From assembly GCA_036480375.1 (NCBI GenBank), contig JAZGGI010000022.1, positions 1 to 64,000 of the forward strand: a stretch of DNA of 64,000 nt, read 5' to 3'. Both the position numbers and the translations under genes were made by a program. Positions 1-64,000 of the stretch are shown piece by piece (positions within the stretch are counted from its first letter, which is position 1; every line of letters starts with the position of its first letter). The notes beneath the pieces are model-generated. The model did not search any database. It was not told the origin of the DNA and worked only from the letters and a program-made list of their open reading frames with translations. Source of the stretch: Candidatus Zixiibacteriota bacterium. GTDB taxonomy: Bacteria; Zixibacteria; MSB-5A5; GN15; JAAZOE01.

Positions 1-30
1 GCCTGTTTTCAGCTGTCGCGCGGTGTATCC
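1..30. repeat. Tail of intergenic repeat family A
   Basis: The window opens inside a copy of the repeat family described at 82-334. The segment GCCTGTTTTCAGCTGTCGCG is identical to the tail of the copies near 15793 and 15928. The upstream part of this copy lies outside the window. Confidence 0.7.
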
Positions 31-81
31 ACTTCATGTTAATAGTATTTGGTGCCGTGCAGGTGTCCACACCTGCGCGGT

Positions 82-334
82 AAAAATGGGTTTGTTTCCT
101 CAGATTAACGTTTTGGGTCATATCAAATCGATGGTGATTCCGACAGGCGAGGGCCTGTTTTTTTCCCGTAGGATTCGCTCGCGAGCGACCCGAAGATTCG
201 TTGCGACATATATGGCGGGCTTGTCGCGACGAGCCCTTACTGATGATTGTGTATTTGCAATATGTTTCATCTTACATATGAGGATGAATTCCGAAAACAC
301 GTCAGATTGGTTGAATAATTGTAAATGCTCTTTG
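82..334. repeat. Intergenic repeat family A, copy with 3' module B
   Basis: A 45-base core at 82-126 (AAAATGGGTTTGTTTCCTCA, then GATTAACGTTTTGGGTCATATCAA) recurs at 6067, 15739, 15874, 16009, 30771 and 30921. It is followed by a small hairpin with arms ACAGGC/GCCTGT. A second conserved module at about 255-331 (CATCTTACATATG...GATTGGTTG...AATTGTAAATGCTCT) recurs at 31080-31158 and in degenerate form at 6262-6335. Open frames across it read MGLFPQINVLGHI, but neither their ends nor their starts are conserved between copies, so I treat it as non-coding. No transposase is attached. Confidence 0.8.
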
Positions 335-340
335 TGAGAC

Positions 341-380
341 CCTACCCGAAAAAAAGCGCTTCGCTTATTTTTCGGATAGG
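341..380. terminator. Long A/T-rich inverted repeat, terminator-like
   Basis: The arms CCTACCCGAAAAAAAGCG and CGCTTATTTTTCGGATAGG are nearly perfect reverse complements around a CTT-type loop, with one bulge and about two mismatches. No gene clearly ends here. It may be a bidirectional terminator or the edge of the repeat element. The rest of 381-824 shows no supportable gene. Confidence 0.45.
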
Positions 381-824
381 CTGGCCGGTCCGAATCACAA
401 CAGAGCTTTGATTATGCAAATCAGGTTCTGAAACTGTCTTGCTGAAAAAAACGATATAAGCAACTGATGGATGATTTGTGCCAGTTATCCTTCCCCAAGT
501 CTGAAGGGCCTGTTGAAAAACCACCGCCGAGAGTTTTGGCAGGTCTATATTTCGTAAAAACAAAATCGTTACCTGCTGTGTATTAAGAACTTACGATTCG
601 TAATGTTTTCCCATTCCTTAGGCTGAAGACCATTTCAATACTTTTTCAGCAAACCCTGAAAACTTGGGGCACCCGGCAGACACACAGTCAATTTTGTATT
701 TTGCCTTTATCATTATTGATATAGACTCTCTGGTAAAACAAACTGCCATGAAAATGTGTTGGAAAGTATTGTGTCATGTGCTATCCTTTCTATCTGAGCG
801 CTTTTTTTCAAGTGAGGATATCTT

Positions 825-1889
825 ATGAAGAATTGCAAAGAAATAATAATAATACTCATGGTATTCGCGCTATTCCTGCCAACGGTGATATGCGCACAGG
901 AGGCAGATAAAATCTCGGCGGCACCAATAATAGAGGAAACTCTAAAGGATTTTGGCATTGACGCGGCTATTGTAAAATTCAGGGAAATACGTGCACAAGA
1001 GGAAAGCTATTCCGTACTACAAGCTGAATTATTAAGGCTTGGAGGTAATCTTCGGAGAGAGGGCAAAATTCAGGAAGCTATTGCCGTATTTAACATGACC
1101 ATAGAAGCTTTTCCGAATTCCGATCAGGCTTATTTCGGATTAGGTCGAGCCTATCGCTCATTAGGGCTGAACGATAAGGATTTGGAGAGTACTAACCGTG
1201 CTTATGACATCAGGAATGCCGGAAGGCTCGCCGATTTCATTTTAAAAAATAAAATCTCTATAGCTAAAAATGCTGAACAAGTTATTGACAGGTATCTCCA
1301 GGCTATTGGTGGCAAAGAAAACCTGGTCAAAATAAAAACTATTAAGCTAACCCTGACCGGCCTCAATGCAGTCAATCAGGAAGCGGCTTTCTTTCGTTAT
1401 TACAAATATCCACATTTTTGTCGTCAGACCGTGGTCAGGAGTGGTAATTCAAATGTAACGGATGGCAAGAAAGTCTGGAGAGTAACTTCCGAAGGATGGA
1501 AGGAGAACCCACAAAGCAATTTCAAATATTTTCCTGATATTTATGGTGATTTTATTGATTACAAGGAGAGAGGCATTTCCTACAAGTTGCTTGGTATAGA
1601 AGCTATCGATTCGAGGGTGATGTATCGCTTATTGAAAACTCACAAAGACGGACACACAAGAGAATATTATTTTTCTGCGGAATCCGGCCTGTTTGTTATG
1701 GAACGCCGTGATTTCGGGATCGGCAAAGATATTAAACGACATTATGATTGGCGGGAGGTTGAGGGTATCCTCTTCCCCCACATGTTTGTAGTTACAAGTA
1801 AGGTTGGCCTCGGGAATTCGCACGGGGCTATTATTAAAGAAATCAAGATCAATGAAACTCTGGATGATTCGCTATTCATTGAATTATAG
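825..1889 (+). CDS. Secreted TPR protein with LolA-like C-terminal region
   Basis: 354 residues. An N-terminal signal peptide (hydrophobic about 6-24, ending VICAQ) suggests export to the periplasm or surface. Residues about 70-130 carry TPR-type helices (GNLRREGKIQEAIAVF, then SDQAYFGLGRAYRSLG). The C-terminal half, about 155-354, begins with a YLQAIGGKENL motif and is beta-rich. This is the pattern of secreted outer-membrane-lipoprotein-sorting-like (LolA/DUF4292-like) domains. A GAGG-like ribosome site precedes the ATG. It stands alone, with no evident operon. The TPR call is fairly safe; the LolA-like call is by style only, and no substrate can be named. Confidence 0.7.
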   Translation: MKNCKEIIIILMVFALFLPTVICAQEADKISAAPIIEETLKDFGIDAAIVKFREIRAQEESYSVLQAELLRLGGNLRREGKIQEAIAVFNMTIEAFPNSDQAYFGLGRAYRSLGLNDKDLESTNRAYDIRNAGRLADFILKNKISIAKNAEQVIDRYLQAIGGKENLVKIKTIKLTLTGLNAVNQEAAFFRYYKYPHFCRQTVVRSGNSNVTDGKKVWRVTSEGWKENPQSNFKYFPDIYGDFIDYKERGISYKLLGIEAIDSRVMYRLLKTHKDGHTREYYFSAESGLFVMERRDFGIGKDIKRHYDWREVEGILFPHMFVVTSKVGLGNSHGAIIKEIKINETLDDSLFIEL

Positions 1890-2232
1890 CCCGGTGCTCC
1901 AAAGCTTTGGAGTGTGTTGAAAAACCGGAGTATTTCATTAGAGACTATATGTCAGCCATACAGAGGCAAGGCATGATATCACAGTGCCGGATGCCTCTCA
2001 GATATCGTGTCATGGCGTCTATGACGGCGTTATTGTATCAATTATAATTTCTCAAGATCATCCGATTCGATTTATTTCCCTTTATTATTGGCTAATTCTG
2101 TTAGAAAAATATTGTAAAGAGGCAGAGAATTAAACAAGTTTGTTATTGTTTCGTCATAATTGTTAATTGCGGATTAGTGTATACCATGAGTTGAGTGTAT
2201 TTTTTGGTGAAATGTAGATTTTGGAGAATATT
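1890..2232. other. Intergenic region with palindrome
   Basis: No intact gene is seen. A perfect palindrome CTCCAAAGCTTTGGAG lies at 1897-1912, just after the stop of the TPR gene, and may act as a weak terminator. A duplicate of the cupin gene's 3' end lies at 2034-2075 and is listed separately. Confidence 0.5.
2034..2075 (-). pseudogene. Remnant of cupin gene 3' end
   Basis: Read on the minus strand, this stretch encodes IESDDLEKL followed by a stop. That is almost the same as the last residues of the cupin at 5589-5957 (IEPDDLEKL-stop), and the similarity continues a few bases past the stop. In-frame stops lie immediately upstream, so only the last ten or so codons survive. It looks like a scar of a lost or duplicated cupin copy. 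Confidence 0.45.
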
Positions 2233-3114
2233 ATGAAACCAAATATAGTAAGCATAGGTCTTTGTCTGGTAGTATCATTATCCGGTATCTGCATTGCACA
2301 GAATGATTCCCCTGGTGGGGGAGGAAATTTCCCCGTTCTTACCGGTCCATATTTCGGTCAAAAACCACCGGGAATGACGCCGGAGGTTTTTGCACCAGAT
2401 GCGCTGTCCACGAAAGACTTTATAGAGATGGGATGTACCTGGACACCTGATGGTAGAGAATTCTACTTTGGCCGATCCGAGACATCGGAGATTAGTTCGA
2501 ACTGGGCAATTTGGGGTATGCGAGAAACGGATGGTGTATGGAGCGAGCCACAGATAGTTGCCTTTTCAGGAGTGTACCGGGATATTGCTCCATTTATCAC
2601 ACCGGACGGGAAATACATGATCTTTTACCGTGAGAATTCTCAAAAGAACGAGATACGTCGGAGCTCATGGATTGTGGAAAGAACAGGGGACGCATGGGGC
2701 GAACCGCGATTCTTCGTCGACGCCTATTGCCTCACTACTAAAGACTTCCGAACATTCTATTTCACGACAGAACGGAGTGAGGAAACCAGCAAAGACCTTG
2801 GCCAGATGATCCTCGATAAAGGCGTATTCTCTGAGCCAATGAAACTGGAGGGCGAATTGAATTCGGAGGAATGGGAGGCTCATGGAAGCATTTCCCATGA
2901 CGGCAGTTTCATGCTTTTTGATCGAATCGAAAGCACGTTTGTCAGTTTTCGGAAAGACGATGGTACGTGGAGCCGGGGATACGACCTCGGTGCGAAATTC
3001 CACATACCCTCTGTTTCGCCTGACGGGAAATACATATTCTTTGAATCGAATGGTGATATTCACTGGGTTGATGCCAAAATCATTGAAGAGTTAAGACCGG
3101 AGGAAGCGGAATAA
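2233..3114 (+). CDS. Secreted PD40 beta-propeller-like protein
   Basis: 293 residues from the ATG at 2233, which has a GGAG six bases upstream. A TTG twelve bases earlier is possible but less likely. A signal peptide ending near GICIAQ is followed by several PD40 (WD40-like, TolB-type) blades, each with a (S/T)PDGK.(I/F)FF core: TPDGREFYF, TPDGKYMIFY, SHDGSFMLF and SPDGKYIFF. The sequence around FPVLTGPYFGQKPPG is closely matched in the C-terminal half of the ankyrin-PD40 fusion at 18633 (FPVIEGPYMGQQPPG), so the two are paralogues. It lies 31 bases upstream of an ankyrin gene. Its ligand is unknown; this fold commonly binds proteins or peptidoglycan-associated partners. Confidence 0.8.
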   Translation: MKPNIVSIGLCLVVSLSGICIAQNDSPGGGGNFPVLTGPYFGQKPPGMTPEVFAPDALSTKDFIEMGCTWTPDGREFYFGRSETSEISSNWAIWGMRETDGVWSEPQIVAFSGVYRDIAPFITPDGKYMIFYRENSQKNEIRRSSWIVERTGDAWGEPRFFVDAYCLTTKDFRTFYFTTERSEETSKDLGQMILDKGVFSEPMKLEGELNSEEWEAHGSISHDGSFMLFDRIESTFVSFRKDDGTWSRGYDLGAKFHIPSVSPDGKYIFFESNGDIHWVDAKIIEELRPEEAE

Positions 3115-3145
3115 TTAAATATCATTTAAGGAGAAAAAAATAACA

Positions 3146-4042
3146 ATGCGTAAATCAACTTTATTAATAGCTCTACTTCTGTTTGCAGCAGCTTCAACAT
3201 TACATGCGCAGGAAATTTTCGATGCGGTCAAAGCCAACGATCTTTCAACTGTAAAGCGTTTAATCACAAAAGATTTATCGCTTGTTAACCAAAAAGACAA
3301 CTACGATAACACACTCCTTCATATCGCCGCAGATAGTGGTTATGTTAAAATTGCGGAATATCTTCTTGGTGAAGGTGCTGATATAAGTACCAAAAACGCA
3401 GAGGGAAATACTCCTCTGCATCTGGCCGCGTTATTCGGCCATGTCGGCGTATCAGAGCTTTTTATTCAGAATAAAGCGGATCTTAATGCCGTCAATGTTC
3501 AGTTGTACACACCTCTTCACTCGGCAGTTTTCAATGGTCAGGATGATTTATCCCGACTATGTATTGAAAAAGGTGTGGATATAGAAAGGTAGAATATTCA
3601 TTGGTGGACCTCACTACATTTGGCGGTGCGAAAGAACCGTAAAGCCATTGCTGAGCTGTTGATTGCGAAAGGTGCCGATGTTGAAATCCGGGATAATTAT
3701 CAACGTACACCATTTTCGCTTGTGGCGCATCAGACAGGTAATGTAGAGATTGCAAAATTATTTATCCAAAACAGAGCTGATATTAACGCAAAAGATCGTG
3801 ATGACTAAACGCCCTTAGATTTGGCAATCTGGAGAGGATTTACCGGAATAATTGATTTGTTTTTAGATAAGGAAGCTGATTTTAGCACTGTCGGTAGAGC
3901 TGCTCTACAAAATCTTCGTTTCGCGGCAGATTGTGGATCGACTCGCTTGTTTCAGGAGATTTCACGGAGAGCAGGAGAAGAACTGTTCGATACAGAATCC
4001 ATCAATATCTACTCTACGTATCAAGATAATAATACATATTAG
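3146..4042 (+). pseudogene. Secreted ankyrin-repeat gene interrupted by two in-frame stops
   Basis: One reading frame runs from the ATG at 3146 to 4042 and codes ankyrin repeats throughout, but stop codons break it at 3590 (TAG) and 3806 (TAA). The first part (148 residues) has a signal peptide ending LHAQ and repeats with NTLLHIAA, NTPLHLAA and YTPLHSAV. After the first stop the same frame gives WTSLHLAV and RTPFSLVA; after the second, TPLDLAIW. No frameshift is needed. The simplest reading is a gene decaying by point mutation. Sequencing error or readthrough are alternatives. It follows the PD40 gene, the same two modules that are fused at 18633-20543. Confidence 0.75.
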
Positions 4043-4059
4043 TAACCTGGAGATGTTAT

Positions 4060-5241
4060 ATGGCTGTCAAAGATAAGTTCAAGCAACCGAGAATCAGGAC
4101 GATGAATACCAGGAGAATTCGGGAAGTAGCTCTGATGCTCATTCTTCTATCTCTGATTTCTTACCTTTTTGTTTCCTGTGGGAGCGATTCGAAGGACCCT
4201 GTTGGTCCCGTTAATCCGCCGGATACCGGCTTTGAATGGACGATTGCTCCACCCGAAGAGCATGGCTTTGATCCTGCCCTGCTGGATACTTTGACCGACA
4301 GGATAAATTCCGGGAATCTCGGCCGTATCACCAGTCTGCTGATAGCCCGGAGCGGCAATCTGGTGTATGAGCAATACTTCCGAGGATATGAGCTTAACAA
4401 TCTGGTAAGTATATATTCCTGCACCAAAAGTGTGACATCGGCCTTGATGGGCATCGCAATCGGCGAAGAGAGTATTGGCGGTGTCGACGACAGGCTCTTT
4501 GATTACCTTGATGGATATACTCTTTTTCCGCCTGACATGATCGATAGCTTGAATAGAGAAGGCATTACCCTGGAACACCTGCTGACCATGACGGCCGGGT
4601 TTTCCTGGAAGGAGTTGGAGGTGCCATACGGTGATACGGGAAACAGTTACAATAAGATGGTAAACAGTGATAACTGGATACAGTTTGTCTTAAATCAGCC
4701 CATCGTATCCGAACCAGGCACCACTTTTGAGTATAGTACGGGGCTGTCAGGATTGATGGCGGTCATCTTGGAGAACAGCACCGGCCAGCAAGTTGATGAT
4801 TACGCGCGGGAAAAGATCTTCCGGCACATAGGTATCGATACGTGTGTCTGGCGAATGAGTCCGAGAGGAATTCCTATGACCGGGAGTGGACTAAAACTCA
4901 GACCTCGTGACATGGCGAAATTCGGCTGGCTGTATTCTCAGAATGGCGTGTGGGATGGTGACACTATCGTGCCAAGTTGGTGGGTACAGGCATCCCATCA
5001 GATACATAGCACGTCGCCGAACGGACGGGAATATGGATATCAGTGGTGGCTGGTACAGTTTACAGATGACCAGGGCAATCCGTTTTACATGCCATATGCT
5101 CTCGGCTATGGCGGTCAGCATATCTTCGTCCCACCAGTCTATGACATGGTTATCGTCGTTACCGCGGATGATGATCAAAATGTCAGCAGTAACTACATAC
5201 TTGAGATCATTGACCGTATAGATCAGGCATTCACCCCATGA
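4060..5241 (+). CDS. Lipoprotein serine hydrolase, beta-lactamase/penicillin-binding family
   Basis: 393 residues with GGAG seven bases before the ATG. A hydrophobic segment at about 25-38 ends in FVSCGSD, a probable lipobox (Phe at -3 is unusual), so it is likely a membrane-anchored lipoprotein. The catalytic SxxK is S120-C-T-K123, and the second motif is Y225-S-T where family members usually have YxN. Later segments (LRPRDMAKFGWLY, YGYQWWL, GYGGQHIFV) match the beta-lactamase-related family (class C-like; EstB and AmpH-type). It probably hydrolyses esters, amides or peptidoglycan peptides; the substrate cannot be read from the sequence. It is unlikely to be a resistance enzyme. It follows the broken ankyrin gene by 17 bases. 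Confidence 0.85.
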   Translation: MAVKDKFKQPRIRTMNTRRIREVALMLILLSLISYLFVSCGSDSKDPVGPVNPPDTGFEWTIAPPEEHGFDPALLDTLTDRINSGNLGRITSLLIARSGNLVYEQYFRGYELNNLVSIYSCTKSVTSALMGIAIGEESIGGVDDRLFDYLDGYTLFPPDMIDSLNREGITLEHLLTMTAGFSWKELEVPYGDTGNSYNKMVNSDNWIQFVLNQPIVSEPGTTFEYSTGLSGLMAVILENSTGQQVDDYAREKIFRHIGIDTCVWRMSPRGIPMTGSGLKLRPRDMAKFGWLYSQNGVWDGDTIVPSWWVQASHQIHSTSPNGREYGYQWWLVQFTDDQGNPFYMPYALGYGGQHIFVPPVYDMVIVVTADDDQNVSSNYILEIIDRIDQAFTP

Positions 5242-5266
5242 TCGTTACCGGTTTGGAGGTTCTTTT

Positions 5267-5557
5267 ATGTCGAGAACAATTGGATTGCCTGGCGCTGTTA
5301 TGTGCCTTACTTTCGTAATGGTGTCCGACTGCGCAGCGGACAAATGGAATGGTCAATGGTTCGCCACTATCCAGTTCGGGGCCGCAGAATTCGGCCACGA
5401 GGCTGGAAGTATTCCATCTGAATCGGGTGAAGTCTTTCACTATGATGGCAACGGTACCATTGGTGATCTGACTGTGGGGCAATGGCTATTGAGAATAATT
5501 AATGAAATTCCGTTTTTATTGGCAAACCGGTTTCGGTCCATTTTCATACGAGTATGA
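5267..5557 (+). CDS. Small secreted protein of unknown function, possibly truncated
   Basis: 96 residues, with a good ribosome site (GGAGG) and an N-terminal hydrophobic stretch (GLPGAVMCLTFVMVSDC) that could be a signal or lipoprotein peptide. The middle (WNGQWFATIQFGAAEFG) looks like a beta-rich secreted domain. The last 25 residues look unlike a folded tail. In another frame an ATG at 5502 opens a short peptide ending YEYDID, so a frameshift near 5485-5500 may have cut a longer gene. It lies 25 bases after the hydrolase gene, so they may be co-transcribed. No family recognised. Confidence 0.4.
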   Translation: MSRTIGLPGAVMCLTFVMVSDCAADKWNGQWFATIQFGAAEFGHEAGSIPSESGEVFHYDGNGTIGDLTVGQWLLRIINEIPFLLANRFRSIFIRV

Positions 5558-5588
5558 TATTGATTGACAACTGGCGTTTTTGTGTCAA

Positions 5589-5957
5589 TTATAGTTTCTC
5601 AAGATCGTCAGGCTCGATAGTATATTTATGATCTACATTACCGGTATTGCGGGTTGTTGCCGGTTCAAAAAGCAAAGCATGGCATTCCTCGGCGGCGACG
5701 GGCTTATGTTCCACCCCGCGCGGCACAATGTAAAATTCACCCTCAGAAAGATTAATTACCGAATCCGAAAGATGAATTTCCATACCGCCCCTTATAACCA
5801 GAAAAAGCTCATCCTCATTGTCATGATGATGCCAAACGTATTCGCCCTTGAACTTAACGACTTTAACATACTGACCATTGAGTTCACCTACAATTTTCGG
5901 TGACCAATGTTCATTGAAAGATGCCAATTTCTCGGCGATGTTAACTTTATTTGCCAT
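5589..5957 (-). CDS. Cupin domain protein
   Basis: 122 residues, a single cupin barrel. The two cupin motifs are visible: WHHHDNEDELFLVIRGG (first, with the His-His...Glu metal ligands) and GEFYIVPRGVEHKP (second, with the last His). This size and pattern matches small mannose-6-phosphate-isomerase-like cupins, whose roles vary from sugar binding to small-molecule modification, so no reaction can be assigned. The gene is alone on the minus strand between plus-strand accessory genes. Its 3' end is partly duplicated at 2034-2075. Confidence 0.85.
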   Translation of the reverse strand: MANKVNIAEKLASFNEHWSPKIVGELNGQYVKVVKFKGEYVWHHHDNEDELFLVIRGGMEIHLSDSVINLSEGEFYIVPRGVEHKPVAAEECHALLFEPATTRNTGNVDHKYTIEPDDLEKL

Positions 5958-6066
5958 AGTTATTTGTCTTTCTTTTTCTCACGAGTTGCCTGCAGTTTTG
6001 CTATGGAAATATAAACAAACATACTTCGTTTGTAAACCGATCTCATCGGGCGAAGGATCTTATTCC

Positions 6067-6340
6067 AAAATGGGTTTGTTTCCTCAGATTAACGTTTTTG
6101 GTCATATCAAACCGGTGGTGATTCATAACACACCCCGTCCCCCGTTTCACGGGGGCCACCCCTCTCAAGAGGGGAACAGGCGGGGGCCTGTTTTTTGGCT
6201 GTCGGGGATGTTATCCCTTTTTGGCTGTCGCGCGGTATTCCTGGCACGGGTAATTTTTGTCTGAAAATATAATTCATACTATAAAATGCGGATGATTTCG
6301 GAAACAGTGGTGGATTTGATGGGTAATTGTGGATGGTCAC
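6067..6340. repeat. Intergenic repeat family A copy
   Basis: The core lies at 6067-6110. It is followed by an insertion with small inverted repeats (CCCCCGTTTCACGGGGG and CCCCTCTCAAGAGGGG), then the GGCCTGTTTTTTGGCTGTC tail and GGGATG...CATCCC-like arms. A degenerate module B follows at 6262-6335. It separates the cupin from the TIR cassette. Nothing else is seen in 5958-6388. Confidence 0.75.
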
Positions 6341-6388
6341 ATGCGGGACACCACTCGGTTAATATTCTAACTTTACTATAAATTCTTA

Positions 6389-6417
6389 TTGACATTGCCT
6401 CTTTGGTAGGATAAATT
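6389..6417 (+). promoter_or_regulatory. Sigma-70-type promoter of the TIR cassette
   Basis: TTGACA at 6389-6394, a 17-base spacer, and TAAATT at 6412-6417 form a near-consensus promoter. The expected start is near 6424, about 45 bases before the ATG at 6470, which has AAGG five bases upstream. It would drive the TIR gene and possibly all three genes of the cassette. Confidence 0.6.
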
Positions 6418-6469
6418 GTTGTGGAAGGGCGCTACATAGTATTATATTAGTTAATGAGAGAAGGTATAA

Positions 6470-7483
6470 ATGAATATTATTCTATATCAGGATAACACGA
6501 TAAATGTGAACTTTAATTGCATAATCACGAACTTCAGAAAGTTGGCGCCGGAATTAAAATTAATAAAAGGTAAGGCACAATTCTCTATTGAAGGTTCAAT
6601 TGTTTCGTCACCAAAAAGTTACAATGACCTGTCTCCGGAAATAGATACTGAATGTAATGATTCTGATCTGATATTTCTTTCCACGTCAAAGATGTACGAT
6701 AATAATTATTTTTGCGATAACTTTTATAAAAAATCAATCGTTTCATTTTCTGGTTGGGAGCATCTAACAGATGTGCCAATAAACAATGGAGCAGTTTATT
6801 TTATATGCGCCATTCTTATTCGCGTTCTTAATGTTGGAATTAGACATGATGAAAACACTGGCTGTATAAATGATTATTGGATGGATAAGACTGGCATCGA
6901 TATTGGGATGAAGGCAGGTATAATTTGCCCAAAATGCATGGATCATTACAAAAATAATACTACAAGTATTGGGGATAAACTCCTTCCTCAAATAACAGCC
7001 ATTTTGCATGAGCTTAGTATAGCATCACAAGATAATATGGATATTTGTAAATATTGGCAATTAAGATCTACTCAAGATAATTATGATGTATTCCTTTGCC
7101 ATAATAGTGAAGATAAAACCGAAATTCGAGAAATGAATACAAGACTAAAAGAAAAAGGTATCAGAACATGGTTAGATGAGGAACAGTTGCCGCCTGGGTG
7201 TCTTTGGCAGGATGTCTTGGAGGAACAAATTCCTCAAATTAAAACGGCTGCTGTTATTGTTGGTCAGAGTGGTGTTGGGCCTTGGCAACATATGGAGATA
7301 AGGATATTTTTGCAGGAATTTATAAGACGGCGTTGTCCTGTTATTCCCGTTATTCTCCAAGATTGTGTCGACGTCCCGAAGCTACCTCTATTTTTAAACC
7401 AACTGGTTTGGGTTGATTTTAGGAAAAAAGAACCAGAACCATTTAGTCAATTACTATGGGGAATCAAAGGGAAAAAGATGTAA
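6470..7483 (+). CDS. TIR-domain protein with unrecognised Cys-containing N-terminal half
   Basis: 337 residues, cytoplasmic, with no signal or membrane segment. The C-terminal 135 residues are a TIR domain: YDVFLCHNSEDK starts it, then GIRTWLDEEQLPPG, IKTAAVIVGQSGVGPW and PVIPVILQD. E276 in WQHMEIR sits where the NAD-cleaving Glu of active TIR domains lies. Residues 1-200 match no family I recognise. They hold a GCINDYW...DIGMKAGIICPKC segment with a C-P-K-C pair and another Cys about 30 residues earlier. The gene is AT-rich compared with its neighbours and starts a cassette with the two genes after it. It is probably an anti-phage or stress NADase sensor/effector, by context. Confidence 0.8.
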   Translation: MNIILYQDNTINVNFNCIITNFRKLAPELKLIKGKAQFSIEGSIVSSPKSYNDLSPEIDTECNDSDLIFLSTSKMYDNNYFCDNFYKKSIVSFSGWEHLTDVPINNGAVYFICAILIRVLNVGIRHDENTGCINDYWMDKTGIDIGMKAGIICPKCMDHYKNNTTSIGDKLLPQITAILHELSIASQDNMDICKYWQLRSTQDNYDVFLCHNSEDKTEIREMNTRLKEKGIRTWLDEEQLPPGCLWQDVLEEQIPQIKTAAVIVGQSGVGPWQHMEIRIFLQEFIRRRCPVIPVILQDCVDVPKLPLFLNQLVWVDFRKKEPEPFSQLLWGIKGKKM

Positions 7484-7579
7484 TGCTATTGGCCAAATTT
7501 ATAATTTGCATGATCGGTGTTTTGTTAAATCCCATACCATCAGTCGAGATCGCACAATTGGCAGTAAAAAAGGAGAATT

Positions 7580-7987
7580 ATGTCGAATAAACATGCGCAT
7601 TTAGAGATAATTCAAGGAGTCGTTAACCGGCTTTCTCAAAACTCATTTCTTTTAAAGGGGTGGAGTGTAGTCTTAGTATCTGCCATGTTTGCTTTAGCGG
7701 CCAAAGATAGTCGATTGCTGTTTGTTTATTTAGCCTATTTTCCTACAATCGCTTTTTGGTGTCTTGATGGATATTTTCTCCATCAAGAGAGGCTGTTTCG
7801 CAAATTATATGATCATGTTCGTAAATTATCTGAAGAAAATATTGATTTTTCTATGAATACACAAATCGTGCAAGATCAAGTTGCATCATGCGCGGGAGTA
7901 ACTTTATCTAAAACCCTAATTGTATTTCATGGCGTAATTCTGATATCCATTATTCTGGTTATGGGAATTAGTATTTATATAAAGTAA
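7580..7987 (+). CDS. Small three-helix membrane protein of the TIR cassette
   Basis: 135 residues with a strong ribosome site (AAGGAG). Three hydrophobic segments at about 24-42, 46-66 and 110-134 are likely transmembrane helices. Between the second and third lies a charged stretch (HQERLFRKLYDHVRKL). There is no SLOG, Macro, Sir2 or other ligand-sensing domain. It ends 13 bases before the ThsB-like gene, so the two form an operon. By analogy with Thoeris, where one protein makes a signal and a partner kills the cell, this may be a membrane-damaging effector. That is inference. I recall similar small membrane proteins beside TIR genes but cannot name a family. Confidence 0.65.
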   Translation: MSNKHAHLEIIQGVVNRLSQNSFLLKGWSVVLVSAMFALAAKDSRLLFVYLAYFPTIAFWCLDGYFLHQERLFRKLYDHVRKLSEENIDFSMNTQIVQDQVASCAGVTLSKTLIVFHGVILISIILVMGISIYIK

Positions 7988-8000
7988 GGAGGAGTGTGAT

Positions 8001-8444
8001 ATGGCAAGACGTGTATTCTTTAGTTTCCACTACAGGCATGTATGGAGAGTTAATCAAATAAGGAGTATGCCAAACATAACGGGTACTGCCTCAGCAGGGT
8101 TTCAGGATGCATCTCTTTGGGAGGGTGCAAAAAAGAAAGGTGTCAAAGAAATAAAGCGTATGATCGACAAAGGTTTGGAGAATACCTCGGTCACGGTAGT
8201 GTTCGTAACTCATGGTACGGTGGATAGAAAATACATAAACTACGAAATCAATCAGTCACTCGCCCGTGGCAATGGTCTAGTAGCAGTTCAGATCCATCAC
8301 CTTAAAGACGAAAACAAGCAAACTAGCTCGCCTGGTGCCATACCTTACCAGATAAAGGCTAACGGATTCAAGGCGTATAAATATACTAATAAAGAAGCGT
8401 TAGCTCGCTGGATTAATGAAGCAGCTAAGATAGCAGGCAGGTGA
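8001..8444 (+). CDS. ThsB-like TIR protein (MTH538/DUF1863 family)
   Basis: 147 residues with GGAGG before the start. The opening RRVFFSFHY, the DASLWEGAKKKG segment and NTSVTVVFVTHGT match the MTH538 TIR-like family. That family includes ThsB, the TIR protein of Thoeris that turns NAD into a nucleotide signal after phage infection. E82 in YINYEINQS is the likely catalytic residue. The length is slightly below the roughly 190 residues of ThsB, so it is close to a bare TIR domain. Its partner is the three-helix membrane protein just upstream rather than a known ThsA. Confidence 0.85.
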   Translation: MARRVFFSFHYRHVWRVNQIRSMPNITGTASAGFQDASLWEGAKKKGVKEIKRMIDKGLENTSVTVVFVTHGTVDRKYINYEINQSLARGNGLVAVQIHHLKDENKQTSSPGAIPYQIKANGFKAYKYTNKEALARWINEAAKIAGR

Positions 8445-8500
8445 TCCTTAACGATAGATTACGCCAATGGTGACTCACAGCTCTGCTATGGATATTGAAG

Positions 8501-9511
8501 TTATTCCTCTTCCAGTTTCCTGACGCGGCGGATGAGGTCCGGGAGTTTGCGGAGGGAGGCTTCGATTCGTTTGGTTTCCATTATCGGTTTGGCCGGATAC
8601 CCGAAATACATTTTACCGCCTTCGAGTGATTTGGAAACTCCCGATTGCGCTCCGACAATTGCCCCATCACCGATTTCAATATGTCCCACGACACCAACCT
8701 GCCCGGCCAGGATTACGGCCTTGCCCAATTTAGTCGAGCCTGATATGCCTACTTGCGCGACAATAATCGAGTTCTCGCCAATCTTCACATTATGCGCGAT
8801 TTGTACCAGATTATCAATTTTGACGCCTCGTTCAATCACTGTCGGCCCGACGGCTCCCCTGTCAATCGTGACGCTCGCTCCGATTTCAACATTATCGCCG
8901 ATTTCAACCCATCCCACTTGGCGGATTTTTGAATATTCCTGACCCGGTTCGGTCGGAGCGAATCCAAATCCGTCGGAACCGATTACGGTACCGGCGTGAA
9001 TTATAACGTTATTCCCGATTTTGGTTTCGTGCATTATCGAAACATTGGGAGCAATCCGGCAATTATCGCCTATTATTGAGTTTTTGCCTATAAATGTGCC
9101 GGCCTTGATAACGCATTCATTACCAATCTTCACACCTTCTTCTATGACAGCATGAGGCCCGATTTCAACCCGGTCAGATAGTAAGGCTTTTTCGGAAATC
9201 GCGGCCGTGGGATGAATTGTCCAGTTTTCTTCGTAGGGAAGAGGATATAAAATATTAATGATTTTAGAGAATGCCAAATAGGGATTATCGCTGACAATCG
9301 TATTTTTACCTTCAATCGCATGATCGGGAGATAAAACAAAGGCCGACGCATTTGAGTCGGCCATAAATTTCTTGTAAGCGGGATTTGATAAGAACGTGAT
9401 TTGTCCCGAACCTGCGGTTTCAATCGGCGCCGCGGACTCAATTATCGTCGCTCCATCTCCTTTGAATTCCGCCCCGATTTTTTCTGCCAATTCTTTAACC
9501 GTAAACGGCAA
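8501..9511 (-). CDS. lpxD: UDP-3-O-acylglucosamine N-acyltransferase LpxD
   Basis: 336 residues, the usual length. It adds the second acyl chain to UDP-3-O-acyl-glucosamine in lipid A synthesis, in the cytoplasm. Residues 1-100 are the uridine-binding N-terminal domain (TVKELAEKIGAEFKGDG, ITFLSNPAYKKF). About 105-310 is the left-handed beta helix of hexapeptide repeats, with the catalytic His in VQIAHNVKIGENS. A helical C-terminus follows. It is the last gene of rplU-bamA-skp-lpxD, two bases after skp. The skp-lpxD pair behind bamA is a classic envelope order and shows that the cell makes LPS. Confidence 0.97.
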   Translation of the reverse strand: MPFTVKELAEKIGAEFKGDGATIIESAAPIETAGSGQITFLSNPAYKKFMADSNASAFVLSPDHAIEGKNTIVSDNPYLAFSKIINILYPLPYEENWTIHPTAAISEKALLSDRVEIGPHAVIEEGVKIGNECVIKAGTFIGKNSIIGDNCRIAPNVSIMHETKIGNNVIIHAGTVIGSDGFGFAPTEPGQEYSKIRQVGWVEIGDNVEIGASVTIDRGAVGPTVIERGVKIDNLVQIAHNVKIGENSIIVAQVGISGSTKLGKAVILAGQVGVVGHIEIGDGAIVGAQSGVSKSLEGGKMYFGYPAKPIMETKRIEASLRKLPDLIRRVRKLEEE

Positions 9512-9513
9512 GA

Positions 9514-10032
9514 CTATTCGCCTTCTTCAAGTATCTCAAGAACCTTATCGGTTATATCCAGTTCCTTTTTCCCGTATGATAAACCGCCGGAATTAAAAAC
9601 GAAATCGATATTTTCTTCAATCGCGACTTTTTCTATCGATGCCGTTATTTTTTCCAGAAGCGGTTGAGCCAATTCATTCTGTCTTCTTTCAGCCCGCCCG
9701 CCCGGCGCCGAAACATCTCGCGTAAAGGCCTGCAATAGTTGTTCCTTGGCAACAATTGCGGCCTCTCTTTCGGCTTTCTTGTCGGCGGACAGGATTAGCT
9801 TTTGTTTTTCATACTCGGTGTACATATCCTGTAATTCTGTTTGCATTTGGGCCGCTTCATCGTCCCATTCCTTCATGTCGGCCGCGAATTGCTCCTGGGC
9901 TCTAACCCATTCGGTATAACTCATGAAAATTCTTTCGGAATCGACAAACGCCAATTTTTGTGCTATCGCATTTCCTCCAAACATCAACGCGAAGATGAAA
10001 CACACAATACTCAATCTAACCAGTTTCCGCAT
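9514..10032 (-). CDS. skp: Periplasmic chaperone Skp (OmpH family)
   Basis: 172 residues from the ATG at 10032, which is preceded by GGAG; a GTG two codons upstream is less likely. The signal peptide ends GNAIAQ. The mature protein starts KLAFVDSERIF, the usual OmpH opening, and continues as a long charged coiled coil (about 45-125) before a short beta segment, IDFVFNSGG. Skp trimers hold unfolded outer-membrane proteins in the periplasm and hand them to BamA, whose gene lies directly upstream. Confidence 0.93.
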   Translation of the reverse strand: MRKLVRLSIVCFIFALMFGGNAIAQKLAFVDSERIFMSYTEWVRAQEQFAADMKEWDDEAAQMQTELQDMYTEYEKQKLILSADKKAEREAAIVAKEQLLQAFTRDVSAPGGRAERRQNELAQPLLEKITASIEKVAIEENIDFVFNSGGLSYGKKELDITDKVLEILEEGE

Positions 10033-10074
10033 GAGCACTCTCCTTTTATAAGAATAAAATATTCCTCAATAACC

Positions 10075-12441
10075 TTAAAATCCCTGCCCGATCTGGAAAT
10101 GAGGTTTCCAACCTCCAGATTCGCCGTAAACCTCGTCGAAGGCGTAACCGAAGTCAAATCCTATAACACCGACTCCCGGGACTACCAATCGAAATCCGAT
10201 TCCGGCTCCTCGGGCCAGGCCGGAAAACAGCTTAATATCTCTTTTACTTTCCCAGGCCGCTCCGGCATCGGCAAAACCCAGGACATATATTTGCTGTTCC
10301 ACGAGAGGGAACTGAAGTTCAAAATTATAAATTACCTCCGCTATTCCTCGATCAAAACTTCCGCCCGGTCCCCGGGGAGAAAGCGAAGCGTCGGGGTATC
10401 CGCGCACCATGCCGTCGGGATCGACCCCGCCCGGCGAAAAACGCTCGGAATAGGGTATTTTGTCATTATTATCAGCGCTGATATAACCGAATCTGAATTT
10501 ACTGACAAAAGCGAAATTCCATCCCAGTGGAATAAATCTTTGGGCAATAAACAGGTGTTTATAATATTCCCATTGACCGCCCAAAATTCCTCCGGCGTAT
10601 TCGCCCGTGTATGATACGCGTGAACCATCCGTGGAAAATATCGGCAAATCACGGCTATCGCGTTCGATGGTAAGCGAAGTCGCTGAAGTTCTCAGCCATT
10701 CCTCATTAAAATTGATAAGCGAGCCGCTATTGGGTATGTATGTTTGATTACCATCGGAATCAAATACAATATCTCCGCTGCGGCCCCGGAAGCTATCTGA
10801 AAAATCAAAATAGCGCACATCTTCGACGCGATATCTCCAGAAAACTTTGAAATAGTTATCCGGCCACCTCAGACGCCGTCCCAATCGGACTGCTCCACCG
10901 CGCCGTCCTTCGGTAAAATCTTCATACCACCGGCGGTTTAAATTATATATATCGCCACCGACTGATGTCGGCGTGCCGAAAAACCAGGGTTCGGTAAAGC
11001 CAAGCGATATCGAATTCCGCCGAGAACCGAAATCGATATTCATGCTCACATTTTGACCGTTGCCCCTGAAGTTCGGGATACCCAAGCCAAAAGTCCCGAC
11101 CAACTTATCCTGCCCTGAATAACCGGCCCCGGCCGAAACCTGACCGGTCGGCTTTTCTTCAACTTTCAATATCAAATCAACATCGCCGGACGGCAAATTT
11201 CTAATATCAGGCACGACGTCAGCGAAATAATTCAACTGCATCACTTCGCGAAGAGAGCGCATAAGGAGCGACCGGCGAAATGTATCCCCCGGGCGAATGA
11301 ACATTTCCCGGCGAATTACTTTTTCTTTTGTCTTGGTGTTGCCGGCGATTTTAATCATGCGAACTTCCGAAGGCAATCCCTCAATTATCCGGTAAGAAAT
11401 ATCAATCGTTGAATCACGGGTTTTGCGCTCATCGAGAATCCGAACATGCAAATAACCTTCTTCCTGGTACGCCCCATATAATTCCCCGAGCGATTCATCA
11501 TATTTTTCCTGGTTAAAAATTTTGCCTTCATCATGCTTGAGGACTTTTGACAGCCGCTCGGAGCTATAGATTTCATTGCCCGAAAATTCGGCTTTGCCAA
11601 AATAATATCGAGGCCCCTCATACATATCGATGTATACGCTCATTCGGTTGCGAGCCGTATCGATAACGAATGAATCCGATTTTATATATGCGTCAACAAA
11701 TCCTTTTTTATTGCAGTATTCGATAATCTTGTCTAAATCTTCCGGGTATTTTTCTTTCTTGAAATCAGACGATCGCAAAAAACCGTGCTTGCGGTTCGAC
11801 ATCTGCTTAACGACATCCTCAGCCTTTAACCGCTCCGTGCCGGTCAGATAAACCTTTTCGACTTTTATTTTACTGTATTCTTTTATCTTAAAAGTCAAAT
11901 CAGCCTGAGTCGAATCTTCCGAATATTTCAATTCCGGATTGGCTATGGCCATAAAATATCCCTTGGACATATATTCCGCTTCGATTTTGGCCTTGGCCTG
12001 CATTGCCAGATGATCCGATATGAATCCGCCCGGAGCCAATCGCAACAGCTCTTCCAGATCCTTGTCTTTTATCTTATCGTTGCCGTCATAATTAATGCTG
12101 GTGAGTTGAGGATATTCGCTAACCCTGATAATGATAATGATTCCGGCGGTAACCGGTTCGATTTCCACGGTAATATCACGGAATATCCCCTGAGCATAGA
12201 GGCTCTTTACCGCTCCCTGAACCTCGGTTCCTTTCAGAGTCCCGCCCAGCGCAAACGCCGCGATATTTTTTATCATGGTTTCAGAAGAATTGACATTGCC
12301 GGTCACCTGAATATCAACAATTTTGTATTGCTGATACTGCTGAGCGGCGGCCGAAGCATTAATAATAATTACCGACGCCAGAGCAATCGCGCCGGAAAAT
12401 ATAATTCCTCTTATCCCGTCCCTGATCTTCAATAAGTCCAT
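10075..12441 (-). CDS. bamA: Outer membrane protein assembly factor BamA
   Basis: 788 residues. A signal peptide ending ASAAAQ is followed by POTRA domains at about 35-420 (for example IVDIQVTGNVNSSETMI, VYLTGTERLKAEDV and IKIAGNTKTKEKVIRREM) and a C-terminal 16-strand barrel. The barrel carries VRGYPD, the conserved (V/I)RG(F/Y) motif. BamA inserts beta-barrel proteins into the outer membrane. The ATG at 12441 has no clear ribosome site and sits only 12 bases after the rplU stop, so it probably depends on translation of rplU. Confidence 0.97.
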   Translation of the reverse strand: MDLLKIRDGIRGIIFSGAIALASVIIINASAAAQQYQQYKIVDIQVTGNVNSSETMIKNIAAFALGGTLKGTEVQGAVKSLYAQGIFRDITVEIEPVTAGIIIIIRVSEYPQLTSINYDGNDKIKDKDLEELLRLAPGGFISDHLAMQAKAKIEAEYMSKGYFMAIANPELKYSEDSTQADLTFKIKEYSKIKVEKVYLTGTERLKAEDVVKQMSNRKHGFLRSSDFKKEKYPEDLDKIIEYCNKKGFVDAYIKSDSFVIDTARNRMSVYIDMYEGPRYYFGKAEFSGNEIYSSERLSKVLKHDEGKIFNQEKYDESLGELYGAYQEEGYLHVRILDERKTRDSTIDISYRIIEGLPSEVRMIKIAGNTKTKEKVIRREMFIRPGDTFRRSLLMRSLREVMQLNYFADVVPDIRNLPSGDVDLILKVEEKPTGQVSAGAGYSGQDKLVGTFGLGIPNFRGNGQNVSMNIDFGSRRNSISLGFTEPWFFGTPTSVGGDIYNLNRRWYEDFTEGRRGGAVRLGRRLRWPDNYFKVFWRYRVEDVRYFDFSDSFRGRSGDIVFDSDGNQTYIPNSGSLINFNEEWLRTSATSLTIERDSRDLPIFSTDGSRVSYTGEYAGGILGGQWEYYKHLFIAQRFIPLGWNFAFVSKFRFGYISADNNDKIPYSERFSPGGVDPDGMVRGYPDASLSPRGPGGSFDRGIAEVIYNFELQFPLVEQQIYVLGFADAGAAWESKRDIKLFSGLARGAGIGFRLVVPGVGVIGFDFGYAFDEVYGESGGWKPHFQIGQGF

Positions 12442-12453
12442 CAATATTTTTTA

Positions 12454-12771
12454 TTACGCCGGTGTATTGATTTTGGTGATTTTTAATTCCGTATATGATT
12501 GCCTGTGACCTTTGGTGCGGCGATATTTGGTCCGTCTCTTAAACTTATAAACGGTGACCTTGTCGTCCTTATCCTGGGTCAATAGCTCCGCCTCAACCGT
12601 CGCGTTTTCAACGTACGGATTGCCAACCACCGGCTCTTTATTTCCGGAAATCAGAAGAACCTTATCAATCGTCACCTTTTCTCCGACCGCACCGTCTAAT
12701 CGAGGGACTTTAACAAGAGCCCCTTCCTCAACGGTAAATTGGGTGCCGCCCGTTTCGATTACAGCGTACAT
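12454..12771 (-). CDS. rplU: 50S ribosomal protein L21
   Basis: 105 residues, full length. It opens MYAVIETGGTQF and carries the conserved KVTVYKFKRRTKYRRTKGHRQ RNA-binding region near its end. In most bacteria rplU is followed by rpmA (L27); here the next gene is bamA and no L27 gene is in the window. A TTTGGAGGAATT ribosome site precedes the start. It is the first gene of the operon with bamA, skp and lpxD. Confidence 0.97.
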   Translation of the reverse strand: MYAVIETGGTQFTVEEGALVKVPRLDGAVGEKVTIDKVLLISGNKEPVVGNPYVENATVEAELLTQDKDDKVTVYKFKRRTKYRRTKGHRQSYTELKITKINTPA

Positions 12772-12817
12772 AAATCCAATTCCTCCAAAGATTTCTTAAA
12801 ATAGTTAATCTTAGAAG

Positions 12818-12846
12818 GTAATATCCAGACGGCGCAAGTCAAGCAA
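12818..12846 (-). promoter_or_regulatory. Candidate promoter for rplU-bamA-skp-lpxD
   Basis: On the minus strand TTGCTT (12841-12846), a 17-base spacer and TATTAC (12818-12823) resemble a sigma-70 promoter, about 45 bases before the rplU start. The match is moderate. Confidence 0.35.
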
Positions 12847-12977
12847 AATTTCACCGGCATCCTTTCCTGCCAACAGGTTTTTGTTTCTCCATTCACAACT
12901 TATACTCTCCAATATACTTACTGTTCAAAAAAAGGATATCCTCCAGGTATTTCTTCTTTTCAATTATCAACTTGTGA

Positions 12978-13007
12978 TTGTCTTACGATGCTTTTTGCGT
13001 ATATTAT
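12978..13007 (+). promoter_or_regulatory. Candidate promoter for uvrB
   Basis: TTGTCT (12978-12983), an 18-base spacer and TATTAT (13002-13007). The expected start falls at or next to the ATG at 13014. No ribosome site is visible before that ATG, so the message may be leaderless. Confidence 0.35.
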
Positions 13008-13013
13008 CAAGTT

Positions 13014-15005
13014 ATGAGCGAATTTCAACTGGTATCGAATTTCGAACCCAAAGGCGATCAGCCGGAGGCCATTGACCGACTTGTTCAGGGCCTCCGGCAG
13101 GGACAAAAGCATCAAACTCTTCTCGGTGTCACCGGTTCGGGTAAAACTTTTACGATGGCCAACGTCATCTCCCGTTACAATCGCCCAACCTTGATTTTAT
13201 CTCATAACAAAACTTTAGCGGCGCAGCTTTACGGAGAAATGAAAGCTTTTTTTCCGAATAACGCCGTCGAATTTTTTATCAGCTACTATGATTACTATCA
13301 GCCCGAAGCGTACATCCCGACAACAGATACTTATATTGAAAAAGATACTTCCATGAACGACGATATCGACCGTCTTCGTCTGCGGGCGACGGCGTCGCTT
13401 CTGGAACGAAAAGATGTCGTTATCGTCTCCTCAGTATCCTGTATCTATGGTTTGGGCTCACCCAAAGATTATAAAGAACTTCTCCTTTTTCTTGAAATCG
13501 GTCAGGAAGTCGATCGCGATGAGATGATTCGGCAGCTTATCAATATTCATTATAATCGCAATGATATTGATTTTTCGCGCGGAAATTTCCGGGTCCGGGG
13601 TGATACTATTGAGTTGATACCGGCCTATCAGGAATATGCCCTCAGGATAGAATTTTATGGCGATGAAGTCGAACGGCTGACGACGTTCAATCCCGTTACC
13701 GGCGAAATTTACGATAATCGTCCCCGCGTCGCGATTTATCCGGCCAAACATTTTGTGACGACTCAGCCTCAACTCGAAAAAGCGATTGTCTCGATCAAAG
13801 ACGAATTGAAACAGCGACTCGAACAATTCCAGGCGGCTGATAAACTCCTCGAAGCCCAGCGAATCGATTCGCGAACCAGCTATGATATCGAGATGATGCG
13901 CGAGATCGGATATTGTTCCGGTATCGAAAATTACAGCCGGCACCTGACCGGCCGTCAGCCGGGGGAACGGCCTTATACCCTGATTGATTTTTTCCCCGAT
14001 GATTTTCTAACTATCATTGACGAATCGCATCAATCGCTGCCACAGGTGCGGGGGATGTTTGCCGGCGACCGCTCGCGCAAAGAAACATTGGTCGGGCACG
14101 GTTTCCGTCTTCCTTCGGCTTTGGATAATCGGCCGCTGTTCTTTGAGGAATTCGACTCTCTTCAAAAACACATCATTTATGTTTCAGCCACTCCCGCCGA
14201 TTACGAGATCGAAAAATCGGACGGTGTCGTCGTGGAACAAGTGATTCGTCCGACCGGACTGATTGATCCCGAAATTGAAATTCGGCCGGTCACAAATCAA
14301 GTCGATGATCTCCTCGATGAAATTCGCCGGCGCGTTGCCGCCAAAGAACGGGTGCTGGTGACGACTCTAACTAAACGGATGTCTGAAGACCTAACCGATT
14401 ACCTGGTCAAACTCAATGTCAGAGCCCATTACCTCCATAGCGAAATCGACACGATTGACCGAACCGAACTTATTCGCAATCTGCGCCTGGCTAAATTCGA
14501 TGTCCTGGTGGGTATCAATCTCCTGCGCGAAGGGCTTGACCTGCCCGAAGTATCGCTCGTGGCCATTCTCGACGCCGACAAGGAAGGATTTCTTCGTTCG
14601 GCCCAGGCACTGATTCAGACTTCCGGACGAGCGGCTCGCAACGCCGCAGGGAAAGTTATCTATTATGCCGACGTGATTACAAATTCGATCAAACGAGCCA
14701 TGGCCGAAACCGAACGGCGGCGTCAAAAACAACTTGAGTATAACGAAGAGCATGGCATCACACCTGAGTCGATTCGCAAAACCAAAGAAGAAATTTTGCA
14801 GGCGACATCGTTTGCCGATTCCAAGACGGCCATTGATGAAGATATCGAAAAACCGGATTTCTTCGCCTCAATGGGATATGAAGATCAGGTTACGTTCCTG
14901 TCCAAAGCGATGCGCAAAGCGGCCGAAAACCTCGAATTCGAATCCGCCGCCCGCCTCCGCGATGAGATAATCAGCCTCAAAGAAAAGTTGAAAAAGGCGA
15001 AGTAG
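13014..15005 (+). CDS. uvrB: Excinuclease ABC subunit B
   Basis: 663 residues from the ATG at 13014. A TTG 36 bases upstream would add 12 residues unlike UvrB, so it is rejected. UvrB opens damaged DNA in nucleotide excision repair. Walker A is GVTGSGKT. The damage-inserting hairpin is [12 protein letters not shown]. The DEAD-type motif is IDESH, helicase motif VI is QTSGRAARN, and a UVR domain ([12 protein letters not shown]) forms the C-terminus. Length and motif order are normal. No uvrA or uvrC is nearby. Confidence 0.97.
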
Positions 15006-15011
15006 CTCCAA

Positions 15012-15431
15012 TTAGGATTCTTTGTCGATCCATTTTCGGGAACTTGCCCAACTTTTCTTAGCTTCTGATAACACATACCGCGCATCAATTTCCGTATACA
15101 AAATCCATATTATGAATATGATTGCGGTGGTATACAATAATTGAAAATCCAGACTTTGCCATCCTGATAATATTCCGGGATCATATATTATATAGAAGAA
15201 TCGTATGATGTTAAGAATTGATAAAACTACTGCAATTATCGACAACACCCACGATATGATGTAAGACATGACATCATTTCGCACGACAGGCGGTTGTTCG
15301 ACCTGGCGCACAGTCTGTTTCCAACGCAACTGCCGGTTGATCGATTCTACCGCGAATTCAGGCGTCTGCATCGGCGAGCAGCCTCGCCGTTGAGAGCTCT
15401 GCGAATCAAACCAGTTGTCTCTCCGTTTCAC
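15012..15431 (-). CDS. Small membrane protein of unknown function
   Basis: Up to 139 residues. Two or three hydrophobic helices at about 54-80 (YIISWVLSIIAVVLSIL) and 93-112 (LLYTTAIIFIIWILY) predict an inner-membrane protein with a short charged tail. The start is uncertain: a GTG at 15431, or an ATG at 15371 that removes 20 basic residues. The gene runs convergent with uvrB, six bases from its stop. No family recognised. Confidence 0.5.
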   Translation of the reverse strand: MKRRDNWFDSQSSQRRGCSPMQTPEFAVESINRQLRWKQTVRQVEQPPVVRNDVMSYIISWVLSIIAVVLSILNIIRFFYIIYDPGILSGWQSLDFQLLYTTAIIFIIWILYTEIDARYVLSEAKKSWASSRKWIDKES

Positions 15432-15738
15432 CGCCTGGTTTTCTTCCGCCAGACGCCGGAGATGGCAGGTCTGTTCTTCTCGGCACGTAAGGCCTATCGG
15501 GAATTGAGAAAAACACCCTCGAAAGAACCTTTGGCGGTTCCGCCTGAGCAGGGATTTAATATGCCGAACAAATAATTTCGGCGGGATCGCAATGACCGTC
15601 CTACTTTTTTTTGCTGCCTGCGGCCAAGTTCGGCGAAAGCCGGATGCGCCGCATTAAAACAGGATTTTACCTGTCCGGCCAACGCCGTCCACCCCTCTCA
15701 AGAGAGGAAAAACCAATTTTGGAGGAATTTAGGTCTTT

Positions 15739-16140
15739 AAAATGGGTTTGTTTCCTCAGAATAACGTTTTGGGTCATATCAACAGGCGAAAGCCTGTTTT
15801 CAGCTGTCGCGTAGATGACCTACCGTCGGTTCACCGCTTCGCTAAGGAACCGACGGCACAGAGAGCAACTTCCAAAAATGGGTTTGTTTCCTCAGATTAC
15901 GTTTTGGGTCATATCAACAGGCGAAGGCCTGTTTTCAGCTGTCGCGTAAATGACCTACCGTCGGTTCACCGCTTCGCTAAGGAACCGACGGCACAGAGAG
16001 CAACTTCCAAAAATGGGTTTGTTTCCTCAGATTAACGTTTTTGGTCATATCAACTCGGTGGTGATTACGACAGGCAAAGGCCTGTTTTTTGGCTGTCGGG
16101 GATGTCATCCCTTTTCGGCTGTCGCGCGGCAAGGCATACC
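15739..16140. repeat. Three tandem copies of repeat family A
   Basis: Cores begin at 15739, 15874 and 16009, a spacing of 135 bases. Between cores lies an 85-90-base segment carrying the CAGGCGAA.GCCTGT hairpin and a perfect 10-base inverted repeat (CCGTCGGTTC at 15823-15832, GAACCGACGG at 15847-15856). The second core has lost one base (GATTACG for GATTAACG). The third copy ends with a different tail containing GGGATGTCATCCC. The flank at 15432-15738 holds no gene, only remnants such as CACCCCTCTCAAGAGAGG. Confidence 0.85.
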
Positions 16141-16190
16141 ATTGTGAAAATGTAGTTTTTCCGGTCATATATAAATTCCCATTAGGATAT

Positions 16191-16772
16191 TTATGAATTG
16201 TCTTCAATTTCACGTTTATTTCGAACATTTTCGAGTTGCCGCATGGATTGGAGATGAATCAGGAGTTGATAGGCGCGGGATATCTGGCGGTCGAGGCGCA
16301 TTTCATATCGCAGGATATTAAAGGAAGTTGAGGTTTTGGGGAGTGACAATTTATTTATCAGATTGGCGCGGACGGTGTCATCATCTTTCTCTTTCATTGG
16401 AAATCCTCTGATTTTGCCAAAGGTTTTCATGCGTTGTATTTCCCGGTCAACATTACGCAATTGAGCATTGATTTCGGCGGTTTCGGCGCGGATAGCGCGT
16501 TGTGAACGCCAGAGGCAGTTGGCGATTTTTTGGACGAGACAATTTTGGAATTCGGTTGTCGGTTTGAGTTCCTCAATTAGGGCTGATAATAGAAGCTCGT
16601 AATCTTCTTCGTTTTCCTTGAGATGAGGCGAGTTGATTACCAAATCTTTGGCGTATAGGCCGTGCCGGGTGACGTTATTGGAGACTATCTCCTTGCCTTT
16701 ATTTGACTTGGGCCCGGTTGATTTTTGGGCGTTTTTTTGATTGGCTTCGATTTGTTTTTTGCTTGTGGGCAT
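16191..16772 (-). CDS. Conserved hypothetical protein with NQKNAQKSTGPK motif
   Basis: 193 residues with a strong ribosome site (AAAGGAGG). The N-terminus (ANQKNAQKSTGPKSNKGK, then VTRHGLYAKD) is a signature I know from multi-copy hypothetical proteins in environmental bacteria. It is basic and resembles a nucleic-acid-binding arm. The rest is helical and charged (RAIRAETAEINAQLRNVDREIQ), probably a coiled coil. There is no membrane segment. It sits next to repeat copies, which would suit a mobile-element-linked gene, but no function can be given. Confidence 0.65.
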   Translation of the reverse strand: MPTSKKQIEANQKNAQKSTGPKSNKGKEIVSNNVTRHGLYAKDLVINSPHLKENEEDYELLLSALIEELKPTTEFQNCLVQKIANCLWRSQRAIRAETAEINAQLRNVDREIQRMKTFGKIRGFPMKEKDDDTVRANLINKLSLPKTSTSFNILRYEMRLDRQISRAYQLLIHLQSMRQLENVRNKREIEDNS

Positions 16773-16896
16773 ATTTCCTCCTTTAAGGATAACTCCATAG
16801 AAAGAGGATACTTCTTAATTATGGGTAGGTTGGTGGGGAAAATGCGGGTAGGACTTTTTCCGCAGTAAGCTGTGGGACACCCAGGCTCCCAGGAAA

Positions 16897-17565
16897 TCAA
16901 GACACAATTTTCACTTCTGACAATTTTTCATAGGTACCTTCATAGAATCCTTGGATTGTTGCAATAATTGCCAATCTTGCCTCCTCATTTATTTCGCATT
17001 GTAGCTGTTCAGTCAGTACAAAAGATAAACAAGTGTGTGTCAATCTTGATTTCCAAGGAACTTTGCATCCGATACGATTAGCAGCACGTCCTGCATCCTT
17101 CGCGTTTGAAATGATTGCCCATTTATCAAATACCTGGGCGCGCATCGAATTTATGAACGTGATGTGTGCCCTACCTGTGGGAGTGTTGCCGTCGCTACCT
17201 AGAAACGTGGAATCCGCAGTTGCTTTATTGTAAGGTTTCATCATATCCCAAAGGTCAGAACGCCCTATATATGTAAGATAAGTCCTAGTACATTGACTCT
17301 GAATTGGCGATAAATTTTGCTTAACGTGAAGCATCCAGACAATGCCGATAACCTCCAAACGCAACGCTAGTAATTGGTCGGGAAAACGAGACACATCCGC
17401 AACGGCGAAATTTGGATCTAGCTTAAGTAGTTGTTGTTGAAAAATATCACAAAATGTGTGCCATGGATTCACACCACTTATATCCGGAGCGAAAACATAG
17501 TTATCATAAAAATCATCACAAAAATCCTGCGTATCGAGTTTAGGTTTTCTGTCAAATAGTCCCAC
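16897..17565 (-). CDS. Hypothetical cytoplasmic protein
   Basis: 222 residues from a GTG with AAGGAG seven bases upstream. It opens MGLFDRKPKLDTQDFCDDFY and has no signal peptide. A hydrophobic stretch near 70-80 (LEVIGIVWMLHV) looks buried rather than membrane-spanning. No known motif is visible. It lies in the same direction as the next upstream gene (17620-18285), 54 bases apart, so the two may be one unit. It is AT-rich like that gene, consistent with acquisition by transfer. Confidence 0.6.
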   Translation of the reverse strand: MGLFDRKPKLDTQDFCDDFYDNYVFAPDISGVNPWHTFCDIFQQQLLKLDPNFAVADVSRFPDQLLALRLEVIGIVWMLHVKQNLSPIQSQCTRTYLTYIGRSDLWDMMKPYNKATADSTFLGSDGNTPTGRAHITFINSMRAQVFDKWAIISNAKDAGRAANRIGCKVPWKSRLTHTCLSFVLTEQLQCEINEEARLAIIATIQGFYEGTYEKLSEVKIVS

Positions 17566-17619
17566 AGCAAATCTCCTTGTCCTTCGCGAACTATAATATG
17601 GGTCGAAAGTTTATAACTA

Positions 17620-18285
17620 TCAATCGGCTGGAGCAGTTGAATCTATGTCGACCATAGATGAATCAACAATTATTAAATCTGGCATATTCCACTTTTCATT
17701 GAATTGTTTAAAAGTAATAAGTCTGGGGATTAGTTGATTGTCAACTTTTACAATTTGGTAACATTTAACCGCTGAATCGATGATATTATCATAGTTTGGG
17801 CGTCTCCATTCGTATTTCACAGTATATTTAATATAACAATCTTGTCCCTTGAGTAAATATGTCTGATAAGGATTAGTAATCATAGCTCCCGAAGATAAAA
17901 TATTTGATGCATCAACTATCCTCCGTTCGCCTATGTTGCCGGTAACAATCATGAAAGAAGTTAAGTCCAGATATGCCGGTGAATTACCTTCATTCCTAAT
18001 TGAGAAATTTAGTTTTTTCCCTTCGTAATTTTCCCGTTGATCACCCGGAGTACTTATAATATCTTTTCGCTCTAAGCTTTTTATGGTGACAATTGGGCGA
18101 TTTGAATACATAATGGCTTCGTTTTGATCCTGAATTCCCTCTATTTGATAATAAACAGCTGCGACCATTATCAATGGAACGGCAATTGAAACCACATTAC
18201 GAGTAGTCCAGAATTTCTCTTTCGGCAGCTTTGTAATTTCCACTGTAGAATGCGTCGTCCGTCGTATCCGTCTAAAATTTCGCAT
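17620..18285 (-). CDS. Single-pass membrane protein of unknown function
   Basis: 221 residues from the ATG at 18285, which follows GGGGGAG very closely. A longer frame to 18420 exists but has no ribosome site. Residues about 23-42 (FWTTRNVVSIAVPLIMVAAVYY) form one transmembrane helix, placing about 180 residues outside or inside the membrane. The outer part is beta-rich (KLNFSIRNEGNSPAYLDL), typical of immunoglobulin-like folds. No family recognised. Confidence 0.6.
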   Translation of the reverse strand: MRNFRRIRRTTHSTVEITKLPKEKFWTTRNVVSIAVPLIMVAAVYYQIEGIQDQNEAIMYSNRPIVTIKSLERKDIISTPGDQRENYEGKKLNFSIRNEGNSPAYLDLTSFMIVTGNIGERRIVDASNILSSGAMITNPYQTYLLKGQDCYIKYTVKYEWRRPNYDNIIDSAVKCYQIVKVDNQLIPRLITFKQFNEKWNMPDLIIVDSSMVDIDSTAPAD

Positions 18286-18292
18286 AACTCCC

Positions 18293-18345
18293 CCAAGAGT
18301 TTTTGATTGATTGGTCTTTATTATAATTGATTTCGTAATGTTTCG
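18293..18345. repeat. Left copy of a degenerate direct repeat flanking the ankyrin-PD40 gene
   Basis: This stretch resembles 20634-20685; both contain CCAA(A/G)AGT...TTATAAT.GATTTCGTAATGTT. Roughly 70% of positions match by eye. The two copies bracket 18633-20543. Confidence 0.45.
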
Positions 18346-18510
18346 CAACGAGTATATCTTATTTGTGCCGGACGGTGGGGTGCTCTGGCGTTTGAGCTGA
18401 TTGATGATCGTTATTATCAACTCTATTATGGGCCGATTAAAATAGCGGTTTATGATGATGAGAAGAAAAAACTCATCAAATCGCCGGTAATCAGGAGAAA
18501 ACGACGTTGA
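18338..18510 (+). pseudogene. Short broken coding remnant
   Basis: An ATG at 18338 opens MFRNEYILFVPDGGVLW and then stops. Shifting one base, from 18391 the sequence reads FELIDDRYYQLYYGPIKIAV and on through a lysine-rich end to a stop at 18508. Both pieces look like real protein, so this is probably a frameshifted tail of a lost gene. No family recognised. The remainder of 18511-18632 is featureless. Confidence 0.35.
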
Positions 18511-18632
18511 CTAATACTTAAAAAAGTGTTACCCATGTATGAGTCCATTCAGGACCACAATCCAACATCCGGTTGCAGACCTGATTCGCCAAGAAGTCAG
18601 CGAGTAAGGCAGCACTAAGAGAACGAAAGGCG

Positions 18633-20543
18633 ATGATCATGCATACATACAATAAATCACGGTTGGCCACTGCACTTGTTTGTTTGCTCCTTTTCTGCTC
18701 CGATACGGGAGCTGATACTATTCACAACGCTGTCAAGAACGGAGATATGGCTGGTATAAAGGTCCTTGCTGAAAGAGATCGTGAGGCGCTGAATAAGCAG
18801 GATGAAAGTGGAAAGTCGCCTTTGCATCATGCCATTGAAATGAACTATACAGATATCGCCCGGTATCTGATAGCACAGGGGGCAAATACAAACCTGACAG
18901 ACAACGATAACGAATCACCCTTACACTACTCGGCATCTGCGGGAAATCTGGAAATAGCAAGACTGTTGCTCGATGGAGAAAGTGTTTCACTGAATGATAC
19001 AAGTGCAGTCAAACGTGGCGGGTCTGTGGGTAATTGGACACCTCTTCATCTTGCCTGCCTGAACAGTCATCCAGATATGGTGCAACTTCTTCTTGAATAT
19101 GGCGCTGATATTGAAGCTACCGACGGAGTAAAAAGAACGCCGCTCATCCTGTCGGTTGAAGGCGGTGATATGCAGGTGGTGCGGATATTGGTTGAGAATG
19201 GTGCGGACATCAACGCCCAGGCAATACGTAGCTATACCGCGTTACTCTGGGCCGCCCGAAACGGTTTTGAGGAAATGGTAAATTACCTCGTAGATCGAGG
19301 GGCAGCTATTGAACCTGATGTGCTCCAATTGGCGTTTCAGATGGCAGTTTTAAATGGTATGGACCGGTTACTTGAGTTGGTGTTAGAACAGGGATTCAAT
19401 ATCGAGGAAATAGCTCAACGCGATCCAGACTTTATCTGTCCTGCTGCTGCCGGAGGTTCTGCCAGGGTTGTCGAGTTGCTGGTCGGATACGGTTTCGTAC
19501 TCGAGCAGGCAGACAAAGACGGCTGGACGCCTCTCCATTACGCGGCATCAGAGGGACATGTTGATGTAATCGAGTATATGCTCACGGAGAATGTTGCCAT
19601 AGATGCTCGCAACCTGAAGGGAGAGACCGCTTACAACCTGGCGACAAAGTCGGAAGATAAAAAGGCCGCTGATTACTTAAAAATGAAAGGTTGCGATACT
19701 GGTGAGCCACAGTTTCCGGTTATCGAGGGACCGTATATGGGGCAACAACCCCCGGGGGATATCCCTGAATTGTTCATGCCGGGGATAGTATCGGGTTATA
19801 GCCGGGCCCACTCATCCATAGTATTCTCCCCGGACGGAAAGGAGGCCTATTGGACAGAGATGGATTATGCCGAGGGATCAGTAAAGGTTTCTCATATGGT
19901 GAGTAACCGGTGGTCGTATCCGGTGGTGGCTGAATTAGATCGTGATCCCTCCATTTCACCAGACGGAAGTCGCCTCTTTTTCATTAAGACAAGGCCGTTC
20001 AGACCAGGCGAAGAGCCGGGCGGCGATCCGGATGTTAAGGAGGAGTACTGGTTCCTGGAGAGAGTTGATTCGGGCTGGTCTGCGCCTATCTCGGTCGGGG
20101 ATGAGGTGAATGCGATTGGTGTTCATTGGCCGTGTTCGATAGACAAGGATGGTAACCTGTATTTTTCTGAGTTTAAAGATAACATGTATTTCTCTGAGTA
20201 CGTCGACGGCAGGTATCAAGAACCGGTTCGTATTACGGAACACTTCGGAAATGCCACACTGGTCGGGCATAGTCCCTTTATATCGCCCGATATGGACTAT
20301 CTCCTGTTTTCGACCGACAACGGACTTTGTATCAGTTTCAGGAAAAACGACGGGACCTGGACCGACGGAATCAATCTCGGCAACGAGATCAACGGTTCAC
20401 ACGTTAACGTAAGCCCGCAGATTACTCACGATGGAAAATACATGTTCTTTGTAAGCGCTGGACAGGGGAGATCCTGGGGAATCTACTGGGTCTCCACCAG
20501 CTTTATTGAGCGATTAAGAGCAGAGCATCTATTGGACAAGTGA
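18633..20543 (+). CDS. Secreted ankyrin-repeat/PD40 fusion protein
   Basis: 636 residues. The start is the ATG at 18633 or the one two codons later; AAAGG lies just before. The signal peptide ends near TGADT. Residues about 30-350 hold roughly nine ankyrin repeats (KSPLHHAIE, ESPLHYSA, WTPLHLACL, RTPLILSVE, WTPLHYAAS). Residues about 355-630 hold PD40 propeller blades (FSPDGKEAYW, ISPDGSRLFF, ISPDMDYLLF, ITHDGKYMFF). The PD40 half matches the separate gene at 2233-3114, and the ankyrin half has the layout of the broken gene at 3146. It is probably a periplasmic or surface protein-binding scaffold; its partner is unknown. Confidence 0.85.
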   Translation: MIMHTYNKSRLATALVCLLLFCSDTGADTIHNAVKNGDMAGIKVLAERDREALNKQDESGKSPLHHAIEMNYTDIARYLIAQGANTNLTDNDNESPLHYSASAGNLEIARLLLDGESVSLNDTSAVKRGGSVGNWTPLHLACLNSHPDMVQLLLEYGADIEATDGVKRTPLILSVEGGDMQVVRILVENGADINAQAIRSYTALLWAARNGFEEMVNYLVDRGAAIEPDVLQLAFQMAVLNGMDRLLELVLEQGFNIEEIAQRDPDFICPAAAGGSARVVELLVGYGFVLEQADKDGWTPLHYAASEGHVDVIEYMLTENVAIDARNLKGETAYNLATKSEDKKAADYLKMKGCDTGEPQFPVIEGPYMGQQPPGDIPELFMPGIVSGYSRAHSSIVFSPDGKEAYWTEMDYAEGSVKVSHMVSNRWSYPVVAELDRDPSISPDGSRLFFIKTRPFRPGEEPGGDPDVKEEYWFLERVDSGWSAPISVGDEVNAIGVHWPCSIDKDGNLYFSEFKDNMYFSEYVDGRYQEPVRITEHFGNATLVGHSPFISPDMDYLLFSTDNGLCISFRKNDGTWTDGINLGNEINGSHVNVSPQITHDGKYMFFVSAGQGRSWGIYWVSTSFIERLRAEHLLDK

Positions 20544-20633
20544 ATGGCATACCAAGCGCAGCCTTCTCTCTTCTCAGCCGGTAGGGCAGGATCCCTGATA
20601 TCCTGCAATTTTCTTATTATATCCACAATCCCT

Positions 20634-20685
20634 CCAAAAGTCTTTTGGTTTATCGGCCTGAATTATAATGGATTTCGTAATGTTA
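20634..20685. repeat. Right copy of the direct repeat flanking the ankyrin-PD40 gene
   Basis: Partner of 18293-18345, sharing TTATAAT.GATTTCGTAATGTT and the CCAAAAGTCTTTTG segment. Confidence 0.45.
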
Positions 20686-20813
20686 GGCAAACTCATAAAA
20701 TTATCCAGAAGCCCGCTCCCCTCAGGTGGGCTCCCGGATTTGGCATCGCGGAGATAATCTGATGTCCATCAGATTAAAAAAGCGTACAGATATTCCTATT
20801 ATCGTACCGTAGG

Positions 20814-20830
20814 GTGACAAATAGTGTCAC
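20814..20830. promoter_or_regulatory. Palindrome GTGACA-N5-TGTCAC
   Basis: A perfect 6-base inverted repeat with a 5-base spacer, within AGGGTGACAAATAGTGTCAC. A near copy lies at 21142-21158. It could be a repressor or activator site, or a conserved part of an intergenic repeat. Confidence 0.35.
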
Positions 20831-20991
20831 TATGAATTTATAAAAAATCCGCCTGTCTGGAGAAAAAAACAGAATGTATGAACAACTCTCGAGTTGTTTC
20901 AATGTCGAAACCTCAGTCACTTCGCTCCTAAAAGGGCTTCGTCTCAGGACCTTCGGCAGGGATTTTGACCTACCCGACTGCCCGGAAAATA

Positions 20992-21025
20992 AATGACTGG
21001 TGCACGGGAACGTACACCAGTCATT
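20992..21025. terminator. Strong hairpin, terminator-like
   Basis: The arms AATGACTGGTGCACG and CGTACACCAGTCATT pair over 15 bases with one mismatch around a GGAA loop. An A-rich tract follows. It lies between the plus-strand fusion gene and a minus-strand gene, where a shared terminator would fit. Confidence 0.4.
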
Positions 21026-21141
21026 AATGATTAGAAAAAAAAACCCCAAATCCCCTCAGACGGACTGTTTATCTTTTCCCGTCATTAAAGAATGTCTGAT
21101 GCTCTTCTTATCGAGGAGCACGCAAAATATAGTATAGCAGG

Positions 21142-21158
21142 GTGACATATAGTGTCAG
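21142..21158. promoter_or_regulatory. Palindrome TGACA-N5-TGTCA, second copy
   Basis: GTGACATATAGTGTCAG, preceded by CAGG as in the first copy (AGG). The two sites lie 328 bases apart in the same orientation. Confidence 0.35.
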
Positions 21159-21319
21159 TTTAAATTAAAATATTTTGCCGTTTTTGAAAAAAAATTTGCC
21201 AAAATAGTGATAATTGGATACATCAAAGCAACGTCAATTTGACTTAACCGACAGAACTGTTACATATTACAAGGAATTTTGGAAAATAAAATGTGGATAA
21301 CTCAAAGATTTTTCCAATA

Positions 21320-21490
21320 CCTGTCATCGCGAGGAAGCCGAAGGCCGACGTGGCGATCTGTATTAATAATGGCAAAGATTACTCATTCGAGGTGGTGAGA
21401 AAAAGAACCAGACAAGTCGACAACTCAAGAGTTGTCGCTACAAAGAAAATATTGCCACATCCCTGTTCCACGGGGATTCGCAATGACGGG
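21320..21490. repeat. MITE-like element with inverted ends
   Basis: About 171 bases bounded by CCTGTCATCGCG and CGCAATGACGGG, inverted repeats matching at 10 of 12 positions. Inside lies a perfect hairpin CGACAACTCAAGAGTTGTCG (21418-21437). Elements with GTCATTGCGAG ends are common small intergenic repeats in many bacteria. It carries no gene. Confidence 0.55.
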
Positions 21491-21589
21491 GTGGAATTGG
21501 CAGAAGCCTTTTGGGTTTCTTTCCCGCATGAATTGTGTAAGAGCCGGGTTTCCGGGCCCGGATTGAGAATTATGAAAAAGCCCGGCTGT

Positions 21590-22108
21590 TTATTGATAGA
21601 CTTTAATATCGCCGATGAAGGAGCTGCAATTTATGATCAATCTCTTCTCGGCGGAATCAAAATTGGGGGTTTTGTCCTCGCACGACGTGATAAACCCGCC
21701 AAAGCTTTTATCAAAAAGAAAAACGTCACCGATGAAATTGCTGGCATGAGCCCGAACCGCGGCGTCTTTGGGAATAGTCAGGCGTATATCGCCGATAAAA
21801 GTCGAGACTCTCATATGATTATCGCCCGGTTGAAGCTCGACGCCGGTCAGGTCAAGATCGGTATCGTTTATAAAATAGCTGTAATTGCTTCCGCGGATAT
21901 TTCCCGTAAGGCAGGCTCGTTTGGATCCCCCAAATGCCTCGACGTGGACATGGCCGGATGAGCTTCGGCGCGTCGATTTATATATCAAATAAACACCGGC
22001 GGCAATGAGCAGGCTGGGCCAGAACATCTCAAAGAGGTCAATATGAAATTTGCCGAGTAAAAATAGCGTCCCCAGAACGACGAGAATGACTCCGAAAATT
22101 CGATTCAT
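21590..22108 (-). CDS. LiaF-like membrane protein
   Basis: 172 residues from the ATG at 22108, which follows GGGGGAG. Two hydrophobic helices at about 3-20 (IFGVILVVLGTLFLLG) and 28-44 (FWPSLLIAAGVYLIY) form the DUF5668-like N-terminus. The C-terminal half has repeats of a beta motif (FIGDIRLTIP, FIGDVFLFD, FIGDIKVY), typical of the LiaF/cell-wall-active-antibiotic response fold. Relatives sense or dampen envelope-stress signalling with a two-component pair, but no such pair is adjacent here. Confidence 0.8.
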   Translation of the reverse strand: MNRIFGVILVVLGTLFLLGKFHIDLFEMFWPSLLIAAGVYLIYKSTRRSSSGHVHVEAFGGSKRACLTGNIRGSNYSYFINDTDLDLTGVELQPGDNHMRVSTFIGDIRLTIPKDAAVRAHASNFIGDVFLFDKSFGGFITSCEDKTPNFDSAEKRLIINCSSFIGDIKVYQ

Positions 22109-22170
22109 AAACTCCCCCAATCAAAAGATATTGGTGAATATAATTTCTTCTTTTGTTACGAGCAATAGAA

Positions 22171-22196
22171 AAGGCCGGTTTCAAATAACCGACCTT
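22171..22196. terminator. Bidirectional-looking terminator hairpin
   Basis: The arms AAGGCCGGTT and AACCGACCTT pair with one mismatch around TCAAAT, with A-rich and T-rich flanks on either side. On the minus strand it lies downstream of the dockerin remnant. Confidence 0.55.
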
Positions 22197-22271
22197 TTTT
22201 CCCATAATTATAAATTGAGCGCACCTACCAGGGTGGTAGAAATTTTGATATTTTTTTCTTATATTTTCATT

Positions 22272-22403
22272 TTATTTGCATTCGCACGATCCCGGGCCGC
22301 CTTTGAAAACTGTATTAATCAGCCAGACCGCGGCGGCCACTTTAACACCGCCGTTGCAATTGGCATCGCCGTAAAACAGCGCAGCATAACCGGAACTATA
22401 CAT
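22272..22403 (-). pseudogene. Dockerin-repeat remnant
   Basis: A 43-residue minus-strand frame contains GDANCNGGVKVAAAVWLI, then NTVFKGGPGSCECK and a stop. This matches the second half of a dockerin pair in the style of the subtilase at 32374 (GDVNCDNLVNILDINYI). Two calcium-ligand positions after VKV are altered (AAA where D is expected), and a stop lies just upstream. It is the surviving tail of a larger secreted protein gene. The surrounding 22197-22633 shows nothing else. Confidence 0.5.
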
Positions 22404-22633
22404 GTCACGGTTACCTCAATTTATAGAGCTAATTTCGGCATGCTTTAAATGCAGTTCCAATGGAGTAGCCCCGATTTATGTAACTCAATTTATTAACTGT
22501 TCTATAGACCAATGAGGACTATAAAGACATTATAAGTCGTAATTCAAAAAAGTCAACTTAATTCTTTCCTGTTTGCCACCGTATCTGTTTCCATATCAAC
22601 TTGTAGAAGGTTGTGCTAATTTTGCACAGACTA

Positions 22634-22666
22634 CAAAAAAAGGAGGGCTTGTAGGGGGAGCCCTCC
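22634..22666 (-). terminator. Rho-independent terminator of the cytochrome gene
   Basis: On the minus strand GGAGGGCT, an 8-9-base loop and AGCCCTCC are followed by seven T residues. It lies about 20 bases past the stop of the octaheme cytochrome. Confidence 0.85.
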
Positions 22667-22688
22667 TCTGTCCACCATTGGAGTGATA

Positions 22689-24077
22689 TCAATGGTCGTA
22701 ACGCTTTTTAAATTCTTCCGAATCGGCCTTACGCCGGGCCTTTTCCGCCGGATCCATCTGACCGATAAACCATTTATGGTCATCAGAGGATAGTACATCC
22801 TCTATCATCTTTTTGGCCTCTTCAGCGATCTTAGCCTCTTCCCCGCCTTCTTTTAGAGCATGCTCAATAATTTCCTCAGCTTCGGGGATAAACTCCATAT
22901 AAAATCTCTCGGCGATTTCATAAAAACCGTGCCATTGGGTATAGTCGGGAGCGAACATGGCGGCGCCCATTCTTGCCCGGCGGCCCTCATGATGCCAGAG
23001 ATAGAAATAAATCCATTCCAATTCGTCGTCAAAATTGGTGTCATTGGTAATAAGCCCGCCGCCGCGAATTTTATTGTAAATATCAGTCGCCGGTATCGCG
23101 AATTTATTATTGTAAAGCTTGACAACGTTATCATACTGAGTATAGAAATTATCGACCCACGACGAGGTATGGCAATTGCCGCAGACATTCTTCATATCAT
23201 TGCGCCGATCCTGCCATGATTTAACCTCTTTGCCGGCCGCTTTGGCTTTGGCATCAACATATTGTGAAATCGGCGGGCGCAAAGTCCAGCTTATCCTGTC
23301 GCCGATATCATGAGTAATCGGTAAATCCCTGGTTGCCGACATATGGCACGTGGCGCAGGTCGGAGCCGCCGAATAATTCTGCCCGACGACCCACGAAGGA
23401 TTATCGAGATTCATGCGATCAATATGAGAATAAAAGGCGATACCATGCTTGGATTCCTCGTAGATCTCCTTCTGAGGATGATCGGGGCCCAAATGGCATT
23501 TGCCGCAGTTCTCCGGCTGACGCGCCAGCTTTGCTGAAAACGAATGCCGACTGTGACAGGCCGTGCAGGAACCCTTTGAACCGTCCGGATTAAGTCGTCC
23601 GATTCCGGTATTGGGCCATGTTGCGGCGTCAAGAGTACCATCGTCATTCACTTTAATGATAGAACCATGACATTGGTTACAGCCGCTCACAGCCGCGGCC
23701 GGTCCTTCAACTATCTCACCCAGGAAATTATCGAGTGAGCCGAGAATTTTCCCGGCGTTGGCGTGATGCGAGCGGTCGAATTCGGTAAATTCTCTTTCAT
23801 GGCATCGCGAACAGTCTTTGGGGGAGACAATTATTGAGATTAGATAATCATTGTGCTCTATAGCGTCCGGATCCCCGGTTTCGGCTCGGTGACATTCATA
23901 ACATCCGACACCACCGGCAAAATGCCGCGAGGCCCCCCATTCGGCAACCAAGCCCGGCATCTGATCCTGATGGCATTCAAGGCAGGCGGCTGATTCTTCA
24001 CTTATTCCCGCGGAAACACCTGTCGCCAAAAAACACAGCGCGAAAATGGCTAAATAAATTGCCATTGCCTTTCTCAT
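22689..24077 (-). CDS. Octaheme c-type cytochrome, hydroxylamine-oxidoreductase-like
   Basis: 462 residues with a signal peptide ending GVSAG. Eight CxxCH haem sites are visible: CLECH, CYECH, CSRCH, CNQCH, CTACH, CGKCH, CATCH and CGNCH. Their order, the THDIGDRISWTL segment and the PDYTQWHGFYE segment near 370 match the HAO family. Members either oxidise hydroxylamine or hydrazine, or reduce nitrite or hydroxylamine. I cannot tell the direction because the haem-crosslinking tyrosine cannot be assigned with confidence. No small membrane quinol partner (NrfH or CycX type) is beside it. The upstream gene is a porin-like protein 35 bases away, so the two are likely one operon. Confidence 0.85.
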   Translation of the reverse strand: MRKAMAIYLAIFALCFLATGVSAGISEESAACLECHQDQMPGLVAEWGASRHFAGGVGCYECHRAETGDPDAIEHNDYLISIIVSPKDCSRCHEREFTEFDRSHHANAGKILGSLDNFLGEIVEGPAAAVSGCNQCHGSIIKVNDDGTLDAATWPNTGIGRLNPDGSKGSCTACHSRHSFSAKLARQPENCGKCHLGPDHPQKEIYEESKHGIAFYSHIDRMNLDNPSWVVGQNYSAAPTCATCHMSATRDLPITHDIGDRISWTLRPPISQYVDAKAKAAGKEVKSWQDRRNDMKNVCGNCHTSSWVDNFYTQYDNVVKLYNNKFAIPATDIYNKIRGGGLITNDTNFDDELEWIYFYLWHHEGRRARMGAAMFAPDYTQWHGFYEIAERFYMEFIPEAEEIIEHALKEGGEEAKIAEEAKKMIEDVLSSDDHKWFIGQMDPAEKARRKADSEEFKKRYDH

Positions 24078-24112
24078 TCTACTCCTCCCATATTATTTTT
24101 CATTCTTTAATT

Positions 24113-25357
24113 TCAAAAATCTATAGTCGTCATTGTGTACAACCACATTCCGGTATTGCGGTCTGGGCCGGCAAAAGTATAATACTCATCAGCTATAAAA
24201 AGCGACATTCCACCCGATAATGTGGCGCCACTTATGACCTTAGTTTTAACCGTCAAATCCACTTCAAAACCGATATTAGATGTCAAGGTAGGACTGGCTG
24301 ATTTACTTAAGTAATTCTGGGCCGCTTTGAAATAATGAAAATCACATCCAAGCCACCAATCCGGCGCCGGACTGCCCTTAACGCGGAACATAGCGTCGAT
24401 TAAGCCATGCTCCGGGGATGGAACAAAATAGTCCATGTATCCACGGAATTTATGCCCGGTATAATAATCATTGGCATATGCTTTGAATTTTGTTGAATCC
24501 GCACCGTCATCGCCTGACGTATAATCGATACCAACACCGGCATAAACTTTACCCTTGCCTTCAAAATTATAACCCAGCTCGCCGTTGAGCATAAACGCGG
24601 ATATATCCTGAACCAAAGTAGTATCTGGCAATGTGCCTTGGGGCATTTCGCCAAATTGAAAATTGCCTTGAAGCGTAAAATATATGTTCTCCATTGAGCG
24701 GTGATAGTATCCACCGACATTGAATCGTTTTAATTTTTGCTGATAGTAGTTGTTACTGTCGGCATCCAGTTCATAAAATCCGAACAGGTCGAGATTGTAC
24801 TTTTTGAACATCCCGTAGATGCCTACGATATCAAAATCGCGATTATAATTTTCAGAATTCATCTCCATCTTTTTTAGCCAGAATAAATCAATTTGGGCGT
24901 TTTCGGGTCGAATCGAGGTAATGCCGCCTTCCCAACTGCGACCGACATTATGCCATCCCACGGCGCCAAAGACACGCTGATTACCGTAATTCACTTCAAA
25001 GCGTCCGGCCTTTAGATACAGCCATTCCCAGATGACCTGATGGAGCTCAAAATACGCCTGGTGCAAATCGACGTTATCAGTCGCCGATAAATCTCCCGAA
25101 CTCGGGTCGCCCAGTCGGCGCGAATCCTGAAATTGGATATAGGCAAGAGCTTTGTCGGTTGGCTCGAATTTCAAACCTACCCGGGTCCGTAAATCCGCGA
25201 ATGTTTTTCCGTGACGCTCAGCGGCGAACGATTTGAAATCAAGTTCTTCCCGCAAACGTATCTGGCCGTCATAGCTAAATTTTGTTTCAGCTAAAACTGC
25301 CCCGATTAGACAAAAGCAAATTACGATTGCGATAAAAATCCGTGATGTTCTTAACAT
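24113..25357 (-). CDS. Outer-membrane porin-like protein, alginate-export family type
   Basis: 414 residues with a signal peptide ending AVLAE. It starts with YDGQIRLREELDFK and carries the RHGKTFADLRTRVGL and LKAGRFEVNYGNQRVFG segments that mark AlgE-like (alginate_exp) beta barrels. Alternating polar and hydrophobic residues run to the end, with an aromatic C-terminal residue. The family includes substrate-specific porins and barrels paired with periplasmic electron carriers. Here the barrel precedes the octaheme cytochrome, so it may import or export that enzyme's substrate. Confidence 0.75.
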   Translation of the reverse strand: MLRTSRIFIAIVICFCLIGAVLAETKFSYDGQIRLREELDFKSFAAERHGKTFADLRTRVGLKFEPTDKALAYIQFQDSRRLGDPSSGDLSATDNVDLHQAYFELHQVIWEWLYLKAGRFEVNYGNQRVFGAVGWHNVGRSWEGGITSIRPENAQIDLFWLKKMEMNSENYNRDFDIVGIYGMFKKYNLDLFGFYELDADSNNYYQQKLKRFNVGGYYHRSMENIYFTLQGNFQFGEMPQGTLPDTTLVQDISAFMLNGELGYNFEGKGKVYAGVGIDYTSGDDGADSTKFKAYANDYYTGHKFRGYMDYFVPSPEHGLIDAMFRVKGSPAPDWWLGCDFHYFKAAQNYLSKSASPTLTSNIGFEVDLTVKTKVISGATLSGGMSLFIADEYYTFAGPDRNTGMWLYTMTTIDF

Positions 25358-25597
25358 CCCATAACCCCTTTCTATGTTTTTTGAGTTATCCTTGCAGCCT
25401 CTGCCGCAAAACTCAATAATAGGACAAACAAAGTCAACAAAAACTTGGGGATAGTATATCCATTTTCTTTATGTATCCTCTGCATTTCATAGCAACCTTT
25501 AGTAGGATCGAGTCTTTGGAATAACTTTTCCTTGACTTTAATCAAGCCAACTGTTATTTGAAGGCAATTTTGTAAACTATTTTATTTGAGGTGAATT

Positions 25598-26503
25598 ATG
25601 AGTCGTTCTTTCGTCCAAATAACGGATTTAACTGCCGATGAAATTTGGGAAGTTTTTGACCTTTGCGAAAAAATGAAAAAAGGCGAAATCGCTCCCAAGC
25701 CTTTTGAGGGAAAATCGGTCGGATGTATCTTTCACAAGGCTTCCCTGCGGACCCGGATATCTTTCGAAACCGGGATCGCGCAATTGGGCGGGCAATCCCT
25801 GTATATCACCGATAAGGAAATTCAACTGGGGGTACGCGAGTCAATATACGATGCCGCCAAAGTGCTATCTCGCTATTTAGCCACAATAATGATTCGCACT
25901 TTTGATCATAATGACGTCGAGCAACTCGCCGAGCACGCCGATGTTCCTGTCGTTAATGGGCTTACCGACCTAACTCATCCCTGCCAGATTATGGGTGATT
26001 ATTTTACTCTGCTTGAACATCGCGGCAAACGGGATGATTTCAAGATAGCCTATCTGGGTGACGGCAATAACATCACTAACTCTTTTCTAAACCTTGCCAC
26101 ACGCATTCCAATGAAGTTTCATATCGGAACCGCCGCTGACACTCATCCTGATCAAACCATATTAAAAAATGCGCAAAATGCTGGCATTTCAGAAATTATG
26201 CTGACCGAAGACCCTAAAGAAGCCGCCCGGGACGCCGATGTAATTTATACAGACATTTGGGCCTCAATGGGCCAGAAAGATAAGGCTGAAGAAAAGGCAA
26301 GATTATTAAAACAATATCAGGTCAATAATGCGCTCGTGAAGCTGGCCTCACCGGATTGTCTGGTAATGCATTGTCTTCCGGCCGAGAGAGGAAAGGAAAT
26401 AACCGACGAGGTTATGGACGGACCTCACTCCGTTGTGTTCGACGAAGCGGAAAACAGGCTGCATATCCAAAAGGCTATCATGCTGTTCTGCATGACGCAC
26501 TGA
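25598..26503 (+). CDS. argF: Ornithine carbamoyltransferase
   Basis: 301 residues, the usual length. It joins carbamoyl phosphate to ornithine to give citrulline in arginine synthesis. The carbamoyl-phosphate loop is S49-L-R-T-R (many relatives have STRTR), and HPCQ is present. The ornithine-side motif is HCLPAERG. GAGGTG lies before the ATG. A TTGACT at about 25532 with a 17-base spacer and TATTTG may be its promoter. No other arg gene is adjacent. Aspartate carbamoyltransferase is ruled out by the HCLPA motif. Confidence 0.94.
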   Translation: MSRSFVQITDLTADEIWEVFDLCEKMKKGEIAPKPFEGKSVGCIFHKASLRTRISFETGIAQLGGQSLYITDKEIQLGVRESIYDAAKVLSRYLATIMIRTFDHNDVEQLAEHADVPVVNGLTDLTHPCQIMGDYFTLLEHRGKRDDFKIAYLGDGNNITNSFLNLATRIPMKFHIGTAADTHPDQTILKNAQNAGISEIMLTEDPKEAARDADVIYTDIWASMGQKDKAEEKARLLKQYQVNNALVKLASPDCLVMHCLPAERGKEITDEVMDGPHSVVFDEAENRLHIQKAIMLFCMTH

Positions 26504-26551
26504 TTCCGGCATCTGGGGCGGTAATTGACCGAAGGAAAGGAGTTGTTTAAT

Positions 26552-27433
26552 ATGCGGCTCAGCAAATTTACCGCTTTGGCAGGGATGCTAATCATCGCGA
26601 CAGCTTTCATGATCAGTTGTTCCTCAAATGATAACAACGTTACAACCCCGACAATTACTTATGGGGATAATGATGATCCGGAATTTGTTCCCATGCAGGT
26701 TCAAATCGATAGTGTTCTCTATAATTTTGCCGCTGATATTTTAGACGGCCTTGAGAATCTGCAGATTCCCCCGGGAGACCCGACTGAAACCCGCGCCGAT
26801 CTGGTACCGGCCGGTGAAATTCCACTCGAGACGGATCCCGACACTCTCTTTCACGTATACCAAAACGGATGGCATTATGTCTATGCCAAGAATACCGGAA
26901 ATACCTACGAATCTCGTCTGCGCGATTCGGTTCGTTATGAAATCGATAATGTTGCGGTCGAAACCGCTACTTACGATGTCGATTATATTCACGTCATAGA
27001 TAACTGGACCTTTACCGCCGTTAATCAAAACGTCACTCATACCGACTACGCCGGCCATAATGAGTTCGAAATTTCCGGCCTGGATTTGAACGAATGCACG
27101 ATTACCAGCTCGACTAACAATAATATTTCCGTTCATTTTGTTCAGGGTGACTCGAGCATGACCAATACTTTCAGTTTCAGCATCAATACCGACAATCTGG
27201 TTGTAGCGAAAACCAATGAGGGCTGGAAATCCGGATGTCCTTCTTCCGGTACCGTTTCAATGACTTTATCCCATGTGTACACCTGGGATAACGGCCTGAC
27301 AATCGGTAACGGCAGTTCCAGTTGGACGATTGAAGCGACCTTCGACGATGGTACGGCTACCGTCACCGCCGATAACGGAACGGAAACCTGGCGGTACACC
27401 TGCGAAGTTTGTACAATTCCTTCCGGTCAATAA
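26552..27433 (+). CDS. Lipoprotein of unknown function
   Basis: 293 residues from the ATG at 26552, which has AAGGAG nine bases upstream; an earlier start at 26525 lacks a site. The signal peptide ends in the lipobox MISC-SSN, so it is lipid-anchored. The mature part is acidic and rich in Thr, Asn and beta strands (VHFVQGDSSMTNTFSFSI). No domain recognised. It follows argF by 48 bases but has its own ribosome site, and ends at a clear terminator. Confidence 0.75.
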   Translation: MRLSKFTALAGMLIIATAFMISCSSNDNNVTTPTITYGDNDDPEFVPMQVQIDSVLYNFAADILDGLENLQIPPGDPTETRADLVPAGEIPLETDPDTLFHVYQNGWHYVYAKNTGNTYESRLRDSVRYEIDNVAVETATYDVDYIHVIDNWTFTAVNQNVTHTDYAGHNEFEISGLDLNECTITSSTNNNISVHFVQGDSSMTNTFSFSINTDNLVVAKTNEGWKSGCPSSGTVSMTLSHVYTWDNGLTIGNGSSSWTIEATFDDGTATVTADNGTETWRYTCEVCTIPSGQ

Positions 27434-27458
27434 GATATACTCCATCGAATTTCCATAG

Positions 27459-27488
27459 CCCCGGTTGCTTTCGACCGGGGTTTTTTTT
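27459..27488 (+). terminator. Rho-independent terminator
   Basis: CCCCGGT, an 8-base loop and ACCGGGG, followed by eight T residues. It ends the argF/lipoprotein unit. Confidence 0.9.
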
Positions 27489-27652
27489 GTGGGCTGTAGT
27501 TATGCAAATATTATTTGAAATGATGACGCCCCCTGTTTTAGTACTGCCATCAGACCTATTTCGCAGGTAGAACATAGCGAGCATTGAGCAAGCTTGAGTA
27601 TTATCCCAATTTTCCCATTGATTAAAGCGTCCCAATTATCTACTTTGCCACC

Positions 27653-28585
27653 ATGAAAAACTACGGTGAATATTTGGCTGATTTCTTCGCTCTGATGCAA
27701 AAATCGGGCAGGTACAGCCCGCATACGATTGATTCCTACCGCCGCGACCTGACTCGATTTTCCGAATATCTAATCGAACAGAAATTCACCGATAAATCAT
27801 CACCGGAACTTAACAAAGTCTTACTACGTTCCTGCCTGGCCCGGCTAAATGAAAAAAAAATCAGCAATCGCTCCATCTCAAGATTTCTCTCGGCTCTGGC
27901 GACATTTCAAAAATACCTGTTACAGAAAAAAGCCCCGGCTTCATATCTGTTTGAAATCCCCAAAATAAAATATTCGCGCAAGCTGGCCCAGTTTTTATCC
28001 CCTGAGCAAATCGATAATGTTCTTGAGCCGAATAAAAATTCAAAACAGCCGCGCACCGATAAAGAAATGCTCAATAAATGGTTCAAGCTGTTTCGTGATT
28101 TGACCATGCTCGAATTTCTATATTCGGCTGGGATCCGACGGGCCGAACTGGCCGGAATCAAGCTTGATGCCATTGATTTTGACCGGTCCCTAGTTTCGGT
28201 CCTGGGCAAAGGCAGTAAAGAGCGAAACGTCCCTCTGGGACAGCCAGCGCTAAATAGTTGCACAAAGTACAAACGTCTGCGAGAGAAAAAGCTGGAATCT
28301 CTCAGCAAGCAAAGCGATTATCTTTTTATTAACCGCTTCGGGGAACCTTTGTCAGTGCGAAGCGTAAACCGGATTGTGCGAGAATACGGATTGAAATCGG
28401 GTATGGAAGTGACGCCGCATATGCTCCGGCATAGTTTCGCCACGCATCTTCTCGACAACGGCGCCGATATTCGCGCTATTCAGGAGATGCTCGGCCATGA
28501 ATCATTGACAACGACGCAGCAATACACTCATGTAACGATCGGGCGATTGAAAAAAGCATACAAAAAGGCTCATCCGCGAGCCTGA
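27653..28585 (+). CDS. xerC: Tyrosine recombinase XerC
   Basis: 310 residues. The N-terminal SAM-like core-binding domain is at about 1-100 (YSPHTIDSYRRDL). The catalytic domain follows, with Arg in SAGIRRAEL, HxxR in HMLRHSFATHL, His in LGHESLTTTQQY and the nucleophile Tyr in QYTHV. XerC resolves chromosome dimers at dif. It is followed by hslV and hslU, the gene order known from Firmicutes (codV/xerC-hslV-hslU), which supports a housekeeping Xer rather than a phage integrase. Confidence 0.92.
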   Translation: MKNYGEYLADFFALMQKSGRYSPHTIDSYRRDLTRFSEYLIEQKFTDKSSPELNKVLLRSCLARLNEKKISNRSISRFLSALATFQKYLLQKKAPASYLFEIPKIKYSRKLAQFLSPEQIDNVLEPNKNSKQPRTDKEMLNKWFKLFRDLTMLEFLYSAGIRRAELAGIKLDAIDFDRSLVSVLGKGSKERNVPLGQPALNSCTKYKRLREKKLESLSKQSDYLFINRFGEPLSVRSVNRIVREYGLKSGMEVTPHMLRHSFATHLLDNGADIRAIQEMLGHESLTTTQQYTHVTIGRLKKAYKKAHPRA

Positions 28586-28600
28586 AATTAGAGGTATACG

Positions 28601-29140
28601 ATGAATATGGAATTACATGCCACGACAATTATCGGCATAAAAAGAGGAAACAAAGTCGCTCTCGCCGGAGACGGGCAGGTGACTTTTGGACAGACGATCA
28701 TGAAAACATCGGCGGTCAAACTGCGCCGGATGTACAACGATAAAATTCTGGCCGGATTCGCCGGATCGGCGGCCGACGCTTTTACGCTTTTTGAATTATT
28801 TGAAAAGAAGATCGAGGAATTTTCCGGGCAATTGATGCGCGCCGCGGTGGAACTTGCCAAAGAATGGCGCCGCGATAAATTCCTGCGGCATCTTGAGGCG
28901 CTTTTGGCCGTCGCCGATAACGATCATTTATTAATTCTTACCGGTAAGGGCGACGTCGTCGAACCGGATGACGGCATTATCGCTATCGGATCGGGCGGCA
29001 ATTACGCTCTCGCCGCCGCCCGGGCGTTGGTATCCGAAACCGATTTGGAGGCTCCCGAAATCGCCCGCAAAGCGCTTGAGATCGCGTCGCATATTTGTGT
29101 TTATACGAATTCTAATATCACTGTCGAGACTTTGGAGTAA
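28601..29140 (+). CDS. hslV: ATP-dependent protease subunit HslV
   Basis: 179 residues. It is the proteolytic dodecamer of the HslVU (ClpQY) protease. The catalytic N-terminal threonine lies in [11 protein letters not shown] after removal of the leader, and GDGQVTFG and the [14 protein letters not shown] segment are conserved. AGAGG lies six bases before the ATG. It starts 15 bases after xerC and ends two bases before hslU, so the three genes form one operon. Confidence 0.97.
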
Positions 29141-29142
29141 TC

Positions 29143-30522
29143 ATGGAAATAGAAACATCAGATAAAAAAAATAACGGTTTCGCAATAGAAAATCTGACCC
29201 CCCGGGAAATTGTTGAAGAGCTTGATAAATATATCGTCGGGCAGGACAAAGCCAAACGAGCCGTGGCTATCGCTTTGCGCAACCGCTGGCGGCGGCAGAG
29301 CATTGATTCGGAAATCGCCAAAGAAATCATGCCGGCCAATATTTTGATGATTGGCCCGACCGGAGTCGGCAAAACCGAAATATCCCGGCGGTTAGCCAAT
29401 CTGACCAAAGCCCCGTTCGTGAAAGTCGAAGCTTCAAAATTCACTGAAGTCGGTTATGTCGGCCGCGATGTCGAATCGATGATTCGTGATTTGGTTGACC
29501 TTTCGGTCAACATGATCAAAGAAGAAAAAGCCGAACAGGTTGCCGAAGAAGCCAAACGCCGCACGACTGGGCGGCTTCTCGATTTGCTTTTGCCGACTTC
29601 GGGCAAAAAACCGGAAATGACCGATGATGAACGCAGCCGTTTGCGCAGTACCCGGGAGCGGTTGAAAGGCATGCTCGAAAACGGGATGCTCGAAGAGCGC
29701 ATGGTCGAAGTCGAAGTATCTAATTCCGGTTCGCCCGTTATTGAAGTCTTCACACCGCAGGGATTGGAAGAAATGGGCGTCAACTTCCGGGAAATGTTCG
29801 GCAATCTCATGCCACCCCAAAAACGCAAACGGCAAAAATTGGCTATATCCGAAGCGCGTAAAATCCTCGAAGCCGAAGAGACCGGCAAACTGGTCAACAT
29901 GGATGAAGTGATTTCCGTCGCGCTGGAACGAGCCGAGGAATCGGGAATGGTCTTCATCGATGAAATCGACAAAATCGTCGGCAAAGATTCCAAACACGGG
30001 CCCGATGTTTCTCGCGAAGGTGTTCAGCGTGATATCCTTCCTGTTGTCGAAGGATGCAACGTAACGACCAAATACGGCATGATCCGCACCGACCATATTT
30101 TATTCATCGCCGCCGGAGCCTTTCACGGCAAATCGCCTTCCGATTTGGTCCCTGAACTTCAAGGCCGACTCCCGATTCGAGTCGAACTCACGTCCCTCGG
30201 AGCCGATGAATTCGTCCGCATCCTGACCGAACCGAAAGCGGCTCTAACCAAACAGTATAAAGAGATGATGGCCACCGAAGGCGTTCACATTGAATTTGAT
30301 GATGATGCCATCAATAAAATCGCGGCCATTGCCGCCGATGTGAATGAGAAGGCGGAAAATATCGGCGCCCGGAGACTGCATACGGTCATGACGGCCTTGC
30401 TGGATGAGATTATGTTCGACGCTCCCGATTGCGATAAAAAAATCAGAATCACCGAAGAGGTCGTCACCGAAATACTCTCATCGATTGTACAGGACAAGGA
30501 TTTGAGTAGATATATATTGTAG
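29143..30522 (+). CDS. hslU: HslU ATPase subunit of the HslVU protease
   Basis: 459 residues, normal length. It is an AAA+ unfoldase that feeds proteins to HslV. It opens with the LTPREIVEELDKYIVGQDKAK region; Walker A is GPTGVGKTE, and Walker B with sensor residues is in MVFIDEIDKI. The inserted I-domain covers about 110-240, and the C-terminus ends in DLSRYIL, the tail that docks into HslV. Its stop is followed by a GC-rich hairpin. Confidence 0.97.
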   Translation: MEIETSDKKNNGFAIENLTPREIVEELDKYIVGQDKAKRAVAIALRNRWRRQSIDSEIAKEIMPANILMIGPTGVGKTEISRRLANLTKAPFVKVEASKFTEVGYVGRDVESMIRDLVDLSVNMIKEEKAEQVAEEAKRRTTGRLLDLLLPTSGKKPEMTDDERSRLRSTRERLKGMLENGMLEERMVEVEVSNSGSPVIEVFTPQGLEEMGVNFREMFGNLMPPQKRKRQKLAISEARKILEAEETGKLVNMDEVISVALERAEESGMVFIDEIDKIVGKDSKHGPDVSREGVQRDILPVVEGCNVTTKYGMIRTDHILFIAAGAFHGKSPSDLVPELQGRLPIRVELTSLGADEFVRILTEPKAALTKQYKEMMATEGVHIEFDDDAINKIAAIAADVNEKAENIGARRLHTVMTALLDEIMFDAPDCDKKIRITEEVVTEILSSIVQDKDLSRYIL

Positions 30523-30535
30523 GCACATCCCACAG

Positions 30536-30558
30536 GGCGGGATCCCCGCGATCCCGCC
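30536..30558 (+). terminator. GC-rich hairpin after hslU
   Basis: The arms GGCGGGATC and GATCCCGCC pair perfectly around CCCGC, 14 bases past the hslU stop. There is no T tract, so termination would need another factor. Confidence 0.4.
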
Positions 30559-30649
30559 AAATTACAAGAGTTATCCACATTAATTTTTTCTAAATTCTCT
30601 TGTAATGGAATATGTGTCTGATGCTTACAGCGAATTGGGTTCGTTTTGT

Positions 30650-31165
30650 CCTTTTTCAGGCGAAGGCCTGTTTTCATCTGTCGGGGATGTCATCCCTTTT
30701 TGGCTGTCGCGTAGATGACCCGGATTTTTGGCCAAAGTTTTGATGACCGGCATGTGTCCACATTTGCTGGAAAAATGGGTTTGTTTCCTCAGAATAACGT
30801 TTTGGATCATATCAACTCGGTGGTGATTACGACAGGCAAAGGCCTGTTTTTGGCTGTCGCGTAGATGACTCGGATTTTTGGCCAAAGATTTGATGACCGG
30901 CATGTGTCCACATTTGCTGGAAAAATGGGTTTGTTTCCTCAGATTAACGTTTTGGGTCATATCAACTCGATGGTAAATACGATATGCACATGCCTGTCCT
31001 TAATGGGTTTTCCCCCTGCCAGCCCCCGGCCTGTCTTGAGAGGGGTATCCCGCGAAGCGGGGCGGGGTGTGTTTATTTTATTTGCATTATAAACCATCTT
31101 ACATATGTGGATGAATTCTGAAAATACATCAGATTGGTTGGTTAATTGTAAATGCTCTATGCAGG
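30650..31165. repeat. Repeat family A, tandem copies with module B
   Basis: A repeat tail at about 30656-30720 is followed by full cores at 30771-30815 and 30921-30965, exactly 150 bases apart. The spacer here (GATGACYCGGATTTTTGGCC, then CATGTGTCCACATTTGCTGG) differs from the spacer at 15.8 kb. Module B follows at 31080-31158. A C-rich stretch with CCCGTG/CACGGG arms lies at about 31166-31200. No gene is supported in 30559-31333. Confidence 0.85.
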
Positions 31166-31333
31166 CCCCCCCCCGTGCCCATTTCACGGGGACAATGGGC
31201 CACCGGTCTGTTGTCATGGTAGTATTAATTCATTGCAATTTTCAATATATGGTATTACTTTGGCAATTAGTCTAAAACCGTGATACGTAAATTAATTTGG
31301 TTTATTTCCAGGTACCGCGTAATTGAGGAATAA

Positions 31334-32281
31334 ATGACCGCAAATCAAGAAGGTTTCTTTAAAGAAATAGATAAATCAAAGTATGGTGAGAATAGACAGC
31401 TTCGCCCTCTGTTTTTACCCCGAATATTAAACAAAGAGGCTATAACAAAATTATCTGTTGACGATGATGCTTTTAAAGAATCGTTCGAGATTTTTCAAAA
31501 ATGGGCAAAATTAAGCGAAAGCGGAAAACTAAAATCCAGAAACGAAATTTCTTTACAGGGTGAATTTCTCGCGGAAGTTTTCGGAAAAGGACCGGGGTAT
31601 ACTCTCTTTTCAGATAATTTGGATACCTGGGAACTGGAACCGCAATATAGCATTAATGGGGGTACTGCCGACGGCGCCATAGGACACTTTTCTTCTTCCG
31701 GGATTAAAAATCCTGTTGCTGTTATAGAATTGAAGAGGCCGTCTACTAATGTTGATCGTGATCGCTCACAGGGAAGAACTGCCGTTCAACAGTGCTGGGA
31801 TTATTTAAATGACCTCCCCGAATGCCAATGGGGAATTGTCTGCAATTATGTAAGTTTCCGGCTGTATCATCGCAATCAAACATCCCGGTCATATCAGTTA
31901 TTTGTGCTGGATGATTTACAAAACGAAGATAATTTCAGACAATTTTATTATTTATTCCAAAGAGATGGCCTGCTGGAGTTAGCCATAGGGCAACCTCCAA
32001 GAGCGGAAAAATTATTAAAATTATCGACCCAGCAAAAGGAAAAGGTTGGAGACGATTTATATAAGAGCTATGATGAAAACCGCGCGAAAATGATTTTGCA
32101 TTTGATGAAATCTCCACACTCAAAAAATCTCGATCAAGCTATTCGTATAACTCAAAAATTACTCGATAGAATTATTGTTGTCGCTTTTTGCGAAGATAGA
32201 GACCTTCTGGAATCCAATTCATTGGACAAAGCTCATAATCAAATTCCGCCCTTCGCATGGGGAATATTTTTAATTTTTTAA
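31334..32281 (+). pseudogene. Truncated type IIG restriction-modification protein
   Basis: 315 residues survive. The frame resembles the N-terminal part of large (over 900 residue) Eco57I/type IIG enzymes. It has a nuclease-like core with an Asp in TADGAIG and E-L-K in AVIELKRP (a PD-(D/E)xK pattern), then QCWDYLNDLPECQWGIVCNY and the helical LLDRIIVVAFCEDRDLLESN segment. It then stops after PPFAWGIFLIF. In neighbouring frames NGGNSME and VFEKIIGK echo the EFPEVF...IIGNPP stretch that precedes methylase motif IV. So the gene seems to have lost its middle and the methylase. The nuclease is unlikely to work alone. Confidence 0.7.
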
Positions 32282-32373
32282 ATGGAGGAAATTCTATGGA
32301 ATAATTCTCAAAAGGGGGTTTTTGAGAAAATAATTGGAAAGTAATTATCAAAATTCAACGTACGGGAGGTAAT

Positions 32374-34995
32374 ATGTCAAAGATAATAGACAAATCTTGT
32401 TTGGGAATTGTCCAATGGATGTTGCTCGTAATGTTTTTAATTATACCGACTATTGCGATTGCAAATGCACCCGAGAACCCTGTCGTCCAGGAAGAATTAT
32501 ACCAACCAGGCGTGGTATTAATTCAATTATCATCATCTGCAACTAATTCAACTGGATATACTTTACGCTCTGGTTCTCAATCTGCCTCACAAACAGGATT
32601 GGCAGATGTTGATGTATTATTACAGGCTCAAGGTTTAACTGAGGTTAGCCTTCCATTAGTTCAGCCAGCTAATATCGAATTGGCTGCTCAAATGGGATTG
32701 GATAGGAGAATTAGGTGTAAAGTAAGTACATCTACCGATATTGAATCGCTGGCTTCAGATTTAGTTTTATTGGCAGATGTTGAATCAGCTTCTCCAAATT
32801 GGCGGGTAGATTTAATGACTGTCCCAAACGACACTTTATATTCACTGCAATGGGGGCACGACAATCAAGGACAAATGCAGGATTGTGGATGCAGTTGCAC
32901 CGGCGCAGTGAATGGGGGTTGTTGTGATCATGAAGATGGTAGCCCGGTAGGTTCAATTGATTTTGATGCCGATGTTGATATGGCATGGAGTGCAATGGGG
33001 TCGTTTGGAGATGAAAATATTATTATCGCTATTCTTGATACTGGTACCGATCCACATCCGGATCTCAGATTGGTTCCCGGGTGGAATGTGGCCGACAATA
33101 ATTCCAATACTTCTGATATTCAAGGCCATGGCACTGCCACGGCCGGGATTGCCGCCGCCATCGCAGATAATAACAAGGGTGTTGCAGGAGTTGCGGGCGG
33201 TTGTTCGGTAATGCCTGTTCGTGTTATGAATCAATCTGGGTGGATATATGCTTCATATGTCGCTGATGGCATGATTTATGCTGCAAATAATGGCGCTCAT
33301 GTTATTTCTATAAGTATTGGTGGACCTAGCAGTTCAGAATATGACTTCGCTTCAAATTATGCGTATAATTCAGGCGTAACTTTGTTTGCCTCTGCGGGAA
33401 ATACTAATTGCAATGGACTATCATACCCCGCCGGATGCACCAATGTTATTGCGGTTGGCGCAGCCAGTCCTTGTGGTGAGAGAAAAAGATCCAGTAGTAT
33501 TAGTACCTGCCTAAATTGGAATGTTTGCGCTGATAATCTCAGTACTTCATGCGATAGAGAACATTGGTGGGGAAGTTCTTATGGAAGCGGTTTAGACATT
33601 ATCGCTCCTACTATATTACCAACCACTGCCAGATCAGAAACTCTGGAACGCACCATTCCATCCGGTCCTGAATACTATTATACTATGTGGTTTAACGGGA
33701 CATCATGTTCTTGCCCGTTTGCGGCAGGAATTGCCGGCCTATTGTTATCTATTGACCCATCGCTAACTCCTGCTCAAGTAAAGCAATTAATAATTGATGG
33801 AGCAAATGATGTAACAACTGGTCATGCAACGGTAGGGTATGATATTTATACTGGCTATGGAATGGTTAATGCTTTTAACTCAGTAGTAATTGAATTGGCT
33901 CTTGATACCGACGAAGACGGCATACTTGATGATGGCGACTTTAGCGGTGATCCGAACGACAATCCTTGTACAGGAGGAGAAATCGCCAATTGTGATGATA
34001 ATTGTGTTGACGATTATAATCCCAATCAGGAAGATATAGATGGGGACGGCATCGGCGATGTTTGCGATAGTTGTCCCGGCCATCCGCATCAGTGTGGCTC
34101 GTGTTATATCCCTCACATATTGGGTGATGTCAATATGGATGGGAACGTCAATATACTTGATGTCGTATATCTAATAAATTACGTGTACAAGGAAGGGCCG
34201 GAACCAGAACCCTATGCCATAGCAGGTGATGTGAATTGTGATAATCTGGTGAATATTTTGGATATTAATTATATCATTGCATTTATATATAAGGAAGGGC
34301 CAGAACCTCAAGATTGCTGCCCCGAGAGTGGTTTGTATAAGCCGATGCCAACTGTCTTGAAGGTTAATCCGACAACCACAGAGGCTTGTATCACAGAGTT
34401 GTATGATGGCTACAACACCACTATTGTGCTCAATTCTGAGGTCGACCTGCAGGGTCTGGAGCTTCGAATCGATTGTGAAGAAGGAGCTACAATCACCAAC
34501 CTGACACCGAATCTCCAGCTCTTTGCCTCTGAAGCAGATGGCTGGTACCGAGTCGGCCTGCTCGACACGAAAAGCAAAGGGCACATGGCAGCCGGACTCA
34601 ATTCGGTTATTGAAGTAACCGGAAAGGCTCAGACTACAGAGGCGATTGGTGTGAATCAGGAAGGGGTTGAAGTAGGCATAAGGGTCCAAGCTGCAGAGAA
34701 GGAGGCGAAGTTGCCCACGTCTTTTGCACTCCATGACTGCTCCCCCAACCCGTTCAACCCGATAACCATCATCAGCTATGACCTACAGGTTGCCGTAAAT
34801 GTGGAATTGGTAGTGTACAACGTCATCGGACAGCGTATCGCGACTCTTGTTAGCGAATACCAAATGGCTGGTAACTACAAGGTTGATTGGAATGGCAAGG
34901 ACGAAAGCGGCCAAACTGTCGCCAGCGGAATCTATCTCTACCGCCTAACCGCAGGTGAGTTTGTCAAGACGAAAAGGATGATGTTACTGAAATAG
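32374..34995 (+). CDS. Secreted subtilisin-like protease with TSP3, dockerin and FlgD-like sorting domain
   Basis: 873 residues with a GGGAGG ribosome site. The signal peptide ends IAIANA and a propeptide-like region follows. The S8 catalytic triad is D222 (AILDTGTD), H252 (GHGTATAG) and S444 (NGTSCSCPFAAG). Calcium-binding thrombospondin type 3-like repeats lie at about 510-570 (DEDGILDDGD, DIDGDGIGDVCD). A dockerin pair is at about 580-645 (GDVNMDGNVNILD, GDVNCDNLVNILD). The last 90 residues are a FlgD-like/type A sorting domain (SPNPFNP, YNVIGQRIATL, ASGIYLYRL). Such tails mark cargo of type IX-like secretion. No secretion genes are in the window. It probably works outside the cell or on the cell surface. 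Confidence 0.92.
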   Translation: MSKIIDKSCLGIVQWMLLVMFLIIPTIAIANAPENPVVQEELYQPGVVLIQLSSSATNSTGYTLRSGSQSASQTGLADVDVLLQAQGLTEVSLPLVQPANIELAAQMGLDRRIRCKVSTSTDIESLASDLVLLADVESASPNWRVDLMTVPNDTLYSLQWGHDNQGQMQDCGCSCTGAVNGGCCDHEDGSPVGSIDFDADVDMAWSAMGSFGDENIIIAILDTGTDPHPDLRLVPGWNVADNNSNTSDIQGHGTATAGIAAAIADNNKGVAGVAGGCSVMPVRVMNQSGWIYASYVADGMIYAANNGAHVISISIGGPSSSEYDFASNYAYNSGVTLFASAGNTNCNGLSYPAGCTNVIAVGAASPCGERKRSSSISTCLNWNVCADNLSTSCDREHWWGSSYGSGLDIIAPTILPTTARSETLERTIPSGPEYYYTMWFNGTSCSCPFAAGIAGLLLSIDPSLTPAQVKQLIIDGANDVTTGHATVGYDIYTGYGMVNAFNSVVIELALDTDEDGILDDGDFSGDPNDNPCTGGEIANCDDNCVDDYNPNQEDIDGDGIGDVCDSCPGHPHQCGSCYIPHILGDVNMDGNVNILDVVYLINYVYKEGPEPEPYAIAGDVNCDNLVNILDINYIIAFIYKEGPEPQDCCPESGLYKPMPTVLKVNPTTTEACITELYDGYNTTIVLNSEVDLQGLELRIDCEEGATITNLTPNLQLFASEADGWYRVGLLDTKSKGHMAAGLNSVIEVTGKAQTTEAIGVNQEGVEVGIRVQAAEKEAKLPTSFALHDCSPNPFNPITIISYDLQVAVNVELVVYNVIGQRIATLVSEYQMAGNYKVDWNGKDESGQTVASGIYLYRLTAGEFVKTKRMMLLK

Positions 34996-35047
34996 CCTGG
35001 AGGGGGAACCGATTGATTGGGTGATATTGACCGACCAAAGCAAGCTT

Positions 35048-35085
35048 GGTGGGATACAGCGGTGTGTATCCCACCGGGTTTTTAT
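35048..35085 (+). terminator. Rho-independent terminator of the subtilase gene
   Basis: GGTGGGATAC (35048-35057) pairs perfectly with GTATCCCACC (35066-35075), followed by a short T-rich run. It lies 52 bases past the stop codon. The rest of 34996-35230 holds no gene. Confidence 0.85.
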
Positions 35086-35230
35086 TTATCAAGTCAGCAC
35101 TAATGCCTTCATCCGGGATAATGGAAGCAAAATGAACAACAATCAAGTAGAGTTGTTTCTAGTGTTAAAATGAAGAGGCATACCCTCATAAGTGTTTACC
35201 GCACAGAGGATTATCATATTGGAAAATCAA

Positions 35231-35320
35231 TGGCGGAGAGGCTGGGATTCGAACCCAGGAACGAGTTGCCCCGTTAACTGCTTAGCAGGCAGCTGCCTTC
35301 AGCCGCTCGGCCACCTCTCC
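35231..35320 (-). tRNA. tRNA-Ser (anticodon GCT)
   Basis: Ninety bases including an encoded CCA end. The acceptor stem is GGAGAGG/CCTCTCC with discriminator G. The anticodon stem GCTGC/GCAGT carries the loop CTGCTAA with anticodon GCT (plus-strand 35284-35286), reading AGC/AGT serine codons. The T loop is GGTTCGAATCC. A long variable arm fits a class II tRNA-Ser. Confidence 0.97.
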
Positions 35321-35401
35321 GTCGCGAATCGTCAATATAACGACATTTTCTGAATTTTCAACTTTTTTCTTGGGATGAGTTGTTCGAAAATTCCAATGAA
35401 A

Positions 35402-36847
35402 TCAGAAATCACCTTTACCGGGCTTAAATTCCCCATGAGTGATAGTTCCTCCACTTAACTGGAATAACGAAGGACCCATTTCATCGGTGATTTCTTTATA
35501 AATGATACCAAAATGCAGCACCACTCCAGGATAGACTTTCTTAATCGCAATGATTTTGGCATTTTGATTTTGCTGGATTTTCGTTTCTAATGCTTCTTTT
35601 TGTTTGGCAAATTTTTCTTTTTGTGCTGGTAAATTTTTCTTAAATGCTTCCAGTTTCTTTAGGGCCGCTTCCTTATTCGGCGCCAATTTACCATCCATTT
35701 GCAGCCTATAAAAAGCGTAAAGTCCCTCATTGACTCTTTCTTCGTTTTCATTTAACTGCTTAATTTCATTTATCACGGTCCGGTATTTTTTCATCAATTC
35801 AGCGTTATAGGCAACCTGAAGTTTGGTTCTCGTGCCGGCTTCCGAGCCCAAAATTGTAGCTTTAATCTCATCTCCGGCCATTATTTTACCGCCGACGATT
35901 CGACCCTTGGATCCCTTTACGATAACTCGTTCATGGGCAGTTAAGAGGCTATTAAATACTTCGCCTCCAACATAAATCGCGTGCCCGGCCCCAATTATCT
36001 GATCATCGACATATTTGCAATGAACATCAGTGGCTGCTTTGAGAAGGCCGTTGCGACTTCCCCAAAAACCGCCTTTTACCATTATGCTGCCCCCACTGAT
36101 GATTTTGGCATCCTCAACATTTTTGTATATTTCAATATCGCCTTTGGCGATTACTTCATAATTAGCTTCCACACTTCCTTTAATTATAAGCGAGCCATTA
36201 TGCTTAATATTACCGGTTTTGGTATTAACCCCGCCGCCAATTATGTGTATTTCATTAACGTTGATCCGTCTTCCGCTTGTCACCAGAGAACCATTGCAAT
36301 CGGCGTACAATTCCAATCCGTTGTCAGAGATGCGAGTATTTTGCCCGGCTGGTAATTTGATATCTTTGCCCGTTTTGGCTGAGACTTTTTCACCGAGAAC
36401 GTTTGTCCCGGGAATCCCTTCGTTGGCTGGTGATTTTACGACAAGTAATTGATCTTTTTCCGTGCATCGAACAAAACTAATATCTTTGTAGTCGATCCTG
36501 CCTTCGTCGTCTTCCTTGGGCTGTAATTTTTGGATCTCTTCAAACTTATATTCTAATTGAGCATCTAATCCCTTTACAGGCTGTTTTCCAGTCGCTATAG
36601 TTATATCCTGATCATATAGTGAATCAGTTACTATTTTCTCAATGAGTTCTTCATCAATCCCAAAAGAGATTTTATGGGTATTAAGAGCCTGCTTGATTTC
36701 ATCCGGGGTTGGAGGCGGATTATCTTCCGACGGCCAGGGAATTCTTATGGTTGCGGTCATTTTATCGGGTACAATTGTTACTCTTATATTCGATTCCGAA
36801 AGAGCGGAATCAGCCCCATTTTTCTTCTGGTCAGTGGCTTGATTCAA
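35402..36847 (-). CDS. FapA family (DUF342) protein
   Basis: 481 residues from a TTG with GAGG eight bases upstream; no better ATG is nearby. The N-terminal part (IRVTIVPDKMTATIRIPWP, then TPDEIKQAL) and the central right-handed beta-helix-like region, with repeats such as VNTKTGNIKHNGSLIIKG and YVGGEVFNSLLTAHE, match the flagellar assembly protein A/DUF342 family. A coiled coil (about 360-430) and a short end follow. The family is tied to flagellar placement or polymer assembly in other bacteria; the biochemical role is unclear. It is the last gene of the motility run. Confidence 0.85.
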   Translation of the reverse strand: MNQATDQKKNGADSALSESNIRVTIVPDKMTATIRIPWPSEDNPPPTPDEIKQALNTHKISFGIDEELIEKIVTDSLYDQDITIATGKQPVKGLDAQLEYKFEEIQKLQPKEDDEGRIDYKDISFVRCTEKDQLLVVKSPANEGIPGTNVLGEKVSAKTGKDIKLPAGQNTRISDNGLELYADCNGSLVTSGRRINVNEIHIIGGGVNTKTGNIKHNGSLIIKGSVEANYEVIAKGDIEIYKNVEDAKIISGGSIMVKGGFWGSRNGLLKAATDVHCKYVDDQIIGAGHAIYVGGEVFNSLLTAHERVIVKGSKGRIVGGKIMAGDEIKATILGSEAGTRTKLQVAYNAELMKKYRTVINEIKQLNENEERVNEGLYAFYRLQMDGKLAPNKEAALKKLEAFKKNLPAQKEKFAKQKEALETKIQQNQNAKIIAIKKVYPGVVLHFGIIYKEITDEMGPSLFQLSGGTITHGEFKPGKGDF

Positions 36848-36862
36848 TATATGATCCTCGGT

Positions 36863-37267
36863 TTAGCCTTCTCTTGATATATTCCCTCGACCGGACATCA
36901 ATCTCCAGTAGGCACGTTCAACTATAAGATTTATCTCAAAACTCTTGAACGGTTTAGTAATATATTCATCAGCTCCAAGCAGCAACGCGTCCTTGACGCT
37001 ATATGAATCCCCATAGGCGGTCATAATAATCACTCCGATCGATGGATATTTGCTGCGGACATTTTTTAACAACTCAAACCCATTCATTTTGGGCATTTTA
37101 ATATCGGAAATAAGGAGATCGTATGTTCCCTGAGAGAGTTTATCTAACGCTTCCTCGCCGTTTTCGGCAGTATCTACACCATACCCTTCCTGAACAAGAA
37201 TTTTCACAAGCAGGTTACGAAGCATTTCCTCATCATCAACCACCAAAATTTTGCATTCAGCATTCAT
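36863..37267 (-). CDS. CheY-like response regulator
   Basis: 134 residues, one receiver domain. The acidic pair is in VVDDEEML, the phosphoryl-acceptor Asp in LLISDIKMPKMNG, the Thr in IIMTAYGD and the Lys in YITKPF. There is no output domain, only a short basic tail. It is likely a single-domain switch in motility control. It lies 16 bases upstream of the FapA gene and 91 bases from the next receiver. Confidence 0.9.
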   Translation of the reverse strand: MNAECKILVVDDEEMLRNLLVKILVQEGYGVDTAENGEEALDKLSQGTYDLLISDIKMPKMNGFELLKNVRSKYPSIGVIIMTAYGDSYSVKDALLLGADEYITKPFKSFEINLIVERAYWRLMSGRGNISREG

Positions 37268-37358
37268 ATTTTCCTGACCTATAGTCTATAACGCATTAAA
37301 AGAGACACCCTAATTATATTAAATCGGGAAAATTGTTAAAAAGTTGAGCTTATAAGAG

Positions 37359-37772
37359 TTAACATTTTTCTATCGCCAAATCGGCCAATTCGGCAATAAA
37401 ATCGTCTAAATTTACCGGTTTTCGCAGTACTCGACACCCACCCATCGTTCCCGCCTGCCGAATCAATTCTTCGGTGGCATTACCGGTAACAATCACAATG
37501 GGAAGATGGGGCCGCGATTTTTTAATGTTTTCGATCGCGTCCAATCCTGATATCTCGGGCATAACCAGGTCAAGAGTAACTATGTCATAATTGGTATTCT
37601 TGACCTTTTCGATGGCTTCCATACCGCCTGAAGCCGCATCGACATTAAAAAGTGGTGAGGTTTTGCAAAAATCGACAAAAACGTTCCGGACGCTTTCTTC
37701 ATCATCAACTATAAGTATATTAATCGGTTCCCCTGCCCGCTTATCGATTAGCTTTTGAATCATTTCATTCAT
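37359..37772 (-). CDS. CheY-like response regulator
   Basis: 137 residues, one receiver domain with an N-terminal helix. Acidic pair in IVDDEESVR, phospho-Asp in IVTLDLVMPEISG, Thr/Ser position in IVIVTGNATEE and Lys in RVLRKPVNLDDF. The LDLVMPxxxG form is typical of chemotaxis CheY. It lies 44 bases downstream of the CheW gene. Confidence 0.9.
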   Translation of the reverse strand: MNEMIQKLIDKRAGEPINILIVDDEESVRNVFVDFCKTSPLFNVDAASGGMEAIEKVKNTNYDIVTLDLVMPEISGLDAIENIKKSRPHLPIVIVTGNATEELIRQAGTMGGCRVLRKPVNLDDFIAELADLAIEKC

Positions 37773-37816
37773 GGTATACCCGCTTTGTATTAATCATTAA
37801 ATTGCTATCAAATTCA

Positions 37817-38602
37817 CTATGTCAGCTTTTGACCATCTATGATTAAAATCAAATTATCTTCTTTCTTGAAAATACCCTTTAGAAATCGCGATGCCTGAGT
37901 TTTTGCCTTTTCAGGCGCATTTTCAACCTGAGAACTCTTAAGCCTAACGACCTCCGTTACGGCATCGACCTTGATACCTGCCAAATTATTATTGTAATCC
38001 AGAACAATAATCCTCGTGTTTTTATCATCGTCTTGCTCCGGATACCCCATTCGAGTGCGTAAATCAATCACCGGAATGATGCTTCCCCTCAAATCGATGA
38101 CGCCTTTGACATAGACCGGGGCATCTACAATCTTTGTCACTTCCGCGGAACGGTTGATTTCTTTGATATTATTTATATCAATCCCAAACTCTTCATAATT
38201 GAGATTAAAACACACCAGTTGAATTTCCTCATCGCTCAGATTCTCATCTTGCGTGATTTCCGGTTCATTAATACCCTGATCGTCCGCACTTATATTATCG
38301 ACGGGCGCGGGGACAATTTCTTCCCTGACCATTTCTTCTCGCTCTTCAACGCTGGCCTTGTCGGTGATATTTTGATCGAACTCAGCGTGAATTATATCTT
38401 GTTCGGACTCAAAAACTCCTGATTCAATCGGTATCGATTCAATCTTCTTTTTGGTTTTTCCCGCTTTTGGAGCGGTTACCTTTTTCCTCTTTGCAATGGT
38501 TTTCGTCTCTTTCTTTCGCTCCTTAGCCGTTGAGGACTTTTTTCCTGTTGATTTTTTCCCGGTTTTCGATGGAATGGATATTGGTTTGGCTTTGCGTGAC
38601 AT
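37817..38602 (-). CDS. cheW: CheW-like coupling protein with lysine-rich N-terminal extension
   Basis: 261 residues. The first about 120 residues are disordered: a Lys/Ser/Thr-rich stretch (KTGKKSTGKKSSTAKERKK) and then an acidic stretch. The CheW domain covers about 125-261 (LVCFNLNYEEFGIDINNIKEI, VKGVIDLRGSIIPVIDLR, GIKVDAVTEVV). CheW links chemoreceptors to CheA. No CheA, CheB or CheR is in the window. The next upstream gene encodes a small protein that resembles a receptor tip, one base away, so the two may bind each other. The basic arm is unusual for CheW. Confidence 0.88.
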   Translation of the reverse strand: MSRKAKPISIPSKTGKKSTGKKSSTAKERKKETKTIAKRKKVTAPKAGKTKKKIESIPIESGVFESEQDIIHAEFDQNITDKASVEEREEMVREEIVPAPVDNISADDQGINEPEITQDENLSDEEIQLVCFNLNYEEFGIDINNIKEINRSAEVTKIVDAPVYVKGVIDLRGSIIPVIDLRTRMGYPEQDDDKNTRIIVLDYNNNLAGIKVDAVTEVVRLKSSQVENAPEKAKTQASRFLKGIFKKEDNLILIIDGQKLT

Positions 38603-38603
38603 T

Positions 38604-39002
38604 TTAATTGACCTGCTTCTGATTTTTTAATTTGGTTAACGTTTCCATTATTTCCTGGCTTAAATTATAGACATGTATTAAGGAGGCCTCGATTTTGTCA
38701 TAGGCTCCTCTTTTCTCAATCACTTCAGATGATGACGGAAGACTAAAGAGCATTGCCCGTTCATTTCGAAACGATTCCAAAACTTCCTTTACCCGCGCTG
38801 AGGATTGATTTGATTGAGAGATTAATTCAGTAAACTGGCTTTGCATTTCCTTAAGAGTAGCCTCCTTATTTTGAATACGGGCCACGGTAATCGCCAAATT
38901 TAGCGCCTGCAGTTTAACATCGTCAGCCAATGATTCAACCTGCTCGGCTAATTGTATCAAAACATCTTTCGATGATTTGTCGCTATTTAGTTCCACAAGC
39001 AT
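38604..39002 (-). CDS. Small helical protein resembling a chemoreceptor tip
   Basis: 132 residues, all helical, with no membrane segment. Residues about 25-46 (LADDVKLQALNLAITVARIQ) align by eye with the conserved hairpin tip of chemoreceptors ([20 protein letters not shown]). Flanking heptads (TLKEMQSQFTELISQS, ARVKEVLESF) continue as a coiled coil. It overlaps the upstream receiver gene by 20 bases and abuts cheW. A soluble mini-receptor that binds CheW is plausible; the alternative is a generic coiled-coil adaptor. Confidence 0.6.
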   Translation of the reverse strand: MLVELNSDKSSKDVLIQLAEQVESLADDVKLQALNLAITVARIQNKEATLKEMQSQFTELISQSNQSSARVKEVLESFRNERAMLFSLPSSSEVIEKRGAYDKIEASLIHVYNLSQEIMETLTKLKNQKQVN

Positions 39003-39354
39003 CCTCGGCCAGTAATTCTTTTACCTTATCTTTCAACGGGGCCAGGTCTGATGATTTCATCAAATAAGCGTCGGCCAGCCATGATTGAAAATCAGACTTA
39101 TAGGTCGAATAAGCGGAGTTCAGAATAATCGAACAATTAGCCTGCTTTTCTCTAAATTGCTTTAACAATTCGAGACCGTTGACATCCCCCAGTTCGATAT
39201 CGAGGATAATTATATCGGGAGAGAATTCCTCAGTTAAAGACAACGCGTCTTCAGCGTTCGATACCGCTTTGACGATATATCCCTCCGATTCGAATTCTTT
39301 CCGATATAAAACCTGAATATAGGTTTCGTCGTCAACTATCATTATTCTGGGCAT
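38983..39354 (-). CDS. Single-domain response regulator
   Basis: 123 residues from the ATG at 39354, which is preceded by GAGGAGG; a longer frame exists but lacks a ribosome site. Receiver motifs: acidic pair in MIVDDETYI, phospho-Asp in IIILDIELGDVNG, Ser/Thr position in ILNSAYSTY and a Lys position in YLMKSSDL (atypical, KS instead of KP). It overlaps the kinase-like gene upstream by 23 bases, so the two are coupled in translation and likely partners. Confidence 0.85.
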   Translation of the reverse strand: MPRIMIVDDETYIQVLYRKEFESEGYIVKAVSNAEDALSLTEEFSPDIIILDIELGDVNGLELLKQFREKQANCSIILNSAYSTYKSDFQSWLADAYLMKSSDLAPLKDKVKELLAEDACGTK

Positions 39355-41137
39355 TTTCAGCCTCCTCACGCCGGGGAAGATGGATATAGAGAATCGGACC
39401 GCTATGAGCGTCTGATTCAATTCCAAAAATCCCGCCGTGGTATTTAAGAGTTTCCTCAGCGACGATCAACGATAACCTTTTAGTGCTGTTACTGGCGCCG
39501 AAGTACAATCGGAGTTCTTTATTTATCTGACTTTCATTATTTTTGGAATTTTCAAAACTCAATTCCATCCGCAGAGTGTTATCGCAAACGCAGGTGCTTA
39601 CTATCGGAATCAAGGAACCATCAAAATCATTCATTATAACTTGAAATATCTGGTAAAAGGCATAAAGCATTTGATCGTAATTTCCCCAGAATGGAAGATT
39701 TGATTCACCCAATGACAATTTGGCCCGACTTCTGCCCTGCCCCAGCCTGACCGTAAGCATATTTATTGATTCTTTAATCAGTTGATTGAGATCGAGACAA
39801 GCATCCCTGGTTCGGGAAGCTTTGGAAAAATCAAGAACATCGGTCAATACTTCTTCGGCCCTTTGCGTTTCCGAGACAATAATATTTAGATATTCTGTAT
39901 CGGGGGAGTCGACCGGTTGGTGTTTATTCATCAAGTTAGCAAAACCGCCAATTATCGTCAGAGGATTGCGCAATTCATGTGCAACAGCCGCCGTTATTTC
40001 TCCAATAACCGACATCTTCTCGGCTTCAATTATTTGGTTCTGGGTTGCGGCCAACCTTTTATTCATGTCTTCCAATTCCAGAGCTCTATCTTTCAAATCT
40101 TTATATAAATACGAACGCTCCACCGCCGCCGCAGTTTGATCGGCAATTAATTTCAAAAAGCGCCTATCATCATCGGTTATGGTATCCCCCGTTATAGCGT
40201 TGTCAACGACTAAAAGTCCAATCGCCCGGTCTCGTGAGATTAAAGGAGTCGTCGCTACTCGGATATCACCCATTTTGCTTAAATATCGCCGGGTTATATC
40301 ATCAATTTCGTCGTCAGAATCAATGACAATTGATTCTTTTTCTTTGATGGCTTTTGTAAACAATGAATCCATCGTCAGATTGATTCGCAGGGCCCGAAAG
40401 CGATCATTGAGAGTACCGCCGTCCTGGAAATTATCACGATAAATCGACAAAGTCTCGACCAGGGTGCGATCATCGCTCTCCAACGCCGCCCAAATTTTCC
40501 CGGCCTCCTCGGCATCATTCGGACCGACCGCCAGATGCCCCTCCAGGAATTTTCCATCTTCATTCAACATAAATAAAAAGGCTCGGTTGAAACCCAATCC
40601 CTGCCGGGCTGTCACCGCGGTCAAAATAATATTCAGGATTTCATCGGTATCCCTTGCCGAAGCGACAGCCTGAGTAATTTGAGAGACAATTGATAACTCA
40701 TTTATCCGGTTGTTTAATTGCTGATGTTTTTTCTCCTGTTCGGTTACATCATCGATAATGCCGAAAACACCCGCTATATTTCCGCTTTTATCCCAGGCAC
40801 AGTTACATGATAGGCTGTAATAAGCAAAATGCCCGGTCAGGTTTGTGCCGGGGAAGCAATCAATCTTGAAATGTCCGTCGGTGTTGAACAGGTTTCGAAT
40901 ACGCTCTATAATAGTTGAGGAGAGGAAAAATTCCAGTTGCGCCAACGGTTTGCCATGAGCCTCTTCGACCGATTCAAAGCCAAAGATCTCAATCGCTCGG
41001 CGATTAAGCCTGGTCAGACAGCGAGACGTATCTATAAAAAACACTCCGACGCAATTGGCGTCAAAGCAGTTTTCCAGACATTGATGCTCACCCATATAGC
41101 TATCAAGTATGGGAATATTTTCTGCTTCAGTTAGCAT
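39332..41137 (-). CDS. PAS-GAF histidine kinase with degenerate ATPase domain
   Basis: 601 residues, cytoplasmic. A PAS domain lies at about 25-140 (VGVFFIDTSRCLTRLNRRAIEIFG) and a GAF domain at about 155-340 (FNRAFLFMLNEDGKFLEGHLAVG). HisKA is at about 375-440, with the H box VAHELRNPLTIIGGF. The C-terminal region should be a HATPase but lacks the N box (HExxxNxxxNA) and the DxGxG box; only the last strand segment (LSLIVAEETLKYHGG) is recognisable. It may bind rather than phosphorylate, or take phosphate from a partner. The receiver at 38983 is encoded in overlap. Confidence 0.82.
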   Translation of the reverse strand: MLTEAENIPILDSYMGEHQCLENCFDANCVGVFFIDTSRCLTRLNRRAIEIFGFESVEEAHGKPLAQLEFFLSSTIIERIRNLFNTDGHFKIDCFPGTNLTGHFAYYSLSCNCAWDKSGNIAGVFGIIDDVTEQEKKHQQLNNRINELSIVSQITQAVASARDTDEILNIILTAVTARQGLGFNRAFLFMLNEDGKFLEGHLAVGPNDAEEAGKIWAALESDDRTLVETLSIYRDNFQDGGTLNDRFRALRINLTMDSLFTKAIKEKESIVIDSDDEIDDITRRYLSKMGDIRVATTPLISRDRAIGLLVVDNAITGDTITDDDRRFLKLIADQTAAAVERSYLYKDLKDRALELEDMNKRLAATQNQIIEAEKMSVIGEITAAVAHELRNPLTIIGGFANLMNKHQPVDSPDTEYLNIIVSETQRAEEVLTDVLDFSKASRTRDACLDLNQLIKESINMLTVRLGQGRSRAKLSLGESNLPFWGNYDQMLYAFYQIFQVIMNDFDGSLIPIVSTCVCDNTLRMELSFENSKNNESQINKELRLYFGASNSTKRLSLIVAEETLKYHGGIFGIESDAHSGPILYIHLPRREEAENAQNNDS

Positions 41138-42003
41138 TATTCAATTCCCGAGCTTTTATCAAGATTGAGCATGGTTTCCTTATTATTACGCGTATATTGT
41201 TCAGAAACCAGGCGATCGATTTTCATTAATTTGTGCGTTATTAACGATATTTGACGAGCCCCGTCGACAATGGCATTGACGCGTTTGGTTATCTTTTCGG
41301 GCAAATCCGCCGACTCCAATTCTATGATCTGGGCGTTACCTACAATGGTGGACAAAGGATTGTTGACCTCATGATTGACTGATATGGCCAATTCACTGAC
41401 TGCCTTTAATTTCTCCTGAGCTATGAGTTGGGCCTGGGCTTCTTTTAGTCGAGTCTGGGTTTGTTCAAGGTACAGGTTTTTTTGTTCGAGCTGTTTCAAA
41501 TAATTTAGCCGCTCCAGCGATACCGCAATCTGGTCAGTAACTATTTCTAAAAATCGCCTCCGATTCGTATTAAAGGATTTGGAGGTACTGTCGGAAAAAC
41601 ACAAGACGCCTACTAATTCATCATCCATCAACAGGGGCAAAATTAAAATACCATCGTGGTGTTTACGTACATGGTCAATTCCCGGTTCACGACCCGGAAT
41701 ATACAGAGGCTGTTTTTGTTTTGCGGCCCAACCGGCCAATCCCATCCCCTGCCCGAACTGCAAAAAATCCAGGACATTAACCGTTTTACCGCGAGTAGCA
41801 ACCTCTTTGAGTTCGTTTTGAACTTTATTGAAAAGATACATAGTGGCAGAGTCGAACGGAATTATTTGGGCTATTAAATCCAGAATTTTTAATAGAGATT
41901 TTCTGCTCGTCGGTTTATCCCGCAGGATTTTGGAAATCTCGGCTACCAGCTCGATTTTACTCCAAAAATTTGAAACCTCTTCTTTTATCTCAAGTGTGTT
42001 CAA
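41137..42003 (-). CDS. GAF protein with HisKA dimerisation domain but no ATPase domain
   Basis: 288 residues. A GAF domain covers about 20-180 (IIPFDSATMYLFNKVQNEL, FGQGMGLAGWAAKQKQPLYIPG). A coiled coil follows, then a HisKA-like helix pair with H box SVNHEVNNPLSTIVGN at about 210. The protein ends about 70 residues later, before any ATP-binding domain. It shares one base with the start of the next kinase gene. It might dimerise with that kinase or act as a phosphotransfer protein. Confidence 0.8.
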   Translation of the reverse strand: MNTLEIKEEVSNFWSKIELVAEISKILRDKPTSRKSLLKILDLIAQIIPFDSATMYLFNKVQNELKEVATRGKTVNVLDFLQFGQGMGLAGWAAKQKQPLYIPGREPGIDHVRKHHDGILILPLLMDDELVGVLCFSDSTSKSFNTNRRRFLEIVTDQIAVSLERLNYLKQLEQKNLYLEQTQTRLKEAQAQLIAQEKLKAVSELAISVNHEVNNPLSTIVGNAQIIELESADLPEKITKRVNAIVDGARQISLITHKLMKIDRLVSEQYTRNNKETMLNLDKSSGIE

Positions 42004-42004
42004 T

Positions 42005-42619
42005 CTATCTGCCTCTTAGATGTGGCTTAATTTCGGTAACAATTTCGGATGCCGCTTTATCTTCCAACTTTCGCAAAAATCTTATTTTTTGAGGGGCTGA
42101 CATATGTAGATCAGGATCATCGGGGTAATCTTCAGCCAACTGCCATTGTCTTGGACCGGAAATTCTCGTTTTCAATTTCCAGGTGCTGATAATTTTACCG
42201 CGATTTAAATCAATAAAGCTAAACATGCCGTCAACCTGGCCCTCGACAATATAACGATTCAATATGTAGGGAATTGAAGTGCGCTTGCGAGTTACAATTT
42301 CTCTATTATCCAACCGCAAATATATTAAATACCTCGAGCCGCATTCGTGTCCCCATTCCAATAATCGTTCGAGATTAAACCTTTCATTCGGAGGAGTCGG
42401 CAAAGTGCTGTCTTCCGCGGAGACAATCACTTTGAGATTCATTTGCATCGACAGCTTTTCGACCAACCGGTCAATTAATGCCAGGTCATAAATATCGCTT
42501 TTTTGCTTTTCTATAACAATCGATATGGTTCTCTGGTCCGATTGTGCCACTGCCACCGCATTGACACAGAGTACGACCATTATTAGCGCCGTTAATATTT
42601 TAGGCGTCATCGGTTTCAT
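42005..42619 (-). CDS. Exported protein of unknown function in the motility run
   Basis: 204 residues with AAGGAAA before the ATG. A signal peptide (about 8-25, ending AVAVAQS) predicts periplasmic location. The mature part (RTISIVIEKQKSDIYDLALID, then WGHECGSRYLIYLRLD) suggests an alternating beta/alpha fold like other periplasmic proteins that probe envelope components. No family recognised. It overlaps the PilZ gene upstream by 20 bases and lies one base from the GAF gene downstream. Confidence 0.65.
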   Translation of the reverse strand: MKPMTPKILTALIMVVLCVNAVAVAQSDQRTISIVIEKQKSDIYDLALIDRLVEKLSMQMNLKVIVSAEDSTLPTPPNERFNLERLLEWGHECGSRYLIYLRLDNREIVTRKRTSIPYILNRYIVEGQVDGMFSFIDLNRGKIISTWKLKTRISGPRQWQLAEDYPDDPDLHMSAPQKIRFLRKLEDKAASEIVTEIKPHLRGR

Positions 42620-43121
42620 TTAATTTCCTTGAGTAAATATAATTATTGAGCAAATTCCTGAGCCGCTCGGTGAATGACGACAGATCAGTGGATAGCTGTC
42701 CCAATTCGATTTGACTCATATTGTCGTTGAGTTTTTCGCGGGTAATCGACTCCACGCCGACAAGGTATCCACCCGAATCCATCTCAACCCGCTTGACTCT
42801 ACCCAGGATATTATCAATCGTTTCGCATCCTTCGAGGCGCAGGGACATCGACAGAATGGTATTTTCCAAAAGGGGTTGTTCGATAAACATCAGTATCCCG
42901 CCAGCCGAAATATTGATGATTTCGCCCTCGCCGGAAGGACCGTCGCCCGTGGGCCAAAACCCATCGTCCGATTTTATAGATTGATACGAAACCGGTGCGT
43001 CAATATCGATGCGAATAAAGCGACGACGATTATCCTCCATAATCTTGAAGGGCGCGCGAATCTCAAAATCGACCGTTGTCGTTGACGGTAACCCTTTACC
43101 GGTGTGTTTGGTTGCTGACAT
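42600..43121 (-). CDS. PilZ domain protein
   Basis: 173 residues from the ATG at 43121, which has AAAGGAG six bases upstream; an earlier start inside the previous gene is unlikely. The c-di-GMP signature is present: an RRRFIRID arginine run at about 32-40 and INISAGG about 45 residues later. A C-terminal helical tail (LSSFTERLRNLLNNYI) follows. It probably binds cyclic di-GMP and tunes motility. First of three PilZ genes in a row. Confidence 0.88.
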   Translation of the reverse strand: MSATKHTGKGLPSTTTVDFEIRAPFKIMEDNRRRFIRIDIDAPVSYQSIKSDDGFWPTGDGPSGEGEIINISAGGILMFIEQPLLENTILSMSLRLEGCETIDNILGRVKRVEMDSGGYLVGVESITREKLNDNMSQIELGQLSTDLSSFTERLRNLLNNYIYSRKLNETDDA

Positions 43122-43122
43122 C

Positions 43123-43887
43123 CTAAACTCCTTTATCCTTTTTTTCACTTATTTTCGTTAAATATTTTCCAAGCTCTTGTTGCTTTTGGTTTGTAAAAGC
43201 AAGCATTATGGGCGGTAATGCCGTCCTCGCCTGCCGGGAAAAATGATTATGTAAATTGTCAGCGGTTATGAACATTATCCCGCAACTGCACCCGCTTTTG
43301 CCATATCCCAATTTAGCCGACCAGCGCACTTGTCCGAATACAAACAACGGACCGGCTAACATGTCGATTTCGAGATTTAATAAGAAATATGAACCGACAT
43401 CCGCTTGCAGTGAAGTTGATAGCAATATTCCTCCACTTGAGAAATCAACCGTCTGACATTTCTTCCATCTCAAATGACTGAATTGCCCCGACGACATACT
43501 CAAATCGGAAATCGGAGTATAAACTGTTTCAATAATAAGCGGTAATCTCTGGGTTAATCGACGATTCGCCTTGATAATATCACTATCAATTATAAGAATG
43601 CGAGCGGCATTATTATCCGCGATATAATCGGCTCCGGATTCATACAAAACACCATTTAGAACAAAATTAACCAATACTCGCGCCGATGTTCTTAAATATC
43701 CGTTACCATCAATATTCTTCGGAAGATTTATTTGCAATTGATTATCATCGACCGATAATATTTTTGCCGTATAGACGGTATTTCCATTATTCGTACCGGG
43801 GAGCTTAATAGTAATATCTTTCTGTATCAGCAACGGCAGCTCTTCAATCAGATGACGATTAAGCTTTATTCCATTCCCGGTCGTCAT
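43123..43887 (-). CDS. YcgR-like flagellar-brake/PilZ protein
   Basis: 254 residues in two parts. The N-terminal about 105 residues resemble the YcgR (PilZN) domain (IQKDITIKLPGTNNGNTVYTAKI). The PilZ domain follows, with NRRLTQRLPLI as the arginine motif and VDFSSGGILLS as the second motif. YcgR-type proteins slow flagellar rotation when cyclic di-GMP is high. The layout fits a motor-brake role beside fliA and flhG. Confidence 0.87.
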   Translation of the reverse strand: MTTGNGIKLNRHLIEELPLLIQKDITIKLPGTNNGNTVYTAKILSVDDNQLQINLPKNIDGNGYLRTSARVLVNFVLNGVLYESGADYIADNNAARILIIDSDIIKANRRLTQRLPLIIETVYTPISDLSMSSGQFSHLRWKKCQTVDFSSGGILLSTSLQADVGSYFLLNLEIDMLAGPLFVFGQVRWSAKLGYGKSGCSCGIMFITADNLHNHFSRQARTALPPIMLAFTNQKQQELGKYLTKISEKKDKGV

Positions 43888-43888
43888 G

Positions 43889-44644
43889 TTAAATTATCCC
43901 CTTTTGCCTCATCTCCAGTTGCTCATTGAATAACTCGGATACAAGTTCGTTCTGTCGGCGATCATAAAAATCTTTGAGATTGTCAGGAATACAGGATAAT
44001 TCAGGATTGCGGAGAAACTTCGGCAAGTCTTCGGCCAAAATAAATTCCACGCCCGTCATCCATTTCCTCTTGTCGCTATGACGAGCCTGCCGACAAACGG
44101 CAATTACATATGATGGCAGATTTTTTATATTGATATGCGTCAGGTCAATTACCATTAGCGTATTAAGATTGATTTTCTCTTCAGTCGTCATCAATAAGCC
44201 GCCGGCCGAGATATTTATTGTTTTGCTGTCGAGATATTTGACTTTAGAGATATCCAGCGTTTCTTTAATAGGGCGTTTCGGCACGAAATATTTTACCGGC
44301 ATCATTTTATCAAGTCGTACAAATCTCCTCCGCTGCAATCTCTGAACTCGCCCCAGTTCCGTTAGGTGCATTGTTTCGGGCGATTTTGGATGTAGTTCTT
44401 TGAGACGAGCCCTAAACGAATAGGCGGCATCGGCGCGGGTAAAGCGAACCGAAACAATCCTGTTGTTGGCCAGAAGACTATCGCCGTACATAAACTCGGG
44501 ACGACTTATAATCAGTCTTCTATTTTCTATGTCCATAACACGGCACGAATATATACCCTCTTTACCGGTTTCACCCACGGCTATTTGCAGGCGTTCCCAC
44601 ACCTGGACCTTATTCGCTGTGGTTTTTTTCGTCGATAATGCCAT
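43889..44644 (-). CDS. YcgR-like flagellar-brake/PilZ protein
   Basis: 251 residues, the same two-part layout as the neighbouring PilZ gene. The N-terminal domain includes WERLQIAVGETGKEGIYSCRV. The PilZ domain has the QRRRFVRLDKM arginine motif and TINISAGGLLMT. The separation from the next gene is one base. The three PilZ genes probably arose by duplication and now differ in sequence. Confidence 0.87.
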   Translation of the reverse strand: MALSTKKTTANKVQVWERLQIAVGETGKEGIYSCRVMDIENRRLIISRPEFMYGDSLLANNRIVSVRFTRADAAYSFRARLKELHPKSPETMHLTELGRVQRLQRRRFVRLDKMMPVKYFVPKRPIKETLDISKVKYLDSKTINISAGGLLMTTEEKINLNTLMVIDLTHINIKNLPSYVIAVCRQARHSDKRKWMTGVEFILAEDLPKFLRNPELSCIPDNLKDFYDRRQNELVSELFNEQLEMRQKGII

Positions 44645-44647
44645 TGA

Positions 44648-45820
44648 CTATTTTGCCTCAGCCAGATTTTTCTTTCCTTGTTTCATCGCCATTTCAAGTA
44701 TTTTCCGAGCCAGAGCGGTACGTATTCTATCGCCGCGAATCTCGTTAATAAATTCCTGCCCTGTTTTAATAGTGTTGTTGAAATACTGGCGAGCCGTGTC
44801 ATGATCACCAATCTGACGGGATAATTCGGCGATCAAATATGCCGCTTGAAGAGTCGGATTCCCTTTTGCAATCTGTTTACCGGATTCAAAGGCGGCGATA
44901 TAGTATTTAACCGCTATTCGTATCGCTTCCATTTCGGAACAGGCGATACCGTCCCAATAACGTCTCAACCCGGATAAAAATTCGGAAAAACTCCCGCAGT
45001 TATAAAATGCTTCACCGGAACCTGAACCTGCCACTACACCCGCGGATGCTTTTGATACCTTCAATTGCACCTTGAGATCGTTTAAGATAGCCGTTCCGTT
45101 TGAACCCAGATCTTTCAGGCTTTCGATTAATTGAGTATAATTCTCCTTTTCGGATTCAATCTCGCTATTGCTTCCGGCCACCTGGACGCAATAAGCATCG
45201 ACTGCGTTTATCAGGTATTCGGTGTTTCGAGATAGTCCCGTCATCCAGTTATTCAAATCATTAATGGCTCTTTCAATGTCATCGATATGCATCGGTCGAG
45301 GGGCTTTATCCACGGTCGCATTGCCAGCATTCATAAAGCGGAACATCCAGGCGATTCTCAGATAAAATCTTCCCAGATCAAGATGAGCCGGGTGATCATA
45401 GAGTAATTCATCATAAGCGGCCAAAGACATCTTCAAAATGGCGCTTTCATCGGGATATTTTTCATGATCGATTGACTGACCGATCACATTAACAAATGAA
45501 TCACCGGAGGAAAGCTCTTCCATATGATGCTCTTTAATAACTTTCTGGCGGTAGATCCTGAAATTATTATCTTTACTCCATTCCTTGTAAGCGTTGTTAA
45601 ATTCACGAGTGTAGAAGCACTTGGAACAAGTGACCGTGAAAAACAGTAAGGGATGATACTTTTGATAACGCGGATTGCGCCATTTGATGATAGTCGGACA
45701 AAAATCCGTCTGTCGTTCCCCCTCGGTATATGCGCCGACTCTAATGGTCTCAAACTCATTAATCGTCCCGCATACTGGGCATTCAATTTTCGTTAAAAAT
45801 AAAGGTGAATCCATGCCCAT
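44648..45820 (-). CDS. DUF2225 family zinc-finger-containing protein
   Basis: 390 residues. Two Cys pairs near the start (ECPVC at about 13 and TCSKC at about 63) suggest a zinc-binding head, as in the DUF2225 family. The following about 300 residues are helical, TPR-like repeats (DLGRFYLRIAWMFRFMNAG, AAYLIAELSRQIGDHDTARQYF). The function is unknown; the gene occurs with PilZ and flagellar genes here, which suggests a motility-linked role. It precedes the three PilZ genes. Confidence 0.8.
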   Translation of the reverse strand: MGMDSPLFLTKIECPVCGTINEFETIRVGAYTEGERQTDFCPTIIKWRNPRYQKYHPLLFFTVTCSKCFYTREFNNAYKEWSKDNNFRIYRQKVIKEHHMEELSSGDSFVNVIGQSIDHEKYPDESAILKMSLAAYDELLYDHPAHLDLGRFYLRIAWMFRFMNAGNATVDKAPRPMHIDDIERAINDLNNWMTGLSRNTEYLINAVDAYCVQVAGSNSEIESEKENYTQLIESLKDLGSNGTAILNDLKVQLKVSKASAGVVAGSGSGEAFYNCGSFSEFLSGLRRYWDGIACSEMEAIRIAVKYYIAAFESGKQIAKGNPTLQAAYLIAELSRQIGDHDTARQYFNNTIKTGQEFINEIRGDRIRTALARKILEMAMKQGKKNLAEAK

Positions 45821-45850
45821 TTTTTATTCCTTTCTTTTCTCCGGAAATAT

Positions 45851-46291
45851 TCAGGCATTTCCAACGGCTGATATCAATTCCAATTCATCTTCTGTCAACG
45901 GGAGCTGCTCCAGTAATTCATGATTTGACTTTCCCTCCGCCATTAATCTGCGCGCCTGTCGATAAATTTCTCGCCTGTTTTTCTGCCGGTCGTCAGATGT
46001 AAATACAGGAATTATATTTTCTTCATGCCCCGCTTGCTTTTCGACGATTTCATCTAAGGGAGAGGCCGCACCGCGGGATTTTTTGAGCGACATAAATTCC
46101 GGATTGGGCTGAGTTAAGGCATCAATTTTTTGTCGTGTCCGCGTCTTTACGCGATTGGTGTTATCTTCTGTCGCATTCCCATCTTTGCGAGCCTGGCGAC
46201 GATTGACCAGCAGTAAAACAAGCATGGCCACCATCAAATACCCGGCCAGGTTCAGGCCGAATTCAATTAACACATCCTGTGAAAAATCCAT
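45851..46291 (-). CDS. Small single-pass membrane protein in the flagellar run
   Basis: 146 residues. One hydrophobic helix at about 8-29 (FGLNLAGYLMVAMLVLLLV) is followed by a basic linker and a C-terminal helical motif (RREIYRQARRLMAEGKSNHEL, then LPLTEDELELI). That motif resembles the DUF2802/DUF6115-type proteins found in flagellar operons. It probably sits in the inner membrane with its tail in the cytoplasm. Confidence 0.65.
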   Translation of the reverse strand: MDFSQDVLIEFGLNLAGYLMVAMLVLLLVNRRQARKDGNATEDNTNRVKTRTRQKIDALTQPNPEFMSLKKSRGAASPLDEIVEKQAGHEENIIPVFTSDDRQKNRREIYRQARRLMAEGKSNHELLEQLPLTEDELELISAVGNA

Positions 46292-46310
46292 TTTGTTACT
46301 TCCTTTTTTC

Positions 46311-46604
46311 CTATCCTGTTAAATCAAGGTGACCCGACTGCTCTTTATCGTTTTCGGCGGTCTCATCATTTTTCTTTTTATCCCGCTTCTTTTCTTTTTT
46401 CTCTTTTTCCTTATCGCCTCTAATAATTACCATATCCGTTTCCTGTGTCTCACGTGTTCGTTCCATTTCGGCGGCGGCTTGTTCTTTGAGAGCGTCGGCA
46501 ACCTGCCTCTGCCCCATCTCGCCGTGAGATTTCTGGATCTGGTTCATCCTTTCGGCAGCCTGGGTCTTGGCCAGGTTATCCTGCAAATCGATGGGACGTA
46601 CCAT
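46311..46604 (-). CDS. Small highly charged protein of unknown function
   Basis: 97 residues. The first 50 are helical (NLAKTQAAERMNQIQKSHGE). The C-terminal half is almost all Lys, Glu and Asp (DKEKEKKEKKRDKKKND), so probably disordered. It is conserved in place between fliA and a membrane protein gene. No family recognised. Its reading frame lies cleanly between neighbours on the same strand. Confidence 0.6.
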   Translation of the reverse strand: MVRPIDLQDNLAKTQAAERMNQIQKSHGEMGQRQVADALKEQAAAEMERTRETQETDMVIIRGDKEKEKKEKKRDKKKNDETAENDKEQSGHLDLTG

Positions 46605-46634
46605 AACACCTCCTCCCGCCGGATTTTGGCGGAT

Positions 46635-47507
46635 TTAGGTGAGACCGAATTTCTCGCGAACCATTCCTCGCAACTTAAGAACCGCCTTGGTGTGAATCTG
46701 AGAAACCCGGGACTCCGATATTTTCATTACTTCGCCTATCTCTTTCAGCGTCAATTCCTCGTAGTAATACAAAGCGATCACTAATTTTTCCTGCTCAGTC
46801 AATTTCTCTATGGCATACACTAAAAACGCCTGGAGCTCGCTCCGCTCAAGCTTTTTGAGCGTCGTATTGGCTTTTCCATCTTCGACAGTCTCAATGCGCG
46901 GAACCTGGCGATTATCTTCCTCCCTGAAAATCAATTCATCCAGAGATAGAAGAGCCGTTTTGGAAACATCTTCCAGGGCATAATGCAATTCCTGTACATC
47001 AACTTTCAGGCTCTTAGCCAGTTCATCATCGTTGGGCGCCCGGCCCATTTTATTTTCAAAATCCAATAGCGCCCGCTCAATTTCTCTAGCCTTAGCTCGG
47101 GTCGATCTTGGCACCCAGTCGAGAGCCCGCAATTCATCAAGAATAGCTCCTCTTATCCGGGGCACGGCATAAGTCTCGAACTTGACGCCCCGGTCGGGAT
47201 CAAATTTCTTGAAAGCCTCCGTCAGGCCGATAACTCCGGTATTGATCAGATCGCTCAATTCCACCGACCGAGGGAAATTTATCGCCATCCGTCCGGCGAC
47301 ATTTCGCACCAGAGGCAAATAACGATTCAAGAGCTTGCGGCGGATTTCAGGATCCTGACACTTTTGGTATCGGAGCCATTCTCTTCTGGCTTCCGCGTCG
47401 CGCTTTGCCTTTTCCTTCTGGGCGGCGGTTTTCTTGTCATCCTTCGGCTTAGCTTCTGCGGCCTTGGCAATCCCGCGTTGTCTTTTATCCTTGACTGTGC
47501 TAATCAT
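46635..47507 (-). CDS. fliA: Flagellar sigma factor FliA (sigma-28)
   Basis: 290 residues, with a Lys/Ala-rich N-terminal extension of about 40. Sigma region 2 is at about 60-130 (LPLVRNVAGRMAINFPRSVELSDLINTGVIGL), region 3 in the middle (LRALDWVPRSTRAKAREIERAL), and region 4 ends with the LTLKEIGEVMKISESRVSQIHTKA helix-turn-helix. It would direct RNA polymerase to late flagellar genes. It follows flhG by seven bases. No anti-sigma factor FlgM is visible. Confidence 0.95.
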   Translation of the reverse strand: MISTVKDKRQRGIAKAAEAKPKDDKKTAAQKEKAKRDAEARREWLRYQKCQDPEIRRKLLNRYLPLVRNVAGRMAINFPRSVELSDLINTGVIGLTEAFKKFDPDRGVKFETYAVPRIRGAILDELRALDWVPRSTRAKAREIERALLDFENKMGRAPNDDELAKSLKVDVQELHYALEDVSKTALLSLDELIFREEDNRQVPRIETVEDGKANTTLKKLERSELQAFLVYAIEKLTEQEKLVIALYYYEELTLKEIGEVMKISESRVSQIHTKAVLKLRGMVREKFGLT

Positions 47508-47514
47508 TTGTCTG

Positions 47515-48363
47515 CTATTCCTTTATATCGGCCCCTTGCGGGCTTAAGCTTAAGGGTTTGCTATCAAAACTTTCAGTGATTTCAGATTCCGCCAGTAGCC
47601 CGGTAAGAGCCATAAATTGGCGGGCGCTGCGGCAATCGGGGGCGAAATCGAAAACGCTTTTTTGCATCGCCACCGAATCAACCAGGGTATTATCGTTTGG
47701 AATCCAACCCAGATAGGATGGATTTATCTTAAGGAATTGATTTGTAATCGCCGTAAACTTCCGGTAAATATATTTAATATCCTCCAACCGATCTTCGCGA
47801 TTGATAAGAAGAGCTACTTCGAGATTGGAGTTATTGGTAATCAGGATTTTATAAAGGGCGTAGGTATCGGTCAAAGATGTCAATTCGGGAGTCGTGATTA
47901 ATATATTTTTGTCAACGGCGTTTAGTATCAGATAGGTTTGAGGCAATATTCCGGAAGCCGTATCGATAATTATTAAATCATAATTGTCAAGCATCTCCCG
48001 GAGGCGAACCATTGATTTTGCGAGGGCGTTAATTTCCGGTAATTTGATTTCCGTCTTAGCGCCGGCCGACGGCAGGATATCCAACCTATCACTGGCTTTG
48101 ATTACGCAATTTTCAATCTCAGTAATGCCGCCACAAGCATCACCCCAACCATAATCCGAGGCAACATTTGATAGCAAAGCGATATTGCCCATTTGAAAAT
48201 CGCCATCGACCAATAGCACTTTTTTACTTTCAGACAGCGCCCGGGCAAGATTATATGATATGATTGATTTGCCCACTCCGCCTTTGCCCGATGCGACTGA
48301 TATCATTCCGGCTGTGAGAAATCCCGGCTCGGGCGGTTTTTTAAGGTTCAAACGATTTGACAT
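47515..48363 (-). CDS. flhG: MinD-like ATPase FlhG
   Basis: 282 residues from the ATG at 48363, preceded by GGAGGG. A deviant Walker A, ASGKGGVGKSIISYNLA, opens the domain, with DTASGILPQ as the later signature. FlhG controls flagellar number and placement together with FlhF, whose gene lies directly upstream. The length is usual for FlhG/FleN. Confidence 0.93.
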   Translation of the reverse strand: MSNRLNLKKPPEPGFLTAGMISVASGKGGVGKSIISYNLARALSESKKVLLVDGDFQMGNIALLSNVASDYGWGDACGGITEIENCVIKASDRLDILPSAGAKTEIKLPEINALAKSMVRLREMLDNYDLIIIDTASGILPQTYLILNAVDKNILITTPELTSLTDTYALYKILITNNSNLEVALLINREDRLEDIKYIYRKFTAITNQFLKINPSYLGWIPNDNTLVDSVAMQKSVFDFAPDCRSARQFMALTGLLAESEITESFDSKPLSLSPQGADIKE

Positions 48364-48364
48364 C

Positions 48365-49486
48365 TTAGAATCCCTCCCCTCTGCCGAAGAGTGATTGCAC
48401 CAACGGTCGATATTCCGGATAAGCGTCAAATTGTCCGGCTTTGGTACCCGCGCCGACCATTGCAATCGGTAATCCGGTTTGTATCGACGCCGTCAAAATT
48501 CCTCCCAGGCGATGGGTTTGATCGGTCATAGTCACGGCCAGTTCGGTAAAACCAAGCGGTTGATACGCCAAAAGACATTCCATAAGATCCGATGCCCGGA
48601 ACCACGCCGGGAAAATTCCAACCACCCGATCGGCTCTTATGCGAGCGAGTTTTTCGGCATACAAGGCGATTGATTGAGTGTCGTATCGATTTAGGGCGGG
48701 AGTATCAATGATTGTTATTTTGTCTTTGCCCAGTGAATCAAGAAGCCCTTTATCGACATGCCGCGGCATGTCGAAGTAATCAACGTCGAGTATATCAGCG
48801 TAAATATGAAACTCCTCCGGTGCGGAGACTTTCACTTGATCGAGAGACGTCAAGTTTACCGGTAATTTTTCATTAGCAATCAGATGACCGGCCAGACGGC
48901 CCATAGTTGATGTTTTGCCGGAGCCGGAAGGACCGACAAAAACAATTCTATCACCGATTTTAAACCGCTGTTCGGATTTTCGAGAAGGCAAATTTTCGCA
49001 TATTAAATCAATCGCCATCGAACGGAGATCATCAAATTCGGCTGATTCCGACATTTTGTCCCGCAATTTGTCTGTTATCTCGCAGGCGTAATATTCCGGG
49101 ATATCGGCATCGATCATTGCCGAGAATATTCTTGAAAAATTCCGGGAATAGGTTTGCCGTCTTATAGGCATCTGGAATAAATCCATGAGGAAATCGAGCT
49201 TATGTGTAATGGCTTCGGCCGGAAATGAGGCATTCGAGTTTTTGATCGCTTTTGTGGGAATATCATGAACCGGTCTTTGAACCTGGATTGTCTTAGGTTC
49301 AGACAGAGTCGCTCGGTCGCCCGATTTATCGACGCAAGCTGTTACTTCAACTCGACCGCCCATCTGTCTTTGCCGGTCGGTTTCAATTTTTCGGGTTCGG
49401 AGAATTACCGCTTCCCCACCCAACTCGCTGCGAACTTTTTTCAAAGCTCCCGCCACCGTATCGGCGGCAAATGATTTAACTATCAT
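48365..49486 (-). CDS. flhF: Signal-recognition-like GTPase FlhF
   Basis: 373 residues. The N-terminus opens IVKSFAADTVAGALKKVRSELGGEA, the FlhF start. A basic region follows, then the GTPase: G1 GPSGSGKTSTMG, the DVDYFDMPR segment, and G3 IIDTPAL. FlhF places the flagellum at the pole in many bacteria. It overlaps flhA by 11 bases and abuts flhG. Confidence 0.93.
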   Translation of the reverse strand: MIVKSFAADTVAGALKKVRSELGGEAVILRTRKIETDRQRQMGGRVEVTACVDKSGDRATLSEPKTIQVQRPVHDIPTKAIKNSNASFPAEAITHKLDFLMDLFQMPIRRQTYSRNFSRIFSAMIDADIPEYYACEITDKLRDKMSESAEFDDLRSMAIDLICENLPSRKSEQRFKIGDRIVFVGPSGSGKTSTMGRLAGHLIANEKLPVNLTSLDQVKVSAPEEFHIYADILDVDYFDMPRHVDKGLLDSLGKDKITIIDTPALNRYDTQSIALYAEKLARIRADRVVGIFPAWFRASDLMECLLAYQPLGFTELAVTMTDQTHRLGGILTASIQTGLPIAMVGAGTKAGQFDAYPEYRPLVQSLFGRGEGF

Positions 49487-51551
49487 TTTGCATCTCCACT
49501 AATCCGCATGAGACTAATTCTATGTCCCTGTGAATTTCATTGTAAGAGACCACGGTCAACTGCGGCAGGGATACTTCCATCAGCCTGCGGAAAGCCAATC
49601 TTATATTGGGCGAGGTCAGGCAAATCGGATGATGTCCGGCCGTGGATAGCTGCTCCGCCTGTTTGACCGTTTCATTTATCAGCCGCTCGCTAACCTCCGG
49701 CGGCATAACTATCATTATTCCTTGTTTGGTGTTCTGAATGGAATCGGCCAGGAGTTGCTCAACGCTGGGCGATAATGTGAAGCAATGTATTTTGCCCTTA
49801 TCATCTTTGAGCATATCCGATATGCGCCGTCTGAGAGAAATGCGGCAATATTCCGAGAGAACCTCGGCATCTTTGGTGATCGAGGCATAATCGCCGACCG
49901 TTTCCATGATCGTTCCCAGATCTCGAATCGGGACTCTTTCCGATAGCAGCATTTGCAGAATTTTATGAATCGTCGGCAGCGAAAGGACTTCCGGAACGAC
50001 GCCTTCAACCAGAGTCGGCTGATCTTCTTTCAAAGTATCCAGGAGATGTTTAATATCCTGTCGGGAAATAATCTCGCTGGCATTGCATTTGATAATTTCC
50101 GTTAGATGGGTTGCCAATACGGCCGACGGTTCAACGACGGTGTATCCCTTAGCCTCGGCCGTTTCCTTAAGATTGGGCACAATCCACCGCGCTTTGAGTT
50201 GGAAGGCCGGTTCGACGGCATCAAACCCCTCAATTTCATCTTCAATATATCCGGGATTAATCGCCATTATGTGATCGGGCATCAATTCGGCTTTGGCAAC
50301 GACGAGACCTTTAATCTTGAAGGCATATTCGCTGGGCTGGAGTTGAACATTATCACGTATCCGAATGGCTGGAACAATCATCCCCATATCTATCGCCAAT
50401 TGTTTTCGGATGGTGCTTATTCTATCGAGAAGGTCGCCGCCCTGATTAGTATCGACCATCGGTATCAATCCATATCCGATCTCAACTTCCAGGGTATCGA
50501 CTTTGAGAAGGTCTTCGGTTCTTTCTTCGACCAATTTTTCTTCGGATTGTTCTTTAGCCAGTTTCTTCTGTTTCGCCTGTTCTTTGTTACCTTTCTCGAT
50601 CATGAAGGCGACAACCCCCAGAACCGTACCAAGAATTACAAACGGCAGAGTGGGCATACCGGGAACTACTCCGAATATCAGGATAACGCCGGAAGCCACC
50701 ATAATCGCTCGCGGCTGTAATCCGAGCTGTTTGGTCAAATCCTTACCCATATTGTTATCAGCCGCGGAGCGGGTAACGATAATACCAGCCGCCGTGGAAA
50801 CGATTAAGGCCGGTATCTGCGTCACCAGTCCATCACCGACCGATAACAGGGTATAAGTCTTGAGAGCCTGAGAAACGCTGAGATCGCGCATGACAATACC
50901 GACAATGAAACCGCCAATGACGTTAATCACGGTTATCAGGATACCGGCAATGGCGTCTCCGCGCACAAACTTGGAGGCGCCGTCCATCGCTCCGTAAAAA
51001 TCCGCTTCCCGGCTGATTTCCAATCGTCTCTTTCGAGCGTCGTCATCGGATATCAACCCGGCGTTCAAATCGGCGTCAATGGCCATTTGTTTTCCGGGCA
51101 TGGCATCGAGAGTAAAACGGGCCGCTACCTCAGAAATTCGGGTAGCGCCTTTCGTGATGACGACAAACTGGATAATAACCAGAATGAAAAAGATGATGAA
51201 ACCAACAACGTAATTGCCTTTGACGACAAAATTACCAAATGAATTGATGACCTCACCGGCATATCCCTCGCCCAGAATTAATCGTGTCGAAGCTACATTG
51301 AGAGACAATCGCACCAGCGTAACAATTAAAAGCATCCCCGGGAAAACCGAAAGATCAAGCGGGCTGGTGACATAGAGCGTGGCGATTATAATCACAATTG
51401 AGAAGGCGATATTAAACGCCAGAGCAAAGTCGAGCAATCCGGGCGGTATTGGTAAAACCAGAACAGCGATAACCGCGACAACCAATCCGGCCATAGCTAT
51501 ATCACTATGATTAGTGATCGTTTCCAACAGGGAGGTTTTTTGCTCAGGCAC
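49476..51551 (-). CDS. flhA: Flagellar export protein FlhA
   Basis: 691 residues. Eight transmembrane helices fill about 16-310, with the conserved FHIPEP-type cytoplasmic loop (FTLDAMPGKQMAIDADLNAG) between them. A linker and the four-part cytoplasmic domain follow. FlhA forms the nonameric export gate and uses the proton gradient. It overlaps flhB by eight bases and flhF by eleven. The order flhB-flhA-flhF-flhG is common. Confidence 0.97.
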   Translation of the reverse strand: MPEQKTSLLETITNHSDIAMAGLVVAVIAVLVLPIPPGLLDFALAFNIAFSIVIIIATLYVTSPLDLSVFPGMLLIVTLVRLSLNVASTRLILGEGYAGEVINSFGNFVVKGNYVVGFIIFFILVIIQFVVITKGATRISEVAARFTLDAMPGKQMAIDADLNAGLISDDDARKRRLEISREADFYGAMDGASKFVRGDAIAGILITVINVIGGFIVGIVMRDLSVSQALKTYTLLSVGDGLVTQIPALIVSTAAGIIVTRSAADNNMGKDLTKQLGLQPRAIMVASGVILIFGVVPGMPTLPFVILGTVLGVVAFMIEKGNKEQAKQKKLAKEQSEEKLVEERTEDLLKVDTLEVEIGYGLIPMVDTNQGGDLLDRISTIRKQLAIDMGMIVPAIRIRDNVQLQPSEYAFKIKGLVVAKAELMPDHIMAINPGYIEDEIEGFDAVEPAFQLKARWIVPNLKETAEAKGYTVVEPSAVLATHLTEIIKCNASEIISRQDIKHLLDTLKEDQPTLVEGVVPEVLSLPTIHKILQMLLSERVPIRDLGTIMETVGDYASITKDAEVLSEYCRISLRRRISDMLKDDKGKIHCFTLSPSVEQLLADSIQNTKQGIMIVMPPEVSERLINETVKQAEQLSTAGHHPICLTSPNIRLAFRRLMEVSLPQLTVVSYNEIHRDIELVSCGLVEMQNDS

Positions 51552-52623
51552 GCGCTACTCCTCCCTTGCCCTTTAGTTTATAGATATATGCCAGAACTTC
51601 AGCTATAGCGCGATAGAGTTCGGCCGGCACATACGAACCTATATCAACCATCTTGAACAATGATCTTGCCAACGGCTTATTTTCAACAATCGGGATATCA
51701 TATTTTTTGGCGATTTGTTTAATCTTCCTGGCGATCAGTCGTTGCCCCTTGGCAACCACCATAGGAGCCGCCATTACATCGGAATCATATTTAAGAGCAA
51801 CAGCAATAAGAGTCGGGTTGGTCACGACCACATCAGCTTCGGGTACTTCAGAAATCATTCGGCGCCTCGCCATATCCCTCTGCACCTGCTTAATGCGGCC
51901 TTTGAGAACCGGATTTCCATCCGTATCTTTCATTTCTTCGCGGACTTCCTGCTTGGTCATCTTTTGCTGATTGGCAAAATCCCAACGCTGGAACGCAAAA
52001 TCGAACAGAGCCAGGATAAACAGTACCGCGGATAATTTTAGCGCCAGAACCAGGGCCAGTTTACCCAGATTGATTCCGAGTTGACCCGTCGCTTTGGTTC
52101 CCACCACAAGGATATCGGGCATCCATCCCGAGATGGTTGTATAAGCGACGATCGCGATTAAAATCGTTTTGACAACATCTCGAACTAACTGAACCATCGA
52201 CCGCTTGGATAGTAGTCGGCCAAAACCTTTAATGATATTGAGCTTATCGAATTTGGGCTCAATTGTTTTGAAAGACATCATGAATCCTACCTGCGCGACG
52301 TTAATTCCGAAGGCAATAATTGCTACAATCAAAAGAACCGGCCCGACAATAGCGGCGAAATTCATCACTTTATTGGAAAATATTTTATGAAAGCTGTCGG
52401 GAACAAGAGTCATATTGGGCGCCTCGGTGAACGTATGGCGAATCAAGTCACCCATCTGGTTAAAAATAATGGGACCCATCAAAAACAGAGTCATAAAGGC
52501 AAAACTGACGATAATCACCGAGTTCAATTCCATTGAACGGGCGACCTGTCCTTTTTCACGGGCTTTCTTTAGCTTCCGTGGTGTTGCCTTCTCTGTTTTT
52601 TCCTGTGATGGTTTATCAGCCAT
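51544..52623 (-). CDS. flhB: Flagellar export switch protein FlhB
   Basis: 359 residues. Four transmembrane helices at about 30-210 follow a charged N-terminus (KTEKATPRKLKKAREKGQVARS). The cytoplasmic domain includes the autocleavage loop, which reads N269-P-T-L where nearly all FlhB proteins have NPTH. The missing histidine may slow or alter self-cleavage, which controls the switch from hook to filament export. The rest (LIAVALKYD, GQRLIARKIKQIA) is normal. Confidence 0.95.
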   Translation of the reverse strand: MADKPSQEKTEKATPRKLKKAREKGQVARSMELNSVIIVSFAFMTLFLMGPIIFNQMGDLIRHTFTEAPNMTLVPDSFHKIFSNKVMNFAAIVGPVLLIVAIIAFGINVAQVGFMMSFKTIEPKFDKLNIIKGFGRLLSKRSMVQLVRDVVKTILIAIVAYTTISGWMPDILVVGTKATGQLGINLGKLALVLALKLSAVLFILALFDFAFQRWDFANQQKMTKQEVREEMKDTDGNPVLKGRIKQVQRDMARRRMISEVPEADVVVTNPTLIAVALKYDSDVMAAPMVVAKGQRLIARKIKQIAKKYDIPIVENKPLARSLFKMVDIGSYVPAELYRAIAEVLAYIYKLKGKGGVARA

Positions 52624-52625
52624 GT

Positions 52626-53423
52626 CTAAATATTCCCGCTCACTTCAAACAGTTTCATCAAATGCGCCATCTCCTTATTGAGGGCGGCGTTGAAATTGCG
52701 CAGGATCATTGAAAAAGCCGGTAGCGACAGGCCTATCAAAAGCAATCCTGTAAAAATTTTCAGAGGAAAGCCCACAATAAAAATATTCATCTGGGGCATG
52801 GTGCGGGCCAAAACGCCCATCGATACTTCAACCAGAAACACCGTCATCATTACCGGAGCGGCAAATTTGACGGCCAAAATAAACGCGAACGAACTGTATT
52901 TTATTATCCATTCGCCGACCGCCCCCGATGGTGTTGATAATCCCAGGGGAATCAGTTTGAATGAATCAACCAAACCGCCGATAATGGCATGGTGTCCGTT
53001 GATGAAAAGAAAGATTAGAGTCGCCAGCAAAAACCACAACTCGCCAAGTATTGAAACCGGCCTGGGTGAGTTGGGATCAACGACATTGACCATCGCGAAT
53101 CCGATTTGATAACCGACTACCGAACCGGCCAACCTCACGCCAATGAACAGTATGGAAAAAATGAATCCGATAAATACTCCAACCAGTATTTCTTTAAGAC
53201 AAAGAATCAGTAAATCGATCAGGCTTTCAGTCAGTGGAAATTGAGCGTTGCTCATAATCGGCAGAAGAACGGTAGCGAACCCTAAAGACATTCCCACCGC
53301 GAGTTTTTTGGGAATTGATCGATGCGAAAATATCGGGGCGGCGACCATAATCCCCCCTATACGCATCATCAATAGAACAAATAATTGAATTTTTTCTGCG
53401 CCAAAGTTGACAAAATCCAGCAC
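52626..53423 (-). CDS. fliR: Flagellar export protein FliR
   Basis: 265 residues from the GTG at 53423, which follows AGGTGG at a good distance; a GTG nine bases upstream is possible. About six hydrophobic segments and the KLAVGMSLGFA and GFALVNV-like (IGFAMVNVVDPNS) regions mark FliR, a core part of the export gate with FliP and FliQ. It is separated from fliQ by about 180 bases holding a terminator and a sigma-54-type promoter. Confidence 0.95.
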   Translation of the reverse strand: MLDFVNFGAEKIQLFVLLMMRIGGIMVAAPIFSHRSIPKKLAVGMSLGFATVLLPIMSNAQFPLTESLIDLLILCLKEILVGVFIGFIFSILFIGVRLAGSVVGYQIGFAMVNVVDPNSPRPVSILGELWFLLATLIFLFINGHHAIIGGLVDSFKLIPLGLSTPSGAVGEWIIKYSSFAFILAVKFAAPVMMTVFLVEVSMGVLARTMPQMNIFIVGFPLKIFTGLLLIGLSLPAFSMILRNFNAALNKEMAHLMKLFEVSGNI

Positions 53424-53462
53424 TCTTCCCACCTACATTAAAGGTTATCACCCTCACGAATT

Positions 53463-53476
53463 GCAACCGGTGTGCC
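53463..53476 (-). promoter_or_regulatory. Sigma-54-type promoter before fliR
   Basis: The minus strand reads CGGCACACCGGTTGCA. GG of the -24 box lies at 53475-53476 and GC of the -12 box at 53463-53464, exactly ten bases apart. The match to TGGCACG-N4-TTGCA is strong. The expected start is near 53452, about 29 bases before the fliR GTG. The site lies right after a terminator hairpin, so fliR and its followers could start here. Confidence 0.65.
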
Positions 53477-53539
53477 GGATTGAAACAGCCACCCCACAAA
53501 GATTAAGTCGTTGTCTATGATTTACTTAAGGAGATATTT

Positions 53540-53567
53540 AAAAGGCCGCTCATATAAATGAGCGGCC
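53540..53567 (-). terminator. Terminator between fliQ and fliR
   Basis: On the minus strand GGCCGCTCAT and ATGAGCGGCC pair perfectly around a TTAT loop, followed by TTTTAAAT. It lies 39 bases past the fliQ stop. Confidence 0.8.
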
Positions 53568-53605
53568 GGACAGGAAGAGATTGCCTAACGGCATAGGAAT
53601 AATTT

Positions 53606-53875
53606 TCAGGCAGCCAAACTGGGTATTGATTCGAACAATCGCGTCGTAAAATCTACGATCAGATTAATCATCCAGGGTAAAAAGATCAGCAGGGCGGTGG
53701 CCACCGCAACGATTTTGGGAATAAAGGTCAGTGTCATCTCATGAACCTGCGTTACGGCCTGCAGTAAAGAGATAATTAAACCTACAATAAGTCCGAAAGC
53801 TAACATCGGCGCCGATACCATTAGGGTCAGCATAATTGCCTCTCGGCCCAGTGATAATACAAATTGTGGAGTCAT
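53606..53875 (-). CDS. fliQ: Flagellar export protein FliQ
   Basis: 89 residues, full length, with two hydrophobic helices (about 16-42 and 52-77). The motif LLQAVTQVHEMTLTFIPKI is the family signature. FliQ packs around FliP and FliR in the export gate. It starts seven bases after fliP. Confidence 0.96.
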   Translation of the reverse strand: MTPQFVLSLGREAIMLTLMVSAPMLAFGLIVGLIISLLQAVTQVHEMTLTFIPKIVAVATALLIFLPWMINLIVDFTTRLFESIPSLAA

Positions 53876-53882
53876 AACTCAC

Positions 53883-54662
53883 CTACCTAAACGATTCAAC
53901 TAAAGCTTTTACAATCAGGTACCACCCGTCCACCAATACAAAGAGTAGTATTTTAAATGGCAGAGCCACCATTATGGGTGGTAACATTAACATACCCATC
54001 GACATCAAAACCGATGCCACGACCATATCAATAATCAAAAACGGAATAAAGATAACGAACGCGATTTGAAATGCCGTTCTGAGTTCACTGATGACAAATC
54101 CGGGAATTAACAGTCGGGTTGGGATTTCATCTCTATTTTTTGGCTGCTCCATCCCAGAGAGTTTTACAAATAACGCGAGGTCTTTTTCACGAACCTGTTT
54201 CAGCATAAAAGTGCGAATCGGCTCCATACCGCTTTCAAAGGCCGCTTCCTGAGTAATCTCCCCATCCAGATAAGGCTTAAGTCCTTGATCATAGGCTTTA
54301 TTCGCCACCGGCGACATAACAAAAAAAGTTAAGATGAGGGCCAACGCAATGATCAACTGATTTGGCGGCATTTGATTGGTGCCGATGGCCTGGCGCAGAA
54401 ACGAAAGGACTATGACTATCCGAATGAAAGATGTCATCATCACCAAAATTGATGGAGCCAGAGTCAAAACGGTTAACATCAATACTATCTGAAGTGCGAC
54501 CGATAAATCACTTGCGTTTTCGGATGGCTCAACCCCTAAAGATATTTTTGGCAAGGCTGTTTGCGCCTGTGCGGATGCGCCAAACATGATTATAAGAAAG
54601 ACTCCAATCAATACGAGCCTGAACAGCCATTTTGGTTGGGCGGAATTACACTGTCGTTTCAT
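53883..54662 (-). CDS. fliP: Flagellar export protein FliP
   Basis: 259 residues. A signal peptide (FLIIMFGASAQAQTALP) is followed by four membrane helices. The segments MTSFIRIVIVLSFLRQAIGTNQMPPNQ and RTFMLKQVREKDLALF are signatures of FliP. It forms the pentameric core of the export gate. It overlaps fliO by 17 bases. Confidence 0.97.
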   Translation of the reverse strand: MKRQCNSAQPKWLFRLVLIGVFLIIMFGASAQAQTALPKISLGVEPSENASDLSVALQIVLMLTVLTLAPSILVMMTSFIRIVIVLSFLRQAIGTNQMPPNQLIIALALILTFFVMSPVANKAYDQGLKPYLDGEITQEAAFESGMEPIRTFMLKQVREKDLALFVKLSGMEQPKNRDEIPTRLLIPGFVISELRTAFQIAFVIFIPFLIIDMVVASVLMSMGMLMLPPIMVALPFKILLFVLVDGWYLIVKALVESFR

Positions 54663-55221
54663 TTCCGCCTCCTTTGACTGCTCTGTTTTTAAAAAGTTTC
54701 CCCGCGGCTTCCGTTAGAGCGTTTTGAAATCCCTTTGACGATTTGGTTATCATTTGGCGATTTTCTTCGGGTAGTTCGTCCCACTCGCATTCTGTCAAAA
54801 GGTTAATATTTGCTTCGGTAATACCGACCAATATCGCCCGGTCAGCCATTTTCAAGAGGCAGACTGATTTCTTAGGCGCCAAATAAGTATGTTCGACGAC
54901 CTGCACAGTTTTTCCCCGCGCGGCTCGCCCCAGACCATTACCCGATAATTTTCTCAGAAGAAAAACGGTCAGGTATATGATTGCGACAATAACCGCCAGG
55001 GCGATCCCGATGCGGGAAAGCGACGGTAAGACTTCGCTCGTTATCGAGGGTACTTCCGGCCCATCTGATGCAGGATTTTGTACTGCAGATTGCTGATTTT
55101 GAACCGCTTCGACCGGCATTTCATTATCGGCCATAATTGGGATTATGAATAATACTAACAGTAATCCCAGCCATGTCAGGCATTTAATATACATCTCTTC
55201 CCATGCTCCTCCCTGTATCAA
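54646..55221 (-). CDS. fliO: Flagellar export accessory protein FliO
   Basis: About 182-191 residues; the ATG at 55194 (MYIKCLTWLGLLL) gives a good signal peptide, the TTG at 55221 is an alternative. A low-complexity stretch is followed by one transmembrane helix at about 75-92 (IGIALAVIVAIIYLTVFLLRKL) and a FliO domain (KTVQVVEHTYLAPKKSVCLLKM). FliO helps FliP assemble. It lies between fliN and fliP. Confidence 0.88.
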   Translation of the reverse strand: MIQGGAWEEMYIKCLTWLGLLLVLFIIPIMADNEMPVEAVQNQQSAVQNPASDGPEVPSITSEVLPSLSRIGIALAVIVAIIYLTVFLLRKLSGNGLGRAARGKTVQVVEHTYLAPKKSVCLLKMADRAILVGITEANINLLTECEWDELPEENRQMITKSSKGFQNALTEAAGKLFKNRAVKGGGNETTV

Positions 55222-55222
55222 T

Positions 55223-55951
55223 TTATTGTTGAGCCAAGCTCTTCAGTCTTTCCTCGGGAGACATTAATAGTGTGATACGAACGCCAAAGTTTTCATCTAC
55301 AACCACAACTTCACCCTTGGCAACCACGGCATTATTGACTAACAAATCTACCGGCTCACCGGCCAGTTTATTGAGCTCAACAACCGATCCGGGACCGAGT
55401 GTCAATAAATCAGAAATAGCCATACTGGTTCGCCCCAGTTCAATCGATACCGGCATCTTGACATCCAGCAAAATGTCAATATTCCTGTGCGAATCAGTTT
55501 CCGAAGGAGTAGGACTCAACTGCTGGAATTCAGCGGGATGAGCTTCCGGCTGTTCCATTTTGATTCCGCTCAAATCGGGAAATTCATCAAGACTATCGCC
55601 TTCGGCGCTATCCGATTCTTCCATCATGGCCAGCATCGCCGCTTCAGCATTTTCTTCAGAGACGTCCTCTTCGTTTACCATTTTGTCAAATTCCGCGGCG
55701 CCCTCTCCCTCGGCGCCTAATCCGGAATCATCCTCGGCCTCGGCTTCTTCACTATCTCCGGATTCTGAGATTTCGGCGCCACCACTCATCTCTTCCGAAC
55801 CTGAGCTTCCGGAATCATCAGCGGCTTCAGCTTGAGCAGCATCAGATGCTTCCTGGCTTTCAGCGTTAGCATCATCAGCGTTTTCCGTGGCGCTGTTGAC
55901 CGCCTGCTGTTCCTCATCCAATGAGGAATCCGGTTTGTTTTCATCCGGCAT
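55223..55951 (-). CDS. fliN: Flagellar motor switch protein FliN, long acidic N-terminus
   Basis: 242 residues, about twice the usual length. The first about 140 residues are a disordered, acidic region ([21 protein letters not shown]) with very few basic residues. The C-terminal about 80 residues are the SpoA/FliN domain ([58 protein letters not shown]). FliN sits at the base of the C-ring and takes part in direction switching. No FliY-type phosphatase motif is visible. The start is the ATG at 55951. Confidence 0.93.
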
Positions 55952-55957
55952 TTGTTA

Positions 55958-56953
55958 TTACTCCTTTCCGATCTCTTCCAAAATCTTGATAATCGTAAAG
56001 CCCTTTTTATTACCGATCAATCCGGGCCGACCCAATAGCTTTTTCCGATTTCTAATAAAAATATCCATTTCTTTATTTATTTTTGTGTTGGTGGTAATAA
56101 TATCCCCAACTTTCATATTGATGAATTCCCTGATTCGTACTTCCGTACCAGCCAGTATTGCCTGCATCGGAACTGCCAGCCCAAGAAGATTTTCACGATT
56201 GACTTCTTCATCGATTTCCATTGATTTTCGTTTGGTCGCGTCAATCCAGTTTTGAGCTGATAGTTTCCCGATGATATTTTCCAGAGCTATATAGGGGTAG
56301 CATATGGTTATCAATCCGGTCGACTGGAAAAGTTTGAGCTGAAGCGAGATAACAATTACTGTCTCGCCAGGCGGTACAATTTGCACGAACTGAGGGTTGG
56401 TCTCCAGACTCTTTTGCTCGATTTGAATGGGACAAATATGTGCCCAGGCATCCTCGAGCTCTTTAAAAATAACCCGGACAATACGATTCATGAGTGAGCG
56501 TTCAATACCGGTCAACTCACGGCCCGTATCGAGAACCTTACCCATCCCACCGAACATGCGTTCGACAAAAGCATAAGTCAGAGTCGGATTAAAATCGACA
56601 ATGCAGGCACCATCCAGAGGTTCGGCCGTAAATGTGAAAGTACATGACGGTGAAACCAGCGACATTATAAATTCGCTGTAGGTTATCTGATCAACCGACA
56701 CCAAATCGACATCAAGCATGGCTCGATGAATATTGGAAAGTACCGAACCAATATGACCGGCGAAGTTATCATGCATGTTCTCGATCGTACGCAACTGATC
56801 TTTTGACACTCGGTTGGGGTGCTTAAAATCATAAACCACAACCGAGCGCAGCCGGTCGGCGGCGGCGACTTCCTTTTCGCCTTCAATATCATCTCCCGAA
56901 GTTACCGTCGAGAGCAGCGCGTCAATCTCATCCTGTGAAAGAATTTTTGCCAC
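55958..56953 (-). CDS. fliM: Flagellar motor switch protein FliM
   Basis: 331 residues, normal length. The N-terminal LSQDEIDALLS is the CheY-binding peptide. The middle CheC-like domain is about 45-230, and the C-terminal SpoA domain is about 250-325 (VGDIITTNTKINKEMDIFI). FliM links CheY to rotor switching. It follows fliL by 15 bases and abuts fliN. Confidence 0.96.
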   Translation of the reverse strand: MAKILSQDEIDALLSTVTSGDDIEGEKEVAAADRLRSVVVYDFKHPNRVSKDQLRTIENMHDNFAGHIGSVLSNIHRAMLDVDLVSVDQITYSEFIMSLVSPSCTFTFTAEPLDGACIVDFNPTLTYAFVERMFGGMGKVLDTGRELTGIERSLMNRIVRVIFKELEDAWAHICPIQIEQKSLETNPQFVQIVPPGETVIVISLQLKLFQSTGLITICYPYIALENIIGKLSAQNWIDATKRKSMEIDEEVNRENLLGLAVPMQAILAGTEVRIREFINMKVGDIITTNTKINKEMDIFIRNRKKLLGRPGLIGNKKGFTIIKILEEIGKE

Positions 56954-56968
56954 TTTGCGTCCTCTTTA

Positions 56969-57586
56969 CTATTGCATCGCAAACTCGGTGAAATACACCG
57001 CTTCGATGTCATCTGTCTTGAGTAATTTTTGTACCCGCAACTTGATTAATTTGCGGAGGCGTTCCCGTTGCTTAAAGTCGCTCAACTGAGGAACCGACTG
57101 CGAAGAAAGTATTGTAATCAAAGCATCGCGAACGACAGCGTCCCGTTCGCGGAACAACTTTCCGGCCTTGGCGCTTTTCAGCTCAAAACCGATTGATGTC
57201 GATAAAAATCGGGTTCCTCCTGTTCCGGCGGGATTGACGATAATTTCATTTATCAAGTAGATATCACTGTCCGGAACATCTCCATAATCTTCATCTTCAG
57301 AACCGCTCGAGTGAGAGTCCCTTTCGGTTGAGGCATGAGAATCTTCGCTTTCCTCGGCTTGCTCTTCATGTCCCGATTTTGATTCATCTTCGGCTACTTC
57401 CGCCGCCTCATCTCCTCCGGCAAACATTGGCTTGACAACCTTCAAGGTTACAAACCAGGCCGCCATAACCATCACTATGACAATGGCGGCGTAAATGCCG
57501 TACTTTACAATCGGTGATGAACCTTTTGAAGTTTCGGACGATTCCGTTTCCTCAACTTCCATCATAGTGTTATCATCATCCGGCAT
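56969..57586 (-). CDS. fliL: Flagellar basal body protein FliL
   Basis: 205 residues. One transmembrane helix at about 29-50 (IYAAIVIVMVMAAWFVTLKV) is followed by a strongly acidic, Ser-rich linker (about 55-105), then the FliL domain (DIYLINEIIVNPAGTGGTRFLS and the repeated short hydrophobic strands to the end). FliL surrounds the stator ring and stabilises it. No motA or motB is beside it, although many operons carry them between flbD and fliL. Confidence 0.9.
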   Translation of the reverse strand: MPDDDNTMMEVEETESSETSKGSSPIVKYGIYAAIVIVMVMAAWFVTLKVVKPMFAGGDEAAEVAEDESKSGHEEQAEESEDSHASTERDSHSSGSEDEDYGDVPDSDIYLINEIIVNPAGTGGTRFLSTSIGFELKSAKAGKLFRERDAVVRDALITILSSQSVPQLSDFKQRERLRKLIKLRVQKLLKTDDIEAVYFTEFAMQ

Positions 57587-57815
57587 GATTAACTCCCTCT
57601 AAATTGGGGGCCTTCTCCGAGATATTAATTCCCGAAGAAAGCCTTTTGAATTCAGCTACTTTTTCAACTACAATTTCCGCTGATTCCTGTATCATTATCT
57701 TTTTTCCGGTAACAAGGGAGACTATCGTATCCGGAGTAGCCTCAATAAACTCAATCAAATCCGAATTTATTACCAGCTCTTCTCCGTTTAATCTTGTCAC
57801 CGTAATCATTGTCAT
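57576..57815 (-). CDS. flbD: Flagellar protein FlbD
   Basis: 79 residues. The FlbD family start (MITVTRLNGEELVINSDLIEFI) and the DTIVSLVTGKKIMI segment are diagnostic. It overlaps fliL by 11 bases and lies seven bases from flgE. Its role is unclear but it is conserved in flagellar operons. Confidence 0.9.
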   Translation of the reverse strand: MTMITVTRLNGEELVINSDLIEFIEATPDTIVSLVTGKKIMIQESAEIVVEKVAEFKRLSSGINISEKAPNLEGVNHAG

Positions 57816-57821
57816 TTATCC

Positions 57822-59810
57822 TTAACGTTTCAGATTCACCAATTCATCGAGCATACTATCAGATGTAGTAATTACCCGGGCGTTAGCCTGAAAACCGCGC
57901 TGAGCGGTAATCATGTTGGTGAACTCCATCGCAATATCGACATTGGATGATTCCAAAGCGCCGGAACTTATCGTTCCCGACACGGTTTCACCGGCAACAC
58001 CATGAATCGCGGTTCCGGAGTTGGCCGATTCTTTATAGAGGCCATGTCCGGCACGACGCAGGCCGCCTTTGTTATTAAAGTCTGCCAGAATCACCTGGGC
58101 CATAGTACGCGACAGACCGTTACTGAATAACCCGGTTATTGTACCGTCTGGTGAAATTGCCATATTCTCGAGAATACCCATGCCATATCCATCCTGATAG
58201 ATGGCTGAGGCTGTAAACGGAGCCGCGAATCCGGTGAGGCCATTGAACTGCGAAGTGCTGCCGGAGTTAAGCATTATGTCGACGACATCACCGCCATTTC
58301 CGGGATCAAAACGTAATGACGAAGCGCCGCCGTTATATTGGAAGTTCAAAAGCGAACCATCGGTGTTAAAGCGAATCGTTCCGGATCCGCCTTCCATAAT
58401 AGTCTCATCTCCGGGGAGCGAAATTGCCCAATCCCACAGGTTGTCGGTTGTCGTTCTGGTGAAAGTCATTATGACGGTATGCTTGCCGCCCTGGGAGTCA
58501 TAGGTTGTGATAGAAGTTGAGTGCTGGGTAGCGGCAGTTTGGATTTCCAAAGTACCGGCCGAAATTCCCTGATAAGATGACGTCTTAATCGTAATGCCAC
58601 CTCCACCGAGATCTTCCACGCCCATCGCCATACCTGTGGTTTCATCGACTGCGATAATCAAAGGATGCGGTGATTCAGCGGCTTTTCCAAACGGAGTAAA
58701 GGAATCAACAGCCGTAAAAGTATGATCTAATCCGCCGATGGTCTGAACGCCCGCACCGTCAAGCCCAAAAAGACGGTTTATCAGGTTTGGCTGAGGCGGA
58801 ACGCCGGCCGCATCCGCATTGCCGGCTGAACTCGTAACATAATATGCGGAATTTGATCCAGCTTTTGATCTTTCAATGATTACCTGAGCGTTGGATGGGT
58901 CTGTAAGCGTATCAAGAGTACAGGTTACTCCTGCAATGTTATTTATAGAATCAACCACATTTGCAATAGTTGACAATAGAGTTAATCCTCGAATTTGAGT
59001 AGTGGTGGTTCCGTCAACAGTAATATCAAAGTCCAGTCCGGTAGCATCTACGCCAAGATCAGCCAGGGTGGTATTTCCTGTCATGGCGCCATTAAGGTTT
59101 CCCGGACCAGCCGTGGTCGGGTCAAATGTAGAGCGTACCGCCTGGCCATTACCGCCGTTATCGTCAATAACAACTACGTGTAAGCCGCCGGCGCCATCTT
59201 CGGCCATACCGGTTACCTGGTCAATTCCGGTCCCTCCGGAAAGCATAAGGGTGGCGATTGAATCAGTGGCGGCGCTATCAAGGTTATTAGCCAGATTAAT
59301 TGTCGTTGTCGCATGAGCCGGATCCTGTTGTCCGAAAGGAAGCCGAATGTCACCGATAGTCGAGATAGCGGGGATATGACCGGTTGAATCGGCCATCTTA
59401 CCCCGCACCTTCCAACCGGTGCCCGGATCTACGAGATAACTTTGGGCATCAATACCAAATGCTCCGGCCCGGGAGTAAAATTCACCGATGCCGTCAGAGA
59501 GGACAAAAAATCCCGAACCCTGAATAGCCAGGTCGGTAATTTGTCCGGTATTTTCAAGTCCGCCCTGATGGAACAGTGTATCAATAGCCGCTATTTTCAT
59601 ACCCAGTCCCATCTGAACCGGGTTAGTACCGCCCGATAGAGCCGTTGGCCGACCGGCGCCTTTCAGAGTCTGAACCAGAGCTTCCTGAAAAGTGACTCGA
59701 CCGCCTTTAAAGCCTATCGTATTGACGTTTGATATATTATTACCAATCACATTCATCTTTGTCTGGTGATTGCGCAAACCGGTTACACCGGCGAAAAGTG
59801 AACTCATCAT
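57822..59810 (-). CDS. flgE: Flagellar hook protein FlgE
   Basis: 662 residues from the ATG at 59810 (GGAGG ten bases upstream). An extra 18-residue extension in the longer frame is unsupported. The start SLFAGVTGLRNHQTKMNVIGNNISNVNTIGFK and the end (SNVDIAMEFTNMITAQRGFQANARVI) are the rod/hook core coils. The middle is a long surface-exposed insertion of about 300 residues beyond the usual hook protein. It includes a FliC/FlgE D2-like segment. It is made after flgD and the TIGR02530 gene. Confidence 0.94.
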   Translation of the reverse strand: MMSSLFAGVTGLRNHQTKMNVIGNNISNVNTIGFKGGRVTFQEALVQTLKGAGRPTALSGGTNPVQMGLGMKIAAIDTLFHQGGLENTGQITDLAIQGSGFFVLSDGIGEFYSRAGAFGIDAQSYLVDPGTGWKVRGKMADSTGHIPAISTIGDIRLPFGQQDPAHATTTINLANNLDSAATDSIATLMLSGGTGIDQVTGMAEDGAGGLHVVVIDDNGGNGQAVRSTFDPTTAGPGNLNGAMTGNTTLADLGVDATGLDFDITVDGTTTTQIRGLTLLSTIANVVDSINNIAGVTCTLDTLTDPSNAQVIIERSKAGSNSAYYVTSSAGNADAAGVPPQPNLINRLFGLDGAGVQTIGGLDHTFTAVDSFTPFGKAAESPHPLIIAVDETTGMAMGVEDLGGGGITIKTSSYQGISAGTLEIQTAATQHSTSITTYDSQGGKHTVIMTFTRTTTDNLWDWAISLPGDETIMEGGSGTIRFNTDGSLLNFQYNGGASSLRFDPGNGGDVVDIMLNSGSTSQFNGLTGFAAPFTASAIYQDGYGMGILENMAISPDGTITGLFSNGLSRTMAQVILADFNNKGGLRRAGHGLYKESANSGTAIHGVAGETVSGTISSGALESSNVDIAMEFTNMITAQRGFQANARVITTSDSMLDELVNLKR

Positions 59811-59918
59811 GAGACCACATCCTCCTTCTGTGCGTACCAGTCCCTCCGCCCAAGCGGAGTCCAACTGTTCGCTGATTTTTCCATTATTTCCATTATTTCC
59901 ATTTCCAAAAATTCCATA

Positions 59919-60320
59919 TTACAAAATTATCGCGCTGTCTATCGCGGTGAAGACACCGTCCCGCAGATTGTCTTTGTCAAAAGCAGTAATGACGGTGCGA
60001 TTAGTTACTGAAACGACGTAAGCCGCGTCATTGGATAATACCAGTGATTCCCGAGCGCCCTTAGCCTCAGCCTTATCAATCGCCTGAGACAAAGCATTCA
60101 ACATGGCATCGTCCAGTACCACGCCGCGCGAATGCAAACGCGCCCGGGCATGAGCCGAAAAATTAATATTGGCGTTTTTCTGAACAACCTCATCAAGGGT
60201 CGATTTGAAATTAACCTTGGTTCCGGTCCCATTCGCCTTGCCGGCCGGTTGAATCGGTCCGGCGGGACGAATCGTCTTGTCCGGCAAATTTACATTCTGA
60301 TACGCGGTTACTTTCAGCAT
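59919..60320 (-). CDS. Flagellar operon protein, TIGR02530 type
   Basis: 133 residues. The second half (FSAHARARLHSRGVVLDDAM, then RESLVLSNDAAYVVSVTNRTVITAFD) matches the TIGR02530 family, a small protein found between flgD and flgE in many flagellar operons, of unclear role. The first 40 residues are low-complexity. It lies 109 bases upstream of the flgE start and four bases after flgD. Nothing notable is visible in the gap 59811-59918 apart from short GGAAAT repeats. Confidence 0.85.
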   Translation of the reverse strand: MLKVTAYQNVNLPDKTIRPAGPIQPAGKANGTGTKVNFKSTLDEVVQKNANINFSAHARARLHSRGVVLDDAMLNALSQAIDKAEAKGARESLVLSNDAAYVVSVTNRTVITAFDKDNLRDGVFTAIDSAIIL

Positions 60321-60323
60321 AGC

Positions 60324-61001
60324 CTATCCCTCATTAACCTCTCGGACTGATGACAACGGAATCTGCTGGCCGTTGATATTTAACAGAGCCAACCCTTCCT
60401 TGTAGGTAATACCGGATACTTTACCTTCCAGATACTGACGGGGAGTAAACGAATTACCATTGGTGTCTTTGGCAACAATATCGATCGTGTACACTCCCGA
60501 TGATGCCTGGACGCCGTTATTATCGGTACCATCCCAATTGATGAGATGATCACCGGGTGTCAGTCCGTTTTTGTTAATTGTTCTGACGACATTGCCGTCA
60601 ATATCCTTAATAGTTATTACCAACTCGGTGGCGGCCTTGTCAAGATCAACTGCAATATCGGCCGCTCCGGCGGTTTCCAGATATAACTGCGAGGAATCCG
60701 CCCGCACCGACCGACCGATTAACGATGTCGCCATAGTATTGGAGATTGTCTGCGACAGCAAAAAGTCATAGTTGAGGCTATCGATCATGTTACGGTTCAT
60801 ATTTTCCAACTGTTCCAATGAAGAAAACTGAGCCAACTGCGCGACAAAAGCCTCATCCTTAATTGGATTCATCGGGTCCTGATGGGATAGCTGGGCCACT
60901 AATAATCTGAGAAACTCATCTCGCCCGAGGTCTTTGCTGGGAGGCGCTATCTGCCCAAATCCATTTTTTGTATTAACATATGTTACATTTTCCAGTGGCA
61001 T
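60324..61001 (-). CDS. flgD: Flagellar hook cap protein FlgD
   Basis: 225 residues. The FlgD N-terminus is clear (FLRLLVAQLSHQDPMNPIKD, then AQFSSLEQLENMN). The C-terminal part is an FlgD Ig-like domain (IKDIDGNVVRTINKNG, GDHLINWDGTDNNG). It caps the growing hook. It lies 12 bases after fliK. Confidence 0.95.
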   Translation of the reverse strand: MPLENVTYVNTKNGFGQIAPPSKDLGRDEFLRLLVAQLSHQDPMNPIKDEAFVAQLAQFSSLEQLENMNRNMIDSLNYDFLLSQTISNTMATSLIGRSVRADSSQLYLETAGAADIAVDLDKAATELVITIKDIDGNVVRTINKNGLTPGDHLINWDGTDNNGVQASSGVYTIDIVAKDTNGNSFTPRQYLEGKVSGITYKEGLALLNINGQQIPLSSVREVNEG

Positions 61002-61013
61002 TTAAGACCTCCC

Positions 61014-62501
61014 TTACGCAAGACAATCTACCATAATCCGGTCAAAACTCTCACCGGACTGGTTAAGTCGGTTCTGGGCCTTTTCAAACATATCGCGATA
61101 GAATCGCTGACCCTGTTGATGCTGGCCATAATCACCCTGATAAAAATGATGCTGATGTCCGGCGAATGATTCCCCTCTGGTCGGACCGTTGACATGAAGC
61201 TGGAAAGTATCCACTTTGATGCCCGAAGCCGATAGCTGACTTTCCAGATGAGCCAGACCGCGCTCGACCGCCTGCTTGGCCTGCATCGAGTTGAGAACCA
61301 GGTTGATCGTCACATGACCACGATGACTGGCAATAGATAATTCCATCGTACCCAATCGGGCCGGCGACAACTGGACTCTGATTTTCTGACCCGGATTTTG
61401 TTTTAACTGATTCAATCCAAAATCAAGATCAAAGAACTTGACCGTTGGTGTCGACAACTTTTGATCAAACGAACCCTGATTATTCGAAACTGAAGAAGTG
61501 ATTTCAGAGGTCGTCGGAACTTGAGTTTCAGATACTCGGCCATTCAATTTCTCAAAAGCGGAAGTCTCTGCGTTGAGAACGGAACCTGAATTAGTATTTT
61601 GCAGTCCTTTGGATACTTGTCCATTCTTTGAACTAATATCCTTTGGATTGGCTTCCAAAGTCTCAACATCAGGTAATGTCTCCTTAGTAATTCCTAACTT
61701 CGCGTCATTGATATTTTTTGGGTTCATCAATTCTACGACGGCCCGGGGAAGCGCCGATTTGGTCATTGCCTGAGCGTTTTCCTCGATGCCCTCTACGGCT
61801 ATTAATTTCACGTTCAGATCCCGGATTAATTCCGGCAATTGTTTCACATGGCGAGCCGTATCCCCGTCGTTGCGAACATAAATAAGACCATCTCCAGATG
61901 TCTTATTCTGATTTCCGGTCACATCCAATTTTAACCGGATCGACACATCTTCCCCGGCCGCTGTTTTTAGAACGGCGTCGGCAAATAGTTGCTTCCCATT
62001 CAGCTCGACCGTCCGGATTTGCATCGGTAAAATAATTGTATTCTTCTCAGAAACTTCCGCCTCAGGTTTCAATCCCTGCGACAGATTATCACTCATCGAT
62101 TTGAGTCTGAGAAAGATATCCTGATTCTCATCGCCTTCGACCATTACCAAATCAGCCTGCGCGAAATGCCCCGATTTTAATTCTGACTCGAGTGGCGATT
62201 GAATCTTTGTGTCCGGAAATATGACCTGCTTCAATCCTGCCATTTCCGCAAATTCCTGCGGAATAACAATCTTACCCGCACCCACGGTTAACGGCAGAAA
62301 GTCCTGCCGGATCAAAATTTCCGGGTTTAAACCATCCGTCATGCCCGGAAGCGTCATTTCAGACAACTGCAATTGCGGAAACAGACTCAGCAATTGCCCG
62401 AAGTCATCCGGGCTTGATCGGCCCTGAGCGGGCTGCTTCCCACCAAAACCCAATAACATATCAAACGGGCTGGCGGAAAGTCCCATGACTCCGTTATTCA
62501 T
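61014..62501 (-). CDS. fliK: Flagellar hook-length control protein FliK
   Basis: 495 residues. The long variable N-terminal and middle regions are Gln-, Ser- and Thr-rich, as in other FliK rulers. The conserved C-terminal domain is at about 365-440 (KIRVQLSPARLGTMELSIASHRGHVTINLVL, then QAVERGLAHLESQLSASGIKVD). FliK measures hook length and triggers the FlhB switch. Assignment rests on the C-terminal domain and on place between the motE-like gene and flgD. Confidence 0.88.
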   Translation of the reverse strand: MNNGVMGLSASPFDMLLGFGGKQPAQGRSSPDDFGQLLSLFPQLQLSEMTLPGMTDGLNPEILIRQDFLPLTVGAGKIVIPQEFAEMAGLKQVIFPDTKIQSPLESELKSGHFAQADLVMVEGDENQDIFLRLKSMSDNLSQGLKPEAEVSEKNTIILPMQIRTVELNGKQLFADAVLKTAAGEDVSIRLKLDVTGNQNKTSGDGLIYVRNDGDTARHVKQLPELIRDLNVKLIAVEGIEENAQAMTKSALPRAVVELMNPKNINDAKLGITKETLPDVETLEANPKDISSKNGQVSKGLQNTNSGSVLNAETSAFEKLNGRVSETQVPTTSEITSSVSNNQGSFDQKLSTPTVKFFDLDFGLNQLKQNPGQKIRVQLSPARLGTMELSIASHRGHVTINLVLNSMQAKQAVERGLAHLESQLSASGIKVDTFQLHVNGPTRGESFAGHQHHFYQGDYGQHQQGQRFYRDMFEKAQNRLNQSGESFDRIMVDCLA

Positions 62502-62554
62502 AAACGCCTCCGGGAGATAACAGACAATCTTTGTGATTCACTAAAAACCATCAA

Positions 62555-63283
62555 TTACTCCTCACTTAAGGTTATCATTTCAGCCGAAATGCGGGCCGCG
62601 CGATCGGGCTTGAGAGCGCCCAATATCTTGGCCGCATTGGCCGGTTTCATTTTCAAAAGCACATCTACCGCTTGCTTGATTGTTAACTTATTTATTAGCG
62701 GAGCCACCTGCTGCGGCTTCATGCCGTCATATAATTTGGCCAGGGAACCAATCCGCGCCGACTCCATCTGGTCTCTTTTCGCCAAAAGCTGCTTTAAATG
62801 ATACTCGCGCCTGTCGAGCTCTTTTTTGCGGGCATCCAGCTCTTTTCTTTCGGTGGTGAGTTTTTCCTTCTCGTTTTCAAGCCAGTTGGCAGCTTCGATT
62901 GAATCCTCTTTTGACATACCTCGTTCGGTATTATCAACCAGATCCATCATATCATCCATATCTTCCACATCGCCGATATCCTGCAGGCCAAACAATTCAC
63001 TTTCGAGGGCGTCTATTTCCGACATGTCTTCATCTTCAGATTGTTTTTGGTCTGGGGCGGATTTTTCCTCGGCATGCTTTTCTTCAACCGTGGCGGTATC
63101 GTCACCTTCCCCAGCGGGAGGGCTCGAAAAAACCCCCATAAAAAACGAAAAAGCGCCGATACAAATCGCGAATCCGACCACGCTGATGATAATCAGCATC
63201 ATCGGCCCTTTGGATTTCTTAGGCTTTTGCTCTTCGCCTCCCTCTTTGGGAGTTTCAGCTTTAGTTTTTTCTTCTTCAGGCAT
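62555..63283 (-). CDS. Flagellar MotE/MgtE-N-like protein
   Basis: 242 residues. One transmembrane helix at about 27-49 (MMLIIISVVGFAICIGAFSFF) is followed by an acidic region and a coiled coil (LTTERKELDARKKELDRRE). The C-terminus (LYDGMKPQQVAPLINKL, then VLLKMKPANAAKILGAL) matches the MgtE-N/MotE domain. In many flagellar operons this gene lies after fliJ. Here it is the first gene of the visible run, behind a sigma-54-type promoter. GAGG lies before the ATG. Confidence 0.85.
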   Translation of the reverse strand: MPEEEKTKAETPKEGGEEQKPKKSKGPMMLIIISVVGFAICIGAFSFFMGVFSSPPAGEGDDTATVEEKHAEEKSAPDQKQSEDEDMSEIDALESELFGLQDIGDVEDMDDMMDLVDNTERGMSKEDSIEAANWLENEKEKLTTERKELDARKKELDRREYHLKQLLAKRDQMESARIGSLAKLYDGMKPQQVAPLINKLTIKQAVDVLLKMKPANAAKILGALKPDRAARISAEMITLSEE

Positions 63284-63325
63284 ACATGTACCTCACAAAA
63301 ATCTATTTGTCCGAATCCTGAATGA

Positions 63326-63339
63326 GCAAGGCCCGTGCC
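63326..63339 (-). promoter_or_regulatory. Sigma-54-type promoter before the motE-like gene
   Basis: The minus strand reads CGGGCACGGGCCTTGCTC. GG (-24) lies at 63338-63339 and GC (-12) at 63326-63327, ten bases apart, matching GGCACG-N4-TTGC closely. The expected start is near 63314, about 30 bases before the ATG. It would drive the visible flagellar run to the fliQ terminator. The remainder of 63340-63553 shows no gene. Confidence 0.65.
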
Positions 63340-63553
63340 CGTGTGAGCCTAAGCAATTTATCATATTGTTACTGTGCGACTTACGCTGATTCTTGACTTA
63401 ATTTTACGAGGTTAATAAATCCCCAAATCGGAAAAAATATCCCAATGGGTGTGGAAATTAATTCAAGGAGGGAGTGTTTCAGTTTTTGCTGAAAACTATT
63501 ACAATGCACTAATCTGAGATGAGCTATTATTCGGTTTCATCCTTAAAAAAGTG

Positions 63554-63597
63554 ATGTCAGGTCCTGCTTTTGGCTTGCCAAAAGTGTGACCTGACAT
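63554..63597. repeat. REP-like palindrome next to a REP-associated transposase
   Basis: ATGTCAGGTC and GACCTGACAT form outer arms and CTTTTGGC/GCCAAAAG the inner arms around TT, with three mismatched positions between them. Such hairpins are the usual targets of the REP-associated tyrosine transposases; one is encoded 13 bases downstream. Confidence 0.7.
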
Positions 63598-63609
63598 TTC
63601 ATTAACCAA

Positions 63610-64000
63610 ATGGGAAAAAGGCATATTAGTCAATCGAACACAAATTTCTTCTTTATTACCGCAACATTTGAGAATTGGAAACAATTTGGCAACGTTCCAG
63701 GCTTTTATGAAAAATTATCCGAATCACTAATCTTCTATAACGAAAAGTATCAAGCAAAGATCGTAGGTCATGTCTTCATGCCAAGTCATATCCACCTTAT
63801 TCTTTATATAAATTCTATTGATCTTGGCAATTATATTAGGGATTTTAAGAAATTTATTACCCAGAAAGCTGTTCGGGACTTGGGGATAAATGATCAAAAT
63901 ATTTGGATGCCTCGGTATGATAGTGTCGGTTTATATTCAGAAAGCGTATTATTGACTAAATTGAAGTATATTCACAATAATCCTGTCCGTAACGGATTAG
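63610..64000 (+). CDS. REP-associated tyrosine transposase (Y1/HUH), partial
   Basis: 130 codons are visible from the ATG at 63610; the frame runs off the window end. The HUH metal motif is in GHVFMPSHIHLIL, and KLKYIHNNPVRNG is the conserved segment that follows the catalytic helix. The catalytic Tyr should lie in the YIHNNP segment region. This family moves or spreads REP hairpins as single-stranded DNA; the hairpin at 63554 is the likely partner. Confidence 0.85.
   Translation, partial: MGKRHISQSNTNFFFITATFENWKQFGNVPGFYEKLSESLIFYNEKYQAKIVGHVFMPSHIHLILYINSIDLGNYIRDFKKFITQKAVRDLGINDQNIWMPRYDSVGLYSESVLLTKLKYIHNNPVRNGL

Follow-up and report, generated by a model that had tools for sequence, protein, structure and literature searches.

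A predicted sigma-54 enhancer-promoter cassette between fliQ and fliR in the Zixibacteria

Genes and sites around the fliQ-fliR gap

The window, by which we mean the whole 64-kb stretch of Zixibacteria DNA that was analyzed, carries on its minus strand a long series of flagellar genes in which fliQ and fliR are separated by a gap of 173 bp. The gene on the upstream side, fliQ, is the last of an operon of hook, C-ring and export genes. Read 5' to 3' on the minus strand, the gap contains, in this order, a U box, a hairpin, a D palindrome, a TTTCA box and a predicted sigma-54 promoter:

53606..53875, minus strand: fliQ (TIGR01402, 108.7 bits, above the cut-off)
53573..53602, minus strand: U box TTATTCCTATGCCGTTAGGCAATCTCTTCC, putative activator enhancer, ending 96 bp ahead of the -24 G
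53544..53567, minus strand: intrinsic-terminator-like hairpin GGCCGCTCAT-TTAT-ATGAGCGGCC, between the U and D boxes
53504..53528, minus strand: D box, palindrome TAAGTAAATCATAGACAACGACTTA, ending 27 bp upstream of the -24
53481..53485, minus strand: TTTCA box, just upstream of the -24, in 7/7 genomes of the window's family and 24/45 others
53462..53477, minus strand: predicted sigma-54 promoter CGGCACACCGGTTGCA, with -24 GG and -12 GC
52626..53432, minus strand: fliR, with homologs in 56/60 relatives
46635..52623, minus strand: flhB, flhA, flhF, flhG (MinD-like) and fliA, the rest of the fliR transcription unit
35402..46604, minus strand: PilZ, HisKA/GAF kinases, receiver proteins, CheW and FapA, downstream of fliA

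The promoter stands, as a first-pass annotation of this DNA had proposed, at the head of a near-continuous run of genes that leads from fliR through flhB, flhA, flhF, flhG and fliA into regulatory genes. This order is conserved in seven of the eight relatives checked, and in the eighth fliR-flhB-flhA was seen. The genes at 35402..46604 are co-directional with the fliR unit and mostly abutting, the largest gap between them being 91 bp. Alignment with relatives indicates that the second GTG (53423) is the fliR start that best fits the homologs. Elsewhere in the window, what looks like a gap from flgE to fliL (57587-57821) is occupied by a short protein, FlbD/SwrD-like by eye (MITVTRLNGEELVINSDLIEFIEATPDTIVSLVTGKKI...), that fell under the ORF length cut-off, and 18633-20543 encodes an ankyrin-repeat protein of secreted type in which five stretches match Ank_2 strongly; the shorter ORF 3146-3592 is by eye similar to it.

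Sigma-54 promoters have the near-consensus TGGCACG-N4-TTGCW, and their transcripts usually start about 12 nt after the GC. The site CGGCACACCGGTTGCA, with its GG at 53476/53475, its GC at 53464/53463 and exactly 10 bases between them, departs from this near-consensus only at T and G outside the GGCAC and TTGC cores. From the usual geometry the transcript of the fliR unit is predicted to begin at ~53451, which would give it a ~28-nt leader up to the GTG at 53423. The genome also has both partners of a sigma-54 system, rpoN (RpoN DBD, E 3e-58; found too in 55/60 relatives) and NtrC-type activators, with 19 strong full Sigma54_activat domains in all. The earlier recognition of an exact GG-N10-GC site of the sigma-54 type before fliR is thus sustained. 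That spacing alone, however, occurs 405 times in the 64-kb window (0.32 per 100 bp per strand), and it is so common that as a sole criterion, which is how the first-pass annotation used it, it proves little. The core GGCAC-N5-TTGC, searched on both strands, has only two copies in the window, the fliR site and one at 63340, each of them 45-60 bp ahead of the first gene of a flagellar operon.

The hairpin had been described beforehand as a perfect 10-base stem with a T tract after fliQ, and so it is: the 10-bp stem is perfect and is followed by the tail TTTTAAATAT, and its folding energy is -20.2 kcal/mol (z = -6.4, with an equally stable fold in 0/200 shuffles). Among terminator-like sites on the minus strand between 50 and 64 kb it ranks first. 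It combines the stable GC-rich hairpin and the U tract of an intrinsic terminator, the tract (UUUUAAAUAU) being short, with 4 T before the sequence becomes A-rich. The interval first assigned to the element ran from this hairpin to about the predicted start at ~53451 and missed the U box at 53573-53602.

Conservation of the gap in the Zixibacteria

Comparison with its relatives places the window in Candidatus Zixiibacteriota. A GGCA[CT]...TTG site precedes fliR in all 52 distinct fliR upstream regions of the Zixibacteria type, a set delimited by gap length and similarity in which a few MAGs are labelled otherwise. Its distance to fliR is nearly always 32-61 bp, the two exceptions being 125 and 138 bp. 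Conservation in relatives that keep the gap had been named at the outset as the test of the promoter, and the promoter withstands it in 52/52 regions, with a -12 that is often GA or GT outside the window's family. The comparison outside the group comprised 46 loci from the Latescibacterota, Nitrospinota, Desulfobacterota, Bacillota and others; fliQ and fliR abut or overlap (-16 to 45 bp) in 40 of these, and none of the six with a longer gap matches the promoter motif. Its sequence conservation across genomes places the fliR promoter site far beyond chance.

Between families, identity along the gap is near background except for peaks at U, D, TTTCA, -24 and -12. An EM search over 49 fliQ-fliR gaps yielded the two longer motifs, U with 30 bp (t.tTTTCC.aca...ctGGtAA.atTTTCC; LLR 637 versus 94 shuffled) and D, a 25-bp palindrome (TAA.t..tTg.....cAa..a.TTA; LLR 328 versus 41 shuffled), and these LLRs overstate independence because mononucleotide shuffles served as controls and the genomes are related to one another. 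In simplified form, U reads TTTCC-N9-GG.AA..TTTTCC and D reads TAA..TTG-N5-CAA..TTA, with IHF-like half-sites. Both keep their distance from the promoter: U lies 96 bp from the -24 in 28/49 gaps and 92-99 bp in 44/49, and D lies 27 bp from it in 37/49 and 25-28 bp in 47/49. The window's own copy of U is a weaker one, at 20.5 bits versus up to 39. Genome-wide, the exact U pattern recovers mostly fliR copies, because the spacer and half-sites vary. As to D, the core consensus of IHF is CAANNNNTTR, which the half-sites of the box match (the right half is CAANNNNTTA), and the genome has two genes of the HU/IHF family; by position and resemblance, D is a putative IHF site.

The TTTCA box has a narrower distribution. 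The pattern TTTCA-N4-GGCACA-N4-TTG is present in 36/60 relatives, usually once per genome and mostly at fliR, and the reversed-pattern control gave 0 matches in the 60 relatives. We rejected the idea that TTTCA belongs to sigma-54 sites in general, since its occurrence goes with fliR and none of the hook, flgB and flgF promoters of the same genome has it.

The hairpin behaves differently from the promoter. In the window's family 6/7 genomes have it at the same place, with differing sequence, whereas most other Zixibacteria lack it, and over its interval the cross-family identity is at background. Being conserved in the window's family only, the terminator is therefore an accessory that lies outside the core device. 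The promoter, which is conserved phylum-wide, would accordingly be old and the terminator younger and family-specific.

Two further observations concern the surroundings of the promoter. The predicted 5' leader (window 53430-53452) is conserved beyond a ribosome-binding site as CGATTAACCC..TGTAGG, the window itself reading GATAACC...TGTAGG; the idea that its conserved CGATTAA marks a sigma-28 promoter was rejected, as by eye no -35 lies at the distance required. Around the fliR promoter of family f3, near-invariance extends over a longer stretch, which includes GGGTT/AACCC inverted repeats.

Other flagellar promoters and a candidate activator

The second copy of the sigma-54 core lies at the head of the hook operon, whose first gene is at 62555-63283 and which runs from 63283 down to fliQ. 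Its promoter has the same two boxes:

63325..63340, minus strand: second sigma-54 promoter GGGCACGGGCCTTGCT, which heads the hook operon and scores highest in the 91-kb contig
63359..63383, minus strand: D box belonging to this promoter, 19 bp ahead of its -24
63430..63459, minus strand: U box belonging to this promoter, 90 bp ahead of its -24

Orthologs of this promoter retain the -24/-12 site in 18/19 relatives, with a -12 GC in 17 and GA in one. A de novo search on the hook promoters, independent of the fliR set, regained the U palindrome as GGAAAA.TTTTCC, ending 89-91 bp before the -24, and the D matrix derived from fliR places the hook-promoter D 18-20 bp before it. Two more promoters of the genome have the arrangement, P-flgB (C3:124921) with U/D spacings of 90/19 and P-flgF (C3:116149) with the 96/27 of the fliR promoter. 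When U, D and promoter were combined in a composite score, just four sites over 126 kb of the genome reached values of 40-44, namely the fliR, hook, flgB and flgF promoters, and shuffled sequence gave at most 21.8. The occurrence of the same U and D boxes with matching spacings at these four promoters points to one shared regulon. On another contig (C20:72819), a sigma-54-like site (AGGCACAGGTGTTGC) near another sigma-54 activator gene has a D-like palindrome and no U box, which is consistent with an architectural D and a flagella-specific U.

Among the activators is a receiver-AAA-Fis protein with the GAFTGA motif (contig C3, 126864-128222), whose gene has a histidine kinase, motA, motB and flgB as neighbors. 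A single strong ortholog occurs in each of 24/26 genomes, with the kinase adjacent in 24/24 and motA beside it in 21/24, and from this context the protein is the likely activator for the U box.

The fliR promoters differ among families in one respect. Their -12 is GC in the window's family (7/7) and in four other lineages, and the 45 sites outside the window's family include 35 with GA and 6 with GT. For about a dozen of the GA/GT genomes we read the hook promoter as well, and there it keeps the -12 GC. A change in RpoN specificity as the explanation of TTGA was rejected, because the -12 helix-turn-helix of RpoN shows no difference between groups and the hook promoters keep TTGC; genome-wide counts of TGGCAC-N5-TTGC versus TTGA were too near background to be informative. 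A -12 swap at one promoter, in many genera and with the reading helix of RpoN unchanged, is a natural experiment on the strictness of the -12.

A proposed common switch and its alternatives

The gap between fliQ and fliR is very probably, to judge from its sequence, a complete sigma-54 enhancer-promoter cassette that belongs to one switch together with the hook, flgB and flgF promoters. The binding, bending, termination, start site and activator identity that we infer can be put together as follows. At the U box, some 100-130 bp ahead of the -24, a flagellar NtrC-type activator would bind, while at the D box, 27-52 bp ahead of the -24, a protein of the IHF/HU family would bend the DNA, and the activator would then remodel sigma-54 RNA polymerase at the -24/-12, giving a transcript of fliR-flhB-flhA-flhF-flhG-fliA and the genes that follow. 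In the window's family the hairpin between U and D would end or trim transcripts arriving from the upstream operon, so that the output of the fliR operon would come mainly from its own promoter; and because the grammar of U, D and sigma-54 site is common to hook, flgB, flgF and fliR, we propose that all four units answer one switch.

The first-pass annotation had supposed that fliR and the genes after it are controlled apart from the structural genes. This stands for the point of initiation, which would be independent, and is not supported for the regulator, since both operons share the sigma-54 promoter and the U and D boxes. The sites thus point to a fliR-flhB-flhA-flhF-flhG-fliA unit that is initiated independently and yet lies in the sigma-54 regulon of the structural genes; what is separate about it is the initiation point, with its dosage and geometry, and not evidently the regulator. 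An initiation of its own, a geometry shifted by 6-8 bp, a terminator (in the window's family) and an altered -12 (in other families) would tune amount or timing under one switch. A bolder reading, which we offer tentatively and think rather less probable than its opposite, is that the two geometries of U, D and sigma-54 site (90/19 and 96/27) exist phylum-wide and that the GA/GT retuning of the -12, specific to fliR and present in most of the phylum with RpoN unchanged, sets a level or time different from that of the hook operon. With equal reserve, this retuning may amount to a leakier or weaker opening that affects the export-gate, FlhF/FlhG and FliA genes under a shared activator.

That terminator and promoter place fliR to fliA in a regulon distinct from that of the structural genes is, in our judgment, unlikely. 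The hairpin is real and the gap has its own promoter, the U/D geometry at fliR is 6-8 bp off that of P-flgB and the hook promoter, and other families have a different -12 dinucleotide; but the upstream operon has the same type of sigma factor with the same U and D boxes, flgF has exactly the 96/27 geometry of fliR, and most relatives are without the terminator. Somewhat less likely still is that outside the window's family the fliR site is a relic, or a site of some other regulator, rather than a working sigma-54 promoter. The 35 GA and 6 GT among the 45 sites there would suit such decay, as would the GC kept by hook promoters of the same genomes and the likeness of the RpoN helix-turn-helix between groups, yet the -24 GGCA[CT], the TTG and the U and D spacings, which a relic would lose, are still conserved, and the window's own site, having GC, is unaffected. 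It is very improbable that the conserved blocks are an RNA element (a structured fliQ 3' UTR or fliR leader) instead of DNA sites, for although U and D, as inverted repeats, could form paired RNA and the predicted leader CGATTAACCC..TGTAGG is conserved too, the blocks keep fixed distances from the -24/-12 and recur upstream of unrelated operon heads, the sequence between them is not conserved, and an Rfam search of the gap gave no match.

Among the papers that our literature search listed, none dealt with flagellar regulation in the Zixibacteria, and the text of a survey of sigma-54 regulons (PMC12316311) does not mention them. The defined sites, their spacings and the candidate activator of the proposed common switch describe the flagellar regulon of a phylum that is known chiefly through metagenome-assembled genomes.

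Comparable systems are known elsewhere. In Geobacter sulfurreducens the expression of fliL-fliM-fliN-fliP-fliQ-fliR-flhB is linked to RpoN, and, within the relevant part of that study, the genes from fliL to flhB are under one site with no internal fliQ/fliR promoter reported, unlike the window (PMC2725144). The class III/IV flagellar promoters of Caulobacter crescentus use sigma-54, IHF and FlbD at ftr enhancers (PMC3096577), and the predicted cassette of U, D and promoter here would follow a like three-part logic of NtrC-type enhancer, IHF and sigma-54. FlbD is regulated by FliX (PMC3096577), whereas the candidate activator here has an adjacent histidine kinase, and the Zixibacteria cassette, in contrast to Caulobacter, splits fliQ from fliR. 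The FlgSR, FlrBC and FleSR two-component sigma-54 systems of polar flagellates resemble the present case in a kinase and a receiver-AAA-Fis activator linked to flagellar genes, in FlhF/FlhG and in sigma-54 at the rod/hook operons (PMC7064773). There the export-core proteins, FliR, FlhB and FlhA among them, come earlier, and activation of the rod and hook genes waits until their assembly has been sensed, whereas here the export-core and hook/rod operons have one enhancer grammar.
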